Source: Pseudomonas eutrophicaquae (lineage in GTDB: Bacteria; Pseudomonadota; Gammaproteobacteria; Pseudomonadales; Pseudomonadaceae). Taken from it: a stretch of 64,000 nucleotides of DNA. The stretch is taken from assembly GCF_023544715.1 (NCBI RefSeq), contig NZ_JAMJEZ010000004.1:62001-126000 (forward strand), written 5' to 3'. Positions 1-64,000 of this stretch are shown here, one piece after another. The notes under the pieces were generated by a model that searched no databases, was not told where the DNA came from, and worked only from the letters and a program-made list of their open reading frames with translations. Every line of letters starts with the position of its first letter. The first letter of the stretch is position 1. Both the position numbers and the translations under genes were made by a program.

Positions 1-232
1 TTCTGAACTCGCCGTAAAGCTGCGCGGCGAGGGTCTTGTTCGGGGCGAGGATCAGCGTCGGGCGCTGCACCTTCGCGATCACGTTGGCGATGCTGAAGGT
101 CTTGCCCGAGCCGGTCACCCCGAGCAGGGTCTGGTGCGACAGCCCCGCCTCCAGACCCTCGACCATCTGGCGAATCGCCTCGGGCTGATCGCCTGCCGGC
201 GTGAAACGGGTAACGAGCTTGAACGAAGACAT
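1..232 (-). CDS. uvrB: UvrABC system protein B, N-terminal part (cut by window start)
   Basis: Encodes the first 77 residues of UvrB, the damage-verifying helicase-like subunit of the UvrABC nucleotide excision repair complex. The N-terminus contains the typical GDQPEAI stretch, the Walker A motif GVTGSGKT at residues 38-45, and the [14 protein letters not shown] segment of helicase motif Ia, all diagnostic of UvrB. The start is the ATG complementary to 230-232. The gene runs off the left edge of the window, so most of the protein is not visible. It is divergent from the aminotransferase gene, with 184 bases between them; no clear LexA box was seen there. Confidence 0.97.
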
Positions 233-329
233 GCACACCTCGGGACCGGCATGCGCAGGCGACCGGCAACCGCCGCCTGCGCACGGATTTAGCCGGTGCT
301 GCATATCGCCGCACCGGGATGGGGCTGTC

Positions 330-335
330 TATAAT
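330..335 (+). promoter_or_regulatory. Candidate -10 element for the aminotransferase gene
   Basis: A perfect TATAAT lies 82 bases upstream of the aminotransferase start, in the divergent region with uvrB. No convincing -35 hexamer stands 16-18 bases upstream, so the assignment rests on the -10 alone. The complement also reads TATTAT, so the site could serve uvrB instead. Confidence 0.4.
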
Positions 336-416
336 ACCGCCCCATTCTGCGCACCCCCAGCCTGCCGAGCAGCCGGGTGCCATCCCGCCAACCCTCTCCC
401 CTGCGAGCTGCCGTAC

Positions 417-1613
417 ATGAGCCTGTTCTCTGCCGTCGAAATGGCGCCCCGTGATCCGATCCTGGGCCTCAACGAAGCCTTCAATGCCGACCCTCGTCCA
501 CACAAGGTCAACCTGGGCGTGGGCGTGTACTTCACCGAGGAAGGCCGCATCCCGCTGCTGCGCGCCGTGACCCTGGCCGAGCAGGCCCGCCTGGAAGCCC
601 GCGCACCACGCGGCTACCTGCCGATTGAGGGCATCGCCGCCTACGACAGCGCCGTGCAGAAGCTGCTGTTTGGCGAAGACTCGCCGCTGCTGGCCGAAGG
701 CCGCGTGGTCACCACCCAGTCGCTCGGCGGCACCGGCGCGCTGAAGACCGGCGCAGACTTCCTCAAGCGCCTGCTGCCTGACGCTGTGGTGGCGATCAGC
801 AACCCGAGCTGGGAGAACCACCGCGCGCTGTTCGAGTCCGCCGGCTTCACGGTCGAGAACTACCGCTACTACGACGCCGCGACCCAGGGCCTGAATCTTG
901 CCGGCATGCTGGAAGATCTGCGTGCCCTGCCAGAGCGCTCCATCGTCCTGCTGCACGCCTGCTGCCACAACCCGACCGGTGCCGACCTGACCTCGGCCGA
1001 CTGGCAACAGGTGCTGGAGGTGGTGCGCGAGCGCAACCACGTGCCGTTCCTCGATATCGCCTATCAGGGCTTTGGCGATGGCATCGCCGAGGATGCCGAA
1101 GCGGTGCGCCTGTTTGCCGCCTCGGGACTGGCGTTCTTTGTCGCCAGCTCCTTCTCCAAGTCGTTCTCGCTGTATGGCGAGCGCGTCGGCGCGCTGTCGA
1201 TCGTCACCGCCTCGAAGGAAGAAGCCGGCCGCGTGCTGTCGCAGGTCAAGCGCGTGATTCGCACCAACTACTCCAACCCGCCGACCCACGGTGCCAGCGT
1301 GGTGGCTGCGGTGCTCAACAGCCCGGAACTGCGCGCCCTCTGGGAAGAAGAACTGGGTGAGATGCGCCAGCGCATCAAGCAACTGCGCAGCAGCATGGTC
1401 GAGCAACTGGCCGCCCTCGGCGCCAAGCGCGACTTTGCCTTCGTCAACGAGCAGCGCGGCATGTTCTCCTACTCCGGCCTTACGCCCGAGCAGGTCGAGC
1501 ACCTGAAGAACGAGTTCGGGATCTACGCCGTTGGCACCGGGCGCATCTGTGTGGCCGCGCTGAACAGCCAGAACCTTGACGTGGTGACCCGCGCCATCGT
1601 CGAGGTGCTCTGA
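417..1613 (+). CDS. Aromatic/aspartate-type amino acid aminotransferase (class I, PLP-dependent)
   Basis: A 398-residue fold-type I aminotransferase that should move the amino group between aspartate or aromatic amino acids and 2-oxoglutarate in the cytosol. The PLP lysine is K249 in SSFSKSFSLYGERVG. HNPTGAD (184-190) and D213/Y216 in FLDIAYQG complete the cofactor pocket. Length and motifs match the AspC/TyrB group. The ATG at 417 is preferred because the upstream in-frame extension (from 201) overlaps the uvrB start and has no family similarity. Divergent from uvrB, an arrangement also known in Pseudomonas. Substrate preference (TyrB versus AspC) cannot be settled from sequence. Confidence 0.93.
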   Translation: MSLFSAVEMAPRDPILGLNEAFNADPRPHKVNLGVGVYFTEEGRIPLLRAVTLAEQARLEARAPRGYLPIEGIAAYDSAVQKLLFGEDSPLLAEGRVVTTQSLGGTGALKTGADFLKRLLPDAVVAISNPSWENHRALFESAGFTVENYRYYDAATQGLNLAGMLEDLRALPERSIVLLHACCHNPTGADLTSADWQQVLEVVRERNHVPFLDIAYQGFGDGIAEDAEAVRLFAASGLAFFVASSFSKSFSLYGERVGALSIVTASKEEAGRVLSQVKRVIRTNYSNPPTHGASVVAAVLNSPELRALWEEELGEMRQRIKQLRSSMVEQLAALGAKRDFAFVNEQRGMFSYSGLTPEQVEHLKNEFGIYAVGTGRICVAALNSQNLDVVTRAIVEVL

Positions 1614-1641
1614 GCCAGTCGGGAAGCCAGCCCGCCAAGGG

Positions 1642-1669
1642 TTGACTTCCCGTTACTGATCAGTAAGAT
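1642..1669 (+). promoter_or_regulatory. Promoter of tRNA-Asn
   Basis: TTGACT (1642-1647) and TAAGAT (1664-1669) are separated by 16 bases, a good sigma-70 match. The predicted start is a few bases before the mature tRNA end at 1682. This fits a short tRNA leader. Confidence 0.7.
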
Positions 1670-1681
1670 ACGCGCCGTTGT

Positions 1682-1757
1682 TCCGCGATAGCTCAGTCGG
1701 TAGAGCAAATGACTGTTAATCATTGGGTCCCTGGTTCGAGTCCAGGTCGCGGAGCCA
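1682..1757 (+). tRNA. tRNA-Asn (anticodon GTT)
   Basis: A 76-base cloverleaf with a perfect seven-pair acceptor stem (TCCGCGA with TCGCGGA), D arm, anticodon stem AATGA/TCATT with GTT at 1715-1717, a TTCGAGT T-loop and an encoded CCA tail. It delivers asparagine to AAC/AAU codons. It has its own promoter and is followed by a strong hairpin terminator. Confidence 0.98.
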
Positions 1758-1762
1758 GATTC

Positions 1763-1794
1763 AAAAGCCCTTGGTGAAAACCAAGGGCTTTTTT
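1763..1794. terminator. Bidirectional rho-independent terminator for tRNA-Asn and recD
   Basis: A 13-base-pair stem (1763-1775 with 1780-1792) closes a GAAA tetraloop. The stem is flanked by A-runs on one side and T-runs on the other, so it works in both directions. The recD stop codon (complement of 1793-1795) sits in the T-run, so the terminator is placed immediately at the recD end. Confidence 0.88.
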
Positions 1795-3952
1795 ATGCCC
1801 CCTGCAAACGCTCCAGCAAGCCACTGCGCCGCTGCACCCGGCGCTGTGCGGCCTCATCGAACACCGACGGGCGGCTCTCGATCAGACTGAAGTGCCGACG
1901 GGCCCGGGTGATGCCGGTATAGAGCAGCTCCTTGGTCAGCACCGGGCTCAGGCGATCGGGGAGAATCAGCGCGGTGTGGGTGAACTCCGAGCCCTGGGAC
2001 TTGTGCACGGTCATCGCAAAAACCGTCTCCACTGCACCCAGGCGGCTGGGCAGGATATAACGCAGCTCGCCCGAGCCATCGTTACGCGGGAAGGCGACCC
2101 GCAGCACGCAGCGCGGCGCCTTGCCGGGCTCTGCAGGCTCAGGCAGGCGCAGGGCGATGCCGATGTCGCCGTTCATCAGGCCCAGGCTGTAGTCGTTACG
2201 GGTCACCAGCACCGGGCGGCCCTCGTACCAGCCCTGATCGTTTTCCAGCAGCCCCGCGCGCTGCAGCGCCGCGGCAATGCGCGGGTTGAGGCCTTCAACG
2301 CCCCAGGCGCCCTTGCGCAGCGCGCAGAGCAGGCGAAATTCGTCGAAGGCCGCCAGCACCTGGCGGGCCCAGTCCGACCACGCGGCATCGGTCGGCGGAC
2401 AGTCCTCGGCCGGGCGCTGTGCCTGCAGCACCTGCAGATAGTGGGCATAACCGTGGGGCGTACCGGCCTCACGGGCCGGCAGGCCACCCAGCAGCAGGCG
2501 CTCCAGCGCGGCGTCCTGCTCGCCGCGCAGGCGCAGGGCATGCAGGTCACGGCGGGCCGCAGGCAGCATGGCGGGCGGCTCACTCGAAGACGACAACAGC
2601 GCTCCCCCGGCGGCAAGAATCGCCCGCGCCCGCGGTACATCGCAGGTATTCACCGCGCGGGCCAGCTGGCCGATCCCCGAATCACTGCCAAAGCGCCGCG
2701 AGTGGCGCAGCATCAGCGTGCGCTGCGCCAGCGGGTGGCTCCCGGCCGGGACGCTACGCAGCGTACTGCCCTGGGCGCGGGCCAGCGCCAGCAGATCGCC
2801 CGCACCCTCTGGCAGCAGCGCCTGCATCCAGGCCAGGGTCTGCGGCGTGTAGCAGCCGTCCTCGGCATCGCGGCACAGATCACCGAGCAGGGCGCCGGCC
2901 TCCACCGAGGCCAACTGGTCCTTGTCGCCGAGCAGGATCAGCCGGGCATGGGACGGCAGCGCGTCGAGCACGCAGGCCATCATTTCCAGGTCGATCATCG
3001 AGGCTTCATCGATCACCAGCACATCGAGCGGCAGCGGATTGCCGGCGTGGTGGCGGAAGTGCCGGCTATCCGGCCGGCTGCCAAGCAGGCGGTGCAAGGT
3101 GGTGACTTCACTGGGAATCGCCGCCCGTACCGCATCCGCCACCGGCAGCGAGGCGACCTGGGCACCGATGGATTCGGTGAGGCGCGCCGCAGCCTTGCCG
3201 GTCGGCGCGGCCAGGCGGATGCGCAGCGGCTGACCGGCCGTCAGCGCCGGCCCCTGCAGCAGCGCCAGCAGGCGCACCACCGTGGTGGTCTTGCCGGTGC
3301 CGGGGCCGCCGGTGATCAGGCTGAAGCGCCCGCGCACGGCCAGCGCGCAGGCGAGTTTCTGCCAGTCGATCAGCACCTGGCCGGCAAGCGTCGGCGGCTC
3401 GCCGAACAGACCCGCAAGCCGGACTTCCAGATCAGCTGGAGCTGCGCTGGACTCACCCAGCCGGGTGGCGATGGCCTCTGCCACGCGCTGCTCGTAATCC
3501 CAGTAACGGCGCAGGTACAGCCGCTCGCCACGCAGCACCAGCGGCGCAGCCGAGGCCAGACCGTCCACGCTCACCAGTGCGCTGCCTTGTAGTGCCACCT
3601 GCCAGTCGGCCAGCGACACGCCGGTCAGAATTTGTGAGGGCAGCAGGGTCGCACGCGCCGCATCCTCGCCTTCTGGCGGTAGCGACATGGCAAAGTCCGG
3701 GCTGGCCAGGGTGGCGGCCAGATCCAGGCAGACATGGCCGTGGCCGAGCTGGTGGCTGGCCAGCGCCGCGGCCAGCAGCACCAGCGGCGGGCTGCCTTCG
3801 TCCAGCTCGTGGAAAAAGGTCACCAGTGCCTGGTCGAGGGCCCGCAGCCAGCCCTTGTCGACCCAGGCCTCCAGCAGTGCCAGCAGACTGGCGGCATCCT
3901 GCAGTGGCTCTGCACGGCCAAGGCCGCTGGACAGGGAGGGTAATTCGCTCAT
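1793..3952 (-). CDS. recD: Exodeoxyribonuclease V alpha subunit RecD
   Basis: 719-residue superfamily 1B 5'-3' helicase, the fast motor subunit of RecBCD, which resects double-strand breaks and is regulated by Chi. Walker A is GGPGTGKT at 215-222. VLVIDEASMID (motif II), LLGDKDQLASVEAGALLGD (motif III), TVHKSQGSEF (motif V) and LLYTGITRAR (motif VI) follow in order. It is about 110 residues longer than E. coli RecD, mainly between motifs III and V. Its ATG overlaps the recB stop as ATGA, so translation is coupled; it is the last gene of recC-recB-recD. Confidence 0.97.
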   Translation of the reverse strand: MSELPSLSSGLGRAEPLQDAASLLALLEAWVDKGWLRALDQALVTFFHELDEGSPPLVLLAAALASHQLGHGHVCLDLAATLASPDFAMSLPPEGEDAARATLLPSQILTGVSLADWQVALQGSALVSVDGLASAAPLVLRGERLYLRRYWDYEQRVAEAIATRLGESSAAPADLEVRLAGLFGEPPTLAGQVLIDWQKLACALAVRGRFSLITGGPGTGKTTTVVRLLALLQGPALTAGQPLRIRLAAPTGKAAARLTESIGAQVASLPVADAVRAAIPSEVTTLHRLLGSRPDSRHFRHHAGNPLPLDVLVIDEASMIDLEMMACVLDALPSHARLILLGDKDQLASVEAGALLGDLCRDAEDGCYTPQTLAWMQALLPEGAGDLLALARAQGSTLRSVPAGSHPLAQRTLMLRHSRRFGSDSGIGQLARAVNTCDVPRARAILAAGGALLSSSSEPPAMLPAARRDLHALRLRGEQDAALERLLLGGLPAREAGTPHGYAHYLQVLQAQRPAEDCPPTDAAWSDWARQVLAAFDEFRLLCALRKGAWGVEGLNPRIAAALQRAGLLENDQGWYEGRPVLVTRNDYSLGLMNGDIGIALRLPEPAEPGKAPRCVLRVAFPRNDGSGELRYILPSRLGAVETVFAMTVHKSQGSEFTHTALILPDRLSPVLTKELLYTGITRARRHFSLIESRPSVFDEAAQRRVQRRSGLLERLQGA

Positions 3953-6900
3953 GCTATGGCCTCCGGCATCGGTTGTTGAGCTCCACGAAACAGCGCATCC
4001 AGCGCCTCGATCAGCGCCCGTGGCGGACGGGCATGGTGGATACCCTGCGCTGCCCCGCGGCTGCCGCGCAGGAACAGGTAGAGCGCACCACCGATGTGAG
4101 TGTCGTAGTCGTAGTCCAGCAGACGCAGGCGCAGCTGACGGTGCAGCGCCAGCAGATACAGCACGTACTGCAGATCGTAGCGCCGCGCCATCACGGCGGC
4201 CTGCATGGCCTCAGCGCTGTAGGCGGCATCGCCCTCGCCCAGCCAGTTGGATTTGTAGTCGATCAGGTAGTAGCGCCCGTCGTGCTCGAACACCAGGTCG
4301 ATGAAGCCCTTTAACATGCCGTTGAGGGTGTCGCGGCTCAGCGCCGGACGCGCCACACCGGGCAGCACATGCTGGCAGACCAGCCGGTCGATCTGCGGCA
4401 CATCGACCGCACGGGCCTCGAACCAGAACTCCAGCTCCGGCTGGTAATGCTGCAGCTCAGCCAGCGCCACGGCGCGGCCCGCGTCCAGCGCCAGCGGCTG
4501 GGCGATCAGCGCCTGCAGCCAGTCGCCGAGCGGCTCGATCCAGACATTGAGGCCGCGCCGCTGGCAACGCCGGGCGATCTGCTCACGCAGCCGCGCCGGG
4601 TCTGCGGCGCAGGCCGCAAAGCCCTCGCGGCCGGCCAGCTCCAGCAGGCCATGCAGAAAGGTGCCGGGATTGGGACCGCGCGGGAAGCGGTGCAGGCTCG
4701 GCACCTCGCTGGCCGCCAGCGGCATGGCAACGTGCTCGCGCTCATCGTCGGCGATCTTCTGCGCGGCCGGGCTGTCCGGGGCGGCGTCCTCGAAGCGCTG
4801 CAGCGGTGCCGGCGCTTCATCGGTACGCAGGGCGCTGTAGGAGGCAATCCACCAGTGTTCAGCCGCCTTGCGCGCCGGCGTGCGCCACTGCACCGCACCG
4901 GGCGCGGCTGCCACATCGCACAGGCGCTGGGGATCTGCCGCCGGCGCCGGGCAGCGCACGCTGGCCGCGGGCAACAGCAGCGGATCGATCCAGCCGGGCA
5001 GCGCGGCGCTGTCGGTCAATGCCGCGCCGCCGCCGAGCAGATAGCCGAGCGCGGACCGGTGCAGCTGGGAGCTCTTGCCGTTGCCGCGCTTGATGTCGGC
5101 AACGCCCAGCCAGCAGGCATGCCGGGCGCGGGTCAGCCCCACATAGAGCAGGCGCAGGTCTTCAGCGAGGCGCTCCTGTTCGGCCTGGGCGAGCTGCTCG
5201 GCGTCCGGCTGTAGCACCAGGCGGCGCTGCTGACCATCATGGATCTGCTGCGGCCGCCCCGCCTCGGCCGGGCGGAAGGCGCAGACGAAGGGCAAAAACA
5301 CCAGCGGGTATTCAAGCCCCTTGGATTTATGGATGGTCACCACCCGCACCAGCGCCGCATCGCTCTCCAGACGCAGCACCTGCTCGTCGGCCGCATCGCC
5401 GCTGCCTTCCAGCAACTCGCCCAGATGGCGGATCAGCGCCTGTTCACCGTCGAGGGTGGTGGCGGCCTGCTGCAGCAGCTCCGCCAGATGCAGCAGGTTG
5501 GTCAGCGCGCGCTCGCCGTCGCGGCGGCTCATCAGCTGCTGCGGCAGCTTCAACTCGTGGAGCAGGCGATGCAGCATCGGCAGCACGCCCTGGCGCTGCC
5601 AGCGCTGGCGGTAGTCACGGAACTGCATGACCCACCGCTCCCAGCGGCGCTCATCGCGGCTCAGCTCATCGAGCTGCGCCAGGCTCAGGCCCAGGGTACG
5701 GGTGGCCAGCGCAGCGCGCAGGCGACGATCGACATCCGGCTCGGCGCAGGCGCGCAGCCAAAGCAGCAGGTCGTGGGCTTCCTGGCTGGCGAATACCGAG
5801 TCCTTGTCGGACAGGTAGACACTGCGCACCCCGCGCTGCGCCAGCGCCTCGCGGATCGCCCGCGCCTCGCCGCCATCGCGCACCAGCACGGCGATGTCGC
5901 CGGGGGCCAGAGGCTCAAAGCGGTCGGCACGCTGGAAACCAGCCTGCCCCCGCTGCCCCCGCTCGAGCAGGCGGACGATCTCGCTGGCGCTGCGCGCAGC
6001 CATCTCGGTGCGGTAGTGGCCGGAGGCCAGCGCCGCCTCGCTGGGCAGGTGCCAGAAGGTCAGCGCCGGCTGCGCAGAGCCCTCGACCTGCCAGACCTCC
6101 TTGCGCCCGGCCGCCCGTACCGGAAGGTACGGCAGCGGGTTGTCATCCGGCTCGCGGAACAGGAAGGCACCGCGCCCCGTCGGGCGCTGCTCGGCGTGCA
6201 GGAATACCTGGTTGACCGCCTCGACCAGCGCATGGCTGGAGCGAAAGTTAGTATCGAGGTTGGCATGCCGCCCAGCGGTGGCGCGGCGGGCCTTCAGGTA
6301 GGTGTGGATGTCGGCACCGCGGAAGGCGTAGATCGCCTGCTTGGGATCGCCGATCAACAGCAGCGTGGTATCCGGCGCATTGCGCTCGATGCGGTAAATG
6401 GCATCAAAGATGCGGTACTGCAGCGGGTCGGTGTCCTGGAACTCGTCGATCATCGCCACCGGGAACTGCTCGCGGATCACCGCGGCGAGACGCTCGCCAT
6501 TGGGGCCTTGCAGGGCGGCATCGAGGCGCACCAGCATGTCGTCGAAGCCCATTTCCGCGCGGCGGCGCTTTTCCGTCTCAAAGCGCGCGGCAATCCAGCC
6601 GGCAGCATGCTGCAGGGCGCTGTCGCCCGGCCCGGCCAGGGCGGCGAGGCGCGACTCGAGGGTTTGCATATCGTTGAGGGCGGCGAGAACGCGCTCGCTC
6701 AGACTCAGGTCTGCCAGAGTCACTCCGTTGGCACAGGCATCCTTTAAACCCTGCTGCGTAAAGCGCTTGAAATAGTCGCCCTTGAATGACAGCTCACCCG
6801 TACCGTTGCACCAGTCGTCGAGCATCTGCAGGCGCGCTGCAAGGCTGCTGGCGGAGAGCTTGGTACCGTTGAACTGCCCGGCTGCGCTGGCCTGCTCATA

Positions 6901-7644
6901 GGTCGTCCGCACCTCGGGTAGCCAATCGCGCCAGGGCTGTTTGAGGCGATCGAGCGCCGCCTCGCACGCGGCCAGATTGCGCCCGAGCCGCTCGCTCAGC
7001 GGCTCACCGGGCGCAGCCAGCCCTTCGCCGAGCAGCGGGCGCACCTGGCCCAGCAAACTGCCGGGGTGCTGCCACTGCTTGATCACCCAGTCCAGCGCCG
7101 CGCCGTCCAATGCATAGCAGTGCTGGCGCCAGTAATCGCGGGCCACCTCGGCGAGCAGTTCGCTGTGGTCGGTCTGCAGGGTCTGGGTGAACAGGCTGCC
7201 GCTGTCGAAGGCATGTTCGCGCAGCATGCGCTGGCACCAGCTGTGGATGGTGGAGACGGCCGCCTCGTCCATCCACTGCGCAGCCAGCTCCAGATCGCGG
7301 GCACGGGCCGGCCAGTCGGCCGGATCGATATCGCCGCGCAGCTGCTGGAGCAGGTCATCGCCCGGCTCCTCGCCACGAAAGACCCGCGCCGCCTCGACCA
7401 GCCGGGCACGGATGCGGTCGCGCAGCTCGCGGGTGGCAGCATCGGTAAAGGTCACCACAAGGATCTGCGGCGGCAGCAGCGCACGACCAAAGGCGGCCGC
7501 CTCGCCGTGGCCGAGCACCAGACGCAGGTACAGCGCGGAGATGGTGTAGGTCTTGCCGGTGCCGGCGCTGGCCTCGATCAGCCGGCTGCCCTGCAGCGGC
7601 AGTTGTAGCGCCAGCGGGCGCGAAGGGGCGGTGGGCTGGCTCAT
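3949..7644 (-). CDS. recB: Exodeoxyribonuclease V beta subunit RecB
   Basis: 1231-residue 3'-5' UvrD-family helicase plus nuclease subunit of RecBCD; it unwinds DNA, cleaves it and loads RecA at double-strand breaks. EASAGTGKT near residues 24-32 is Walker A, and MIDEFQDTDPLQYRIFD is motif II. VTIHKSKGLEYPLVFLP and LRLLYVGLTRAR are late helicase motifs. The C-terminal nuclease shows GFIDLVFEH followed by LIDYKSNWLG, with the metal-binding Asp residues and Lys. The ATG at 7642-7644 is chosen because it overlaps the recC stop as ATGA; an upstream in-frame extension lies inside recC. Confidence 0.97.
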   Translation of the reverse strand: MSQPTAPSRPLALQLPLQGSRLIEASAGTGKTYTISALYLRLVLGHGEAAAFGRALLPPQILVVTFTDAATRELRDRIRARLVEAARVFRGEEPGDDLLQQLRGDIDPADWPARARDLELAAQWMDEAAVSTIHSWCQRMLREHAFDSGSLFTQTLQTDHSELLAEVARDYWRQHCYALDGAALDWVIKQWQHPGSLLGQVRPLLGEGLAAPGEPLSERLGRNLAACEAALDRLKQPWRDWLPEVRTTYEQASAAGQFNGTKLSASSLAARLQMLDDWCNGTGELSFKGDYFKRFTQQGLKDACANGVTLADLSLSERVLAALNDMQTLESRLAALAGPGDSALQHAAGWIAARFETEKRRRAEMGFDDMLVRLDAALQGPNGERLAAVIREQFPVAMIDEFQDTDPLQYRIFDAIYRIERNAPDTTLLLIGDPKQAIYAFRGADIHTYLKARRATAGRHANLDTNFRSSHALVEAVNQVFLHAEQRPTGRGAFLFREPDDNPLPYLPVRAAGRKEVWQVEGSAQPALTFWHLPSEAALASGHYRTEMAARSASEIVRLLERGQRGQAGFQRADRFEPLAPGDIAVLVRDGGEARAIREALAQRGVRSVYLSDKDSVFASQEAHDLLLWLRACAEPDVDRRLRAALATRTLGLSLAQLDELSRDERRWERWVMQFRDYRQRWQRQGVLPMLHRLLHELKLPQQLMSRRDGERALTNLLHLAELLQQAATTLDGEQALIRHLGELLEGSGDAADEQVLRLESDAALVRVVTIHKSKGLEYPLVFLPFVCAFRPAEAGRPQQIHDGQQRRLVLQPDAEQLAQAEQERLAEDLRLLYVGLTRARHACWLGVADIKRGNGKSSQLHRSALGYLLGGGAALTDSAALPGWIDPLLLPAASVRCPAPAADPQRLCDVAAAPGAVQWRTPARKAAEHWWIASYSALRTDEAPAPLQRFEDAAPDSPAAQKIADDEREHVAMPLAASEVPSLHRFPRGPNPGTFLHGLLELAGREGFAACAADPARLREQIARRCQRRGLNVWIEPLGDWLQALIAQPLALDAGRAVALAELQHYQPELEFWFEARAVDVPQIDRLVCQHVLPGVARPALSRDTLNGMLKGFIDLVFEHDGRYYLIDYKSNWLGEGDAAYSAEAMQAAVMARRYDLQYVLYLLALHRQLRLRLLDYDYDTHIGGALYLFLRGSRGAAQGIHHARPPRALIEALDALFRGAQQPMPEAIA

Positions 7645-10600
7645 GGGCACTCCTGCTCCTCGAGGATGGTAATAGGGGCGGCGATCAAGGGCTGGTACAG
7701 CGTCTGGCTCCATTCGGCGAAGTCGCCGTCAGCACTCAGCGCGGCAAAGTCCGGGTACTGGCGGCGCAGGCTGGCGCTCTCATAGCGCTCGCCGCCGCCC
7801 TGATGCTCGTCGCCGTCATAAGCCTTGCCAGCTGCGCTCGCGGCCTTGTCCTCGCCCTTGCCCAGCGCGCCGAGCCAGGCGCAGGCGCTCTTCAGCGCCA
7901 CCGGCAGCGGTGCGTTGAGGCCGGCGGCGTAACTCTCCAGCCAGGACTTGAGCACCTGCTTTGCGGCCTCCGGCTTCAGTGCGGCGATCTGCACGCTGAC
8001 ATCCTCGCCGACCAGCAAAGTGGTCAGCGATTCGCCGCAGGTACAGGCCAGCACATGAAGTACCCAGGGGCGCAGCAGGCGGTGCCATTTCCAGTCCTTG
8101 CCGTGGCGCAGCGCACCGGCCTGCAGCTCGATGCGTGCCAGTGCGTCCGCCGGGTTGCGGCGCAGCTGGCCGAGCCAGCCGTCCAGGGTCAGTTCGACCG
8201 TGCCTTGATCCGCGCCAAGGCTCACGCGCTGCGACCAGTGCAGCGGGCGCGGTGAGTCAAGGCGCTGCGGCCACTGTGCACTGAGCGCCTGCAGGCGCTG
8301 CAACTGAGCGGACAGCGGCTGACGCAGGTGCGCGCCGAGGCGCTCGCCAAAGCCGGCCAGTGGCAGGCGGCCACTGCGCGCCAGACGCGCGGCCGCCGCC
8401 TGCAGTGCCTGCTCGACCTGCGCCCCGCTTTCATCCAGCGCCAGACAGGCGGCTTCCAAGAGTTCCTGGCGCAGCTGGTGACGCTCTAGACCATCGAGGC
8501 CGAACGGCTCCTCGTCGAGCTGGGCGCGGGCATCCTCGTCGAGATGCACGCCAAGCCGGCGGGTGAAGAAGAACTTGACCGGATCGCGCAGAAAACCCTG
8601 CAGGCTTTCCGGGGTCAGCGCCAGTGCCTCCTGCAAGGGCGGTAGCGGCGCGTCAGCCGCTGCTGCAGGGCTGTCCAGCGGCGCCTCGTGCAGCGTCGCC
8701 CATTCGCGGGCATAGCTGAACAGCGCCGGCTGCTTGTCCATGAAGTGCTCGCCCATGAAATAGGCGCGGCCAAACGGCTGCAGCGGATGCACGGTGGTCA
8801 GCGCCTTGAGCAGCGGCGGCGTCTTGTCCAAGGGGTCCGGCTGGCAGGCCGGATCGGTCTCGACCAGCTGCCAACCGCTGGCCAGATGGTCGCGCAGCTG
8901 GCCGATCAGCACCGAGGCGGGCCGCTCGCTGTTGTCGCGCACGCTGCGCCCCACCCAGCTGATGTACAGCCGCTTGCGGGCCGCCAGCAGGGCTTCGAGC
9001 AGCAGATAGCGGTCGTCCTCGCGGCGTGAGCGGTCGCCGGGGCGGTAGTCGCCGGCCATCAGGTCAAAGTCCAGCGTGGTGACGCTGCGCGGGTATTCGC
9101 CATCGTGCATGCCGAGCAGACAGACCATGCGGAACGGGATGGCGCGCATTGGCATCAGGGTGCAGAAGTTCACCGCGCCGGCGAGAAAGCGCTGGCTGAG
9201 GCGACCCTGATCCAGTGCGCCCAGCCAGGCCTCGCGCACCACATTCAGCGGCAGCGCTTCCTCAAGGTTCACGCCCTCGCAGAGCGCCAGCCAGTCGTCC
9301 AACGCTTCCTGCAGCTGGCCGAGCAGCAGCTCATCGCGGGCCTCCCCGGCACTGAAGAAACCTGCGAGCAACTCGCGTAGGATCTCGCCCCAGGCGGCGG
9401 GCGGGGCCGGCTGGGCCAGACGCGCGTAGAGCGCATCGAGCGCATCGAGCAGGCGCACCAGCGGGCCGATCAGCACCGCGTCCAGACCGCCGATCTCATC
9501 GAACGGCTCGATTTCGCCCCAGGCCGCGCCCTGCCCCACCGCGTAGCCAAGCAGCATGCGGCGCAGGCCGAAACGCCAGGTGTTCTGCTCCAGATCGCCC
9601 GGCAGGCCAAGGGCGGCACGGCGCTCGGCATCCAGCCCCCAGCGAATGCCGGCGCCCTCGATCCAGCGCTGCAAGGTCGGCAGCTCGCGCTCATCGATGC
9701 CAAAGCGTGCGCGCAGCGCCGGCACATCGAGCAGATCGAGCACTTCGCTGACACTCAGGCGGCTCTCCGGCAGCTTCAGCAGATGCTCAAGCGCAATCAG
9801 CAGCGGCTCGCAGCCGCGCTGCCCCTGATCGGACAGCGTGAAGGGGATGTAACGCCAGTCCTCCTGAGCATACTGACCGAACACCGCCTGAATGTGCGGC
9901 GCGTAGGTGTTGACGTCGGGGACCATGACGATGATGTCGCGCGGGCGCAGCGCCGGGTCGGTGGCGAAGGCCTCCAGCAGCTGGTCATGGAGAATCTCCA
10001 CCTCGCGCTGGGCGCTGTGGGCGATGTGAAAGCGCAGCGAGTGATCGCAGGCCGGATCGACGGCGGGCCACTGCGTGCGGGTTTCCTCAAGGCTGCGCAG
10101 TTCGAGGATGTCGCTCTGCAATTGGCCGAGCAGATGACCCGGCGCCTCGTCCTCGTCGAACAGGTCGATACGCTGACCGATGGCGGCAAAACGCTCACGG
10201 TAGTGCTCAGGATCATCGTGCTGATCAAGCAGGTTGATGTAGTCACGCCCCTGCTTGCCCCAGGCGGCCAGCAGCGGGTGGGCATGCTGGTGCAGCGCGT
10301 CAGCCGACAGGCTCGGCAGCCGGCCGCCCTTGCGCTGCTGGCGACGGTACTGGTGACGCAGCAGATCCTGATCGGGAACGATGTCGCCCCAGTGATGCCG
10401 GCAGGGGTTGTGGACGCAGAGCAGCACCTGGCTGAAGCGCGCCATCGCCGCCAGCGCTTCGACTGCCTGGGCCGGCAGCGAAGAAATGCCAAACACGATC
10501 ACCCGGCGCGGCAAGCCGTGTGGCCGCTGCTCGGCGCCGCGCAGCGCCTCCAGAAAGCGCGGATGCACCCCGGCGCGGCTCTCGGCCGCCTGATCACGAC

Positions 10601-11186
10601 CGACATCGGCCAGTAGCGCGCGCCACAGCGCCGGCTGCCAGCGCAGCGCCTCGTCGAGCGGCCGCACCTGCCCGCGGGCATCTTGTAGCTGATCGCGGCC
10701 CGCGGACCAGTCGGCCAGCCAGTCGGCGCGGTACACCTGGTACTGATCGAACAGGTCAGCGAGCCGTTCGGCCAGCTGGTGGCGCTTGCGCAGGTCGTGG
10801 TCGCCATCAAGAAAATGCTGCAGCGGTGCGAAGGCGTCGTCGGCCAGCAGATCCGGCAGCAGGCGCAGCAGGCGCCAGGTCAGCGGCGCCTTGTCCAGCG
10901 GCGACTCGCGGGGAATGCTGTCGCTGCCGAGTACCGTGCGGTAGCTCTGCCAGAGAAAGCGTGCCGGCAGCTCGACCTGCACGGCGGCGGCGATCCCCAA
11001 GCCCTGCTGCCCGGCCAGCGCCAGCTTCAGCCACTGGGCGATGCCGTTGCTCTGCACCAGCATCACGTCGTTTTCCAGCGGCGCCAGCGGATGGCGGCGC
11101 ATCCACTCCACCGCCAGTTCGCGCAGCGTCTCCAGGCGATTGCCGTGGATCACCATCAGACCCGGCGTCAGTTCGTTGTCCTGCAT
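7641..11186 (-). CDS. recC: Exodeoxyribonuclease V gamma subunit RecC
   Basis: 1181-residue RecC, the scaffold subunit that splits the duplex and reads Chi in RecBCD. The N-terminus GLMVIHGNRLETLRELAVEW and internal segments such as MHDGEYPR and LQGFLRDPVKFFFTRRLG are typical of the family. Being a pseudo-helicase, it shows no intact helicase motifs. The ATG at 11184-11186 has GGGAG about seven bases upstream on the minus strand. It is the first gene of the recC-recB-recD operon, each joined to the next by a 4-base stop/start overlap. Confidence 0.96.
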   Translation of the reverse strand: MQDNELTPGLMVIHGNRLETLRELAVEWMRRHPLAPLENDVMLVQSNGIAQWLKLALAGQQGLGIAAAVQVELPARFLWQSYRTVLGSDSIPRESPLDKAPLTWRLLRLLPDLLADDAFAPLQHFLDGDHDLRKRHQLAERLADLFDQYQVYRADWLADWSAGRDQLQDARGQVRPLDEALRWQPALWRALLADVGRDQAAESRAGVHPRFLEALRGAEQRPHGLPRRVIVFGISSLPAQAVEALAAMARFSQVLLCVHNPCRHHWGDIVPDQDLLRHQYRRQQRKGGRLPSLSADALHQHAHPLLAAWGKQGRDYINLLDQHDDPEHYRERFAAIGQRIDLFDEDEAPGHLLGQLQSDILELRSLEETRTQWPAVDPACDHSLRFHIAHSAQREVEILHDQLLEAFATDPALRPRDIIVMVPDVNTYAPHIQAVFGQYAQEDWRYIPFTLSDQGQRGCEPLLIALEHLLKLPESRLSVSEVLDLLDVPALRARFGIDERELPTLQRWIEGAGIRWGLDAERRAALGLPGDLEQNTWRFGLRRMLLGYAVGQGAAWGEIEPFDEIGGLDAVLIGPLVRLLDALDALYARLAQPAPPAAWGEILRELLAGFFSAGEARDELLLGQLQEALDDWLALCEGVNLEEALPLNVVREAWLGALDQGRLSQRFLAGAVNFCTLMPMRAIPFRMVCLLGMHDGEYPRSVTTLDFDLMAGDYRPGDRSRREDDRYLLLEALLAARKRLYISWVGRSVRDNSERPASVLIGQLRDHLASGWQLVETDPACQPDPLDKTPPLLKALTTVHPLQPFGRAYFMGEHFMDKQPALFSYAREWATLHEAPLDSPAAAADAPLPPLQEALALTPESLQGFLRDPVKFFFTRRLGVHLDEDARAQLDEEPFGLDGLERHQLRQELLEAACLALDESGAQVEQALQAAAARLARSGRLPLAGFGERLGAHLRQPLSAQLQRLQALSAQWPQRLDSPRPLHWSQRVSLGADQGTVELTLDGWLGQLRRNPADALARIELQAGALRHGKDWKWHRLLRPWVLHVLACTCGESLTTLLVGEDVSVQIAALKPEAAKQVLKSWLESYAAGLNAPLPVALKSACAWLGALGKGEDKAASAAGKAYDGDEHQGGGERYESASLRRQYPDFAALSADGDFAEWSQTLYQPLIAAPITILEEQECP

Positions 11187-11270
11187 GTCCTGCTCCCTCA
11201 ACCGACAGAGGCAGGCATTGTGCCACCGGGCCACGACAAAACGTGTCGCGACCCGGCAAACCACGGTGCG

Positions 11271-12014
11271 TCAGCCCGACGTGTTGCCGTATCGGGCGAG
11301 GATGCCCGCCACGCGCTGTGGCTGACAGTTCAGATAGGCCGAGGATTGCAGCCAGCGCTGGTCGGGGTACCAGGAGAACATGAACTGCCCGCCCTTGAGG
11401 CTATCGACCACCCGACGCGCGACTTCCGGGCGCACCGCCGGACAACCCTGGCTGCGGCCGATGCGCCCGTGACGGCTGATCCAGGCCGGATCGACGTAGT
11501 CAGCCGCATGAATGACGATGGCCCGCTGGCGGGCGCGGTCGTTGATGCCGGGCTCAAGGCCGTCCATGCGCAGTGAGTAGCCGTGCTGGCCGTGATAGCT
11601 CTCGGCAGTGCGGAACAGGCCAATGCTCGACTGGTGACTGCCCTCGGTATTGGAGAAGCGCGTGGCGTGCTTATCGCCGGACTGTTTGCCGTGCGCCACC
11701 AGCTCCTGCAGCAAAAGGCGCTGGCTGGCCAGATCGAAGATCCACAGGCGGCGCTCGGTCGAGGGGCGCGAATAGTCGATCACGGCCAGACGCTCGGCCG
11801 GATCAGCGCCGTTGTTGATCGCGCAGCGCATGGCGGCCAGTGCATGGCGCAGGACCCGGCGATCCAGATCTGGCGCCGCACGGGCCAGGCGTGTGAAGGT
11901 GGGATCGAGGGTGGCGGGGATACGGGGGCGCTCGGCGGCGTGGTTCAGGGCAGGCGCAAGCAAGGTGCACAGGCCGGCGGTCAGCGCAAGCATGCGCAGC
12001 AGGCGTCGGGTCAT
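11271..12014 (-). CDS. Murein L,D-transpeptidase catalytic domain protein (YkuD_2 / PF13645 type)
   Basis: 247 residues with an N-terminal signal peptide (about 1-26, ending near NHAA). The catalytic domain has the AHGKQSGD segment (about 108-114), H169 in IVIHAADYV and the nucleophile C191 in RSQGCPAV. This is the short, PF13645-like branch of L,D-transpeptidases, expected to act on periplasmic peptidoglycan peptides; the exact reaction is not known from sequence. The ATG at 12014 is chosen because it precedes the signal peptide directly. It is divergent from a second, unrelated L,D-transpeptidase gene, suggesting a shared wall-remodelling locus. Confidence 0.85.
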   Translation of the reverse strand: MTRRLLRMLALTAGLCTLLAPALNHAAERPRIPATLDPTFTRLARAAPDLDRRVLRHALAAMRCAINNGADPAERLAVIDYSRPSTERRLWIFDLASQRLLLQELVAHGKQSGDKHATRFSNTEGSHQSSIGLFRTAESYHGQHGYSLRMDGLEPGINDRARQRAIVIHAADYVDPAWISRHGRIGRSQGCPAVRPEVARRVVDSLKGGQFMFSWYPDQRWLQSSAYLNCQPQRVAGILARYGNTSG

Positions 12015-12194
12015 GGCTGGGCGGTCCTCGGTGATCGGCAGAGCGGCGGCGGCCATGGCGCGGCGACGCTGCTGCGGCGGGGCATCCTGTCGTTAAGGCG
12101 TCGTCCCGGACAGTCTACGGCGCGGCAGACAAGACATGCTCGCGACGCAAAGTTCGGGCATTCTACTCAGCGAAATGCCTGTGGAGTGGTGCGT

Positions 12195-13802
12195 TTGTCC
12201 GAAAAATACCTCCCCTGGCTGGCCAGCCTGCTGCTGATCAGCCATCTGCATAGCGCCCATGCAGCGCCGGATCCGGCCACGCTGGGGGATCTGCTCAAGC
12301 AGCCGAGTACCGAACTGGCGGCGACCTGCCAGCCCTTGCCCCTGCGCCTGGACGAGGCGCTGCACCAGACGCTGCGCGGCTTCTACCAGGCGGCTGGCGA
12401 GCAACCGCAGTGGACGCCGGCGCGTCTGCAGGCGTTGCACACAGAGCTTGCGGCACTGGCCGATGATGGCCTGGAGCCCCGCGAATATGCCCTGGATCTA
12501 CTGCGCGAGGCGCCGGCGCAAACCGCCCGTTCCTGCCAGGAGCTGCTGACCAGCAGTGCTTACCTGCGCGCTCTGCAGCATCTGGCCCAGGGACGACTGG
12601 ACCCGCAGCAGAGCGAGCCACTCTGGCACGCACCCAGCGTGACCGTACCCAAGCGCGCGCTCCCCGATCCGGCGCACGCCCTGGCCGGGCTGGAAGATCT
12701 GCCCGCCACCTTCACCCAGGCGCGCCCGGCCGCGCCGCAGTACCAGGCGCTGCGCGCGGCCTATGCGGCCGTCCGCCAGCAGCCGCTGGCCCAGTGGGAG
12801 CCGCTGGAACAAGGACCGCTACTGCGGCCGGGGCGGCACGACCCACGGGTACCGGCCCTCGCCCAGCGCCTGCAAGCCGGCGGCTATCTGGCCGAGCGCG
12901 ATCCCCTTGAAGAGGAGACGCTGTATAGCAGCGCACTGGTCGAGGCATTGAAGGCGTTTCAGCGGGCGCATCACGTGCAGGATGATGGGGTGCTGGGCCC
13001 AGCGACCCTGCGCGAGCTGAACGTCTCGCCGCTGCAGCGCCGCGATCAGCTGCGCGTCAATCTGGAGCGCTGGCGCTGGCTGGCCCGCGAGCTGGAGCCG
13101 GATCTGCTGCTGGTCGATATCGCCGGCGCCCAGCTGCAGCTGTACCGGGAGGGGCGCCTGCTCTGGCAGGCGCGCAGCCAGGTCGGTCGGGCGGAGCGCC
13201 CGACACCGCCGCTCAAATCGCGGTTGAGTCACCTGACCCTCAACCCGACCTGGACCGTGCCACCGACCATTTTCACCAAGGACAAGCTGCCGCAAATCCG
13301 TAACGATCCGGGGTATCTCACCCGCAACCATATGCAGGTGCTGGATTACGCCGGCAATCGTCTCGACCCGCAGCAGATCGACTGGTCACGCCCCGGGCCG
13401 ATCCTGCTGCGCCAGACGGCCGGCAGCCATAACCCGCTGGGGCGGGTGGCGATCCGCTTCGCCAATCCGTTTTCGGTCTATCTGCACGACACGCCGAGCC
13501 AGGCGCTGTTCGACAAGCTGCCACGGGTCTTCAGCTCCGGCTGTGTGCGGGTCGAGCGAGCGGCGCAGTTGACCGATCTGCTGCTGGACAGCAGCAGCGC
13601 CGCACAGCGGCAACGCATCGCCCAGTGGCAGGACAGTGGCGAGACCCGCAACGTCAATCTGCCGCGCGCCCTGCCGATCCTGATGGCCTACTGGACCGCG
13701 AGCGTCGAGGACGATGCCCTGCATTTTCGCCCTGACCTCTACCACGCGGACGAGCGCCTGCGCGTGGCACTGGATCGCGCCATTCATCAGGGTCTACGCT
13801 GA
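12195..13802 (+). CDS. Murein L,D-transpeptidase of the YcbB/LdtD type
   Basis: About 535 residues, exported by a signal peptide ending in HSAHAAPD. It has an N-terminal scaffold domain, a peptidoglycan-binding module (LKAFQRAHHVQDDGVLGPATLRELN) and a C-terminal YkuD domain with HDTP and SSGCVRVE; C450 is the nucleophile. YcbB-type enzymes make 3-3 cross-links between stem peptides and are relatively large, as here. The start is uncertain. TTG at 12195 has TGGAG eight bases upstream and gives the most compact signal peptide; GTG at 12186 or 12189 are alternatives. Longer upstream extensions run antisense into the neighbouring gene and are rejected. Confidence 0.88.
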   Translation: MSEKYLPWLASLLLISHLHSAHAAPDPATLGDLLKQPSTELAATCQPLPLRLDEALHQTLRGFYQAAGEQPQWTPARLQALHTELAALADDGLEPREYALDLLREAPAQTARSCQELLTSSAYLRALQHLAQGRLDPQQSEPLWHAPSVTVPKRALPDPAHALAGLEDLPATFTQARPAAPQYQALRAAYAAVRQQPLAQWEPLEQGPLLRPGRHDPRVPALAQRLQAGGYLAERDPLEEETLYSSALVEALKAFQRAHHVQDDGVLGPATLRELNVSPLQRRDQLRVNLERWRWLARELEPDLLLVDIAGAQLQLYREGRLLWQARSQVGRAERPTPPLKSRLSHLTLNPTWTVPPTIFTKDKLPQIRNDPGYLTRNHMQVLDYAGNRLDPQQIDWSRPGPILLRQTAGSHNPLGRVAIRFANPFSVYLHDTPSQALFDKLPRVFSSGCVRVERAAQLTDLLLDSSSAAQRQRIAQWQDSGETRNVNLPRALPILMAYWTASVEDDALHFRPDLYHADERLRVALDRAIHQGLR

Positions 13803-13867
13803 ACGGCAGAACCGGGGAGCCGGATGACCGAGCGCCCGGCAGGCTTGTACACAGAGAGGTGGATGGT

Positions 13868-14428
13868 ATGGATCAGCCGGTGACGGGTGAGCGTTTTTGC
13901 CTGTATGACGGCCCTGAGCTGGACGCCGTGCTGGCCGGCATGGCCCGGCAGATCGCGGCCCGCTATGCCGATAGGCGCTCTGTGGTGCTGGTCGGCATTC
14001 TGCGCCGCGGCCTGCCGCTGGCCCAGCGTCTGCAAGTGCATCTGAAGGCGCTGGGCGTCCCAGACTGGCCCTGCTACCCGCTGCAGCTCAAACGCTACAG
14101 CGACGATCTGCGCCTGCTGCACCCCGAAACGGCCCTCACTGAAAATCCGGAAATCGCCGCACTCGATCTGGCTAACACCACCCTCTTACTGGTCGATGAT
14201 GTGCTCTATCAGGGGCATTCGCTGCTGCGCGCCTGCGCCTGGCTGGCGAGTATCGGCGCGCGGGAGATCCGCCCGGTCGTGCTGGTCGACCGGCAAGTGC
14301 ATCGCCAGCCGGTACAGGCGGATGTGGTCGGTCTGTCTCTGCAGGTGGCCAGCGGTGACGTGATCGAGTGCCATGTCCCGCCCTACGAGGCGCAATGGGG
14401 CATCGAGCTGCTGCGCCCCGCACGCTGA
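13868..14428 (+). CDS. PyrR-like type I phosphoribosyltransferase
   Basis: 186 residues with a PRPP-binding loop LLLVDDVLYQGHS (109-118 core), an upstream LVGILRRGLPLAQRL segment and LVDRQVHRQPVQADVVG. These match the layout of PyrR-type uracil phosphoribosyltransferase/regulators, in which the loop is usually VDDVLYTGRT. The ATG at 13868 has AGAGG eight bases upstream; a GTG three codons earlier is less likely. It is not next to pyrB or pyrC, where Pseudomonas pyrR normally sits. It may therefore be a paralogue with another substrate or an RNA-binding role that cannot be judged here. It follows the L,D-transpeptidase by 65 bases. Confidence 0.75.
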   Translation: MDQPVTGERFCLYDGPELDAVLAGMARQIAARYADRRSVVLVGILRRGLPLAQRLQVHLKALGVPDWPCYPLQLKRYSDDLRLLHPETALTENPEIAALDLANTTLLLVDDVLYQGHSLLRACAWLASIGAREIRPVVLVDRQVHRQPVQADVVGLSLQVASGDVIECHVPPYEAQWGIELLRPAR

Positions 14429-14436
14429 GCGGCGCC

Positions 14437-14464
14437 TGCACAATCTGGCGCCAGACCGTATAAT
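14437..14464 (+). promoter_or_regulatory. Candidate promoter of the glycine riboswitch transcript
   Basis: TATAAT at 14459-14464 with TGCACA at 14437-14442 (16-base spacing, weak -35). Transcription would begin near 14471, just before the first aptamer at about 14478. This placement supports the assignment. Confidence 0.6.
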
Positions 14465-14477
14465 CCGGCCACTTTGC

Positions 14478-14668
14478 AGGAGAGCGAGTCGGCTGGTCAT
14501 CCCAGCCGCTCCGCCGAAGGCGCAAACTCCCATAATCGCTCAGGCCCATGAACTGCAAGGCACCGATTACGCCAACTGGAGAGCGGCTGCCCCGAGCAGC
14601 CCACCGAAGGGGCAAAGCGGCCCAGCAGCCGTGAAAACTCTCAGGTACCGAGGACAGAGGGAGAGGCG
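14478..14668 (+). promoter_or_regulatory. Tandem glycine riboswitch
   Basis: Two successive aptamers are visible. Aptamer I spans about 14478-14573, opening with GGAGAGCGA and containing GCCGAAGGCGCAAACTC. Aptamer II spans about 14577-14668, opening with GGAGAGCGG and containing CACCGAAGGGGCAA, then AAACTCTCAGGTACCGAGGA and CAGAGGG. These are the conserved glycine-riboswitch strings (GGAGAG, CCGAAGG-GCAA, AAACTCTCAGG, GGACAGAG). It controls the PF03458 gene starting at 14692. The segment AGGGAGA (14658-14664) is complementary to TCTCCCT (14685-14691), which lies between the ribosome site and the start codon, a possible expression platform. Confidence 0.93.
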
Positions 14669-14691
14669 ATCCACACACGAGGAGTCTCCCT

Positions 14692-15309
14692 GTGCTCACC
14701 TATATCTACATCATCGCCATCACGGCGGAGGCCATGTCCGGCGCGCTGGCCGCCGGGCGGCGCAACATGGACATGTTTGGCGTCGGGCTGATCGCCTTCA
14801 TCACCGCCCTGGGCGGCGGCACTGTGCGCGATATGCTGCTCGGCAACTACCCGGTCGGCTGGACCCAGCACCCGCCTTATATCTACCTGACCATCGGTGC
14901 CGGCCTGTTCACCATGCTGGTGGCGCGCTTCATGCACCATCTGCACAAGATCTTCCTGGTGCTCGATGCCATGGGCCTGATTGCCTTCACGGTGATCGGC
15001 TGCAACGTGGCGCTGGCGCTGGAGTACTCGACCCCGGTGGTGATCATGGCCGGGATGATCACCGGCATCTTCGGCGGCATTCTGCGCGACATTCTCTGCC
15101 AGCGCGTGCCGGTGGTGCTGCGCCATGAGCTGTATGCCAGCGTGTCGATGCTGGTGGCGATGCTCTACCTGCTGATGGAAAAGCTCGGCATCAACCATGA
15201 CCTCAACCTGCTGGCGGCCTTCAGCTTTGGTCTGGCGCTGCGCCTGGCCGCGATTCGCTGGTCGTGGTCGCTGCCGGTGTTCTCCTACCAGCCGGGACGC
15301 TGGGACTGA
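14692..15309 (+). CDS. TRIC/UPF0126-family membrane protein, putative glycine transporter (PF03458)
   Basis: 205-residue inner-membrane protein with two internal repeats, each with the family signature: ALGGGTVRDMLLG in the first half and GIFGGILRDILCQ in the second. Six to seven hydrophobic segments are apparent. The family (YadS/YicG, PF03458) is repeatedly found behind glycine riboswitches and is named a glycine transporter on that basis. The start is GTG at 14692, with GAGGAG seven bases upstream. The direction of transport (export to relieve glycine excess, or uptake) is inference; an ON-switch favouring export would fit a detoxifying role. Confidence 0.88.
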   Translation: MLTYIYIIAITAEAMSGALAAGRRNMDMFGVGLIAFITALGGGTVRDMLLGNYPVGWTQHPPYIYLTIGAGLFTMLVARFMHHLHKIFLVLDAMGLIAFTVIGCNVALALEYSTPVVIMAGMITGIFGGILRDILCQRVPVVLRHELYASVSMLVAMLYLLMEKLGINHDLNLLAAFSFGLALRLAAIRWSWSLPVFSYQPGRWD

Positions 15310-15315
15310 CGCGGC

Positions 15316-15978
15316 TCAGCGGGCCCGGGCGGCGGCGAGGATTTCCAGCACCCGGGCATCGCTGACTTGGGAGAAATCCCCGTACCACTCGCCGATTGAC
15401 GACAAACAGGCCGGAATCTGCAGGCAGACGATTTGATCGACCAGTGGCTGCAGGCGATCCAGCGCTTCCTGCGAGGCGACCGGTACCACCAGCACAATAC
15501 TCGCCGGCTGCTGACGCCGTACCGCCAGCAGTGCCGCGTGCATCGTGGCGCCGGTGGCCAGCCCATCATCGACCAGCAGCACCTGTTGCCCTTGCAGCCA
15601 AAGCGCTGGCTGCTGATCTCGGTACAGCTGCTCGCGGCGCTCCAGCTCCCGCTGTTCACGCGCCAGCACCGCGGCCTGCTGCGCGGGCGTGACGCCCATC
15701 GCACGCACCAGCGCCTCGTCGAGCACCTGCACGCCTCCGGCGGCAATCGCGCCCATGGCGTATTCCTCGTGACCGGGCAGGCCGAGCTTGCGCACCACCA
15801 GCACATCCAAGGGCAGCTGCAAGCGCCGGGCAATTGCCCAGGCGACCGGTACGCCACCGCGCGGCAGGGCCAGCACCTGCACATTGGCGCGGCCCTGCCA
15901 GTCGCTCAACTGCTCGGCCAGAGACGCTCCGGCCGCCTCGCGATCGGCCAGCCGCGTCGCTGAAGAGGCGTGTCGCAT
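15316..15978 (-). CDS. Predicted phosphoribosyltransferase (COG1926 type), ANR-box neighbour
   Basis: 220 residues with the type I PRPP loop VLLVDDGLATGAT (VDDGLATGAT at 136-145) and the N-terminal LALPRGGVPVAWAIARRL and RKLGLPGHEEYAMGAIA stretches characteristic of COG1926 proteins. The biological substrate of this family is unknown. The ATG at 15976-15978 has AGGGAG six bases upstream; a GTG five codons earlier is rejected because that ribosome site would lie inside it. It is divergent from a zinc-ribbon gene, with a perfect ANR/FNR box between them, implying induction at low oxygen. Confidence 0.88.
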   Translation of the reverse strand: MRHASSATRLADREAAGASLAEQLSDWQGRANVQVLALPRGGVPVAWAIARRLQLPLDVLVVRKLGLPGHEEYAMGAIAAGGVQVLDEALVRAMGVTPAQQAAVLAREQRELERREQLYRDQQPALWLQGQQVLLVDDGLATGATMHAALLAVRRQQPASIVLVVPVASQEALDRLQPLVDQIVCLQIPACLSSIGEWYGDFSQVSDARVLEILAAARAR

Positions 15979-16059
15979 GATGATCTCCCTCACTCAGGCC
16001 CGCGAGGTGCTCCCGCGGGTCATTGCCTGTGAGCATGTCGCGTAGAGAATGGCGGCGAC

Positions 16060-16073
16060 TTGATCGACATCAA
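16060..16073. promoter_or_regulatory. ANR/FNR box TTGATCGACATCAA
   Basis: A perfect match to the FNR/ANR consensus TTGAT-N4-ATCAA in the 180-base region between two divergent genes. A class II position (-41.5) would put the rightward start near 16108, with a weak -10 around 16095-16100. It would put the leftward start near 16025, with CATGCT on the minus strand as -10. It could therefore activate both genes when oxygen is low. Confidence 0.85.
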
Positions 16074-16158
16074 GGGCGGGCTGCGGCCAGGGGCAAGGAT
16101 GGAGGTGACAGCCCATGGCGGGCTGAGCCGTTATTTTGGCGACCCCGAGGAGACGATC

Positions 16159-16641
16159 ATGGAACACACAAAAGATCACAAACTGCTGCACGGCACGCCC
16201 CATGACCCTTATCTGGACAGTCAGCGTCCGGCAGGCGCTGCGCAGTGCCCGCACTGTACGGCGGTCTACCACGGCGGCCACTGGCACTGGCCGGATGCGG
16301 ACACGGCGGCCGCATTGCCTGCACACACCTGCCCGGCCTGTCGCCGGATCGCTGATGGCGCAGAGGCCGGCCGGCTGGTGCTCAGTGGCGGCTTTGTTAG
16401 CGCGCACCGCAGCGAAATCATCAGCCTGCTGCAGCACACCGAAGCCCGCGAGAAAAGTGAACATCCGCTGGAGCGCTTGATCGCGCTGCGTGACGAAGGT
16501 GAGACGCTGATCGTGACCACCACCGGTACGCACCTGGCCAATCGCATGGGCCACGCCCTGGAGGCCGCATGGGATGGCACCTGCACCTACCGCTATAACG
16601 ACAGCGAGGTGTATCTGGACGTCACCTGGCAACGCAACTGA
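16159..16641 (+). CDS. Zinc-ribbon protein of unknown function (BCAM0308-like)
   Basis: 160 residues. Two cysteine pairs, C30-P-H-C33 and C58-P-A-C61, form a probable zinc ribbon near the N-terminus. The rest is a compact alpha/beta region with HPLERLIALRDEGETLIVTTTGTHLANRMG. It resembles the BCAM0308-type family, which I recall from a low-oxygen-activated locus of Burkholderia; that recall is not verified here. The ATG at 16159 has GAGGAG six bases upstream. No enzymatic motif is recognised. Placement behind an ANR box and divergent from a COG1926 phosphoribosyltransferase suggests a role in hypoxia or dormancy. Confidence 0.75.
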   Translation: MEHTKDHKLLHGTPHDPYLDSQRPAGAAQCPHCTAVYHGGHWHWPDADTAAALPAHTCPACRRIADGAEAGRLVLSGGFVSAHRSEIISLLQHTEAREKSEHPLERLIALRDEGETLIVTTTGTHLANRMGHALEAAWDGTCTYRYNDSEVYLDVTWQRN

Positions 16642-16659
16642 TCGCGGCGCTGGCCAGTC

Positions 16660-17178
16660 TCAGGGATTGCTGGCCAGCTGCCCTGCCGCCAGTACCCGGC
16701 GCGCGCCCAGGTAGGCGCGCTGCCAATACTGGCTGTCCAGCCGCTCAAGGCGCACGGTGCCGCCAGCGCGCGGGGCATGCACAAAGCGGCCATCGCCGAC
16801 GTAGATGCCCGCGTGGCTGACCGCACGCCCACCAGCGGTGGCAAAGAACAGCAGATCCCCGGAGCGCAGCTGGGTACGTGCCACTGGTGGCACCGGCAGC
16901 GCATTCATCTCGCGGGTCGTGCGGGGCAACTGCAGGTCAGCGGCATTGCGATACACATAGCCGATCAGCCCACTGCAATCAAAACCACTGTCGGGCGTGT
17001 TTCCGCCCCAGCGATAGGGTGTGCCCACCAGACCGATGGCATGCATCAGGACATTTTCGGCGACGCCGGAAGAAGGCAGCGCCCGCACAGCTTGCGGGGC
17101 TTGCGGCGGCGCCTTTGAGGCGCAGGCACCCAACAGCAGCAGGCAGGCAATCAGGCAAAGGCGAACGGGCAGGCGCAT
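16660..17178 (-). CDS. NlpC/P60-family lipoprotein (C40 peptidase, Spr/MepS-like)
   Basis: 172 residues. The signal peptide ends in a lipobox LLGAC (lipidated Cys19), so the protein is anchored in a membrane facing the periplasm. The NlpC/P60 domain contains GTPYRWGGN, GFDCSGLIGY with the nucleophile C68, and SHAGIYVGDGRFVHAP with the catalytic His. This family cuts peptidoglycan peptide cross-links; in the MepS branch it allows wall growth. The ATG at 17178 is chosen for its compact signal peptide, although no strong ribosome site is seen. It lies downstream of a second copy of the same family. Confidence 0.9.
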   Translation of the reverse strand: MRLPVRLCLIACLLLLGACASKAPPQAPQAVRALPSSGVAENVLMHAIGLVGTPYRWGGNTPDSGFDCSGLIGYVYRNAADLQLPRTTREMNALPVPPVARTQLRSGDLLFFATAGGRAVSHAGIYVGDGRFVHAPRAGGTVRLERLDSQYWQRAYLGARRVLAAGQLASNP

Positions 17179-17283
17179 CAGCTGTGGACTCGGACACAAA
17201 ATCAGTCGCTACTTTGCCGCGCGGCCTGGCCGACCGCAAGCCCACGCCAGAGCGACAAGACCATCTGGCCCTGCCCAGATGCA

Positions 17284-17317
17284 CAAAGCCCATCACCGCG
17301 AACGGGGATGGGCTTTG
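17284..17317. terminator. Hairpin between the two NlpC/P60 genes
   Basis: Perfect 11-base-pair stem: CAAAGCCCATC (17284-17294) with GATGGGCTTTG (17307-17317). It lies 23 bases past the stop of the upstream NlpC/P60 gene on the minus strand. The T-run is short, so termination may be partial. It suggests that the two lipoprotein genes are at least partly separate units. Confidence 0.6.
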
Positions 17318-17340
17318 AGGGTCAGCGGATGCGCGAAGGC

Positions 17341-17964
17341 TTACTGGCTATCGCCCTCAAGGACACGCTTGGCCAGCAGGTAGCGGCTGTTCCAGTAGCG
17401 ACTGGCCAGCTTGTCGATGCGCACACCGCCACTGCGTTTGCTGGAGGAGTGGATAAATTCACCGTCGCCAACGTAGATACCGGCGTGATTCACCCGACCA
17501 CGATCACCGAAGAAGATCAGATCGCCCGGCTGCAGGTCGTGGCGGGCCACTCGCGGGGCCTCGATCTTGATCATTTCGCGGGTCGAGCGCGGCAAACGAA
17601 TGCCGGCTTCTTCGCGGAACAGGAAGTTGACAAATCCGCTGCAGTCAAAGCCATTCAGGCTGCTACCGCCCGCACGATAGGGGGTACCAATCAGCTTGTG
17701 ACCGCGCTCGAGCACTGCACTCAGTGCCGGCAGCTCATAGGGCTGCTCATCGAGCCGGAAGGTTGCCTCGTCCTCTTCCTCAAGGGGGGCGTCGTAGATC
17801 AGCACGCCCTCTTCAAAGACCGAGCGGGAGTCCTGCAGCGCAGCGGTCGAGGTCGTGGTGGTCGCCTGAGGCAACGTGGAGATGTGCTGTGGACCGCTGC
17901 TGGCGCAGGCAGTCAGAAGCAGGGCCAGGGACAGTGGCACGAGGGGTGCTAGGCGTTTAAGCAT
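17341..17964 (-). CDS. NlpC/P60-family lipoprotein (C40 peptidase), second copy
   Basis: 207 residues with lipobox LLTAC (Cys20), then a Thr/Ser- and Glu-rich linker of about 60 residues, and a C40 domain: GTPYRAGGSS, NGFDCSGFVNF (C108) and VNHAGIYVGDGEFIHSSS. The longer linker than its neighbour would reach further into the periplasm. The ATG at 17964 starts the lipoprotein signal; a GTG two codons upstream is possible. Expected to be a peptidoglycan endopeptidase; exact bond specificity unknown. Tandem arrangement with the 16660-17178 gene suggests an ancient duplication. Confidence 0.9.
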   Translation of the reverse strand: MLKRLAPLVPLSLALLLTACASSGPQHISTLPQATTTTSTAALQDSRSVFEEGVLIYDAPLEEEDEATFRLDEQPYELPALSAVLERGHKLIGTPYRAGGSSLNGFDCSGFVNFLFREEAGIRLPRSTREMIKIEAPRVARHDLQPGDLIFFGDRGRVNHAGIYVGDGEFIHSSSKRSGGVRIDKLASRYWNSRYLLAKRVLEGDSQ

Positions 17965-18100
17965 GGGCACAACCGTGTCGTTGAAAAATGAATGGAGCGC
18001 GACTATGCCGCCTATACCCCTCATTTGCAAATTTTATCGACCAAGGTGTGACTTGTTGCCCGTGCCCCAGCGTCGTGCCTCGCCCTGCCCCTCTGAAGAC

Positions 18101-18925
18101 TCAGAGACTCATCACATCAATGAAGCGCGGCGTGGCGCTGTCGTCGATCCGCAGGCTCTTGAAGTCGAACAGGTTACGGTCAGCCAGCTGCGAGGGATGC
18201 ACGTTCTGCAGGGCGCGGAACATGATTTCAGTGCGCCCCGGCGACTTGCGCTCCCATTCCTGCAACATCTCCTTGACCACCTGGCGCTGCAGGTTTTCCT
18301 GGGAGCCGCACAGGTTGCAGGGGATGATCGGGAACTCTTTGAGCCGTGAGTAGTCCTCGATATCGGACTCGCTGCAGTAGGCCAGCGGGCGGATCACCAC
18401 ATTGCGCCCGTCATCGGAGAGCAGCTTGGGCGGCATGGCCTTGAGGGTGCCGCCGTAGAACATGTTGAGGAAGAAGGTTTCGAGGATGTCATCGCGGTGA
18501 TGGCCAAGCGCCATCTTGGTTGCGCCGATCTCATCGGCATAGGTGTACAGGGTGCCGCGGCGCAGGCGCGAGCACAGCGAGCAGGTGGTCTTGCCCTCGG
18601 GAATCTTTTCCTTGACCACCGAGTAGGTATCCTTCTCGATGATGTGGTAATCGACGCCGATGGCCTTGAGGTACTCGGGCAGCACATGCTCGGGGAAGCC
18701 TGGCTGCTTCTGATCCATGTTCACCGCCACGATCTCGAACTTGATGGGCGCGACTTTCTGCAGATAAAGCAGCACGTCGAGCATGGTGTAACTGTCCTTG
18801 CCACCGGACAGACAGACCATGACCTTGTCGCCATCCTCGATCATGTTGAAGTCGGTGATGGCTTCGCCGGCCAGGCGGCGGATGCGCTTTTGCAGCTTGT
18901 TCTGGTTGACCGAGAGGGTGCCCAT
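18101..18925 (-). CDS. ttcA: tRNA 2-thiocytidine(32) synthetase TtcA
   Basis: 274-residue PP-loop ATPase that adds sulfur to cytidine 32 of certain tRNAs with an iron-sulfur cluster as sulfur carrier. The PP-loop is SGGKDS at 40-45. The conserved cysteine pairs C115-SL-C118 and C203-NL-C206 provide the cluster and sulfur-relay cysteines. Length equals that of known Pseudomonas TtcA. The ATG at 18923-18925 begins [18 protein letters not shown], the family N-terminus; longer in-frame extension upstream shows no similarity. Monocistronic and divergent from the Yip1-family gene. Confidence 0.97.
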
Positions 18926-19058
18926 GAGCGTTGGAGTCCGGGGAGTTGCGAAAGGCGGCGATTTTACGCACAAACACCGGTCGGCCCCAGCCCCTTTCAC
19001 CGCACCCGCCACACCACTCGCCACCCGACCAGCACATCCGGTTACAAAGCCCACACTC

Positions 19059-19075
19059 TGCGACAGCTTGTCGCA
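19059..19075. promoter_or_regulatory. Inverted repeat TGCGACA-N3-TGTCGCA, candidate operator
   Basis: A perfect seven-base inverted repeat with a three-base spacer. It covers the -35 hexamer (19068-19073) of the Yip1-gene promoter. The position is typical for a repressor site. I do not recognise the regulator. Confidence 0.5.
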
Positions 19076-19095
19076 CCCCATGCACTGACTATACT
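19068..19095 (+). promoter_or_regulatory. Promoter of the Yip1-family gene
   Basis: TTGTCG (19068-19073) and TATACT (19090-19095) with 16-base spacing. The start would be near 19102, leaving a leader of about 85 bases before the ATG at 19186. Confidence 0.65.
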
Positions 19096-19185
19096 GAAGC
19101 CGTGATTCGAGATGCGGCACCGACCACTCTGCATCACCGGCCGACGCCGCGATCGTCACTCACCCACCGCAAAGAGGTGCACGAG

Positions 19186-19785
19186 ATGATCAGTCATGTC
19201 TGGGGCCTGCTGGCCCACCCCGAACGGGAATGGCAACAGATTCGTGGCGAGCACGAGAGCATCAGCCACCTGTACCTGCATCATGTGCTGATACTGGCCG
19301 CTACTCCGGTGCTGTCTGCTTATATCGGTACGACCCAGGTCGGCTGGTCGATCGGCGGTGGCGAGGCCGTTCGCCTGACCGTGAGTAGCGCCCTGCCGAT
19401 GGCGGTACTCTCCTACCTAGCCATGCTCAGTGGTGTAGCGGTGATGGGCGCATTCATCCACTGGATGTCACGCACCTACGACGCCAATCCGAGCCTCAGT
19501 GACTGCGTGATTTTCGCCGGTTACTGTGCAACACCGCTGCTTTTGGCCGGGCTGGTCGCCCTCTACCCGGACCTGTGGCTGACCCTGCTGGTCGGTACAG
19601 CGGCCTTCGGGTATGCCGCCTATCTGCTGTATGTGGGCATACCGGCCTTCATGAACATCCCCAAGGAAGAAGGCTTCATGTTCTCCAGCTCGATCCTCGC
19701 CGTTGGCTTGGTCGTACTGGTCGCGATGCTGGCCATCTCCGTACTGCTGTGGGGCTTTGGCATCGGCCCGGTCTACACCAGCTGA
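19186..19785 (+). CDS. Yip1-family integral membrane protein
   Basis: 199 residues. The N-terminal amphipathic stretch WGLLAHPEREWQQIRGE is typical of bacterial Yip1 domain proteins (PF04893). About five hydrophobic helices follow (near 35-60, 70-95, 105-130, 130-155, 165-190). No catalytic motif is present and the function of the bacterial family is unknown. The ATG at 19186 has AGAGG eight bases upstream. It is preceded by a good promoter overlapped by an inverted repeat, so expression is likely controlled. Confidence 0.82.
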   Translation: MISHVWGLLAHPEREWQQIRGEHESISHLYLHHVLILAATPVLSAYIGTTQVGWSIGGGEAVRLTVSSALPMAVLSYLAMLSGVAVMGAFIHWMSRTYDANPSLSDCVIFAGYCATPLLLAGLVALYPDLWLTLLVGTAAFGYAAYLLYVGIPAFMNIPKEEGFMFSSSILAVGLVVLVAMLAISVLLWGFGIGPVYTS

Positions 19786-19802
19786 TCCTTGCAAGGGCAC
19801 CC

Positions 19803-19824
19803 GGGGCTGCCGATCGGCAGCCCC
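19803..19824 (+). terminator. Hairpin after the Yip1-family gene
   Basis: A 22-base perfect palindrome (19803-19824; GGGGCTGCC paired with GGCAGCCCC) followed by TTCACTTCC. The T-run is poor, so this may be a weak terminator ahead of sprT. Confidence 0.45.
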
Positions 19825-19888
19825 TTCACTTCCCCGCGCTGCCGCACCGCACTGGCATAATCCCGGCTCCCACCCAAGGAGTCGATAA

Positions 19889-20389
19889 ATGCCTGATCAA
19901 CTGCTGGCCCGCGTCGAAGCGTGCTATCAGCAAGCCGAGCGCTTCTTCACCCGATCCTTTGCACGCCCCAGCGTGAGCCTGCGCCTGCGCGGACTCAAGG
20001 CCGGAGTCGCCCATCTGCAGGAAAACCATCTGCGCTTCAACGCCCAGCTGTACCGGGAAAATCGCGTGCACTTCTTGCAGCAGACGGTGGCGCATGAGGT
20101 CGCCCACCTGATCGCCCACCAGCTGTATGGCGCCAGCATCCGCCCCCACGGCCCGCAATGGCAGGCGATCATGACGCGGGTTTATGGCCTGCCGGCCGAG
20201 CGCTGCCACCACTACGCGGTCAAGCGCCCGCAGCGCGTACATTATCTGTACCGCTGCGCGTGTCCGGATGGCCAGTTCCCGTTCACCGCTCGCCGGCATG
20301 CTCTGGTGCTCGAGGGACGACGCTACCTGTGCCGCCGCTGCCGCACCGCGCTGACCTTCAGCGGCGAATGCAACAACACCACCGACTGA
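19889..20389 (+). CDS. sprT: SprT-family zinc metallopeptidase
   Basis: 166 residues. The active site HEVAH (69-73) sits in the VAHEVAHLIAHQLYG helix, with a downstream HGPQW that supplies a further ligand. The C-terminus carries a zinc ribbon (YRCACPDG ... YLCRRCRTAL). The family is related to eukaryotic Spartan, which degrades DNA-protein cross-links; the bacterial role is unproven. The ATG at 19889 has AAGGAG close upstream. It converges with the CvfB-like gene, with only 26 bases between the stops. Confidence 0.92.
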   Translation: MPDQLLARVEACYQQAERFFTRSFARPSVSLRLRGLKAGVAHLQENHLRFNAQLYRENRVHFLQQTVAHEVAHLIAHQLYGASIRPHGPQWQAIMTRVYGLPAERCHHYAVKRPQRVHYLYRCACPDGQFPFTARRHALVLEGRRYLCRRCRTALTFSGECNNTTD

Positions 20390-20415
20390 GGGCCGCAGCA
20401 GGATTCGAGTGGCAC

Positions 20416-21249
20416 TCAGGTCAGTGCAATACCCTGCTCATCGAGCGTGATCAGCCCTTGCCGGTACAGCCCACCAATCGCCTTCTTGAAGTTGCCCTTG
20501 CTGACCCCGAACAACCGACCGATCTCCTCGGGCGGGCTACGATCGCCCAGTGCCAGTCGGCCACCTGCCTCACGCAGGCGGGCCAGAATCTGCTCGGCCA
20601 GCTGATCCCCCGCTTCCCGGCCAATCGGCTGCAGGCTCAGACTGATCTTGCCGTCTGCACGCTGCTCACGGATATAGCCCTTCTCGCGCATGCCAGGGCG
20701 CACGAACTTGAACAGCTCATTCTTGTGCAGCAAGCCCCAGTGACGCCCCTCGATGATCACCTTGAAGCCAAGATCGGTGCGCTCCACCAGCAGCAGCTCG
20801 ACCGGCTGCCCGGCACGGTAGGCAGCGGGGGCGCGATCCAGGTAACGATCAAGACGCGCCGTGGCGGTGATACGCCGGGTGCGCGGGTCAAGGTAGACAT
20901 GCACCACGCAGTAATCGCCGACCTGCAGCGGCCGACGCTCTTCGGAATGCGGCATAAAGAGATCCTTGGGCAGCCCCCAGTCGAGGAACAGACCCACCGA
21001 ATTGATCGCTACCACCTTGAGGCTGGCAAACTCGCCGACCTGCACCCGGGGCCGCTGGGTGGTGGCGATGATGCGGTCCTCGCTGTCCAGGTAGACAAAC
21101 ACCTCCAGCCAGTCGCCGACTTCGCAGCGCTGATCGCGCGGAATATAACGACGCGGTAGCAGGATCTCCTCGTCACCACCGTCCAGATAGAGACCGAAAT
21201 CGGTATGTTTGACGATCTGCAGCCTATTGAAACGTCCGACCTGAGCCAT
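20416..21249 (-). CDS. CvfB-like S1-domain RNA-binding protein
   Basis: 277 residues arranged as two or three S1-like beta-barrels (about 1-65, 65-140 and 140-210) followed by a C-terminal winged helix (ending FGVSKGNFKKAIGGLYRQGLI). This domain order is that of CvfB/YitL proteins, which bind RNA and affect virulence gene expression in Gram-positives; their function in Pseudomonas is little studied. The ATG at 21247-21249 begins MAQVGRFNRLQIVKHTDFGLYL, matching the family start. It is divergent from the cold-shock gene across about 300 bases. Confidence 0.88.
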   Translation of the reverse strand: MAQVGRFNRLQIVKHTDFGLYLDGGDEEILLPRRYIPRDQRCEVGDWLEVFVYLDSEDRIIATTQRPRVQVGEFASLKVVAINSVGLFLDWGLPKDLFMPHSEERRPLQVGDYCVVHVYLDPRTRRITATARLDRYLDRAPAAYRAGQPVELLLVERTDLGFKVIIEGRHWGLLHKNELFKFVRPGMREKGYIREQRADGKISLSLQPIGREAGDQLAEQILARLREAGGRLALGDRSPPEEIGRLFGVSKGNFKKAIGGLYRQGLITLDEQGIALT

Positions 21250-21545
21250 GCCCTGTACCCTGAATAGCGATGAAACGCCATTCTAGCCGACAAGCCTGGC
21301 AGCGCGCCCGGTCTGTGCCCCAGAGCAGACGGCACCGTTCGTCCTCGACATTCGTCGAGCTACGCAGAAAGCATTTGCACGTTGCGGCATTACCGCGTAG
21401 GGTGAGCGCACTGTGTTGCAGTGTCATCGTAATCGACTGGTTTAGATCTTGATCCAATCCCATCGCGGTTTTCCTGGCTCCTTGCACTCAGTTCCGACCT
21501 CGGGCTGTTCCGGCGTCGCAGTCAACTCTGTTCAAGGAGACTCCC
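21250..21545 (+). other. Long intergenic/leader region before the cold-shock gene
   Basis: 296 bases without a gene, the longest such stretch here. It contains a small hairpin (CTCGAC at 21344-21349 with GTCGAG at 21354-21359) and AAGGAG just before the csp start. I could not assign a convincing promoter. Cold-shock genes of this type often have long structured 5' leaders, so part of this is probably transcribed. Confidence 0.5.
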
Positions 21546-21755
21546 ATGTCCAATCGTCAAACTGGCACCGTCAAGTGGTTCAACGATGAGAAAGGCTTCG
21601 GCTTCATCACTCCGCAAAGCGGTCCGGACGTGTTCGTTCACTTCCGCGCCATCAAATCCGACGGCTTCAAGAGCCTGAAAGAAGGCCAGAACGTGTCCTT
21701 CCTGGTTGTTCAAGGCCAGAAAGGTCTGCAGGCCGACGAAGTGCAGGTGATCTAA
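21546..21755 (+). CDS. Cold-shock protein of the CspA family
   Basis: 69 residues forming one cold-shock domain. RNP1 is KGFGFI (16-21) and RNP2 is VFVHF (29-33). Such proteins bind single-stranded RNA and DNA and act as RNA chaperones. AAGGAG lies close to the ATG. A strong intrinsic terminator follows 18 bases after the stop, so the gene is monocistronic. Whether it is cold-induced or constitutive cannot be told, but the long upstream region suggests post-transcriptional control. Confidence 0.96.
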
Positions 21756-21773
21756 TCACCCGCATGGCGTTGA

Positions 21774-21807
21774 CAGAAACCCCGCTTCGGCGGGGTTTCT
21801 GCTTTTC
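21774..21807 (+). terminator. Rho-independent terminator of the cold-shock gene
   Basis: Twelve-pair stem CAGAAACCCCGC (21774-21785) with GCGGGGTTTCTG (21790-21801), TTCG tetraloop, then CTTTTC. A stable, textbook hairpin. Confidence 0.92.
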
Positions 21808-21843
21808 AACGAATCAGAAAATGCTCTCTGCCGCCCTCACCGC

Positions 21844-22164
21844 TCATTCGGCGCGGGGGACTTCCTGCCCCATGCAGCGCACGGCACGCTTGCGGTTATC
21901 CACCAGCACACCGGTCAGGCCCGGCTGGCGGATATCGAACAGTACCAGCACACCATCGATACACTGCGCGGTCTGCTCGGCAGGCTTCAGCGAAACGCGA
22001 TAGTCCTCGCCCGGTAGCGTCTTGAGCATGGTGTAGTCTGCCAGCAGCAGGGCATCTTCAGGCTTGGCGATGTGCAGATAACCGTAGTAACCCAGTGCCG
22101 CGACTGTGGCCAGTACGCTGCCGACACCGGTCAGGATCAGGTGAACGGGATTGCTTTCGCGCAT
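21844..22164 (-). CDS. Small membrane-anchored protein of unknown function
   Basis: 106 residues. One hydrophobic helix near the N-terminus (about 8-30, HLILTGVGSVLATVAALGYYGYL) should anchor it with the rest outside the cytoplasm. The remainder contains two cysteines (in AQCIDG and VRCMGQ) that could form a disulfide. No known domain is recognised. The ATG at 22162-22164 is 31 bases from the stop of the QEGLA-motif gene on the same strand, so the two are probably co-transcribed. Confidence 0.7.
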   Translation of the reverse strand: MRESNPVHLILTGVGSVLATVAALGYYGYLHIAKPEDALLLADYTMLKTLPGEDYRVSLKPAEQTAQCIDGVLVLFDIRQPGLTGVLVDNRKRAVRCMGQEVPRAE

Positions 22165-22195
22165 TGATGAACTCCGCAGCAGAAGGTCCGGACCC

Positions 22196-23491
22196 TCAGA
22201 GGATGTTGGCGTAATCCGCCTCGACCCGGTCCAGACTCAGGTGGTTGAGAAAATTGGAGAAACACATCCAGGCCGACAGGGCATTAAGGTCGCTGAACTG
22301 CGGCGGCAGATAGCGCGGCGCCACCACCAGCCCCTCATCGACCAGCTGGCGCAAGGTACGCATATCCTCCAGGGTGGTCTTGCCACAGAACAGCAGCGGG
22401 ATCATCTCAAGACGTCCCTTGCGTACCGCCAGCTGGATATAGTTATAGGTGAGAATAAAGCCCTTGAGGTAGGAGAGGTCCTTGGTAAAGGGCAACCCCT
22501 GGGGCGTCGAGCCACGAAACGCCCGGATGCTGTTGGAATAGCTGTCCTCGGCGCTATAGCCCTGATCACGGTAGAAGCCGAACACCTGCAGGAAGTCCGC
22601 ACCCTCCTCGGCCATATGAATAGCCCGGGTACGGTTGGTCAGCTTGCGCAGGCGGGTCGGATAAGAGGTGAAGGCGATCACCTCCATGAGGATCGCCAGC
22701 CCCTCCTGGGTGATGGTCGAGGACGGCGGCCCCTTGGCCAGAAAGGTGCAGATCGGCTGGTTCTTGCCATTCAGGGTGGTGGCCACATGCACCAGCCCCT
22801 CGTGCACCTCCAGCGCGCGCAAATCCCGCTCGCTGAAGCGGGCATCAGCGCGAATCTTAATGTAATCGGCGCCAGCCGCCGCATCCGCCAGGATCCCGTC
22901 GGACTCAAAGACCCGCACCACCGGCTCATCCGCCTCACCGAACACGCCATTCAGGCGCGCCTGCAGCAACGCCACCGCCTCGCTGGCCGACAGATTGCGC
23001 GCCTCTTCACGCAGATCCCCACGCCCAGCGATGTTGTCGAGGAAGGTCGAGAACATCAGGCCAAGATCCGCTAGCGTCGGGTCACCGGCATGGAAGGCGT
23101 CCGAGGCCGAGCCGTACAACTCCTGGGAGATCAAGCCGAAATCCGCCGTCCCGCGCGCTTCCAGCATACGGATCACCATGCGGTATTCCCGGCACATGCG
23201 CCGCATGATCTGCCCGACCGGACTGAATTGCCCCAGCTGACGGGTGATGTCACGCTCGATCTGCTGGAAGCGCTGCTTGCGCTCGTCGGCATCAAAGGAC
23301 AGGGGCCGGCGCTGATAATACTCGCGGCCCACCTCCGGCAAGGCCCGACCACCTGCGGCGAGAAAGCGCAGACGCACCCCCTCATCCCACTTGATGGCAT
23401 CCAGCACGCGGATGGGCGTCTGTGCCTCGACCAGGCGGTCGGACAGCGCACGGATGGTCTGCTGATACTGGCGATCCGCCTTGCGGCTCAT
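22196..23491 (-). CDS. QEGLA-motif putative metallopeptidase (DUF1704/MATCAP-like)
   Basis: 431 residues. It contains HEGLVH, an HExxxH zinc site, followed about 35 residues later by TQEGLAILMEV, the QEGLA motif that names the family and would provide the third ligand or catalytic Glu. The family was labelled flavohemoglobin expression-modulating, and is related to eukaryotic MATCAP tyrosine carboxypeptidases. Its bacterial substrate is unknown. The ATG at 23489-23491 begins MSRKADRQYQQTIRALSDRL. It lies between lysS and the small membrane protein, all on the minus strand. Confidence 0.87.
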   Translation of the reverse strand: MSRKADRQYQQTIRALSDRLVEAQTPIRVLDAIKWDEGVRLRFLAAGGRALPEVGREYYQRRPLSFDADERKQRFQQIERDITRQLGQFSPVGQIMRRMCREYRMVIRMLEARGTADFGLISQELYGSASDAFHAGDPTLADLGLMFSTFLDNIAGRGDLREEARNLSASEAVALLQARLNGVFGEADEPVVRVFESDGILADAAAGADYIKIRADARFSERDLRALEVHEGLVHVATTLNGKNQPICTFLAKGPPSSTITQEGLAILMEVIAFTSYPTRLRKLTNRTRAIHMAEEGADFLQVFGFYRDQGYSAEDSYSNSIRAFRGSTPQGLPFTKDLSYLKGFILTYNYIQLAVRKGRLEMIPLLFCGKTTLEDMRTLRQLVDEGLVVAPRYLPPQFSDLNALSAWMCFSNFLNHLSLDRVEADYANIL

Positions 23492-23565
23492 GGACGCGGC
23501 TCCTGCGGCATGGGTCGGTTGCGCAGCGACGAGCCAGGCCCGCCGCTGCGCTGGCAGTGTGACGC

Positions 23566-25068
23566 TTACTGCTCCGGACGCATGTGCGGGAACAGGATCA
23601 CGTCACGGATCGACGGCGAGTTGGTCAGCAGCATCACCAGACGGTCGATGCCGATGCCCTCACCGGCGGTCGGCGGCATGCCGTATTCCAGGGCGCGGAC
23701 GAAGTCGGCATCAAAGTGCATCGCCTCATCGTCACCGGCATCCTTCTCCGCCACCTGGGCGTGGAAGCGCTCGGTCTGATCTTCCGCGTCATTCAGCTCG
23801 GAGTAGGCATTGGCAATCTCGCGCCCGCCAATGAACAGCTCGAAGCGGTCGGTGACATTCGGGTTGTGATCGTTGCGGCGGGCCAGCGGCGATACCTCGA
23901 AGGGGTACTCGGTGATGAAGTGCGGCTGCTCCAGCTGGTGCTCGACCAGCTCCTCGAAAATCATCACCTGCAGCTTGCCCAGCCCTTCGTGACCAAGCAC
24001 CTTGGCACCGGCTTTCTTGGCAATCGCACGCGCCTTTTCGACGTCATTGAGGTCGTCGGCGGTGACGTCCGTGTATTTGAGGATCGAGTCATACACCGAC
24101 AGACGCACGAACGGCTCACCGAAGTGGAACACCTTGTCGCCGTAGGGCACATCGGTGCTGCCGAGCACTGCCTGGGCCAGCTCGCGGAACAGCTCCTCGG
24201 TGAGGTCCATGTTGTCTTCGTAATCGGCGTAGGCCTGGTAGAACTCCAGCATGGTGAACTCGGGGTTGTGCCGGGTCGACACGCCCTCGTTGCGGAAGTT
24301 GCGGTTGATCTCGAAGACCTTCTCGAAGCCGCCGACCACCAGGCGCTTGAGGTACAGCTCCGGCGCAATACGCAGGAACATCGGCATGTCCAGCGCGTTG
24401 TGGTGGGTCTCGAACGGCTTGGCCGCCGCGCCGCCGGGGATGGTCTGCAGCATCGGAGTTTCCACTTCAAGGAAGCCGCGCTGGTTGAGGAACTGGCGGA
24501 TATGGGCGATCACCTGCGAGCGCACGCGGAAGGTGTGACGCACCTCCTCGTTCATGATCAGGTCAACGTAGCGCTGGCGGTAGCGGGTCTCGGTGTCGGT
24601 CAGGCCGTGGAACTTGTCCGGCAGCGGGCGCAGCGACTTGGTCAGCAGGCGGGTTTCCTGCATGTCCACATACAGGTCGCCCTTGCCGGAGCGCGCCAGC
24701 ACGCCGGTGGTGGCGATGATGTCGCCCATGTCCCAATGTTTGATCGCTTCCAGCGTCTCGGCCGGCAGGGTCTTGCGGTTGACATACAGCTGGATCCGCC
24801 CGCTGCAATCTTGAATCACGATGAACGCACCGCGGTTGAGCATGATGCGCCCGGCCACGCTGACCTTGATCTGCTGGCCTTCGAGTGCTTCCTTGCTGGC
24901 CTCGGCGTACTGCTGCTGCAGGTCACCGCACAGGGCGTCGCGGCGAAAATCATTGGGGAAGGCAATCGCCTCGCGCTCGCGCACGGCAGCCAGTTTTTCC
25001 TTGCGCAGGGCGATCAGCTTGTTTTCTTCCTCGCGCAGGGCATGCTCGTTCAGCGGTTGTTCGCTCAT
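23566..25068 (-). CDS. lysS: Lysyl-tRNA synthetase, class II
   Basis: 500 residues, typical for LysS. The N-terminal OB fold binds the anticodon (about 55-150). The class II catalytic core follows, with motif 2 in [20 protein letters not shown] and motif 3 in [14 protein letters not shown]. It charges tRNA-Lys. The ATG at 25066-25068 gives [18 protein letters not shown], matching the family N-terminus. It lies 88 bases downstream of prfB on the same strand, the standard prfB-lysS pairing, and a GC-rich hairpin is present in between. Confidence 0.97.
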
Positions 25069-25124
25069 GATCGTTGGGTTTCCATCACTGATTCGTGGCC
25101 GCGCCGGGCGCGGATAGCAAGGGG

Positions 25125-25148
25125 CACCCGCCCGCAGGCGGACGGGTG
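25125..25148 (-). repeat. Intercistronic GC-rich hairpin between prfB and lysS
   Basis: CACCCGCCCGC (25125-25135) pairs with GCGGACGGGTG (25138-25148), with one mismatch and a two-base loop gap, so in practice a slightly larger loop forms. It lacks a T-run and is more likely a processing or stability element than a terminator. Confidence 0.35.
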
Positions 25149-25156
25149 GCAGGGAC

Positions 25157-26252
25157 TCAGAGTCCCTGCTTGAGGCTGGCTTCGAGGTACTCGTCCAGGT
25201 CACCGTCCAGCACGCGGTCGCAGTCACTGCGCTCAACGCCGGTGCGCAGATCCTTGATCCGCGACTGATCCAGCACGTAGGAGCGGATCTGGTGGCCCCA
25301 GCCGATGTCCGACTTGGTCTCCTCCAGCGCCTGCGAGGCCTCGCGGCGCTTCTGCACCTCCAGCTCGTACAGCTTGGCGCGCAGCATCTTCATCGCGGTG
25401 TCGCGGTTGGCGTGCTGGGAGCGCTGGTTCTGGCAGCTGACCACCGTGTTGGTCGGCACGTGAGTGATCCGCACCGCCGAGTCGGTAGTGTTGACGTGCT
25501 GACCACCGGCACCCGAGGAGCGGTAGGTATCAACACGCAGGTCGGCCGGATTGATCTCGATCTCGATGTTGTCGTCGATTTCCGGCGAGGCGAACACCGC
25601 GCAGAACGAGGTATGGCGACGGTTGCCGGAGTCGAACGGGCTCTTGCGCACCAGGCGGTGTACACCAATCTCGGTACGCAGCCAGCCAAAGGCATACTCG
25701 CCGCGCACATGCACGGTCGCGCTCTTGATCCCGGCGACCTCGCCCTCGGAGAGTTCGACAATCTCGGCATCAAAGCCGTGCTTGTCGGCCCAGCGCAGGT
25801 ACATGCGCAGCAGGATATTGGCCCAGTCCTGCGCCTCGGTGCCGCCGGAGCCGGCCTGGATATCCAGGTAGCAGTTGCTGGCATCCATGTCACCGCTGAA
25901 CATGCGGCGGAACTCGAGCTTCTCGAGACTCTCACGCAGGCGGGCGACTTCAGCCTCGACATCGGCCACCGCGCCTTCGTCGCTTTCCTCGACCGCCATA
26001 TCCAGCAGGTCGCCGCAGTCGGCCAGCCCACCGGTCAGCTCATCGAGGGTCTCGACAATCTGCGCCAGGGTCGAACGCTCACGCCCGAGGTTCTGCGCGT
26101 ACTCCGGATTGTTCCAGACGTTCGGATCTTCCAGCTCACGGTTGACTTCGATCAGACGATCCGCTTTCAGATCGTAGTCAAAGATACCCCCTGATGGCCT
26201 GGGTACGTTCGGTCAGGTCCTTGATGGCGTTGAGGATCGGATTGATTTCCAT
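25157..26252 (-). CDS. prfB: Peptide chain release factor 2 (programmed +1 frameshift)
   Basis: RF2 recognises UGA and UAA stops. The gene is split into two frames. The first 24 codons (ATG at 26250-26252) end at an in-frame TGA (26178-26180) in the canonical slippery site AGG-GGG-TAT-CTT-TGA-C. Shifting +1 at CTT joins [12 protein letters not shown] to the main frame, which ends at 25157, giving 364 residues. The SPF anticodon-like tripeptide ([14 protein letters not shown]) and the GGQ motif ([11 protein letters not shown]) are intact. The internal AGGGGG acts as the stimulatory Shine-Dalgarno. RF2 thus controls its own synthesis. Confidence 0.98.
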
Positions 26253-26292
26253 GGCAGGCGTCACTCGCGGAAGGACTGGAGAAAAGCCGTCG

Positions 26293-26321
26293 ATTATACG
26301 CCGCTCGCGCTGCGCTGGCAG
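26293..26321 (-). promoter_or_regulatory. Promoter of prfB
   Basis: On the minus strand, CTGCCA (complement of 26316-26321) and TATAAT (complement of 26293-26298) are spaced by 17 bases. The start would lie about 35 bases before the prfB ATG. Confidence 0.65.
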
Positions 26322-26416
26322 CAGGTTACGCATGGCAGACGCCTGCGCATCCGACTCACCCAAGAGCGCAGCACCGCGGCGCAGGCGCGCGGTGCGTACC
26401 CTTGGCGGCCGCTCAC

Positions 26417-28867
<2,451 letters not shown>

Positions 28868-29956
28868 TCAGCGCCGGTTCATCCGCGCTCGTCGCTCATA
28901 ATCGGCGATGCGCTGGCGGTAGTGCTCGATGGTCTGGCCGGTCAGCACGCTGCGCTGCTCATCCTTGAGGTCGCCCTGCAGACCCTCGGCTAGCCGGCGG
29001 GCTGCCTCCAGCATCATGTTGAAGGCTTCCTTGGGATGACGCGGCCCCGGCAGGGTGAGGTAGAAGGTCACGGCACGGGTACTGAAGGTTTCCAGATTGT
29101 CCATGTCGAAGGTGCCGGGTTTCAGCGCATTGACCATCGAGAACAGCGGCGTGGTACCACCCAAGCTCTCATAGCGATGGAAAACATCACGCTCACCCAG
29201 CGGATCACCGGCACGCAGGCCACTGGCAACGATGTTATCCAGCAGCTGCGGCCCCTTGAAGCCTGTGCTGTCGCGGGAGACCACCGTGATCACCAGCACA
29301 TCGTCCGGGACCGGAGCTGGTGCTGCCTCACTGCGTGGGGTGCGCTCCTGACACCGCTCGGCCGCTGCAGGCGCATCGCTGCGCAAAGCACTGCTACGAC
29401 TGGGCAAATCACTGCCAAGCGGTTGCGGACGCCCCTCTTCTGTCCGTGCGCGCTCGAGCTCGGGAGCGGACACATCGGCAGCGGGACGCAGCGGCAGCAT
29501 CGGCGCGGTGGGCGCCTGGGGTGCCGGCTCGGTCACCGGGCGGGCCGAGACCGGCGCAGGAGAGGCCACCGCAGCCTCGGCCGGTGGCACAGCCAGCGCA
29601 GGCTCTGGCGGGCGAGCCGCGCCGCTGAGCGGCGCGGCAGCGCTCGGTGCGTCATCCTCGAGCGCCGGCTCAGCCGGCACCAGCGGCTCGCGGCGCACCG
29701 GCGCTTCACGGCGAGGGGCTGGCTCGATCCGTGGCTCATGCTTTTCTGCAGCTTTTTCGCGGCCACGCTCAACCACGCGAGACGGGCCCAGCAGCTCAGG
29801 CTCGGCGCTGCTCTCCGAGAGCTTCGTGGCCGAGCGGTCAACCCGCAGCGTGAGCCGATTGCGACTGCCGCGCATGCGGCGCCATCCATCGATAAGGATG
29901 CCGCAGATCACGATGATACCGGCGACAATCAGCCATTCGCGCAAACCGAAGTCCAT
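28868..29956 (-). CDS. zipA: Cell division protein ZipA
   Basis: 362 residues. A single N-terminal transmembrane helix (LREWLIVAGIIVICGILIDGW, about 4-24) is followed by a basic patch, a long Pro/Ala/Glu-rich unstructured linker (about 50-230) and the C-terminal FtsZ-binding domain (DVLVITVVSRDSTGFKGPQLLDNI to the end). ZipA tethers FtsZ to the inner membrane. The ATG at 29954-29956 gives MDFGLREWLIVAG, the Pseudomonas-type N-terminus. It sits between smc and ligA on the minus strand. Confidence 0.96.
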   Translation of the reverse strand: MDFGLREWLIVAGIIVICGILIDGWRRMRGSRNRLTLRVDRSATKLSESSAEPELLGPSRVVERGREKAAEKHEPRIEPAPRREAPVRREPLVPAEPALEDDAPSAAAPLSGAARPPEPALAVPPAEAAVASPAPVSARPVTEPAPQAPTAPMLPLRPAADVSAPELERARTEEGRPQPLGSDLPSRSSALRSDAPAAAERCQERTPRSEAAPAPVPDDVLVITVVSRDSTGFKGPQLLDNIVASGLRAGDPLGERDVFHRYESLGGTTPLFSMVNALKPGTFDMDNLETFSTRAVTFYLTLPGPRHPKEAFNMMLEAARRLAEGLQGDLKDEQRSVLTGQTIEHYRQRIADYERRARMNRR

Positions 29957-30107
29957 GAAAGACACTTTCCCCCAACTCAGCAATGGGTTGAAACGCGGGC
30001 AGCCCCGACTCATTGGTCAAGGGTTATATACCCGGATGCTTCTTTTGCGGCATAAATTAACACGCCGTCACAAATCTATATACGGCCGGCCCTGCATGGT
30101 CGTTACG

Positions 30108-33100
30108 TCAGCTTTCCGCCAATGCCACGGCGGCCTCGACGTCCACCGCCACCAGCCGTGAACAGCCCGGCTCATGCATGGTGACCCCCATCAACTGATC
30201 GGCCATCTCCATGGCGATCTTGTTGTGGGTGATATAGATGAACTGCACGGTCTGCGACATCTCCTTGACCAGCCGCGCATAGCGGCCGACGTTGGCATCG
30301 TCGAGTGGAGCGTCCACTTCATCGAGCATACAGAAGGGAGCCGGGTTGAGCTGGAAGATCGCAAACACCAGCGCGATCGCGGTCAGCGCCTTTTCGCCAC
30401 CGGAGAGTAGGTGGATGGTGCTGTTCTTCTTGCCCGGCGGGCGCGCCATGATCGCCACCCCGGTATCCAGAAGATCCTCACCGGTCAGCTCCAGCCAGGC
30501 CTGGCCACCGCCGAACACTTTGGGGAACAGCGTACGCAGCCCCTCGTCGATCCGCTCGAAGGTGTCCTTGAAGCGGCTGCGGGTTTCCCGGTCGATCTTG
30601 CGGATCACGTTTTCCAGCGTCTCCAGCGCCTCGACCAGATCCTCATTCTGCGCATCCAGATAACGCTTGCGCTCGGACTGCTGCTGATACTCCTCGATGG
30701 CCGCCAGGTTGATCGGCCCGAGGCGCTGGATGCGCGTGGCCAGCTGCTCCAGACGCTGCGCCCATTCTGCCTCGTGCGCCTCCTCCGCCAGCCCGGCTAG
30801 CAGCTCGGCGAGCTCAGCGCCTTCCTCCTGCAACTGATCCTCCAGCGCCGTGCGCCGGACGCTCAGGCCCTGCCAGTCCAGCCGCTGGGCCTCGAGCTGC
30901 CCACGCAGCAGCTGGGCCTGTTGTTCGGCACTGCTGCGGCGCTTCTCGGCATCACGCAGTTCGCGGTCCGCGTCATCAAGGGCCAGACGCGCCAGACGCA
31001 TCTCCTCATCCACGGCCAGACGCCGCTCCAGCAGCTCCTCAAGGCGCAGCCGCAGCTCCTGTAGCGGCTCATCGCCCTCCTCCAGGTTGAGGCTGAGCTG
31101 CTCGCAGCGCTCTACCAGCCGCGCTTCCTGCAGCGCCAGCCGCTCCAGCGCCTGGCGGGTCGAGGCGTGCTGGGCCTGTACCGCACCAAGGCGCACCGCG
31201 CGCTGCTGCGCCTGCTCTTGAGCGTGACGCACCTCGGCCCGCCGGTGTTCCAGCTGCTCGCGCAGTCCCTCACGGCGCGCCAAGAGTCCCTCACGTCGCT
31301 CGCTGTCACTGGCCATCGCCTCCAGCGCTTCCTGCAGCGTCAGGCGGGCTTCGCCCAGCAGCTCACGCTCGAGCGCATGCTGCTCGCTCAGCTCGGCCAG
31401 CTCCTGCGCGAGTCGCTGGCGACGCAGCGCCTGCTGTTCATGACGGGCCTGCAGGGCGGAAAGCCGGGCGCGCTGCTCCCCCTGCAAACGGGAGACGTCC
31501 TGAATCTCGCGGCGCAGCTGGTCACGCTGCTGCTCGGCGTGACGCTGGCGCTCCTGCAAGGCGGCCAGCTGCTGCTCGCTCGCGGCCAGCTGCGCCTGCA
31601 GGGCCTCACGCTCATCCTGCAGACGGGCCAGCTCCTCGGCACGCGCCAGCACGCCATCATTGGCCTCACGGCCACGGCGCACCCGCAAAAAATGCCGGCC
31701 TACCCAGTACCCGTCACGACTGACCAGACTCTCGCCCCCGGCCAGCTCCACGCGCCGCGCCAGCGCTTCATCAAGCGACTCGACCGTGCGTACCCGGCCC
31801 AGCCAGGCCGACAGATCCCGCGGTGCCTGCACCTTGTCCAGCAGACTGCCCGGCACGACGGCGCTGCCCGCAGCAGAGCCCAAACGCAGCTCACCCTGGG
31901 CGAAGGTGGCCAGATCCTGCGCGGCAAAATCCTCCAGCCATACCGCCTGCAGATCGCTGCCCAGCACGGTTTCCAGCGCCAGCTCCCAGCCAGGCTCCAC
32001 CCGCAGCCCCTCGGCCAGCCGGGGGCGTTCCAGCAGCCCCTGCGCCCCCAGCCAGTCGGCCACCCCGCTGCCGGGGTCAAGTGCTGCCTGCTGCAGCGCG
32101 TGCAGCGAGGCGGCGCGACCATCGAGGCGCTGCAGCTCGCCCTGGATCTGCTGCTGCGCCCGGCTCGCCTGCTGCAGCGCTTCACGCAGCTGCTGCAGAT
32201 CCTCGATCTGCTGCTCGGCCTCCTGCAGGGCTTCCAGCTGCACCCCCGTCTCGGCCAGCAGCTCGCGCAGCTCATCCATCTGCAGGGCGGCCGGATCATC
32301 GCTGAGCTGGCGCTGCTCATCCTCCAGCCGGCGCTGCCGCTCCAACAGCCGCTCCAGCGCCTGCTCAAGCTGCTGGATGCGCGCCTGCTGCACCTCAGCC
32401 TCGCGGCGCGGCGCGGCGCTGTGCTGATTGAACGCCTCCCACTGTTCCTGCCAGGCCTGCATCGTTGCCTCGGCCTCCTCAAGCGCGGCATGGCCCTCCT
32501 CGGCCGCGGCCTGGGCCAGCGCCTGCTCCGGCTCGAGCAGCGCCAGCTCCTCATCCAATTGAGCCAGCAGTTCATGGTCGTGACGAAGGTCTGCTCCGGT
32601 GGCTTGACGGGCCTGTTCGGCCTCGCGCAGATCCTCCTGCCACTGGCGCAGACGCTGCTGGCCATGCTGGATGGCCTGCTCTAGGCGGGCGATATCGCCG
32701 CCGACGCCATAAAAGCGCGCCTGCACCTGATGGAACGCCTCAGCGCGCTCATGATGACCGTCGCGCAGCCGCTCGATGTGCGCATCGGCACTGCGCTGCT
32801 CGGCCACCAGCGCTTCCAGCGCGACCTCCTGATCGCCGATCACCGCCTGACGCGCCAGCACCTGGGCATCCAGCACCCGCCAGCGCAGAGCCGTCAGCTC
32901 GACACGCAGCTGACGCTCCTCGGCGCGGTATTCACGGTATTTTTCCGCCGCCTGCGCCTGACGCTGCAGGCGCTCGAGCTGGCGCTCCAGCTCCTGACGC
33001 AGATCGGTGAGCCGCGCCAGATTCTCCTGGGTGCGGCGGATGCGGTTCTCGGTCTCGCGGCGGCGCTCCTTGTACTTGGAGATACCCGCCGCTTCCTCAA

Positions 33101-33590
33101 TGAAATGCCGCAACTCCTCCGGCTTGGCCTCGATTAGCCGGGAAATCATCCCCTGTTCGATGATCGAGTAGCTGCGCGGACCGAGCCCGGTACCAAGAAA
33201 GATGTCGGTGATGTCGCGGCGCCGGCACTTGGTGCCGTTGAGAAAATAGGTGTTCTGCCCATCACGGGTGACCCGGCGGCGGATGGAAATCTCGCTCCAG
33301 GCGGCGTATTCACCGCCCAGGCTGGCGTCGCTGTTATCGAACACCAGCTCGATGGAAGCCTGACCGACCGGCTTACGGCTGCTTGAGCCGTTGAAGATCA
33401 CATCGGTCATCGACTCGCCACGCAGGTTCTTCGCCGAACTCTCGCCCATCACCCAGCGCACCGCATCGATGATGTTGGATTTGCCGCAGCCGTTCGGGCC
33501 GACCACCGCCGCCATGTTGCTCGGAAAGCTCACCGTGGTCGGATCGACGAACGACTTAAAGCCGGCCAGACGGATGCATTTCAGGCGCAC
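30108..33590 (-). CDS. smc: Chromosome partition protein SMC
   Basis: 1160 residues. N-terminal ATPase half with GPNGCGKS (31-38); long coiled coils rich in Gln, Arg, Glu and Leu; a hinge near residues 500-640 (GSGVADWLGAQGLLERPRL); second coiled coil; and C-terminal signature LLSGGEKALTAIALVF with Walker B PFCMLDEVDAPLDD. SMC condenses and separates chromosomes with ScpAB, which is not encoded nearby. The start is GTG (complement of 33588-33590) with GGGAG six bases upstream; MRLKCIRLAGFKSFVDPT is the family N-terminus. First gene of smc-zipA-ligA. Confidence 0.97.
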   Translation of the reverse strand: MRLKCIRLAGFKSFVDPTTVSFPSNMAAVVGPNGCGKSNIIDAVRWVMGESSAKNLRGESMTDVIFNGSSSRKPVGQASIELVFDNSDASLGGEYAAWSEISIRRRVTRDGQNTYFLNGTKCRRRDITDIFLGTGLGPRSYSIIEQGMISRLIEAKPEELRHFIEEAAGISKYKERRRETENRIRRTQENLARLTDLRQELERQLERLQRQAQAAEKYREYRAEERQLRVELTALRWRVLDAQVLARQAVIGDQEVALEALVAEQRSADAHIERLRDGHHERAEAFHQVQARFYGVGGDIARLEQAIQHGQQRLRQWQEDLREAEQARQATGADLRHDHELLAQLDEELALLEPEQALAQAAAEEGHAALEEAEATMQAWQEQWEAFNQHSAAPRREAEVQQARIQQLEQALERLLERQRRLEDEQRQLSDDPAALQMDELRELLAETGVQLEALQEAEQQIEDLQQLREALQQASRAQQQIQGELQRLDGRAASLHALQQAALDPGSGVADWLGAQGLLERPRLAEGLRVEPGWELALETVLGSDLQAVWLEDFAAQDLATFAQGELRLGSAAGSAVVPGSLLDKVQAPRDLSAWLGRVRTVESLDEALARRVELAGGESLVSRDGYWVGRHFLRVRRGREANDGVLARAEELARLQDEREALQAQLAASEQQLAALQERQRHAEQQRDQLRREIQDVSRLQGEQRARLSALQARHEQQALRRQRLAQELAELSEQHALERELLGEARLTLQEALEAMASDSERREGLLARREGLREQLEHRRAEVRHAQEQAQQRAVRLGAVQAQHASTRQALERLALQEARLVERCEQLSLNLEEGDEPLQELRLRLEELLERRLAVDEEMRLARLALDDADRELRDAEKRRSSAEQQAQLLRGQLEAQRLDWQGLSVRRTALEDQLQEEGAELAELLAGLAEEAHEAEWAQRLEQLATRIQRLGPINLAAIEEYQQQSERKRYLDAQNEDLVEALETLENVIRKIDRETRSRFKDTFERIDEGLRTLFPKVFGGGQAWLELTGEDLLDTGVAIMARPPGKKNSTIHLLSGGEKALTAIALVFAIFQLNPAPFCMLDEVDAPLDDANVGRYARLVKEMSQTVQFIYITHNKIAMEMADQLMGVTMHEPGCSRLVAVDVEAAVALAES

Positions 33591-33746
33591 GCAAACTCCC
33601 TAGCCGCAGGGCAGCAACAAGGCGACAGGGACAGCGCAGCGGCAGAAACGGAGGGCGAAAGCATCGGGCCAGAGGGGTCGAATCGGCGGGCGTTGCAGTC
33701 TAGCACAGCGCCCGAGGCGCCAAGTGCCTGCGCGCAGGCCGGCCGA

Positions 33747-33775
33747 TTTAGACTGTCATCGACGCTGCCTAGACT
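33747..33775 (+). promoter_or_regulatory. Candidate promoter of chrA with a direct repeat
   Basis: TTTAGA (33747-33752) and TAGACT (33770-33775) are spaced by 17 bases. The octamer TAGACTGT occurs at 33749-33756 and again at 33770-33777, 21 bases apart or two helical turns, and might be a regulator site. Confidence 0.5.
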
Positions 33776-33809
33776 GTGTCGCTGCCCGTGATTTCAGGAG
33801 CCTGCCCGC

Positions 33810-35006
33810 ATGTCAACGCCCTCCTCTTCGGCCACCCGTGCGTGGCCGGTCTTTCTGATTTTCCTGCGTCTTGGACTCACTTCCTTTGGCGGCCCGGTGG
33901 CGCATCTGGGCTATTTTCGCGAGGAATTTGTCCAGCGCCGCCGCTGGTTCAATGAGCGCAGCTATGCCGATCTGCTCGCCCTCTGCCAGTTTCTGCCGGG
34001 TCCGGCCAGCAGTCAGGTGGGGATGGCCATTGGGCTGTCGCGGGCCGGGCAGGCCGGGGCGCTGGCGGCTTGGCTCGGCTTCACCCTGCCTTCGGCGCTG
34101 CTGCTGATCGCCTTTGCCGAGGGGCTGGCGCTGTGGGGCGACCTGCTGCCCGCCGGGCTGGTGCAGGGCCTCAAGGTGGTCGCGGTGGCCGTGGTGGCGC
34201 AGGCGGTCTGGGGCATGGGGCGCAGCCTGTGCCCGGATGCACCGCGCCTGTCGCTGATGGCGATGGCCTGCTGCGCGGCGCTGTTCTGGCCGCATGCCGG
34301 CGGGCAGATCGCCATTATCCTCGCCGCCGCACTTGTCGGCCTACTGCTGCCGCGCAGCGATCGGGACGGCTTCCATGAGCCGCTGCCGATCCGTCTGGGC
34401 CGGCGCAATGCGCTGTTCAATTTGCTGCTGTTTTTCGCCCTGTTGCTCGGTCTGCCGTTGCTGGCCGCGAGTAGTGACAGCGCGGCATTGCAGCTCGCCG
34501 ACACCTTCTACCGCGCCGGTTCGCTGGTGTTTGGCGGCGGGCATGTGGTGCTGCCGCTGCTGCAGGCCGAGGTGGTGCCCAGTGGACAGGTAGCGGCTGA
34601 AACCTTCCTCGCCGGCTACGGCGCCGCACAGGCGGTGCCCGGCCCGCTGTTCACCTTTGCCGCTTTCCTTGGCGCGGTGCTCGAGGGTGAGGTCGGTGGC
34701 TGGCGCGGCGCGCTGCTGTGTCTGGTGGCGATCTTTCTGCCGGGCTTTTTGCTGGTCAACGCCGCGCTGCCGTTCTGGGAAGGGCTGCGCCGCCATGCCC
34801 GGATGCAGGCGGCGCTGTCCGGGATCAACGCGGCGGTGGTCGGCCTGCTGCTGGCCGCCCTCTATCAGCCGGTCTGGACCGGCAGCATCCGGGAGGCCCA
34901 CGATTTTGCGCTGTGTCTCGCGGCGTTCATGGCGCTGACGGTATGGAAGCTGCCGGCCTGGCTGGTGGTGGGCCTCACGGCGCTGGGCGGTGTGCTGCTC
35001 GGCTGA
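33810..35006 (+). CDS. chrA: Chromate transporter of the CHR family (long, two-domain)
   Basis: 398-residue membrane protein made of two homologous halves of about six helices each. The first half has LRLGLTSFGGPVAHLGYF and CQFLPGPASSQ. The second has YRAGSLVFGGGHVVLPLL and AAQAVPGPLFTFAAFLG. These paired FGGP/FGGGH and PGP motifs define ChrA. Members export chromate; whether this one does so, or moves another oxyanion, is not shown. The ATG at 33810 has CAGGAG nine bases upstream. Divergent from smc; no chrB regulator is adjacent. Confidence 0.88.
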   Translation: MSTPSSSATRAWPVFLIFLRLGLTSFGGPVAHLGYFREEFVQRRRWFNERSYADLLALCQFLPGPASSQVGMAIGLSRAGQAGALAAWLGFTLPSALLLIAFAEGLALWGDLLPAGLVQGLKVVAVAVVAQAVWGMGRSLCPDAPRLSLMAMACCAALFWPHAGGQIAIILAAALVGLLLPRSDRDGFHEPLPIRLGRRNALFNLLLFFALLLGLPLLAASSDSAALQLADTFYRAGSLVFGGGHVVLPLLQAEVVPSGQVAAETFLAGYGAAQAVPGPLFTFAAFLGAVLEGEVGGWRGALLCLVAIFLPGFLLVNAALPFWEGLRRHARMQAALSGINAAVVGLLLAALYQPVWTGSIREAHDFALCLAAFMALTVWKLPAWLVVGLTALGGVLLG

Positions 35007-35021
35007 GTCCGCACGCCGGAT

Positions 35022-35045
35022 GGGCGGCATCACGGACTGCCGCCC
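35022..35045. terminator. Hairpin between converging chrA and lipoprotein genes
   Basis: GGGCGGCA (35022-35029) pairs with TGCCGCCC (35038-35045). No T-run follows on either strand, so this is only a possible terminator for the converging transcripts. Confidence 0.4.
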
Positions 35046-35074
35046 GGCTCGCCCCGCCGAGCGTTATGGACTGT

Positions 35075-35794
35075 TCAGTCGCGGCGCCACTCCCCGCGAC
35101 GCTCCTCGCGGCCTTCGTGATGCGGCATCTCATCGCGCTGGCGCCGCTCACGGTAGGCCTCGCGGCGAGCCTCCCGAGCTTCACGGCGGGCCTCCCGGTC
35201 CGTGTGTTGTGCACGCCAGCGTTCGGACTCCTGATGCTGCACCTGACGCAGCTGGCGCTGACGCTCCTCCAGACGCTGGCGCTCGCGCTGCATCTCAAGG
35301 CGCTGCTGGTGAACCTGTCGGCGCTGATGCTCCAACTGACGCCGTTCGGCATCCTGCTGTTGACGCTGCCATTCCCGCTCACGATGCAGACGCTGGCGCT
35401 CATGCTGCAGGCCGTGCAGCGAGCGGCGCTCGGCTTCGCGGTACTGGCCATGCCGGTGGCGCAGCGGCGCGGGCAGGTGCCGGGCATCGAGACTGCGCCA
35501 CGGTCCCTGCATCCGCGGTGCCTGCCCCCAGCGGCCGTTGCTCCAGCGCAGGAACAGGCCATCGTCGCGGTAATAAAGGCTTGGCTCGCGGGCACTGGTA
35601 TACAGACGCAGATCCGGCTGCCAGATCCAGCGCCCGCTCGGCGGCGGCGGATAGTAGCCGGCGTAGCTGCGGCGCAGCTCGCTCGAATAGACACCGTCAT
35701 CACCGTAATGCATGCGGTAATCGGCGGCCGGCACAGTGCACGCGGTCAGCGGCAGGACCAGCGCCAGCAGGCAGGAAAGGGCTAGGGGCTTCAC
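35075..35794 (-). CDS. Lipoprotein with a long Arg/Gln/Glu-rich helical tail
   Basis: 239 residues. The start is GTG (complement of 35792-35794), with GGAG eight bases upstream, giving a signal peptide ending in lipobox PLTAC. A Tyr/Pro-rich folded portion (about 20-100: YRMHYGDDGVYSSELRRSYAGYYPPPP) is followed by about 120 residues almost only of Arg, Gln, Glu, His and Ala, ending in REEAR-like repeats. The tail should form a long charged helix or coiled coil across the periplasm. No known function is recognised; binding to peptidoglycan, LPS or nucleic acid is possible but unproven. Confidence 0.75.
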   Translation of the reverse strand: MKPLALSCLLALVLPLTACTVPAADYRMHYGDDGVYSSELRRSYAGYYPPPPSGRWIWQPDLRLYTSAREPSLYYRDDGLFLRWSNGRWGQAPRMQGPWRSLDARHLPAPLRHRHGQYREAERRSLHGLQHERQRLHREREWQRQQQDAERRQLEHQRRQVHQQRLEMQRERQRLEERQRQLRQVQHQESERWRAQHTDREARREAREARREAYRERRQRDEMPHHEGREERRGEWRRD

Positions 35795-35966
35795 GAATCC
35801 GGCTCCATGGCAGGTTGCCCTGCCTGATGCGTTGAAAGGGGCATCCGCCACGGCCGTGGCCCTGACGATGCTGGACGATTCGACCACGCCGGCTGCAACA
35901 GGTTGCAGTGCCACCGCGGGCAATGGAGACTGCGACCCTCTGCACTCAAGCCCCGAGGAGCCCCGC

Positions 35967-37268
35967 ATGCCCACGGCCTATCGCAGCGCCCTGCTCTACA
36001 GCCTGGAGGATCCGGCCAAGGTCGGGCGGGCAGCCAGCTACCGCTACCTGGAGGACGGTCTGCTGCTGGTCGAGGACGGCCTGATCCACGCCTGCGGCCC
36101 GGCCGATGAGCTGCTGGCCAGTCTGCCGCCCGGCACCCTGGTCCAGCACTGGCCGGAGGGGCTGATCGTGCCCGGCTTCATCGACACCCACATCCATTAC
36201 CCGCAGACCGGGATGATCGGCGCCGCCGGCGAGCAGCTCCTTGACTGGCTGACCCGTTACACCTACCCCGCCGAGCAGCGTTTTGCCGACTATGCCTACG
36301 CCGAGCGGGTGGCGCGGCTCTTTATCGCCGAGCTGCTGCGCAACGGCACCACCACGGCCCAGGTGTTCGCCAGTGTGCATCCCGAGTCGGTAGAGGCCTT
36401 TTTTACCGTCGCCGCCGAACTGAACCTGCGCATGCTCTGCGGCAAGGTGCTGATGGACCGCAACGCACCGCCCGAGCTGTGTGACAGCGCCGACAGCGGC
36501 TACGCGCAGAGCCGTGCGCTGATCGAGCGCTGGCACGGTCATGGTCGCCTGGGTTACGCCGTCACCCCGCGCTTTGCCGGCAGCTGCAGCAGCGAACAGC
36601 TGCGCCGCGCCGCGCAGTTGCTCGAGGAATTTCCCAGCGTGCGCCTGCACACCCATCTGGCAGAAAATCGCGCAGAAATTGCCTGGATCGAAAGCCTGTT
36701 CCCCGACTGCGACAGCTACCTGGACATCTACGCCCGCCACGGCCTGCTTGGCCCGCGTTCACTGTTCGCCCACGCCATCCACCTCGACGAGCATGACTGC
36801 CAACGCCTCGGCCAATGCGGGGCGGCCGTGGCCTTCTGCCCGACCTCCAATCTGTTCCTTGGCAGCGGCCTGTTTGATCTGGCGCGGGCCGAACGTCTGC
36901 AGCTCAAGGTCGGCATCGGCAGTGATATCGGCGCGGGCACCAGCTTCTCGCTGCTGCACACGCTGGGCGAGGCCTACAAGGTCGAGCAGCTGCAGGGCCG
37001 TAGCCTCGATCCGTTCAAGGCCCTGTACCTGGCTACCCTGGGCGGTGCTCGCGCGCTGGGCATGGAGGGCCAGGTGGGCAGCCTGGCGCCCGGTCACGAG
37101 GCGGACTTTGTGGTGCTGGATGTGCAGGCCACACCGCTGCTGCGTTTTCGGCTGGAGGAGTGCCAGGATCTGGCCGAGCGTCTTGCGGTGTTACTGACCC
37201 TGGGCGATGACCGGGTGGTGCAGGAAACCTTTGTGGCCGGGGTATCCCGGCATCGGCGCGAGGGCTGA
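35967..37268 (+). CDS. guaD: Guanine deaminase
   Basis: 433-residue amidohydrolase that converts guanine to xanthine. PGFIDTHIHYPQTGMIGAAGEQLLDWLTRYTYP carries the metal-binding HIH (75-77) and the substrate-binding stretch typical of GuaD. HTHLAEN gives a further metal His. SDIGAGTSFSLL has the catalytic Asp. Length is normal for the family. The ATG at 35967 has GAGGAG six bases upstream. Divergent from the charged-tail lipoprotein, convergent with rlmE. Other purine catabolism genes are not adjacent. Confidence 0.95.
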   Translation: MPTAYRSALLYSLEDPAKVGRAASYRYLEDGLLLVEDGLIHACGPADELLASLPPGTLVQHWPEGLIVPGFIDTHIHYPQTGMIGAAGEQLLDWLTRYTYPAEQRFADYAYAERVARLFIAELLRNGTTTAQVFASVHPESVEAFFTVAAELNLRMLCGKVLMDRNAPPELCDSADSGYAQSRALIERWHGHGRLGYAVTPRFAGSCSSEQLRRAAQLLEEFPSVRLHTHLAENRAEIAWIESLFPDCDSYLDIYARHGLLGPRSLFAHAIHLDEHDCQRLGQCGAAVAFCPTSNLFLGSGLFDLARAERLQLKVGIGSDIGAGTSFSLLHTLGEAYKVEQLQGRSLDPFKALYLATLGGARALGMEGQVGSLAPGHEADFVVLDVQATPLLRFRLEECQDLAERLAVLLTLGDDRVVQETFVAGVSRHRREG

Positions 37269-37274
37269 GGCCCG

Positions 37275-37895
37275 TCAGCCCTTGAAGCCCTTGGCGACGA
37301 AGTACACCTCGCTGGAGCGCGAGCGCGAGGCATCGGGCTTGCGCACCACGACTTTCTCAAAGGAGCTGCGCACGTCTTTCAGGTAGGCATCCGAGCCTTC
37401 GCCCTGGAACACCTTGACCGCGAAGTTGCCGCCCGGCTTGAGCACCCGGCGCACCATGTCGAGCACCAGCTCGACCAGATACATCGAGGCGGCCTGATCG
37501 GCAGCGGCCACGCCACTGATGTTCGGCGCGATATCGGAGATGATCAGGTCCGGCTGGCGGCCATCGAGCTTGTCGAGCAGCTGCTGGAAGACCTTGTCAT
37601 CGGTGAAGTCGCCCTGGATGAAATCGACGTTCTCCAGCGAGTCCATCGGCAGGATATCGCTGGCCAGCACCCGGCCCTTGTCGCCGACGACGCGCCCCGC
37701 CACCTGCGACCAGCCGCCGGGCGCCGAGCCCAGATCCATGACCAGCATGCCGGGGCGGATCAGCTTGTCCTTCTCGCTCAGCTCGAGCAGCTTGTAGGCG
37801 GCACGCGAGCGGTAGCCGTCCTTCTGCGCCTGTTTGACGTAGGGATCGTTGACGTGTTCTTTCAGCCAGCGGCTACTGCTTTTGGAGCGTTTCAT
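37275..37895 (-). CDS. rlmE: 23S rRNA (uridine-2552 2'-O-) methyltransferase RlmE
   Basis: 206 residues. Rossmann-type SAM methyltransferase ([12 protein letters not shown], 53-64) that methylates U2552 in the ribosomal A loop. The K-D-K-E tetrad is complete: K35, D121, K161, E196, each three positions before the E. coli equivalents. The ATG at 37893-37895 begins [14 protein letters not shown], as in other RlmE proteins. Unusually, ftsH, its common downstream partner in Proteobacteria, is not present; the stop lies six bases from the convergent guaD stop. Confidence 0.95.
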
Positions 37896-38100
37896 GAGGG
37901 GATCAACCAGAAAAATCGGGTGAGAAGCCGGCCAGCGCCTCAGGCAGCGGACCGCAAAATGGCTGCAAGTATACGCCGAGCGGACGGTGCGAGGCAGCGC
38001 CCGCTGCCGCGCGGCCTGACAGGGGCAGCGGCGATCGCTACAATCCGCGCCTCACCCCGCCCCTCTTCCTTTGCCGGAGTCACCGGCCAGGCCTACCGTC

Positions 38101-39738
38101 ATGATCCGCATCACCGAACTGTCCCTGCCCCTCGATCACTCACCCGAGGCGCTGCGCCAGGCCATTGTCAAGCGTCTGGGCATCCCGGATGCCGACCTGC
38201 TGAACTTCAGCGTCTTCAAACGCAGCTACGATGCGCGCAAGAAGAACAGCGTCATCCTGTTCATCTACATCATCGACCTTGAAGCCCGCGACGAGGCATC
38301 GATCCTCGCGCGCCTCGCCGATGACCGAAACATCCGCCCGGCCCCGGACACCCACTACTACCCGGTGGCCCAGGCCCCGGACGGTTTGAGCGAGCGGCCG
38401 CTGGTGGTGGGCTTTGGTCCCTGCGGCCTGTTTGCCGCCCTGCTGCTGGCGCAGATGGGCTTCAAGCCGATCGTGCTGGAGCGCGGCAAGGACGTGCGCC
38501 GGCGCACCAAGGACACCTGGGCGCTGTGGCGCAAGAAGACCCTGACCGCCGAATCCAACGTGCAATTCGGCGAGGGCGGTGCCGGCCTGTTCTCCGACGG
38601 CAAGCTCTACAGCCAGATCAAGGACCCGAAGTTCTACGGCCGCAAGGTGATGCACGAATTCGTCCGTGCCGGGGCGCCGGAAGAGATCATGTATGTCAGC
38701 AAGCCGCACATCGGCACCTTCCGCCTGACCGGTGTGGTGTCCACCATGCGCGAGGAGATCATCGCCCTGGGCGGCGAGGTGCGCTTCGAGAGCAAGGTAA
38801 GCGACCTGCTGATCGAGGATGGCCAGCTTGAGGGCGTGGTGCTGGAAAGCGGCGAGCAGCTGCACAGCCGCCATGTGGTGCTGGCGCTCGGCCACAGCTC
38901 GCGCGACACCTTCCGCATGCTGCACCGCCAGGGCGTGTTCCTCGAAGCCAAGCCGTTTGCCGTGGGCTTCCGCATCGAGCACCCGCAGTCGATGATCGAT
39001 CAGGCGCGGCTGGGCAAGTACGCCGGTCATCCGGGGCTCGGTGCCGCCGACTACAAGCTGGTGCACCAGGCCAGCAATGGCCGCGCGGTATACAGCTTCT
39101 GCATGTGCCCGGGCGGCACCGTGGTGGCCGCCACCTCCGAGCCGGAGCGCGTGGTGACCAACGGCATGAGCCAGTACTCGCGCAACGAGCGCAATGCCAA
39201 CGCGGGCATCGTCGTCGGCATCAACCCCGAGCAGGACTTCCCGGGCGGCCCGCTGGCCGGCGTGGAATTCCAGGAGCACCTGGAGTCGCGCGCCTACGAG
39301 CTGGGCGGGCGTGACTACTGCGCACCCGCACAGCTGGTCGGCGACTTTATCCGCGGCGTGCCGTCGCGCGAGTTCGGCGAGGTCGAGCCCTCCTACAAGC
39401 CCGGCGTGCGCCTCGGTGATCTGGCGCCCTCACTGCCGGACTACGCGATCGAGGCGATCCGTGAAGCCCTGCCGGTATTTGGCAAGCAGATCCGCGGCTT
39501 TGACTGTGACGATGCGGTCCTGACCGGCATTGAGACCCGCACCAGCTCGCCGGTGCGCATCACCCGCGACCCGGAAACCCTGCAGAGCCTCAACCTGCGC
39601 GGCCTGTACCCGGCCGGCGAAGGGGCCGGTTACGCAGGCGGCATCCTCTCGGCAGGGGTAGACGGCATCAAGGTCGCCGAAGCGGTCGCCCGCTCGATGC
39701 TGGCCGCGCTCGAAGCAGCCCCCGTGCAGAGCCATTGA
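38101..39738 (+). CDS. FAD-dependent dehydrogenase (COG2509 type)
   Basis: 545 residues. An N-terminal alpha/beta region (about 1-85) precedes a Rossmann FAD-binding motif VVGFGPCGLFAALLLAQMGF. NVQFGEGGAGLFSDGKLYSQI and the C-terminal GLYPAGEGAGYAGGILSAGVDGIKVAEAV are typical of the COG2509 family of NAD(P)/FAD-dependent oxidoreductases. The substrate is unknown. The ATG at 38101 starts MIRITELSLPLDH, the family N-terminus; ten codons of in-frame sequence upstream look non-coding. It ends 11 bases before a SpoU methyltransferase gene, probably one transcript. Confidence 0.88.
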   Translation: MIRITELSLPLDHSPEALRQAIVKRLGIPDADLLNFSVFKRSYDARKKNSVILFIYIIDLEARDEASILARLADDRNIRPAPDTHYYPVAQAPDGLSERPLVVGFGPCGLFAALLLAQMGFKPIVLERGKDVRRRTKDTWALWRKKTLTAESNVQFGEGGAGLFSDGKLYSQIKDPKFYGRKVMHEFVRAGAPEEIMYVSKPHIGTFRLTGVVSTMREEIIALGGEVRFESKVSDLLIEDGQLEGVVLESGEQLHSRHVVLALGHSSRDTFRMLHRQGVFLEAKPFAVGFRIEHPQSMIDQARLGKYAGHPGLGAADYKLVHQASNGRAVYSFCMCPGGTVVAATSEPERVVTNGMSQYSRNERNANAGIVVGINPEQDFPGGPLAGVEFQEHLESRAYELGGRDYCAPAQLVGDFIRGVPSREFGEVEPSYKPGVRLGDLAPSLPDYAIEAIREALPVFGKQIRGFDCDDAVLTGIETRTSSPVRITRDPETLQSLNLRGLYPAGEGAGYAGGILSAGVDGIKVAEAVARSMLAALEAAPVQSH

Positions 39739-39749
39739 GTGCCGATCTG

Positions 39750-40481
39750 ATGAAACTCGACGACATCAAGAAGCTACAGCAGAAGAAGTACCGGAGCGAG
39801 TTCGGGCATTTTCTGGTCGAAGGCGAGCACCTGCTGCTGGAGTTGTACAAGGCCGCAGCGCACGACCCACGCCTGCTGCGCAGCCAGTTGTACGTGACCG
39901 CTGCGTATGAGCATTGGCCCAGCCCGCTGCGCCGTCACCTGATCACTGATCGGCAGATGGCGCAGATTGCAGGCACCCAGACCCCGCAAGGGATTCTGGC
40001 CGTGGTGCCGCTGCCGGATGCCGGCACGCCAGCCGGCGCCCCGGCGGCAGGTGAGCGCGCCATCTACCTGCATGAAATCCAGGACCCCGGCAACCTTGGC
40101 ACCATCCTGCGTAGCCTGGCCTGGTTCGGCGGTTTTCGCTGCCTGCTGAGCCCGGGCAGTGTCGATCCATACAACCCCAAGGTAGTGCGCGCCAGCATGG
40201 GCGCGATCTTCCACACCCCGCTGGAGCTGGAGGTGACGCTGGAGGCACTGCACGCGCGCTTCCCACGGATTGCCTGCCTGGACATGCAGGGTGAGCCTGT
40301 GCAGTCCGCGGCATTTCGCGACTTTGATTGCTACCTGTTCGGTAACGAAGCCCGCGGCGTGCCCCGCGAGCAGCTCGCTGCACTCGGCGCCCGGCCCTTC
40401 ACGATTGGCGGCTGCGGCAGCATCGAGTCACTGAACCTGGCCTCGACGGTCAGCCTGTGTGCGTATGAGTTGAGTCGCTAA
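39750..40481 (+). CDS. TrmH/SpoU-family RNA 2'-O-methyltransferase
   Basis: 243 residues. An N-terminal substrate-binding region (KKYRSEFGHFLVEGEHLLLELY) precedes a SPOUT domain with motif 1 LHEIQDPGNLGTILRS, motif 2 LFGNEARGVP and motif 3 SIESLNLASTVSLCAYE, which form the knotted SAM site. The target nucleotide (tRNA or rRNA) cannot be assigned. The ATG at 39750 is preferred; a TTG five codons earlier overlaps the preceding stop and is an alternative. Expected to be co-transcribed with the FAD-dependent dehydrogenase. Confidence 0.9.
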   Translation: MKLDDIKKLQQKKYRSEFGHFLVEGEHLLLELYKAAAHDPRLLRSQLYVTAAYEHWPSPLRRHLITDRQMAQIAGTQTPQGILAVVPLPDAGTPAGAPAAGERAIYLHEIQDPGNLGTILRSLAWFGGFRCLLSPGSVDPYNPKVVRASMGAIFHTPLELEVTLEALHARFPRIACLDMQGEPVQSAAFRDFDCYLFGNEARGVPREQLAALGARPFTIGGCGSIESLNLASTVSLCAYELSR

Positions 40482-40807
40482 GGCGTTCGTTGCACCACCA
40501 CATACCCCGCTTCGACCTCGCGGCGGAAAGCCTCAGGAATCTGCGCCCAGTCGACCACCTGGACAATGATCGGCAGGTTGCTGTCGGAGAAGGCTTCACG
40601 AAGTGCGCCGAGGCGGGTATCTGGCTGATCGGGCGCCGCAGGATGGCTCAGCACCAGATCAAGGTCACTGGCTTCGTAGCTGCCGCCGTTCACCCGGCTG
40701 CCATAGGCCCAGACCTCAGCATCAGCCACATGCTGGCGCAGAATCTGCTGCACCATCGCCAAATAGCGCGGTGGCAGTTCTAGCTGCTTGCGATCAAGCC
40801 TGGGCAT
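40478..40807 (-). CDS. mntA: MntA-type nucleotidyltransferase antitoxin
   Basis: 109 residues. The minimal nucleotidyltransferase motif GS-X10-DXD is exact: G36-S37 then D48-L-D50, in YGSRVNGGSYEASDLDL. In studied HepT/MntA systems this protein transfers AMP units onto a tyrosine of the toxin and so silences it. Its ATG (40805-40807) lies inside the 3' end of the toxin gene, overlapping by 14 bases, so the two are translationally coupled, toxin first. Its end overlaps the convergent SpoU gene end by four bases. Confidence 0.88.
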   Translation of the reverse strand: MPRLDRKQLELPPRYLAMVQQILRQHVADAEVWAYGSRVNGGSYEASDLDLVLSHPAAPDQPDTRLGALREAFSDSNLPIIVQVVDWAQIPEAFRREVEAGYVVVQRTP

Positions 40808-41240
40808 GCTCGCTGTCCTTACCGAGCCGGTCATCTAGCACCGCGGCCAGTTCGCTGACATCGTCGAGAAAGGCCGGTAGCAGTACCAGTGTTTCCTTGG
40901 CGAAGCCCTCGCCATAGTCGTGGGCGGTATTGTTGCGATTGTCGCGGTAGGCAAACCAGCGCTCCACCGCCTCAACACCCATCAGCCCGTGGCTGGCAGC
41001 CAGCCGCAAGACATCCTTGATCGGCAAGTCATTGAGCTTGCGCGCGCCATGACCAAATTCGCGTAATGCCTTGCGCAACAGCTTGAAGGCTGTTTCCTGA
41101 ACCAGCTCGTAACCCTTGACAATGGCATTGCGGAAAACCTCCTGCTCGATGCTGCCAGGTTCAGCACGGGCATACAGGTCGAGGGAGGAGCGCAAGGTGC
41201 GGATACAGCGCTCAAGGTGCTCGGTATTCAGATAGATCAC
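40794..41240 (-). CDS. hepT: HepT-type HEPN ribonuclease toxin
   Basis: 148-residue all-helical HEPN protein (HI0074 or nucleotidyltransferase substrate-binding family). The active-site motif RX4HXY is complete as R102-NNTA-H107-D-Y109, the tyrosine being the residue AMPylated by MntA in known systems. GTG at 41238-41240 is chosen as start because GGAGGAG lies six bases upstream; an ATG 16 codons earlier has no ribosome site and a non-conserved extension. Four 60-base blocks counted by hand gave 138 G+C of 240, below neighbouring genes, so it was probably acquired by transfer. Confidence 0.88.
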   Translation of the reverse strand: MIYLNTEHLERCIRTLRSSLDLYARAEPGSIEQEVFRNAIVKGYELVQETAFKLLRKALREFGHGARKLNDLPIKDVLRLAASHGLMGVEAVERWFAYRDNRNNTAHDYGEGFAKETLVLLPAFLDDVSELAAVLDDRLGKDSEHAQA

Positions 41241-41299
41241 CGCTGGACTCCTCCGAAAAAGCCTATGCAGGGCATGAGTGGTTGCCATGACGACCACGC

Positions 41300-41326
41300 C
41301 AGGTCGCTCGCCCACAGAGCGACCTG
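41300..41326. terminator. Hairpin between the ccm operon end and the HepT/MntA module
   Basis: Perfect ten-pair stem CAGGTCGCTC (41300-41309) with GAGCGACCTG (41317-41326). It lies 34 bases past the ccmI stop on the minus strand. There is no clear T-run, but its position fits transcription termination of the ccm operon. Confidence 0.5.
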
Positions 41327-41360
41327 ACGTTGTGCCGGGACATTACCCGCTGCCGTAAAC

Positions 41361-42566
41361 CTACCGCACCTCAGGCGTATCAATCACCAGCACCTGGGTG
41401 CTGCTCTCAGCGGTCTTGACCGGTGGCAGGTCGCCGAACCACTCCCCTTCAGTCGGGCTGCCGGCGCGGGAGATGCGCGCGACCAGCTGCACTTCGGGGA
41501 AGCCGGAGAGCTTGAGCTGCGGCATCATCGCATCACTGTCGGAGAGGCTGACCTCCGCCGGCAGGTCCGCCACCGTCAGGCGCTTGGCTGCCAGCGGCAT
41601 CGGCGGGCCGGAGGCGGCGCGGGCAAAGACGAACACCGTATCGCCCGGCTGCACCTTGTCAGCCAGCTCAGCAGCCAGGCTGACCTTGACCTTCAGTTCC
41701 ACCGCTGGCACCGCCGCCGCAGGCTCCGGTACAGACTCACCACGGGCAATCAGCTCCTCGCGGGCGCGGGCGATGCCGCCCTCGATGGCGGCGCGGGATG
41801 GATCATTGGCCGCCAGCAGCGCCGCCAGCCGCCCCCAGTATTCGATGGCCTCGGCAAAGCGCTGCTCCTCAAAGGCAGCCACGCCGAACAGGCCGAGCAC
41901 GGTCACATCCTGAGGGTCCTGCGCGAGCACTTCCTCACCCAGCTGACGGATTTCCGCGGTCAGGCGCTGGTTGCCGGCAAAGTACAGCGCCTGCGCCCAC
42001 TGGGCGAGCAGCTCAGGATGCCGGCCAGCCTTGTCAACGGCCTGGGCAAAGGCACCCGCGGCCTGCTGTGGACGCTGCTGGCTCATGTAACTGCGCCCAA
42101 GGAAGTACCAGGCCTCAGCGTTATCCGGCTGCGCCTTGACCGTTGCCTCCAGGCGCGCCACCGCCTCTTCCAGGGTCTGCGGCGCCTGGGCCATCTCCTG
42201 ACGCAGCGTGAGCGCAGCGCTGGCCCCCCACTGCAGATAAAGGCCGGCGGCCACCACCGGCAATAGCAGGCTCAGTGCCAGCGGCAGCCAGCGCCCGAGC
42301 GGGCTGCGCACCTGCAAACCGCCCTTTTCGGTATCAGCCAGCAGCTCGCGGGCCGCCTCGCTGCGGCCCTGCTCCAGCTGGGTGCTGTCCAGCGCGCCAG
42401 CCGCATACTGGGCATCCAGCTCGGTAATGCGCTCCTGATAGAGCGCTACATTGAGGGCAGTGCGGTCTTCTTCAGCCTGCGCGCGTTGGCCGCGCAGTAC
42501 AGGAATCAGCAACAGGGCGAGGGCCGCCAGTAGCAGAACGGCGGCAGCCAGCCAGAACGTGGTCAT
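41361..42566 (-). CDS. ccmI: Cytochrome c maturation protein CcmI (CycH)
   Basis: 401 residues. Two N-terminal membrane helices (about 4-24 and 96-113) flank a cytoplasmic loop with the leucine-rich ALYQERITELDAQYAAGALD. A periplasmic TPR region (about 135-270: NAEAWYFLGRSYMSQQRPQQAAGAFAQ) follows, then a C-terminal beta domain. CcmI holds apocytochrome c for haem ligation with CcmF and CcmH. Its ATG overlaps the ccmH stop. It is the last gene of the ccmABCDEFGHI operon and is followed by a hairpin. Confidence 0.95.
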   Translation of the reverse strand: MTTFWLAAAVLLLAALALLLIPVLRGQRAQAEEDRTALNVALYQERITELDAQYAAGALDSTQLEQGRSEAARELLADTEKGGLQVRSPLGRWLPLALSLLLPVVAAGLYLQWGASAALTLRQEMAQAPQTLEEAVARLEATVKAQPDNAEAWYFLGRSYMSQQRPQQAAGAFAQAVDKAGRHPELLAQWAQALYFAGNQRLTAEIRQLGEEVLAQDPQDVTVLGLFGVAAFEEQRFAEAIEYWGRLAALLAANDPSRAAIEGGIARAREELIARGESVPEPAAAVPAVELKVKVSLAAELADKVQPGDTVFVFARAASGPPMPLAAKRLTVADLPAEVSLSDSDAMMPQLKLSGFPEVQLVARISRAGSPTEGEWFGDLPPVKTAESSTQVLVIDTPEVR

Positions 42567-43054
42567 CAGCGATCAGCCTTGTGGTTGAGCAGGTGGTCGA
42601 GGCGCGCACGCTCCTCGGCGGAAAGATCATGGGCTGCCGGCGCTGCGGCCCCCGCGGCACTGGCGCGGCGCCGACGTAGGACGATGCCGCCCAGCACCAG
42701 CAGGCCACCGCCCAGCATCAGCCAGGGCCCGTACCAGAGCAGCCAGGTGCGCGCATTGACCGGCGGGCGATAGCGCACGAAGTCACCGTAGCGATCGACC
42801 AGGTAATCGACGATCTGCTCGTTGCTCTGCCCCTCGCCGAGCATGCGGAAGATCTCGCGGCGCAGATCCATGGCGATCGGCGCATCCGAATCAGCAATGT
42901 TCTGGTTCTGGCATTTCGGGCAGCGCAGCTCCTCGACCAGCGTGCGATAGCGGGCGCGCTCGGCGTCATCCCGAAACTCGTAGGTATCCACTGCCGCCTG
43001 GGCGCTGAGCAGCACGCCCAGCCCCAGACTGGCAGCCAGCAGGATGTGCTTCAT
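42566..43054 (-). CDS. ccmH: Cytochrome c maturation protein CcmH (thiol oxidoreductase)
   Basis: 162 residues. Signal peptide (about 1-20), a small periplasmic domain with LRCPKC (C45, C48) and QNQNIADSDAPIA, then a single membrane helix (about 103-125). It keeps apocytochrome c cysteines reduced for haem attachment, acting with CcmG and CcmI. The ATG (complement of 43052-43054) overlaps the ccmG stop as ATGA. The length is that of the short CcmH (CcmH/CycL) found where CcmI is separate. Confidence 0.96.
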   Translation of the reverse strand: MKHILLAASLGLGVLLSAQAAVDTYEFRDDAERARYRTLVEELRCPKCQNQNIADSDAPIAMDLRREIFRMLGEGQSNEQIVDYLVDRYGDFVRYRPPVNARTWLLWYGPWLMLGGGLLVLGGIVLRRRRASAAGAAAPAAHDLSAEERARLDHLLNHKADR

Positions 43055-43593
43055 TGGCCAGCCTCATCGAGCAATGCGCGGTACAGCGGCGCCAGTTGTT
43101 CACGCCAGACGCGCTCATCGATGGCCCCGACGTACTTGTGACGGACGATGCCGTCCTTGTCGAGCAGGAAGGTTTCCGGCGCGCCATAGACACCCAGGTT
43201 GATGCCGAGGCTGCCTTGCGGATCCGCAACGTTCAGGCGATACGGATTGCCCAGCTGGGCCAGCCAGCGCCGCGCCAGCTCGCTGTCATCCTTGTAGTTG
43301 ACGCCATACACCAGCACGCCTTGAGCGGCCAGACGGTTGAGCATTTCGTGCTCGTCGCGGCAGGTCGGGCACCAGGTGGCCCAGACATTGAGCAGCGCCG
43401 GCTGGCCCCGCAGATCCTCGGCACGCACAGTGCGCTGCGGGTCTTCCAGTGAGGGCAGCGCAAAGCTCGGCAGCGGCTTGCCGATCATCGTCGAGCCGAT
43501 GTCACGGGGATCCAAAAACAGCCCCTTGTAGAGCAGGCCCGCCAGCACCAGAAAGCCCAGCAGCGGCAGGATCAGCAGCAGGCGACGGTTCAT
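43051..43593 (-). CDS. ccmG: Thiol:disulfide interchange protein CcmG (DsbE)
   Basis: 180 residues. N-terminal membrane anchor (about 5-25) and a periplasmic thioredoxin fold with NVWATWCPTCRDE (C75, C78). YGAPETFLLDKDG contains the cis-proline region and the GVYGAPET loop typical of CcmG. It passes electrons from DsbD/CcdA towards apocytochrome c. The ATG at 43591-43593 overlaps the ccmF stop by four bases; a long in-frame extension into ccmF is rejected. Confidence 0.97.
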   Translation of the reverse strand: MNRRLLLILPLLGFLVLAGLLYKGLFLDPRDIGSTMIGKPLPSFALPSLEDPQRTVRAEDLRGQPALLNVWATWCPTCRDEHEMLNRLAAQGVLVYGVNYKDDSELARRWLAQLGNPYRLNVADPQGSLGINLGVYGAPETFLLDKDGIVRHKYVGAIDERVWREQLAPLYRALLDEAGQ

Positions 43594-45560
43594 GCGCGCA
43601 CCTCGCCGCCCAGCGCTTCGCTGACCCGCGTGCGGACCTTGACCCGGTAGCGGCGATCCAGCGCGGCCAGCAGACCACCGAAGGCCATCATCAGCCCGCC
43701 CAGCCAGATCCAGCGCACATAGGGTTTGACGTGCAGGCGCACGGCCCACGCCCCCTCATCCAGCGGCTCGCCCAGCGCAACATACAGGTCACGCCAGAAA
43801 CCGGCATCGATGCCCGCCTCGGTCATCGGCATCTGCTGCACGGTGTACAGACGCTTCTCGGGATAGAGCACGGCAATCTCGCGGCCCGCCTCGATCACCC
43901 GCACGGTGGCCTTGTCAGCGGTGTAGTTGGGGCCTTGATGAGGACGGGCACCCTCGAAGACGAACTGATAGCCACCCAGCTCCGCCGATTCGCCCGGCGC
44001 CATGCGCAGGTCACGTTCGACGGTGTACTGGCTGGACAGCACCACCCCCAGCGCACAGACCGCGATTCCGACATGCGCCATCTGCATGCCCCAGTAACTG
44101 CGCGACAGAACCGGCAGGCCCTTGAGCAGCCCCTTGTGGCGGGTCTTGTCGAGGATGTCACGCACACCGGTCAGCACCACCCAGGCACTCAGCAGCGTGG
44201 TGGCCAGGACGGCCCAGTGGAAGTCGCCCAGCAGCCAGGCGGCGACAAAGCCGAGCACAGCAGCCAGTACCAGCACCGGACGGAGCATGCCGCCCAGCCA
44301 GCGCACCGGGGTGTCCTTCCAGCGCACCAGCACGCCGATGCCAAGGGTCAGCATCAGCAAGGCCATCAGTGGCAGGAACAGCGCATTGAAGTACGGCGGG
44401 CCGACCGAGAGCTTGGCGCCGGTCAGGGCATCGAGTGCCAGCGGATAGAGGGTGCCGAGCAGGATGGTCGCGCAGGACACCACCAGGATCAGGTTGTTGG
44501 CCAGCAGCAGCGTCTCCCGCGACCACAGGGCAAAGCCCACCTGACTCTTGACCACCGGCGCGCGCAGGGCAAACAGCGCCAGCGAGCTGCCGACCACGCA
44601 GAGCAGGAAGATCAGGATGAAGGTGCCACGCTCAGGGTCATTGGCAAAGGCATGCACCGAAGTCAGCACGCCGGAGCGCACCAGGAAGGTGCCGAGCAGG
44701 CTCAGCGAGAAGGCGGCAATCGCCAGCAGCACGGTCCAGCTCTTGAACACGCCGCGCTTCTCCGTCACCGCCAGCGAGTGGATCAGCGCAGTGGCCACCA
44801 GCCAGGGCATGAACGAGGCATTCTCGACCGGGTCCCAGAACCACCAGCCACCCCAGCCCAGCTCGTAATAGGCCCACCAGGAACCGAGCACGATGCCGAT
44901 GCCGAGGAACGACCAAGCCACGATGGTCCACGGCCGCGACCAGCGCGCCCAGGCAGCGTCCAGACGCCCACCCAGCAGCGCCGCGATGGCGAAGGCAAAT
45001 GCCACCGACAACCCGACATAACCCATGTAGAGCATCGGCGGATGCACGATCAGGCCGAAGTCCTGCAGCAGCGGGTTGAGGTCCCGACCATCGGCCGGGG
45101 CATTGGGCAGCAGGCGCTCGAACGGGTTGGAGGTGATGATCATGAACAGCAGGAAGCCGACACTGATCAGGCCCATCACGCCCAGCACCCGGGCCAGCAT
45201 CTCCTCCGGCAATTGGCGCGACAGCACCGCCACGGCAAAGGTCCAGCCAGCCATGATCAACGCCCAGAGCAGCAGCGAGCCCTCATGCGCGCCCCAAACC
45301 GCACTGATCTTGTAGAACCAGGGCAGCGCCGAGTTGGAGTTGCTGGCCACATAGGCCACCGAGAAATCATCGATCAGGAAGGCATGGGTCAGGCAGATGA
45401 AAGCAAACAGCAGGAAGCCGAACTGCCCCCAAGCCGCCGGCTGGGCCAGCCCCATCCACAGGCGGTCACCGCGCCAGGCACCGATCAGCGGCAGGGTGCC
45501 CTGCACCACCGCCAGGCACAGGGCGAGAATCATGGCCAGATGGCCGAGCTCGGGGATCAT
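43590..45560 (-). CDS. ccmF: Cytochrome c haem lyase subunit CcmF
   Basis: 656-residue integral membrane protein with about 15 helices. The tryptophan-rich haem-handling motif is [19 protein letters not shown]. Conserved histidines occur around it ([31 protein letters not shown]). It receives haem from holo-CcmE and ligates it to apocytochrome c with CcmH and CcmI. The length is normal. Both ends overlap neighbours by four bases (ccmE upstream, ccmG downstream), indicating tight translational coupling. Confidence 0.97.
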
Positions 45561-46120
45561 TGCTCATCTCCTTGCGAGGAGGACGGTTGCTGGGCCGCAT
45601 CCTGCACCTTTGTACCGGTGGCGTCCTGCCCGGCTGCAGACGGTTTGCTGGCACCGTAGTTGCCGTAGGCGCTGCCCGCAGCGGCCCCGCCTTGCTGGCT
45701 GGCTTTCTCCAGGGCCTGGGTGACTTCCGGCGGCATGTAGTTCTCGTCGTGCTTGGCCAGCACCTCGTCGGCAATCAGCACGCCGTCCGCGTTCAGCCGA
45801 CCGAGGGCGACGATGCCCTGCCCTTCACGGAACAGGTCCGGGAGGATGCCGCTATAGCGGATGGTCACATCGGCGGCGTAGTCGGTGACCACAAAGTCCA
45901 CCTCCAGCGAATCACGGGAGCGGCTCACCGAGCCCTCCTTGACCATGCCGCCGGCGCGGATCCGCGCACCGTCCGGCACCTCGCCAGCCGCGATCTGGGT
46001 GGGCGTGTAAAACAGGTTGATGTTCTGCTGCAGGGCGCTGAGCGCCAGCCCCACGGCCACGGCCAGGCCTGTGAGCAGGCCGAGGATGATGAACAGGCGC
46101 TTCTTGCGCTGCGGATTCAT
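45557..46120 (-). CDS. ccmE: Haem chaperone CcmE
   Basis: 187 residues. N-terminal signal anchor (about 8-29) then a periplasmic OB fold. Haem is bound covalently to the histidine of the HXXXY motif, here H124-DEN-Y128 in [12 protein letters not shown]. The C-terminal 50 residues are Ala/Gly/Ser/Gln-rich and presumably flexible, somewhat longer than usual. The ATG at 46118-46120 overlaps the ccmD stop. It carries haem from CcmC to CcmF. Confidence 0.97.
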
Positions 46121-46293
46121 TGCTTGCCCTCCCGGCGCAGACGACGCGCCTCTTGCTGCAGGTAGCGGCGGCGTGCCAGAAGCGGCAGCACCACATTGAG
46201 TGCCAGGACCGCCAGGCTGACGGCAAAGCAGGTCCATACGTACACGCCATGCTTGCCCATGGCGAGAAAATCGCTAAAGGATTCAAAACTCAC
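46117..46293 (-). CDS. ccmD: Haem exporter accessory protein CcmD
   Basis: 58-residue membrane peptide, [20 protein letters not shown] at the N-terminus, one helix (about 17-40) and a basic C-terminus ([18 protein letters not shown]). CcmD releases holo-CcmE from the CcmABC complex. The start is GTG (46291-46293), overlapping the ccmC stop as GTGA; the stop overlaps the ccmE ATG. The [12 protein letters not shown] signature is diagnostic. It is easily missed because of its size and non-ATG start. Confidence 0.93.
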
Positions 46294-47033
46294 AGATGGC
46301 GCTCCACTTCGGCTTTGACCCAGCTGGCTCGTGCCTCGCGGCGCAGCACCTCAAGGCGCATGCGCAGCAGCAGGCTGACGGCAAAGAAGGCATAGAACCC
46401 CAGCACCATGATCAGCAGCGGAATCCACATCTCCGGCGGCATGGCGGGCTTTTCGGTGATGGTGAAGGTGGCCGGCTGGTGCAGGGTGTTCCACCACTCC
46501 ACCGAGTACTTGATGATCGGGATATTGATCACCCCAACAATCGACAGCACCGCACAGGCCTTGGCGGCGCTGTCACGATTGCTGATCGACTGGCCGAGGG
46601 CAATCACCCCGAAGTACAGAAACAGCAGGATCAGCATCGACGTCAGGCGGGCATCCCAGACCCAGTACGAGCCCCAAGTCGGCTTGCCCCAGATCGCGCC
46701 GGTGAACAGGGCGATGAAGGTCATCCAGGCGCCGATCGGTGCGGCGCACTGCAGGGCCACATCCGCCAGCTTCATCTTCCACACTAGGCCAACGATGCCG
46801 GCCACCGCCAGCATGATGTAGCAGGACTGGGCAAGGAAGGCTGCCGGGACGTGGATATAGATGATGCGGAAACTGTTGCCCTGCTGGTAATCCGGCGGTG
46901 CAAAAGCCAGTCCCCAGACCAGCCCCACCGCCAGCAGCAGCACGGTCGCCACCGACAGCCAGGGCAGCCAGCGACCGCTGATGTCGTAGAACCACTTGGG
47001 CGAACCCAGCTTGTGAAACCATGTCCAGTTCAT
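46290..47033 (-). CDS. ccmC: Haem transporter/attachment protein CcmC
   Basis: 247 residues with six membrane helices. The haem-handling motif is [13 protein letters not shown], and conserved histidine IYIHVPAAF lies before it. CcmC loads haem onto CcmE. The ATG at 47033 ([19 protein letters not shown]) is chosen as it begins the family N-terminus and has AAGTGAG upstream; a GTG at 47045, right after the ccmB stop, is a possible alternative giving four more residues. Confidence 0.96.
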
Positions 47034-47046
47034 GGGAATGCTCACT

Positions 47047-47718
47047 TCATTCGCCGACGCTGATCTTCAGGCCGGCTGCGATGGCAAGGGGAGTCAGGGT
47101 CACGGCCAGCGCCGTCAGGCTGGCCAGCCAGAGCAGGTGGCCTGCGGCCGGCAGGCCTTGCAGGGCTGCCTGCAGCGCGCCGCTGCCAAGGATCAGCACC
47201 GGGATGTACAGCGGCAGGATCAGCAGCGCCAGCAGCAGACCACCGCGCTTGAGGCCCACGGTCAGCGCCGCACCGACCGCGCCCAGCAGGCTCAGGATCG
47301 GCGTGCCAAGGAGCAGCGTGGCCAGCAGCACCGGCAGGCAGCGTCCGGGCAGGCCCAGCATCAATGCCAAAAGCGGCGCCAGCAGTACCAGGCTCAGGCC
47401 ACAGAGCAGCCAGTGTGCCAGCACCTTGGCCAGAACCAGAAGAGGCAGCGGGTGCGGCGAAAGGACCCACTGCTCAAGCGAGCCGTCCTCAAAATCACTG
47501 CGAAACAGTCCATCCAACGACAGCAAGACTGCCAGAAGCGCCGCAACCCAGAGCAGCCCTGGCGAGAGGGTCTGCAGCTGCTGGCTCTCGGGGCCGACGG
47601 CCAGCGGGAACAGGGCAATGACGATGGCGAAGAACACCAGCGGGTTGAGTAGCTCGGCCGGACGGCGAAACAGCAGGCGCGTCTCGCGCACCAGCAGCTG
47701 TGTGAAGACGTTACTCAC
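47047..47718 (-). CDS. ccmB: Haem ABC exporter membrane subunit CcmB
   Basis: 223-residue permease with six hydrophobic helices. The N-terminus [26 protein letters not shown] and the [35 protein letters not shown] stretch are typical. With CcmA and CcmC it forms the complex that releases haem-CcmE by ATP hydrolysis. The start is GTG (47716-47718) and overlaps the ccmA stop by eight bases. Confidence 0.96.
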
Positions 47719-48355
47719 AGGCCATCCCCCGCCGCGACAGATCCAGCTCGCGATAACCGGACGGGCGCTGCCCGAGGGTGTGGTGAGTGGTCAGCACCAC
47801 CATGCCGCCGGCTTCGCAGTGCCGGGCGAGGTGGGCTTCGAGCTGGGCCACGCCCTGCTTGTCGAGGGCGGTGAAGGGCTCATCGAGGATCCACAGCGGC
47901 GGCGGATCCAGATAGAGACGCGCCAGCGCCACGCGGCGCTGCTGACCGGCCGACAGAGTGTGGCAGGGCACATCCTCAAAGCCCCGCAGCCCTACGGCAG
48001 CCAGCGCTTGCCAGATGGCGGTACGGCTGGCCGGCACCTGCAGGGCGCACAGCCAGGCGAGGTTTTCCTCGGGGCTCAGCAGTCCCTTGATGCCGGCCGC
48101 ATGGCCGATCCACAACAGATTGCGGGCCAGGGTATCGCACTGCTGCTCCAGCGCCTGCCCGCTCAGGCGGATTTCGCCGGCGCTCGGCTGCATCAGCCCG
48201 GCCAGCAGGCGCAAGAGGCTGGTCTTGCCGCTGCCATTGGGGCCGGCAATCTGCACCATTTCGCCCGGGCGCAAAGTCATGTCGAGCTGCTCGAACAGCA
48301 GCCGCTGGTCACGCTCGCAGGCAAGCTCGCAGGCTTCAAGGAAGGGACTGGTCAC
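47711..48355 (-). CDS. ccmA: Haem ABC exporter ATP-binding subunit CcmA
   Basis: 214 residues. ABC ATPase with Walker A GPNGSGKT (38-45), a signature close to [16 protein letters not shown], and Walker [13 protein letters not shown]. It powers release of haem-CcmE. The start is taken as GTG at 48353-48355 ([20 protein letters not shown] follows); the in-frame sequence further upstream is unlike the family. First gene of the nine-gene ccm operon; all junctions down to ccmI overlap or nearly touch. Confidence 0.95.
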
Positions 48356-48415
48356 AGCATGGCTATCCGTCGGCGCTCCGGGGAGGCCGGCCGTCTGCCG
48401 GCCGGGTCGGCGCGC

Positions 48416-48421
48416 ATTATA
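48416..48421 (-). promoter_or_regulatory. Candidate -10 element of the ccm operon
   Basis: TATAAT on the minus strand, about 60 bases before the ccmA start. The -35 is not clear at the usual distance. It lies in the 136-base gap between the FleN-like gene and ccmA. Confidence 0.4.
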
Positions 48422-48491
48422 CATAGCCACCCAACGGCCCGATGCGCGGATTTTTCAACAGTGTGTGACCGGCGCTGCGGGCCGAATCGGC

Positions 48492-49322
48492 TCAGGCCGG
48501 CCGTGGACGCGGCTGGTATTGGGCCGCCACCAGATGCTCGATGAAAAACTCCAGGTGCCCGCGCGGATTGGCCGGCAGCGGCCAGCCATCGATGGTCTCG
48601 GCCAGCCGGGCATAGGTCTGGGCGATGCGGCTGCGCGGCTGCAGCTCGCAGACCGCCCCCTGGCGCTGCACGGCGCGGCGCAGGGTGTCGTCCTGGGGCA
48701 CTGCGCCGAGGTAATCCAGCGCGATGCCGTCCAGGTCATCGATCTGCTGCAGCAGGCGCTCATGCAGCGCCCGGCCCTCGGCAGCGTTCTGCGTCATGCT
48801 GGCCAGCAGGCGCACCCGGCGCAGCCCCTGAGCGCTGTTCAGGCGGCGCAACAAGGCCAGCGCAGCGGCCCGGGCTGCCGGCTCATCACTGACCACCAGC
48901 AGCACCTCGCTGGCCGCGCGCAGCAGGCAGCGCACATCCGCCCCGAGCCCCGGCGAGCAGTCGATCAGCAAGACCTGCGGGGGCTGCGCCAGCGTGCTGA
49001 AGGCCTGAATCAGCCCGGCCAGCTGGCGGGCGTCGGGCAGCGGGTCCAGGCTGCTGCCGGCCAGAAGCTGCAGCTCGCCAACCGGCTGGATTGCCTCGGC
49101 CAGCGTGCAGTCACCGGCCAGCACTTGCGCCAGGGTGCGCGGCGGCGCCAGGCCCAGACTGACGGCCACCTCCGGCAGGGCAAAGGCGGCATCGACCAGC
49201 ATCACCCGCCGGCCACGGGCGGCCAGCGAGAAGGCCAAGTTGATCGCCGCCTGGGTCTTGCCGACGCCGCCCTTGCCACTGGCCAGCGCAATCACCTGGA
49301 CCGGGCTCAGTGGCTTGCTCAT
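48492..49322 (-). CDS. FleN-like MinD/ParA-family ATPase
   Basis: 276 residues, closely resembling FleN (FlhG), the ATPase that binds FleQ and restrains flagellar gene activation in Pseudomonas. Walker A GKGGVGKT (16-23) is intact. The C-terminus WPLPANPRGHLEFFIEHLV (247-265) is almost the FleN sequence. The Walker A-prime site, DADLGL in FleN as I recall it, here reads DAAFAL (44-49), so one conserved Asp is lost. The switch II region is DCSPGLG instead of DTAAGIG. The ATG overlaps the stop of the FleQ-like gene, so the partners are made together. No flagellar genes flank it. Confidence 0.85.
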   Translation of the reverse strand: MSKPLSPVQVIALASGKGGVGKTQAAINLAFSLAARGRRVMLVDAAFALPEVAVSLGLAPPRTLAQVLAGDCTLAEAIQPVGELQLLAGSSLDPLPDARQLAGLIQAFSTLAQPPQVLLIDCSPGLGADVRCLLRAASEVLLVVSDEPAARAAALALLRRLNSAQGLRRVRLLASMTQNAAEGRALHERLLQQIDDLDGIALDYLGAVPQDDTLRRAVQRQGAVCELQPRSRIAQTYARLAETIDGWPLPANPRGHLEFFIEHLVAAQYQPRPRPA

Positions 49323-50761
49323 GCCTCGTCCTCCTCGTCACGGCGCTGCATGCCGTATTTGCGCATCTTTTCCACCAGCGTGGTACGCCGCAGGCGCAGC
49401 CGCTCGGCCGCCCGGGCCACGACCCCACCGGCATCGTCCATCGCCTGCTGGATCAGCACCTGTTCAAGGTTGCCCAGATAGGCCTTGAGGTCCAGCCCGC
49501 CCACCGGCAGCAAAACCGGCGAATCCAGCCCCGGCAGGCTGGCCTGACTGCTGGCCGCCACCGGAAGCGCCGTGTCCAGCTCCTCGGACAGGTAGCGATA
49601 CTTCTTCGGCAGCTCGCCCACCCCGACCACTCCATAGGGATGCATGATGGCCAGACGCTCGACCAGATTGGCCAGCTCGCGCACGTTGCCGCGCCAGTCG
49701 TGCTGGCACAGCGAGAGCAGCGCTGCGGAGTTGAAGCGAATCGAGCCGCGCTTTTCATGCTCCAGACGGGCGGTCAGCTCGTTGATCAGCAGCGGAATAT
49801 CCTCGACCCGCTCACGCAGCGGCGGCAGCTCGATGGTGAAGCGGCTCAGCCGGTAATAGAGATCACTGGAGAACTGTCCGACAGCAATCCGCGGCTCAAG
49901 CCCGGGTTGCGAGGCAGCGACAATGCGGACATTCAGGGGCCGCGGCTGGCTGTCGCCTAGGCGCTCGAAGCAGTCCTCCTGCAGCAGACGCTGCAGACGT
50001 CCCTGCGCCGAGGGCGGCAGGCAGCCGATCTCGTCCAGGAACAGCGTGCCCCCGGCGGCCATTTCCAACCGCCCGGGCCGCTCATGCAGGGCGCCCGCAA
50101 ATGCACCCTGCTGATAACCGAACAACTCGCCCTCCAGCACCGCTGGATCAACCGCCGCACAGTTGAACGGCACGAAGGGCTGCTCACGGCGCGGCGAGTG
50201 GTAGTGCAGGTTGCGCGCCACCACCTCCTTGCCACTGCCCGGCTCGCCCAGCAGCAGCACGCTGCACTCGGTCTGTGCCACCTGCTGCAGCTGCTCGCGC
50301 ACCTCCTGAATGGCGCGGCTGGTACCGACCAGGCTGCGGAACAGGTTCGGCTCGCGCAGCAGGCCGCGGTCACGGTCCCGGTCATAGACCTGCCGGTACA
50401 CCTGCACGCGGTGCAGGGCATCGGTCAGCTGGCTGTAGCTGGGCGGCATGTCCAGCTGGGCCAGCACCCGGCGGCGCAGCTCATCGGGCCAGCTGGCGTA
50501 CTCCTGCGCTCCAAATAGCAGGATCGGCAGGTGCTCGACCGTCCCGCCGAGCTGGCGCAGCAGCCGCAGCCGGTGACTGGCCTGCCGCGGCCCGAGCAGC
50601 AGGCAGGAAAGCACCGGCGCGCCCTGGGCCTGCCATTCCGCCAGCACGTCCTCGCCCTGGCAGATCAGGAAGGGCTCGCCGAGAAACTCGAGGATCACCG
50701 CCAGGTCATGGCAGCGCTGGGGGTCATCATCTATCAGCAGCAAACGGGCATCACGCAGCAT
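49319..50761 (-). CDS. FleQ-like enhancer-binding protein with altered sigma-54 loop (GAFAGA)
   Basis: 480 residues. N-terminal degenerate receiver domain (1-125, FleQ type), LFRS (140-143, part of the c-di-GMP site in FleQ), AAA+ domain with Walker A GEPGSGKE (172-179), post-Walker R183 and Walker B TLFLDE (239-244). The Fis-type helix-turn-helix (447-470, VVARAAERLRLRRTTLVEKM) is nearly FleQ. The sigma-54 contact loop is GAFAGA (219-224) in place of GAFTGA. DNA binding and c-di-GMP sensing are thus likely retained but sigma-54 activation doubtful. The ATG at 50759-50761 lacks a strong ribosome site. Coupled to the FleN-like gene; divergent from moxR. Confidence 0.87.
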   Translation of the reverse strand: MLRDARLLLIDDDPQRCHDLAVILEFLGEPFLICQGEDVLAEWQAQGAPVLSCLLLGPRQASHRLRLLRQLGGTVEHLPILLFGAQEYASWPDELRRRVLAQLDMPPSYSQLTDALHRVQVYRQVYDRDRDRGLLREPNLFRSLVGTSRAIQEVREQLQQVAQTECSVLLLGEPGSGKEVVARNLHYHSPRREQPFVPFNCAAVDPAVLEGELFGYQQGAFAGALHERPGRLEMAAGGTLFLDEIGCLPPSAQGRLQRLLQEDCFERLGDSQPRPLNVRIVAASQPGLEPRIAVGQFSSDLYYRLSRFTIELPPLRERVEDIPLLINELTARLEHEKRGSIRFNSAALLSLCQHDWRGNVRELANLVERLAIMHPYGVVGVGELPKKYRYLSEELDTALPVAASSQASLPGLDSPVLLPVGGLDLKAYLGNLEQVLIQQAMDDAGGVVARAAERLRLRRTTLVEKMRKYGMQRRDEEDEA

Positions 50762-50830
50762 GATCGGTCGCACCTGGGGCAGAAAGGGGGCAAGACGACA
50801 CGCCAAGGCGACCCGTCCCGTATCGGCGGC

Positions 50831-50859
50831 AGTTAAGCCAAAACCCCGCCAGCAGTCAA
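50831..50859 (-). promoter_or_regulatory. Sigma-70 promoter of the FleQ-like gene
   Basis: Minus strand: TTGACT (complement of 50854-50859), a 17-base spacer, and TTAACT (complement of 50831-50836). The start would be near 50824, giving a leader of about 60 bases. The -35 is overlapped by a FleQ-box-like palindrome. Confidence 0.72.
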
Positions 50860-50868
50860 ATAGATGAC
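50855..50868. promoter_or_regulatory. FleQ-box-like operator GTCAAATAGATGAC
   Basis: Both half-sites, GTCA and TGAC, stand six bases apart, as in the FleQ box GTCANTAAATTGAC; the core is A/T-rich but not identical. It covers the -35 of the FleQ-like gene and lies 110 bases before moxR. Autorepression, and perhaps control of the bat operon, is inferred. Confidence 0.6.
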
Positions 50869-50977
50869 GCTTGCCAGGGCGTGTGCCAACAACTCATCAC
50901 CCAGACAGCGGGCTGCCCGCCGCGCGCGCGAATCGATTAAAGTGCGCACCTGCCTTTGCGAACCCGTCGAGTCCGCC

Positions 50978-51937
50978 ATGTCCCACCGTGACGCCCTGCT
51001 TGCCCTGCGCCAGTACCTTGCCAGCCAGATCCTCGGCCAGGAGCGGCTGCTCGATCGCCTGCTGATTGCCCTGCTCGCCGATGGTCACCTGCTGGTCGAA
51101 GGCGCGCCGGGGCTGGCCAAGACCAAGGCGATCAAGGATCTGGCCGCCGGTCTGGAAGCAGAGTTTCACCGCATCCAGTTCACCCCGGATCTGCTGCCGG
51201 CCGACATCACCGGCACCGAGATCTACCGCCCTGAGGATGGCAGTTTCGTATTCCAGCGCGGGCCGATCTTCCACAACCTGGTGCTGGCCGATGAGATCAA
51301 CCGCGCGCCAGCCAAGGTGCAGTCAGCGCTGCTGGAGGCCATGGCCGAGCGGCAGGTGAGCATTGGCCGCACCACCTGGGCCCTGCCGCCGCTGTTTCTG
51401 GTGATGGCCACCCAGAACCCCCTCGAGCAGGAAGGCACCTATCCGCTGCCCGAAGCGCAGCTCGATCGCTTCCTGATGCACGTCAAGCTCGGCTACCCGG
51501 ATGCCTCGGTGGAGCGGCGCATCCTGCAGCAGGCACGCGGCGAGGCCCTGTGCGGCGAGACCCAGCCCGAGCAGCGCCTGAGCCAGGAAGCGATCATGGC
51601 GGCCCGCCACGAGATCCTCGGCCTGTACATGGCCGATGCGGTGGAGGAGTACCTGGTGCAGCTGGTGATGGCCACCCGCACCCCGGCACGCTTTGACGCC
51701 GAGCTGGCCGAGTGGATCGCCTGGGGCGCCAGCCCGCGCGGCTCGATTGCGCTGGATCGCTGCGCACGGGCACATGCCTGGCTGGCCGGGCGCGATTTTG
51801 TCAGCCCCGAGGACATCCAGAACGTGCTGTTCGATGTGCTGCGTCACCGCATCATCCTGTCCTTTGAGGCCGAGGCGGCCGGCATCGATCAGGATCGGGT
51901 GATCCAGCGCCTGCTCGATGTGGTCGCGGTGGCCTGA
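50978..51937 (+). CDS. MoxR-family AAA+ ATPase
   Basis: 319 residues. Walker A GAPGLAKT (42-49), Walker B LVLADEINRAP, and sensor stretch LVMATQNPLEQEGTYPLPEAQLDRF are textbook MoxR. These ATPases act as chaperones with VWA-domain partners, which are encoded downstream here. The ATG at 50978 begins MSHRDALLALRQYLASQILGQE. First gene of a six-gene operon (MoxR, DUF58, DUF4381, VWA, VWA-TPR, BatD) in which every following junction overlaps or nearly touches. Confidence 0.95.
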   Translation: MSHRDALLALRQYLASQILGQERLLDRLLIALLADGHLLVEGAPGLAKTKAIKDLAAGLEAEFHRIQFTPDLLPADITGTEIYRPEDGSFVFQRGPIFHNLVLADEINRAPAKVQSALLEAMAERQVSIGRTTWALPPLFLVMATQNPLEQEGTYPLPEAQLDRFLMHVKLGYPDASVERRILQQARGEALCGETQPEQRLSQEAIMAARHEILGLYMADAVEEYLVQLVMATRTPARFDAELAEWIAWGASPRGSIALDRCARAHAWLAGRDFVSPEDIQNVLFDVLRHRIILSFEAEAAGIDQDRVIQRLLDVVAVA

Positions 51938-51943
51938 CGCGCC

Positions 51944-52891
51944 ATGCACGCCTCCCCCGCGATCCCCGGCGTGACGATCGGGCTGGCTGAGCTCCTGGAG
52001 ATCCGCCATCACCTGCGCCAGATCCAGCTGTTTTCCAAGGATGAGCGGCGCAGCCCGCTGATCGGCCTGCACCAGTCACGCCTGCGCGGACGCGGTGTGG
52101 ATTTCGACCAGGTGCGGGTCTATCAGCCGGGTGACGATGTGCGCACCATCGACTGGCGGGTCACCGCCCGCACCCGCGAACCCCACACCAAGCTGTTCCA
52201 TGAGGAGCGCGAGCGGCCGGTCCTGCTGCTGGTCGAGCAGAGTCCGGCGCTGTTTTTCGGCAGCGTGCGCGGCTTCAAGTCGGTGCTGGCGGCTGAAGTG
52301 GCGGCGCTGTTTGGCTGGGCGGCCCTGCAGCATAACGACCGGATCGGCGGACTGGTCTTCGATGGCCAGCAGTGCAGCGAAGTGCGCCCGCGACGCAGCA
52401 AGCAGAGCCTGCTGCAACTGCTCGGCCGCCTGGTGCGCGCCAATCAGGCACTGGCCAGCGCGCCGCCCGCTGCCTCCCCGGGACATGGCCTGCCCCGGGC
52501 CCTGCGCCGGGCCCGCGAGATCCTGCGTCCGGGCAGTCTGGCGCTGCTGATCGCGGACGAGCGCAGCCTGGACCACGCCGCCGAGCAGCAGATCGACCTG
52601 CTGGCGCAGCACTGTGATTTGATTCTGGTGCCGATCAGCGACCCGCTCGAACACCATTTGCCGGCGGCTGGTCTACTGCGCTTTGCCGATGCGCAGTGCA
52701 GCCTGGTGCTGGACAGCAACGATCCTCGGGTGCGCGAGGCCTGGCAGCAGCAGGCCCGCGAGCGCCAGGCGCGCTGGCAGCGGCTGGCGCAAAAATCCGG
52801 CCTGGCGCTGCTGCCCCTCAGCACCGGCCGCCCGCTACTCGAGCAACTGCAGGCGCAGCTGCAAGCCCCGCAACGGAGTCGTCAGGCATGA
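51944..52891 (+). CDS. DUF58-domain protein of the MoxR/Bat operon
   Basis: 315 residues. The DUF58 signature is RGRGVDFDQVRVYQPGDDVRTIDWRVTARTREPHTKLFHEERE (about 45-90). No membrane helix is evident, so it is probably cytoplasmic. The C-terminal half has a VWA-like fold (LALLIADERSLD) without a clear metal site. Its partner role with MoxR is inferred from constant co-occurrence. The ATG is six bases after the moxR stop; the end overlaps the DUF4381 start. Confidence 0.92.
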   Translation: MHASPAIPGVTIGLAELLEIRHHLRQIQLFSKDERRSPLIGLHQSRLRGRGVDFDQVRVYQPGDDVRTIDWRVTARTREPHTKLFHEERERPVLLLVEQSPALFFGSVRGFKSVLAAEVAALFGWAALQHNDRIGGLVFDGQQCSEVRPRRSKQSLLQLLGRLVRANQALASAPPAASPGHGLPRALRRAREILRPGSLALLIADERSLDHAAEQQIDLLAQHCDLILVPISDPLEHHLPAAGLLRFADAQCSLVLDSNDPRVREAWQQQARERQARWQRLAQKSGLALLPLSTGRPLLEQLQAQLQAPQRSRQA

Positions 52892-53394
52892 CGGATCGGG
52901 AAGCCCTGCTTGCCCAACTGGCCCCCCTGCACCTGCCGGCCGCGCCCTCGCTCTGGCCCCCGGCGCCCGGCTGGTGGCTGCTGGCGGCCATGCTGCTGGG
53001 CCTGACCGCCGCCGCGCTGTATCGCTACCGCCTGCGCACGCCCAGCGCCCCGCCCGCTCCGCCCACGATCGATCTGGAGCCTTATCGACAGAGCGCCCTG
53101 GAAGCCCTGCAGCAACTGCCGCGCCCCTATGACGGCGCGCCCGCCGGCCCCTGGCTGCAGGCCCTCAATGCCCTGCTCAAACGGCTGTGCCGGGCCCGCT
53201 ATCCGGACAGCGCCAGCCATACCCTGAGCGGCCGTGCCTGGCTGGCCTTTCTCGACAACCGCTGCCCAGCCGCCGGGCTGACACGCTGGATGATTCTGGT
53301 CGAGGGCGGCTACCGTGCGGACTGTCGCCTGGATGACAAGGCCATCGAGGGCCTGCAGCAGGCCGTGGCCACCTGGATCCAAAAACATGCCTGA
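52888..53394 (+). CDS. DUF4381-domain membrane protein
   Basis: 168 residues. One membrane helix (about 25-45, APGWWLLAAMLLGLTAAALYRY) with a Pro-rich N-terminus and a cytoplasmic helical domain ending in WMILVEGGYRADCRLDDKAIEGLQQAVATWI. DUF4381 occurs in MoxR/VWA operons and presumably helps assemble the VWA proteins. Start overlaps the DUF58 stop as ATGA; end overlaps batA by eight bases. Confidence 0.88.
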   Translation: MTDREALLAQLAPLHLPAAPSLWPPAPGWWLLAAMLLGLTAAALYRYRLRTPSAPPAPPTIDLEPYRQSALEALQQLPRPYDGAPAGPWLQALNALLKRLCRARYPDSASHTLSGRAWLAFLDNRCPAAGLTRWMILVEGGYRADCRLDDKAIEGLQQAVATWIQKHA

Positions 53395-54388
53395 GTTTGC
53401 CTGGCCCTGGGTGTTCGCCCTGCTACCGCTGCCCTGGCTGCTGCGCCGCCTGCTACCGGATGCACAGCGGGACGAGCCGGCCCTGCAGGTCAGCGCGCTG
53501 GACGAGCTGGCGCCACCCACCGAACCCCGGCGCACGCCCCTGCTCGGCCCGCCCGTCCGCCAGCTGCCTTATCTGCTGATCTGGCTGCTGCTGGTCATCG
53601 CGGCCGCCCGTCCGCAGTGGCTGGGCGAGCCGCTGCCGGTACCCTCCAGCGGGCGCGATCTGCTGCTGGCGGTGGATGTCTCAGGCTCCATGGAGCAGTT
53701 CGACATGCGCCATGCCGAGCGCTCGATCAGCCGACTGCAGCTGGTACAGGCGCTATTCGGCCCGTTCATCGAGCAGCGTCAGGGCGACCGGATTGGCCTG
53801 ATCCTGTTCGGCAGCCGGCCTTACCTGCAGGCACCGCTGACCTTTGATCGCAGCACAGTGCACACCTGGCTGCGCCAGGCACAGGTCGGGATTGCCGGAT
53901 CACAAACCGCGCTGGGCGATGCGATAGGGCTGGCGATCAAGCGCCTGCGCCAGCGCCCGGCCAACAGCCGGGTGCTGATCCTGGTCACCGATGGCGCCAA
54001 CACCGCCGGCTACCTGCCGCCGCTGACCGCCGCCCGCCTGGCGGCTGCTGAAGGCATCCGGCTGTACACCATCGGCATCGGCGCAAGCCCCGACGATCTG
54101 GAGCAGCTCGGGCCAGACCAGCTGATTCAGGGCCTGGATCTGGATGAGCCCCTGCTGCGCGAAATCGCCGATATTGGCCGCGGCGCTTATTTTCGCGCCC
54201 GCAGCGGTCAGGAGCTTAAGGCCATCACCCACACGCTGGATCAGCTCGAACCGGTCGCCCAGGCGCCGCGCCGCGCTTTTCAGATCCACCCGCTGCACCA
54301 CTGGCCGCTGGCGGCCGCCCTGCTGCTGAGCGTCGGGCTGGCGGTGCAGCGGCACGGTTTGCGCAGGCGCCCGAGGGACTGTTCATGA
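53387..54388 (+). CDS. batA: BatA-like VWA-domain membrane protein
   Basis: 333 residues. Two N-terminal hydrophobic segments (about 5-22 and 58-75) and a C-terminal helix (about 302-320) flank a VWA domain with an intact MIDAS: DVSGSM (97-102), the Thr in GSQTALGDAIG, and the Asp in LVTDGANT. It can thus bind a metal ion and a partner. BatA-type proteins are aerotolerance-linked by name but the molecular role is unclear. Overlaps both neighbours; coupled to batB by ATGA. Confidence 0.9.
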   Translation: MPEFAWPWVFALLPLPWLLRRLLPDAQRDEPALQVSALDELAPPTEPRRTPLLGPPVRQLPYLLIWLLLVIAAARPQWLGEPLPVPSSGRDLLLAVDVSGSMEQFDMRHAERSISRLQLVQALFGPFIEQRQGDRIGLILFGSRPYLQAPLTFDRSTVHTWLRQAQVGIAGSQTALGDAIGLAIKRLRQRPANSRVLILVTDGANTAGYLPPLTAARLAAAEGIRLYTIGIGASPDDLEQLGPDQLIQGLDLDEPLLREIADIGRGAYFRARSGQELKAITHTLDQLEPVAQAPRRAFQIHPLHHWPLAAALLLSVGLAVQRHGLRRRPRDCS

Positions 54389-56115
54389 GCTGGCTGCCCC
54401 ACCTGAGCCGCCCCCTCTGGCTGCTCGCCCTGCCCCTGCTGGCCTTGCTGCTGTGGCTGCTGTGGCGGCGGCGTCCGCGCCAGAGCAGCTGGCAACGCCT
54501 GCTGCCCCCGCCGCTGCAACCCTGGCTGCTGCGCGAGGGGGCCAGCGCGCGGCAGCGCCTGAGCCCCTGGTGGCTGCTCGGCATCGGCTGGCTGCTGGCC
54601 GTGCTGGTGCTGGCCGGCCCCGGCTGGCAGCGGCTGGCGCAGCCACTGTCCGGGCGCAGCGAAGCGCTGGTGGTGATGATTGAGCTGACCCCGGATCTGC
54701 TGGCGACCGACCTTGCCCCCAGCCGTCTCGAGCAGGTGCGCCGCAAGCTGCGGGACCTGCTGGACGCGCGCGCCGACGCACCCACTGCCCTCATCGTCTA
54801 CGCCGGCAGCGCCCATGTGCTGATGCCGCTGGCCGAGGATCCGCTCACCGCCCACAACCTGCTAAGCGCCCTGCATCCGCGCCTGATGCCGCTGCCGGGC
54901 CGGCGGGCTGATCTGGCCGTCGAACGGGCCCTGGCACTGCTTGAGCAGAGCGCCAACGGTCACGGCCAGCTGCTGCTGCTGACCGGCCAGCTGAGTGCTG
55001 AAGAGCGCGAGGGCCTGCGCCGTCAGCGGGCCGCACACCCGCAGCGCCTGTCGATCCTCGGTGTCGGCACGCTGCAGGGCGCGCCCATCAGCGACCCGCA
55101 AGGCGGCCTGCTACGTGATCAGGACGGCGCCATCCGCCTGCCTCGCCTGCAGGAAGCAGCATTGATTGCCAGCGCCGACGCCTATCAGCGCCTGAGTCTT
55201 GATGAGCGCGACCTGCAGGCGCTGGGCCTGCTGACGCCCTCCCCGCTCGGCCAGTCCAGCACAGGCCACCCGCCGCAGACCAGGCAGGTCTGGGCCGATC
55301 AGGGGCACTGGCTGCTGCTGGCCCTGTTGCTGCTGGCCGCCTGTGGCGCGCGGCGCGGCTGGCTGCTGGTGCTGCCGCTGCTGGTGCTGCCGCCGGGCGC
55401 CGAGGCCGCTGACCTTGAGGCCCTCTGGCGGCGTGCTGACCAGCGTGGCCTGCGTCTGCTGGAAGCCGGGCAGCCCGAACATGCGGCCCGGCAGTTCCGC
55501 GACCCGCACTGGCAGGGCATCGCGCACTTTCGCGCCGGCGACTACGAGGCCGCAGCCGACGCCTTCGCCAGCGCCGCGGGTGCCGTGGCCCATTACAACC
55601 GCGGCACTGCCCTGACCTTTGCCGGCGACTACGAGGCCGCGCGCCAGGCGTATCGCCAGGCGCTGCGCGACGATCCACAGTTTGAGGATGCCCGCCATAA
55701 TCTGCAGCATCTGGAGCGCTGGCTCAGCGAGCAGCCCACCCCTGCCCCGCCGCCCCCAGCGCAGACAACGCCGAGCACGGCGGCGGAGCAGCCTGCCGCC
55801 AGCCTGCCTGAGCGCCCACCCGCGCATACGCCAGCCGCAGCACAGCCCCTCCCACACCCGCCGCCCACGCCGGCCCCGCGTGCCACCGACATTGCGCCGG
55901 CAACCCCCGCGCAAGGCGCGAACGAGGCGCCGCAATCAGCGCCGCTGCACAAGACGACCGAGCCTCCAGCGCTGCCCCGCCCCCTTGAGCGGCCGCTCGA
56001 TGAGCAGCAGCAGGCGCTCGAGCACTGGCTGCGGCAGATCCCCGATGACCCCGCCGAATTGCTGCAGCGCACCTTCTGGCAGGACCTGCAACAGCAGCAG
56101 GAGCGCACCCAATGA
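54385..56115 (+). CDS. BatB/BatC-like VWA-TPR protein with degenerate MIDAS
   Basis: 576 residues. Membrane segments near 8-27, 62-78 and about 308-345; VWA domain (about 90-280); TPR repeats (about 360-450, GQPEHAARQFRDPHWQGIAHFRAGDYEAA); then a Pro/Ala-rich tail. The metal motif, usually DxSxS, reads E100-L-T102-P-D104, and the TDG site reads TGQ (200-202), so metal binding is probably lost although the LATDLAPSRLEQVRRKL framework remains. Sequence is otherwise typical, with no frameshift. Sits between batA and batD with 4-base overlaps. Confidence 0.88.
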   Translation: MSWLPHLSRPLWLLALPLLALLLWLLWRRRPRQSSWQRLLPPPLQPWLLREGASARQRLSPWWLLGIGWLLAVLVLAGPGWQRLAQPLSGRSEALVVMIELTPDLLATDLAPSRLEQVRRKLRDLLDARADAPTALIVYAGSAHVLMPLAEDPLTAHNLLSALHPRLMPLPGRRADLAVERALALLEQSANGHGQLLLLTGQLSAEEREGLRRQRAAHPQRLSILGVGTLQGAPISDPQGGLLRDQDGAIRLPRLQEAALIASADAYQRLSLDERDLQALGLLTPSPLGQSSTGHPPQTRQVWADQGHWLLLALLLLAACGARRGWLLVLPLLVLPPGAEAADLEALWRRADQRGLRLLEAGQPEHAARQFRDPHWQGIAHFRAGDYEAAADAFASAAGAVAHYNRGTALTFAGDYEAARQAYRQALRDDPQFEDARHNLQHLERWLSEQPTPAPPPPAQTTPSTAAEQPAASLPERPPAHTPAAAQPLPHPPPTPAPRATDIAPATPAQGANEAPQSAPLHKTTEPPALPRPLERPLDEQQQALEHWLRQIPDDPAELLQRTFWQDLQQQQERTQ

Positions 56116-57740
56116 GTACCCGCCCCATGAACCCTTGGATACTGCTGATCGTCTGGCTGGCCAGCAGCCTGGTCGAAGCCAGCGGCCTGACCGCCAGCGT
56201 GGACCGGCGCAGCCTGACGCTGGGCGAGATCGTCGAACTGCGTCTGGAGGCCGATACAGCCTTGCTGGATGGGCGCCCCGATCTGCAGGCGCTCAGCGCC
56301 CAGTTCGAGATCCTGGAAACCCGCCTGCTCGGCCGGGACAGCAAGGACGGCGACGGCCGCCACCGCGAGCAGCTGCTGATCACCCTGCAGCCACGCCTGA
56401 GCGGTGAGTTGCGGATTCCGGCGCTGCAGATCGGCGACAAGCGCTCGCAGCCGATTCGCCTGCAGGTCATGGCCGCCCGCCCGCTACAGGCGCCGAGTGA
56501 GCTGGCGGCGGTGTTCATCGACGCCCAGCTCGATCAGCCGCGTGTCTATGTGCAGGCGCAGAGCCTGCTGACCCTGCGCATCTTTCACTCGGTGGCCCTG
56601 TACGATGACAGCCAGCTCAGTCCGCTGGAAATCGAGGATGTCCACGTGGTCCCGCTGGGGCGCGCTCGCACCTATGAGCAGCAGATCAATGGAGTGCGTC
56701 ACGGGGTGATCGAGGTGCGCTATGCCCTGTTCCCGCAGCGCAGTGGCACGCTGCAGATTCCGCCACTGCTGTTCAGCGCCACGGCGCTGGAGGAAAGCGG
56801 CAGTGTGCCGGGGCTGCGCAGTGGGCGGCCGCTGCAGGTGCGCTCGCCCAGCCTGCGCCTTGAGGTACGGCCGCGCCCGGCCGACTATCCGGCCGACCAG
56901 CCGTGGCTGCCGGCACGCTCTCTGCAACTGGAAGAAATCTGGCGCGGCGCCGAGGGCGAAATCCGCGTCGGCGATTCGCTGACCCGCACCCTGCGTCTGC
57001 GCGCCGAAGGCCTGCCGCCCGCCCAGCTGCCAGAGGTCGCACAAGGCCCGCTCCCGGAAGGTCTGCGCCGTTATCCTGACCAGCCCCGCCAGCGCGAGCA
57101 GTCCGCCAGCGGTGGTCTGATCGGTATCCAGGAGCAGGCCAGCGCACTGGTGCCCACCGGCGCCGGTGACTTCCTGCTGCCGGCGATCGAGGTGTTTTGG
57201 TGGAATACCGAAGAGGATCGCCTGGTCAGCAGCCGTCTGCCGGAGCGTCCGCTGCAGGTGCTGGCCAGCCGCTTGCCTGCCGCCCCCAGCGTTACCCCCA
57301 GCAGCGTCGAGACAGCGCCCGCAGCCCGGCTCTGGCCCTGGCAGCTGGCCAGCCTGCTGCTGCTGTGCGCCAACCTGCTAACCCTGGCGCTGTGGTGGCG
57401 GGCGCGCCGCCAGCCGGCCATCCTGCGCAGCAGTACCCCCAGCGCGCCCAGCACCCGCATCCTGCTGGAGGATCTGCGCCGCGCCTGCCAGCACAATGAT
57501 GCACAGGCCGCCCGTCAGGCACTGGATGCCTGGGCACGTCAGCAGCCGCATACCTTGGCCGAACTGGCCGCACGCCACAGTGCGCTCAATGTCGCGCTCG
57601 ATGGCCTGAACGGCGCGCTGTACAGCGAAAGCGGCCCGCGCTGGCAGGGGGAATCGCTCTGGCAGGCCGTGGTCCGGCTGCCTGCAGGCGTTGGGGATGG
57701 CGAGCACAACGGGGAGCTACCACCGCTCTATCCACGCTGA
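56112..57740 (+). CDS. batD: BatD-like membrane protein
   Basis: 542 residues. Signal peptide (about 1-24), a long periplasmic beta-rich region (SVDRRSLTLGEIVELRLEAD onward) of the BatD family, a membrane helix (about 412-432, WPWQLASLLLLCANLLTLALWW) and a short cytoplasmic helical domain. Presumed to act with the VWA proteins at the inner membrane. The ATG overlaps the upstream stop as ATGA. Last gene of the moxR-bat operon; convergent with pepN across 50 bases. Confidence 0.9.
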   Translation: MSTRPMNPWILLIVWLASSLVEASGLTASVDRRSLTLGEIVELRLEADTALLDGRPDLQALSAQFEILETRLLGRDSKDGDGRHREQLLITLQPRLSGELRIPALQIGDKRSQPIRLQVMAARPLQAPSELAAVFIDAQLDQPRVYVQAQSLLTLRIFHSVALYDDSQLSPLEIEDVHVVPLGRARTYEQQINGVRHGVIEVRYALFPQRSGTLQIPPLLFSATALEESGSVPGLRSGRPLQVRSPSLRLEVRPRPADYPADQPWLPARSLQLEEIWRGAEGEIRVGDSLTRTLRLRAEGLPPAQLPEVAQGPLPEGLRRYPDQPRQREQSASGGLIGIQEQASALVPTGAGDFLLPAIEVFWWNTEEDRLVSSRLPERPLQVLASRLPAAPSVTPSSVETAPAARLWPWQLASLLLLCANLLTLALWWRARRQPAILRSSTPSAPSTRILLEDLRRACQHNDAQAARQALDAWARQQPHTLAELAARHSALNVALDGLNGALYSESGPRWQGESLWQAVVRLPAGVGDGEHNGELPPLYPR

Positions 57741-57790
57741 ACGGTGGTGCCTGGCTGGAGCGGGCGGCGTGATGCCACCCGCCCGTCCCC

Positions 57791-60448
57791 TCAGGCCAGG
57801 CTCTTGCTGAGCACCTCGAACACATCGCTGGACAGCTCGCCGCTGTCGCGGATGCGCTCCAGCTCGCCACGCATCAGCGCCTGACGGGCGCTGTCGTACT
57901 TGCGCCAGCGGGTCAGCGGGGTCAGCTGGCGGGCGGCGATCTGCGGGTTCAGGGCATTCAGGGCGATCACCTGATCGGCGAGGAAGCGATACCCCGCCCC
58001 GTCCAGACGGTGGAAGTTCACCAGGTTCTGGTTGGCGAAGGCACCGATCAGCGCGCGTACCTTGTTGGGGTTCTTCAGGGTGAAGGCGTGGTGGTGCATC
58101 AGCGCCTGTACCCGTTCCAAACCACCCGGCAGCGAACAGCCCGCCTGCACGGCGAACCACTGATCCATCACCAGCGGATCGTCCTTGAAGTGCTCGGCGA
58201 ACTTGGCCAGCACCTGGGCCTTTTCGGCATCAAACGGCGAGTTGACCAGCACGGCCAGCGCGGCGAGGCGCTCGGTCATGTTGTCGGCATGCTCGAACTG
58301 CTCGACAGCCGCGGCCAGGGTCTCGTCGTTGTGCGCCAGCAGCAGGTAGGACAGCGCGATGTTCTGCAGGCTACGGCGGGCAATCTGCGCGGCATCGGCG
58401 GCATACAGCGTGCGGCGCGAGGCGTCACGGCAGGCCTGGTAGCGTGCCCACAGCAGGTCGTACAGCTCGCAGGAGATCGCCTCGCGGGCGAACTCGCGGG
58501 CGATGTGGATGGCCTCCACGTCAGCCACTTCGCTGAGCTCGGCGAGATAAGCCTCGGCCGGCAGGGCGAGCATCTCGGCGACCATTGCCTGGTCCAGCGT
58601 CTCGTCGGCCAGCACCGCGCGCAGCGCCTCGATCAGACGGCCGTCGAGGTGCAGCGGCTCGCCGCGCTGCTGCTGCTCGACCAGCGCCTGCAGCACCTGC
58701 ACGGCGAGCTGCTGGCCGGCCTCCCAGCGGTTGAAGCCGTCGCTGTCGTGCTGCATGAGGAACATCAGCTGGTCGCGGCCGTAGGGGTAATGCAGCTTCA
58801 CCGGCGCGCTGAAGCCGCGCAGCAGCGACGGCAGCGGCTGGACCGGCACCTCGACGAAGGTGAAGCTCTGTACCGCCTCGGTCACCGCCAGCACCCGCGA
58901 GGTGCCGGCCGCTTCGGCCTCGCCGGCCAGACGCAGCGGCAGTTCGCGGCCGTGGCTGTCGAGCAGGCCCATGGCCACCGGAATGACGAAGGGCTCCTTG
59001 CGCTCCTGGCCGGGAGTGGCCGGGCAGCTCTGGCGGAAGGTCAGGGTGTAGGTCTTGGCGTGGGCGTCGTAGCAGTCCTCGACGGCCAGACGCGGGGTGC
59101 CGGACTGGGTGTACCAGCGCTTGAACTGGGCAAGATCCTGGCCGCTGGCATCCTCCATGGCCTGGACGAAGTCGTCGCAGGTCACCGCCTGGCCGTCGTG
59201 GCGCTCGAAGTACAGATCCGAACCCTTGCGGAACGCCTCGGCGCCGAGCAGGGTGTGGATCATGCGCAGCACTTCCGCGCCCTTCTCGTAGATGGTCAGG
59301 GTGTAGAAGTTGGAGATTTCCATGTAGGAATCCGGGCGCACCGGATGGGCCATGGGGCCGGCGTCCTCGGCGAACTGGTGGGTGCGCAGGAAGGCCACGT
59401 CCTCGATGCGCTTGACCGTGCGCGAGTTCATGTCGGCGCTGAACTCGGCGTCGCGGAACACGGTGAAGCCTTCCTTCAGCGACAGCTGGAACCAGTCGCG
59501 GCAGGTGACGCGGTTGCCCGACCAGTTGTGGAAGTACTCGTGGGCGACCACCGCCTCGACGCGCTGGTGGGCGGCGTCGGTGGCGGTGTCCGGGTGGGCC
59601 AGCACGCAGCTGGAGTTGAAGATGTTGAGGCCCTTGTTCTCCATGGCGCCCATGTTGAAGTCGTTGACCGCGACGATCATGAAGATGTCCAGGTCGTATT
59701 CGCGCCCGTACACCTCCTCGTCCCACTTCATCGACTTCTTCAGGCTGTCCATGGCGTGCTGCAGCTTGCCGATGTTCTCCGGCTCGACGTAGATGCGCAG
59801 CGCCACGTCGCAGCCGCTCAGGGTGCGGAAGCTGTCCTCGATGCACCACAGATCGCCGGCGACCAGGGCGAACAGGTAGGCCGGCTTCATGAACGGATCC
59901 TGCCAGGTGGCCCAGTGCCGGCCACCCTCCTCCTCGCCGCTGGCGATCGGGTTGCCGTTGGACAGCAGGATCGGATAGGCCTGCTTGTCCGCACTCAGCG
60001 TGGTAGTGAACTTGCTCATCACGTCCGGGCGGTCGAGGTAGAAGGTGATCTTGCGAAAGCCCTCGGCCTCACACTGGGTACAGAACATGCCGCTGGACTT
60101 GTACAGGCCTTCCAGCGCGGTGTTGCGCTCCGGGTGGATGCGCACCGTGCTGTCGATGACAAAGCTCGGCTGACTGGGCTGCAGGCTCAGGTGGCTGTCG
60201 GTGAGCTGGTAGTCGCCTGTGCCCAGCGGCACGTCATCAAGGTGCAGGGCGAGCAGTTCGAGCTGCTGGCCATCGAGCACCAGCATTGGCAAGCCTTCAC
60301 CGGCCTCGGGGTTGCGGCGCATGACCAGTTGCGCGTGAACCAGGGTGTGGTCCTCGAACAGCTCGAAGGTCAGGTGGGTCTCATCGATCAGGTAGTCGGG
60401 AGCCCGGTAATCCTTGAGATAGACGGTGTTCGGTTGTTCGCTACGCAT
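57791..60448 (-). CDS. pepN: Aminopeptidase N (M1 family)
   Basis: 885 residues. Gluzincin active site HEYFHNWSGN with the downstream Glu in LKEGFTVFRD, and the exopeptidase motif GAMENKG. It removes N-terminal residues from peptides in the cytosol. Length and domain order (beta-sandwich, catalytic domain, Ig-like and helical C-terminal domains) match E. coli PepN. The ATG (60446-60448) gives MRSEQPNTVYLKDYRAPDYLI, the family start. First of a conserved minus-strand neighbourhood running from nadK to pepN. Confidence 0.97.
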   Translation of the reverse strand: MRSEQPNTVYLKDYRAPDYLIDETHLTFELFEDHTLVHAQLVMRRNPEAGEGLPMLVLDGQQLELLALHLDDVPLGTGDYQLTDSHLSLQPSQPSFVIDSTVRIHPERNTALEGLYKSSGMFCTQCEAEGFRKITFYLDRPDVMSKFTTTLSADKQAYPILLSNGNPIASGEEEGGRHWATWQDPFMKPAYLFALVAGDLWCIEDSFRTLSGCDVALRIYVEPENIGKLQHAMDSLKKSMKWDEEVYGREYDLDIFMIVAVNDFNMGAMENKGLNIFNSSCVLAHPDTATDAAHQRVEAVVAHEYFHNWSGNRVTCRDWFQLSLKEGFTVFRDAEFSADMNSRTVKRIEDVAFLRTHQFAEDAGPMAHPVRPDSYMEISNFYTLTIYEKGAEVLRMIHTLLGAEAFRKGSDLYFERHDGQAVTCDDFVQAMEDASGQDLAQFKRWYTQSGTPRLAVEDCYDAHAKTYTLTFRQSCPATPGQERKEPFVIPVAMGLLDSHGRELPLRLAGEAEAAGTSRVLAVTEAVQSFTFVEVPVQPLPSLLRGFSAPVKLHYPYGRDQLMFLMQHDSDGFNRWEAGQQLAVQVLQALVEQQQRGEPLHLDGRLIEALRAVLADETLDQAMVAEMLALPAEAYLAELSEVADVEAIHIAREFAREAISCELYDLLWARYQACRDASRRTLYAADAAQIARRSLQNIALSYLLLAHNDETLAAAVEQFEHADNMTERLAALAVLVNSPFDAEKAQVLAKFAEHFKDDPLVMDQWFAVQAGCSLPGGLERVQALMHHHAFTLKNPNKVRALIGAFANQNLVNFHRLDGAGYRFLADQVIALNALNPQIAARQLTPLTRWRKYDSARQALMRGELERIRDSGELSSDVFEVLSKSLA

Positions 60449-60459
60449 GGCGGGCTTCC

Positions 60460-61290
60460 TTAGAGTGGCTGCACGGCCACCTGATAGGCGGTGTATTTGC
60501 GGATATTGATCACCCCGGTATCGAGGATCAGGTACTGGCCCTTGATCCCCAGCAGGGTGCCTTCGATGACCGGGGTCTTGTCCAGGTCGAGGCTGACAAT
60601 CTTTGCCGGGTACTCGGTCACCGGATAGCGGATATCGACCACCTCAGCGTCGGCCAGCGGCTGGATCGCCTGCAGGCCAAAGCGCTGCTGCAGGGCCTCA
60701 AGGCCCTCGCGGCAGGTCTCGAACAGCTGCGCGCGCACCGCCGGCAGATCCACCGGTGCGGCATCGCCCTTGAGCAGCGCGCGCCAGTTGGTGCGATCCG
60801 CCACCTGGCTGCGCAAGAGATCCTCGACCAGCCCGGACTGCTGGCGGGTGGCCACGCGCAGGATCGGCAGCGCCTGACAGGCGCCCTGATCGAGCCAGCG
60901 GGTCGGCAGCTGGGTGGCGCGGGTGATGCCGACCTTCACGCCGCTGGAGTTGGCCAGATAGACCACATGGTCGGTCATGCAGAACTGCTCGCCCCAGGCG
61001 GGGTCGCGGCAGGTGCCGGCGTCAAAGTGGCACTTTTCCGGGCTCATGATGCAGCTGTCGCACTGCGCCAGCGTGGTCATGCACGGGTAGCAGTAGCCCT
61101 GGGCGTAGCTCTTTTTCGTCTTGCGCCCGCAGTGGCTGCAGTGGATGGCGCCAAGAAATTCAAGGCGCAGACGCTGGCCGAGCAGCGGGTTGAGGGGCAG
61201 CTGGCGATCATCGAGGCGCAGGGCATATTGCACCGGCGCCTCGAGGCGCGCTGCCATCTTGGTCAGCGCACCACGTTCGATGACGCCCAT
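60460..61290 (-). CDS. DUF2797 cysteine-rich protein
   Basis: 276 residues. An N-terminal part is followed by a dense cysteine cluster: IHCSHCGRKTKKSYAQGYCYPC, CDSC, KCHFDAGTC, FCMTDH, consistent with one or two zinc sites. VVYLANSSGVKVGITR next to it resembles a GIY-YIG-like nuclease core, though this is only a pattern impression. Function unknown. The ATG overlaps the yeaC-like stop by one base (TGATG); ends 12 bases before pepN. Conserved next to pepN in Pseudomonas. Confidence 0.82.
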   Translation of the reverse strand: MGVIERGALTKMAARLEAPVQYALRLDDRQLPLNPLLGQRLRLEFLGAIHCSHCGRKTKKSYAQGYCYPCMTTLAQCDSCIMSPEKCHFDAGTCRDPAWGEQFCMTDHVVYLANSSGVKVGITRATQLPTRWLDQGACQALPILRVATRQQSGLVEDLLRSQVADRTNWRALLKGDAAPVDLPAVRAQLFETCREGLEALQQRFGLQAIQPLADAEVVDIRYPVTEYPAKIVSLDLDKTPVIEGTLLGIKGQYLILDTGVINIRKYTAYQVAVQPL

Positions 61291-61562
61291 CAGTGCAGGG
61301 TGTCGGAGCTGGTCGAGGTCTTGAACAGGATGTTCGGCACCTGAATGGCCTTGGACTGGCATTCCTGCGGGCCCATGTAGCCGGTGCGCTCCTCCTCCGG
61401 CAGGTTCTGCATTTCCCAGGCGATCATCGCCTGCAGGCACAGCTCCTTCTGCTCCTGGCTGAGCTTGCGGCCATCCGGCCACTTGCCGATTTCCACTGCC
61501 AGCTTGAGGTTCTGGTAGATGTCGGCGGTGATGTTCTCGATCATGTCGATGAAGGACGTCAT
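61290..61562 (-). CDS. YeaC-like DUF1315 protein
   Basis: 90-residue acidic small protein: MTSFIDMIENITADIYQNLK, then WPDGRKLSQEQKELCLQAMIAWE, the DUF1315 signature. No membrane segment. The family is widespread in Gammaproteobacteria with no known function. The ATG is at 61560-61562. Coupled to the DUF2797 gene by a one-base overlap. Confidence 0.88.
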   Translation of the reverse strand: MTSFIDMIENITADIYQNLKLAVEIGKWPDGRKLSQEQKELCLQAMIAWEMQNLPEEERTGYMGPQECQSKAIQVPNILFKTSTSSDTLH

Positions 61563-61596
61563 GGCATAAACCTCCGGGGGGCAAGAGTGGGCGATT

Positions 61597-62232
61597 CTAC
61601 CCTGAACGGCGGGCCAGCAGGCCAGCCAGCAGACCGGTCAGGCAACCACTGATCAGACCGCCCAGGTGTGCCGCATTGGCGATCTCGCCAAAGCCGAGCC
61701 AGGCGGTGACGCCACTCAGGCAGATCAGCAGCCAGACCAGCATCAGGGTGATCACCCCGGAAGGCAGCGCCAGGCGCGGATCGGGCGCCAGACGCTGACG
61801 CAGCCAGCAATGCCCGAGCAGCCCGTACAGCACGCCAGAGAGCCCGCCGAACAGGACCGGCCCGCTGTAGAGAAACTCGGCCAGGTTGGAAATCAGGCTG
61901 TAAAGCAGCACCAGCGCCAGCAGCCACAGGCTACCGTGTACGCGCTCCAGCCGGCGACCCAGCTCCCAGAACCACAGCCCGTTCATCGCCAGATGTAGCA
62001 CGCCAAAGTGAATCAGCATCGGCGTGAACAGCCGCCACCACTGCCCCGCGGCCCAGGTCTCAGCCTGCGGCAGCATGTACAGGTACTCACCGGAGAGGCG
62101 AAACGCGCTGAAGGTCAGCGGCTGCAGAACCGGCAGAAAGTCGCCGAACCGGCTGAGCAGCGCCACCAGCACGCTGGCCGAAAGGATCAGCAAGGTCACC
62201 GGCAGACGCAGGGCGAGCAGGCGGGCGATCAT
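61597..62232 (-). CDS. Rhomboid-family intramembrane serine protease
   Basis: 211 residues, six membrane helices. Catalytic Ser132 is in GGLSGVLYG and the His in NAAHLGGLISG. HLAMNGLWFWELGRRLE is the conserved helix 2 stretch. The first cytoplasmic domain of GlpG is missing, so this is the minimal six-helix form. The ATG (62230-62232) overlaps the stop of the upstream phosphoesterase gene by four bases. Natural substrate unknown. Confidence 0.9.
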   Translation of the reverse strand: MIARLLALRLPVTLLILSASVLVALLSRFGDFLPVLQPLTFSAFRLSGEYLYMLPQAETWAAGQWWRLFTPMLIHFGVLHLAMNGLWFWELGRRLERVHGSLWLLALVLLYSLISNLAEFLYSGPVLFGGLSGVLYGLLGHCWLRQRLAPDPRLALPSGVITLMLVWLLICLSGVTAWLGFGEIANAAHLGGLISGCLTGLLAGLLARRSG

Positions 62233-63206
62233 GTATCCAGCGCCATCCCGCCGCCGACCTCGGCCCAGAAGAAGCGCTGCGGCTCGAGCACGCTTTCCTG
62301 ATCGAGGCGATAAGCCACCAGCTTGCCGCGGCGCACCGCGCTGTAATCCAGGCACGCCAGATTGCGCTGCAGCGGGCGCGGGGTGCCGCGGCACCAGTAA
62401 TGACCGACGAACAGCAGCGGCTCGTCCTCACCGTAGTGCAGCAGCGCAGCCTTTTGCGCATTGGAGAGTGGCAGGTTGGCCACCTCATCCGGCAGCGCAT
62501 CGGGCTGGAAGACCAGATCGCCATAGGTCTCGGGCCGCTCGCCCCAGAACTTGGTCCGGAACACCCCGCGGGTGAAACCGTCCCGGCTGGTCAGGGTCAT
62601 GCCGCCCGGCAGCGGCATGTCGATGCCGCGCAGCAGGCGCTGGATGCATTGGGCGGCAAAGCTGTTCCAGTCAGTGGCCTGCTGCAGAAAGGCCCGATCG
62701 ACGGTGGCATCCGGGCATTCGCAGCGCAGGCGCTCGATCATCGCGGCGTCCCAGCAGGCATGCACCAGCCGGAAGCGTCCGGCATCCATGCACAGCGGCA
62801 GGGTCTGGAACCAGCTGATGAAGTCACGCAGATCCCCCGGATGGCCCTCGAGCTGTTCGAGGGTTTCGCGGATCAGCCGGGCATTGTGCGGGCTATGCTC
62901 GCGCACATAACGCCGGCCACTGCCGAGCGGCGCCGGGGTGTGCCAGGCCAGCGCGTACCACTCGTGATTGCCCATCAGGCACAGCGCCTGCCCGGCAGCC
63001 ACCATGTCATGCACCAGATGCAGGGTCTCGCGGATATGCGGGCCGCGATCGACCAGATCACCGAGAAAGATCGCCATGCGCTCAGGGTGCCGCCACACGC
63101 CGCCCTGACGCCGGTAGCCCAGCCCGGCCAGCAGACGCTCGAGCGCCCGCGCACAGCCATGCACATCGCCGATCAGGTCATAACCGCGCGCCGGATCGAG
63201 GAACAC
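62229..63206 (-). CDS. Calcineurin-like metallophosphoesterase
   Basis: 325 residues with the metal-binding series IGDVHGC, FLGDLVDRGP, LMGNHEWY and late LFVGHYWCRG of the PPP/ApaH-like branch. Could be a protein phosphatase or a dinucleotide hydrolase; the substrate is not known. Start is GTG (63204-63206), overlapping the nadK stop by one base (TAGTG). Part of the conserved nadK-phosphoesterase-rhomboid group. Confidence 0.88.
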   Translation of the reverse strand: MFLDPARGYDLIGDVHGCARALERLLAGLGYRRQGGVWRHPERMAIFLGDLVDRGPHIRETLHLVHDMVAAGQALCLMGNHEWYALAWHTPAPLGSGRRYVREHSPHNARLIRETLEQLEGHPGDLRDFISWFQTLPLCMDAGRFRLVHACWDAAMIERLRCECPDATVDRAFLQQATDWNSFAAQCIQRLLRGIDMPLPGGMTLTSRDGFTRGVFRTKFWGERPETYGDLVFQPDALPDEVANLPLSNAQKAALLHYGEDEPLLFVGHYWCRGTPRPLQRNLACLDYSAVRRGKLVAYRLDQESVLEPQRFFWAEVGGGMALDT

Positions 63207-64000
63207 TATTCTTGCACTCCCAGACGGCTGCCCCAGCCCAGCTTGGTGCGGCAGATCTCGTAGTAGTTGTGCTCGACCGGATGGATCAGCTGCAGCTTCT
63301 GGGCTTTCTTGCGGATCGACAGGGTGTCGCCCGGCGCACAGGTGAAGTGGTTCTGCCCGTCACAGGAAATCTGCGGATAGATCTGCAGCTCCGGCGAAAC
63401 CACTACCTTCAGCTCACTGTTGCCATCCACCACGATCGGCCGGCTGGACAGCGTATGCGGGTACATCGGCACGATGACGATGGCATCGAGCTTGGGGTGC
63501 ATGATCGGCCCACCGGCCGACAGCGAATAGGCGGTGGAGCCGGTAGGGGTGGCGACGATCAGGCCATCGGCCTTCTGGCTGCAGACGAAGTGGCCGTCGA
63601 TGTAGAGCTCGAACTCCAGCATGCGCATCGACTTGCCCGGATGAAGCACCACATCATTGAGGGCATCGCTCTGCCCGATCGACTCCATGCCACGCCGCAC
63701 CTCGGCCTCGAGCAGGAAGCGGCTTTCCATCAAATAGCGGCCTTCCAGCACCTCACTAACCCGTGCTTCCAGCTCATCAGGGCGGATATCGGTCAGAAAG
63801 CCCAGGCTGCCGCGGTTGATGCCCAGCACCGGCGTGCCATGCCGCGCCATGGCGCGGGCGGCACCGAGCAGGCTGCCATCGCCACCGACCACGATGACCA
63901 GATCACAGATCTCGCCCATCAGCTTGCGGGTACAGGTCTGCATGCCGTGCCCTGGGAGCATCTCGGCGATGCTGTCCTCGAGGATCACATGCAGGTGGCG
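63206..64000 (-). CDS. nadK: NAD kinase (N-terminus beyond the window)
   Basis: 264 C-terminal residues are visible. GGDGSLLGAAR is the GGDG motif for NAD/ATP binding; INRGSLGFLTDI and ATPTGSTAYSLSAGGPI are further family motifs. It phosphorylates NAD to NADP. The reading frame is open to the edge (RHLHVILEDS upstream of the first internal ATG), so about 30 residues are missing. Coupled to the phosphoesterase gene. Confidence 0.96.
   Translation of the reverse strand, partial: RHLHVILEDSIAEMLPGHGMQTCTRKLMGEICDLVIVVGGDGSLLGAARAMARHGTPVLGINRGSLGFLTDIRPDELEARVSEVLEGRYLMESRFLLEAEVRRGMESIGQSDALNDVVLHPGKSMRMLEFELYIDGHFVCSQKADGLIVATPTGSTAYSLSAGGPIMHPKLDAIVIVPMYPHTLSSRPIVVDGNSELKVVVSPELQIYPQISCDGQNHFTCAPGDTLSIRKKAQKLQLIHPVEHNYYEICRTKLGWGSRLGVQE

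Follow-up and report, generated by a model that had tools for sequence, protein, structure and literature searches.

A fleQ-fleN pair without the GAFTGA threonine and FleN Asp48 in nine Geopseudomonas genomes, probably a c-di-GMP-responsive sigma-70 regulator

In Pseudomonas eutrophicaquae, overlapping fleQ-like and fleN-like genes have been identified in a 64,000-nucleotide stretch of contig NZ_JAMJEZ010000004.1, hereafter the window (Table 1). In the FleQ-like protein, Pfam recognises the three domains expected of a FleQ: the receiver-like PF06490 (E 2.7e-23), the AAA+ sigma-54 activator domain (PF00158) and a Fis-type HTH. Its nearest solved structure by sequence is FleQ 8p53 (E 3.8e-191). 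Its start is the ATG at 50761, in register with the MWRE at which the proteins of relatives begin. The nearest solved structure to the FleN-like protein by sequence is FleN 8pb9 (E 1.7e-69), and its sequence, fold and C-terminal WPLPANPRGHLEFF tail are those of FleN. The possibility of another MinD/ParA was ruled out, since FleN structures are the best matches among solved proteins and the C-terminal FleN tail is intact. A structure model of FleN (pLDDT 72.6) matched FleN 5j1j best, confirming the fold and nothing further; the AlphaFold model of FleQ, built from 12 sequences, had a mean pLDDT of 55 and no inference was drawn from it. A four-base overlap of the two genes and their position between the ccm and moxR-bat genes, both reported in an earlier note on this DNA, were confirmed. 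A simple scan of 48200-51000 revealed no consensus sigma-70 promoter or terminator.

Table 1. Features of the fleQ-fleN locus (positions in the window; residue numbers where indicated)
Feature	Position	Strand	Remarks
fleQ-like gene	49319..50761	-	480 aa; REC-like FleQ domain, AAA+ domain, Fis-type HTH
FleQ-like domains	PF06490 6-121, PF00158 144-311, HTH_8 430-469 (residues)		Pfam
LFRS linker motif	50333..50344	-	Residues 140-143; part of c-di-GMP site; unchanged in 9/9
GAFAGA loop	50090..50107	-	Residues 219-224; A222 at place of P. aeruginosa T224
Ser298	49868..49870	-	At place of arginine finger R300 (R300xDL) of P. aeruginosa FleQ
HTH_8 DNA-binding domain	49355..49474	-	Pfam and invariant-position count
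fleQ stop/fleN start overlap	49319..49322	-	4-bp ATGA
fleN-like gene	48492..49322	-	276 aa; MinD/ParA-type ATPase
DAA for DAD	49185..49193	-	Ala46 aligns with P. aeruginosa FleN D48
FleQ-box-like dyad GTCATCTATTTGAC	50855..50868	-	-107 to -94 of fleQ start
ccm (cytochrome c maturation) genes	41361..48430	-	Downstream, co-directional with fleQ-fleN; by reading translations
moxR-bat genes	50978..57740	+	Divergent from fleQ; moxR start MSHRDALLALR; by reading translations

The same arrangement recurs in the Pseudomonas linyingensis clade (Geopseudomonas), soil relatives of Pseudomonas, of which nine genomes were sampled, that of the window included. In all nine, fleQ and fleN are adjacent and lie beside ccmA, which in 8/8 genus mates comes after fleN and has the same orientation; the spacing of the pair is similarly tight there, with start codons that are unsettled. 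The window FleQ stands at 69% to its nearest genus mate by sequence alignment, and the genus clade has 100/100 support in a FleQ tree built without L160 (unclear start), L167 (partial) and L055 (the same gene as L026). Across the family Pseudomonadaceae, FleQ matches were found in 191 of 199 genomes at E 1e-130 or better; at E 1e-60 the count is 195/199, of which the extra four may be other activators. One explanation for the conserved order and direction of fleQ-fleN-ccmA is that fleQ and fleN have been co-opted by the ccm operon next to them, as regulators of cytochrome c maturation or respiration, and no terminator-like site was seen between fleN and ccm in the window by a simple scan. This is nevertheless very unlikely, as other genera, too, have ccm genes close to those for flagellar regulators: on one contig of genome G010, ccm is at ~175-182 kb, fleQ at 173 kb and fleN at 195 kb, and in G040 ccmA is ~8 kb from fleQ-fleSR. 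Thus, the adjacency can be a leftover.

One change in FleQ lies in the loop that contacts sigma-54. The GAFAGA sequence described in the earlier note was confirmed, and T224 of GAFTGA is absent in 9/9 genus members, being replaced by Pro in six, Val in two and Ala in the window. The threonine is kept in 40/40 FleQ loci examined outside the genus group (g1) and an Azotobacter-like group (g17), and in 21/21 canonical FleQs of the residue table. The window FleQ therefore lacks the GAFTGA contact loop that marks a canonical sigma-54 bacterial enhancer-binding protein (bEBP). It also has Ser in place of R300, the arginine finger of P. aeruginosa FleQ (PMC10723142), a position that is Arg in the eight other genus members and in all 21 canonical sequences. 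N202 is lost in 8/9 genus members and retained in the window, and R306 is lost in three of its genus mates. K180, E181, D245, E246 and R363, of the Walker A/B, arginine finger and sensor II set, are retained in 9/9. When invariant positions were defined on 19 canonical FleQ sequences (L160 and L167 excluded), 27 of 164 in the AAA+ domain and 0 of 26 in the HTH were altered in at least seven of the nine genus members. Judging from these residues, the sigma-54 activity of FleQ appears to have been lost.

The ligand- and DNA-binding parts of FleQ have been preserved. Eleven c-di-GMP-pocket positions are identical in 9/9 genus members; Glu332, named as a c-di-GMP contact in the PNAS paper, is unmatched in the reference numbering. 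The linker motif, named LFRS in the earlier note, is unchanged, and the DNA-binding helix is kept, as was stated there for both. The FleN-contact residue Ile374 is kept as well. R144 is a c-di-GMP contact of FleQ (PMC10723142), and FleQ of the genus is predicted to bind c-di-GMP.

A matching loss is found in the partner protein. The DAA in place of DAD, correctly noted before in the window FleN, corresponds to D48A, the substitution engineered to abolish hydrolysis in the FleN used for the FleQ-FleN cryo-EM structures; the FleN chains of 8pb9 and 8p53 likewise read DAA. The catalytic D48 is absent in 9/9 genus members (A in one, N in one and S in seven), whereas it is present in FleN of 18/18 canonical genomes, and DAD occurs in 76/76 named non-genus loci retained by a motif scan, which covered 80 named and 23 other loci. 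The S and N of the genus mates differ from D48A, the substitution that was tested. The pair's residue changes are thus a genus-wide trait and not the oddity of the single genome that the earlier note covered. The recurrence of the pair, its ccmA neighbourhood and both residue losses in 9/9 genomes shows that they are due neither to chance nor to sequencing error.

A close counterpart is the FleQ-FleN pair of P. aeruginosa (PMC10723142; 8p53, 8pb9), which shares with the window pair both proteins, the domain order, the c-di-GMP pocket, Ile374 and the HTH, and whose solved complexes carry the very substitution found in the window FleN. It differs in that its FleQ keeps GAFTGA and its wild-type FleN has D48. 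It also serves two sets of genes by two mechanisms: sigma-54 with ATPase activity at flagellar genes, and sigma-70 at biofilm genes (PMC10723142). At the sigma-70 promoter of pel, ATP hydrolysis by FleQ or FleN is not needed, and the 2023 structures leave open how one complex uses both mechanisms (PMC10723142).

Loss of such residues could also mark a relic in decay, in which FleQ and FleN drift without function after loss of the polar flagellum. The window FleQ lies on a long branch (0.7) of the tree, dN/dS of the AAA+ domain is higher in genus pairs (0.07-0.15) than in canonical pairs (0.03-0.06), and dN/dS of fleN ranges from 0 to 0.29 in four genus pairs vs 0.04-0.12 in canonical pairs. 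However, the frames are open in 9/9, and dN/dS of fleN and of fleQ (0.10-0.20, four genus pairs) is well below 1, indicating purifying selection. The HTH and the c-di-GMP pocket are retained, and the pair is present in 9/9, including a species without FlhA, whereas FleQ is missing at E 1e-130 from the three FlhA-negative genomes checked outside g1 and g17 (G012, G029 and G046). Decay is therefore unlikely. Flagella and FleQ do not always go together: G027 and G178 have FlhA and no FleQ at E 1e-130; G002 has FleQ and no FleN at E 1e-25.

A FleQ-FleN pair normally turns on flagella. A tblastn search of the window plus 20 kb of flanking DNA at either end, with 50 gene calls from three flagellar/chemotaxis stretches of the same genome, gave no match at E 1e-5, while the control query, FleQ itself, was found; for the genes among those calls, this bears out the earlier claim that flagellar neighbours are lacking. 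Pseudomonas fleQ and fleN sit in neighbourhoods of other flagellar genes (PMC2885672). FlhC is present in 7/9 genus genomes, 3/4 of g17 and 1/24 others, and Pseudomonas oryzagri (G009) retains the pair with no match to FlhA, FlhC or rod proteins. Both observations are indirect evidence against FleQ acting as flagellar master regulator in the genus.

The genome of the window is a particular case. A second, canonical fleQ and fleN, which the earlier note had proposed to look for, were not found in it: the next FleN-like match reaches only E 1.6e-12, and strong sigma-54-activator domains total four. Flagellar genes are many, have open frames and, over the extent compared, are collinear with those of a relative. 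There is no FlhC match, flhDC being absent; the pair could thus have a flagellar role there. A genome whose sole FleQ/FleN pair drives its flagella had been named as counter-evidence, and this genome comes close to it, but there is no sign in the data that the pair drives them. That the pair still runs flagella, through a non-canonical loop or sigma-70, at least in this flhDC-less species, is rather unlikely, because T224 is lost, and in the window R300 too, and the pair is retained where FlhA is absent. Furthermore, no FleR orthologue is found among the four activators of this genome, the other three standing at 38-42% to Pseudomonas FleR, compared with 75% for the orthologue in G040. In Azotobacter vinelandii, fleQ is dispensable for flagella, which are run by FlhDC (PMC2885672).

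Azotobacter FleQ is indeed a published partial precedent (PMC2885672, PMC12022260). In A. vinelandii, FleQ and FleN are not needed for flagella and their genes are unlinked to flagellar genes (PMC2885672), while FleQ represses the exopolysaccharide gene algD, with a similar phenotype in a fleN mutant (PMC12022260), which resembles the role proposed here. The four Azotobacter-like g17 genomes, with a FleQ of 501 aa as published for Azotobacter, differ from the genus in having S (three) or G (one) at T224, in keeping D48 of FleN (DGD) in 4/4 and in having fleQ and fleN far apart on a shared contig (~354 kb in G057, 3.6 Mb in G045). In the FleQ tree the genus and g17 group together, although support is weak (76/89); the T224 loss may therefore have had a single shared origin, or may have happened twice independently. 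Other bEBPs that lack GAFTGA and act with sigma-70 are NtrC of Rhodobacter capsulatus and Caulobacter, and VpsR of Vibrio. In these NtrC proteins the loop is deleted. FleQ of the genus, by contrast, retains the loop with another residue for its Thr, and the partner ATPase FleN shows the matching loss. No paper on the double loss of FleQ T224 and FleN D48 was found in searches of the main texts of open-licence PMC papers.

Taken together, the fleQ-fleN genes of the window, the only such pair found in their genome, have probably been converted into a one-purpose c-di-GMP-responsive sigma-70 regulator. The repurposed c-di-GMP switch proposed earlier is the best-supported reading on account of the loss of T224 in 9/9, the intact pocket, FlhC in 7/9 and the retention of the pair in a species that lacks FlhA and rod proteins, but its c-di-GMP binding and loss of sigma-54 activation are deduced from residues. 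The pair is best read as a natural separation-of-function variant that regulates sigma-70 promoters and has neither sigma-54 activation nor a FleN ATPase cycle. FleN would stay a long-lived ATP-bound dimer, and FleQ with FleN would bind FleQ boxes and repress sigma-70-type promoters at low c-di-GMP; c-di-GMP would rearrange the complex, leading to relief of repression or to activation. With FleN held ATP-bound, the ATPase of FleQ itself, required only for sigma-54 promoters, would be dispensable and eroding. Targets may include genes for exopolysaccharide or adhesins, and fleQ itself is a probable one. The GTCA-N6-TGAC dyad before fleQ is exact in 5/9 genus members and has one mismatch in 4/9; a similar dyad precedes fleQ in 3/3 non-genus loci looked at (two exact, one with one mismatch). 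Nothing on fleQ autoregulation was found in PMC5026340. A FleQ-box scan of the window's genome gave 40 sites vs 35 for a reversed control pattern, with no clear enrichment, so the regulon cannot be read from it. One of two sites with only two mismatches (L244:9685) lies ~240 bp before a gene for a large DUF4214/RTX protein, which adjoins GDP-mannose dehydratase and glycosyltransferase genes; the site is a tentative lead.

There is about an even chance that FleQ-FleN of Geopseudomonas as a whole is hard-wired in this way, with a hydrolysis-dead FleN and a FleQ that does not engage sigma-54, as a pure c-di-GMP-driven, ATPase-independent sigma-70 switch representing the biofilm half and arising after flagellar replacement. 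An FlhDC-type flagellar system would have replaced the polar one and made the flagellar half of the switch useless. Selection seems to keep one half in this lineage, and its changes fall at the FleN residue mutated by structural biologists, which makes the question of the two mechanisms testable; the reading predicts a c-di-GMP response at sigma-70 promoters without FleN hydrolysis or the GAFTGA threonine. Caution is also warranted in annotation, as not every fleQ need be a flagellar activator. More broadly, these findings suggest a fate for an old master regulator after its flagellar system has been replaced, namely survival as a biofilm regulator.

The earlier note placed an adjacent FleQ-like/FleN-like pair, overlapping by four bases, between ccm and moxR-bat operons, and coordinates and translations agree: a 4-base overlap joins the two genes, co-directional ccm genes lie downstream of fleN, and moxR-bat diverges from fleQ (neighbouring gene names from reading translations). 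The FleQ-like protein combines a FleQ receiver-like domain with an AAA+ domain of the sigma-54-activator type and an HTH of the Fis type; its closest solved structure is FleQ, and that of its partner is FleN. The claimed absence of flagellar neighbours was borne out, as none of 50 gene calls from the genome's own flagellar/chemotaxis stretches matched the window or the 20 kb on either side (E 1e-5), in a search that recovered FleQ from the same target DNA. Upstream of the window fleQ, a dyad resembling a FleQ box occupies -107 to -94 relative to the gene start. It is exact in 5/9 genus members, has one mismatch in the other 4/9, and also occurs upstream of fleQ in 3/3 non-genus loci inspected. 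Thus, autoregulation of fleQ through a putative FleQ box is plausible and not specific to the genus.

Coordinates of the fleQ-fleN pair (window positions) and of other loci named in the text (positions in fetched loci, prefix L)
Feature	Position	Remarks
fleQ, 480 aa	50761 to 49319	minus strand
fleN, 276 aa	49322 to 48492	minus strand
Other three activators of the window's genome (G000)		NtrC-like; V4R-like; response regulator adjoining kinase (types by reading)
flhDC gap before motA	L011:9986-10259 (G000, contig C54)	neighbouring flagellar genes open, collinear with comparison genome G062
183-aa ORF between flhF and flhE	L010:17233-17784	no Pfam match
DUF4214/RTX locus	L244:9685-14027 (G000, contig C49)
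Solitary fleQ	L063:9811-11280 (comparison genome G010)	GAFTGA

Among 199 family genomes, 195 gave a FleQ match at E 1e-60 or better, and 191 of these reached E 1e-130 or better (from reading the table); matches between the two thresholds may be other activators. The eight further genomes sampled from the window's genus matched best (66-69%). Four of these are named among the best 80 FleN loci: P. linyingensis LMG 25967, P. oryzagri MAHUQ-58, Pseudomonas sp. A-1 and strain K1, the last filed under Stutzerimonas stutzeri. The first two species are placed in the Linyingensis clade, to which the name Geopseudomonas and the GTDB label Pseudomonas_K apply (PMC10797017). Both the fleQ-fleN locus and the genome grouping put strain K1 in the genus, and its label is probably wrong. 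In all eight, fleQ adjoins fleN, followed by ccmA in the same direction, with moxR at most about 9 kb away on the opposite side of the pair.

The GAFAGA loop and the DAA motif described in the earlier note are both present, placing alanine at FleQ T224 and at FleN D48 (P. aeruginosa numbering). Across the nine genus members, position 224 reads A, P, P, P, P, P, V, P, V and position 48 reads A, S, N, S, S, S, S, S, S. T224 occurs in 40/40 distinct FleQ loci inspected outside the genus and an Azotobacter-like genus, these being two sets of 21 with two in common and a subset of the family genomes. Similarly, D48 is kept in 18/18 canonical and 4/4 Azotobacter-like FleN sequences, and DAD occurs in 76/76 non-genus loci among the best 80. 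FleN D48A is described as binding ATP while being hydrolysis-incompetent, and was used for stabilizing the FleQ-FleN complex (PMC10723142); PDB chains 8pb9_A and 8p53_A read DAA where the window FleN does.

In the Azotobacter-like genus, position 224 reads S, G, S, S. This genus is probably Azotobacter itself: the length of its FleQ (501 aa) and the C-terminal extension match those published for A. vinelandii. The RpoN-interaction motif of A. vinelandii FleQ is stated to be conserved (PMC12022260); the four FleQs here, some or none of which may come from A. vinelandii, have S or G for T224. T224 may have been lost once or twice in the two genera (tree support 76/89). One Azotobacter-like locus (L157, from a genome lacking FlhA) has GAFGGA and ELCG for ELFG, a loop more altered than that of its GAFSGA sisters. 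A. vinelandii flagella are reported to require flhDC and not fleQ, with fleQ and fleN unlinked to flagellar genes (PMC2885672); its FleQ acts as a repressor of algD, and mutation of fleN likewise gives a mucoid phenotype (PMC12022260).

Eleven c-di-GMP pocket or interface positions (138, 142-145, 149, 151, 185, 186, 330 and 334) are unchanged in 9/9, of which 142, 143, 145 and 186 are positions that we take to belong to the pocket or interface. The text available of PMC10723142 names 138, 144, 149, 151, 185, 330 and 334; it also names Glu332, where the reference sequence reads Ile, and no match was made. Also kept in 9/9 are Walker K180, E181, D245 and E246, R363 of sensor II and I374, the FleN contact. 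The arginine finger R300 is lost in the window FleQ alone, and R306 in three members. N202, whose PspF counterpart forms part of the glutamate switch, reads S in 8/9 and is kept in the window. Where 19 canonical sequences show no variation, at least 7/9 genus members are altered at 27/164 positions in AAA+, 0/26 in HTH, 1/18 in REC and 0/5 in the linker. The dN/dS of fleQ was 0.10-0.20 (4 genus pairs), 0.13-0.16 (2 Azotobacter-like pairs) and 0.10-0.15 (4 canonical pairs); that of AAA+ was 0.07-0.15, 0.06-0.12 and 0.03-0.06, respectively, and that of fleN was 0-0.29 (4 pairs), 0.19-0.21 (2 pairs) and 0.04-0.12 (3 pairs). Thus, both genes look to be under selection, with the ATPase part relaxed to some degree.

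The window's genome (2.55 Mb, 57 contigs, 99.85% complete) contains four strong sigma-54 activator domains, the window FleQ and three with GAFTGA, as well as RpoN. No second fleQ or fleN was found in it, the next-best FleN match reaching E 1.6e-12. None of the other three activators is a FleR orthologue: they share 38-42% identity with a Pseudomonas FleR, as compared with 75% for its orthologue in comparison genome G040. FlhA, FlhE, six rod-protein-family matches, flhF and fliA (the last two by reading) are present, and fliK gave a partial match near a contig end. On the stretches fetched, the flagellar genes have open frames and keep the gene order of G062, where flhD-flhC sit between an FlhB-C-terminus-like ORF and motA; the window's genome has a 272-bp gap there. 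Neither FlhD nor FlhC of G062 matched these stretches, and FlhC had no match in the whole genome. Thus, neither FlhDC nor a GAFTGA FleQ nor FleR was found to accompany the flagellar genes of this genome. The 183-aa ORF lies close to the fleN position in Pseudomonas (flhF-fleN-fliA order). Elsewhere, a FleQ-box-like site with two mismatches precedes by ~240 bp a gene for a 1365-aa DUF4214/RTX protein adjoining GDP-mannose dehydratase and glycosyltransferase genes, a possible FleQ target by sequence.

FlhC is present in 7/9 genus members, 3/4 Azotobacter-like genomes and 1/24 others (weak, E 1.6e-11). FlhA-negative genomes of both genera, P. oryzagri and G033 (the source of L157), retain FleQ and FleN; no FleQ at E 1e-130 was found in the three FlhA-negative genomes checked elsewhere (G012, G029 and G046). 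Exceptions to this tidy pattern are G027 and G178, with FlhA and no FleQ at E 1e-130, and G002, with FleQ and no FleN at E 1e-25. The solitary fleQ of G010 lies near one ccm operon end, ~22 kb from its own fleN, with no fleSR seen adjoining; FlhA adjoins that fleN, and the FlhC match is weak. P. fluorescens F113 has a second flagellar apparatus, in an abstract mentioning FlhDC, FleQ and Azotobacter (PMC5031763). Motility is described for several Geopseudomonas species, and for one strain fleQ is listed with biofilm genes (PMC8218464).

In the published model, as far as the text available sets it out, FleQ-FleN at two FleQ boxes represses biofilm promoters at low c-di-GMP; c-di-GMP binding switches the complex at sigma-70 promoters, with ATP hydrolysis by neither protein needed, and the FleN hydrolysis cycle restores FleQ activity at sigma-54 flagellar promoters (PMC10723142). 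FleQ freed from flagella is already known in Azotobacter, as are bEBPs without GAFTGA acting at sigma-70 promoters (PMC10274813); the literature searched yielded no paper on a FleQ-FleN pair lacking both T224 and D48. The earlier note's repurposed c-di-GMP switch stands as regards the lost loop residue and intact pocket, both in 9/9, and its loss of sigma-54 activation and response to c-di-GMP are kept here as proposals. From the observed sequence, gene order, distribution among the sampled genomes and selection, we infer that the pair in this genus would lack sigma-54 activation and FleN hydrolysis, respond to c-di-GMP and act on sigma-70 targets, an FlhDC flagellar system having presumably replaced the polar one. 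If only the biofilm half of the FleQ-FleN switch were under selection in the window's genus, T224 and D48 would be expected to disappear and the pocket, Ile374 and HTH to persist, as they do.
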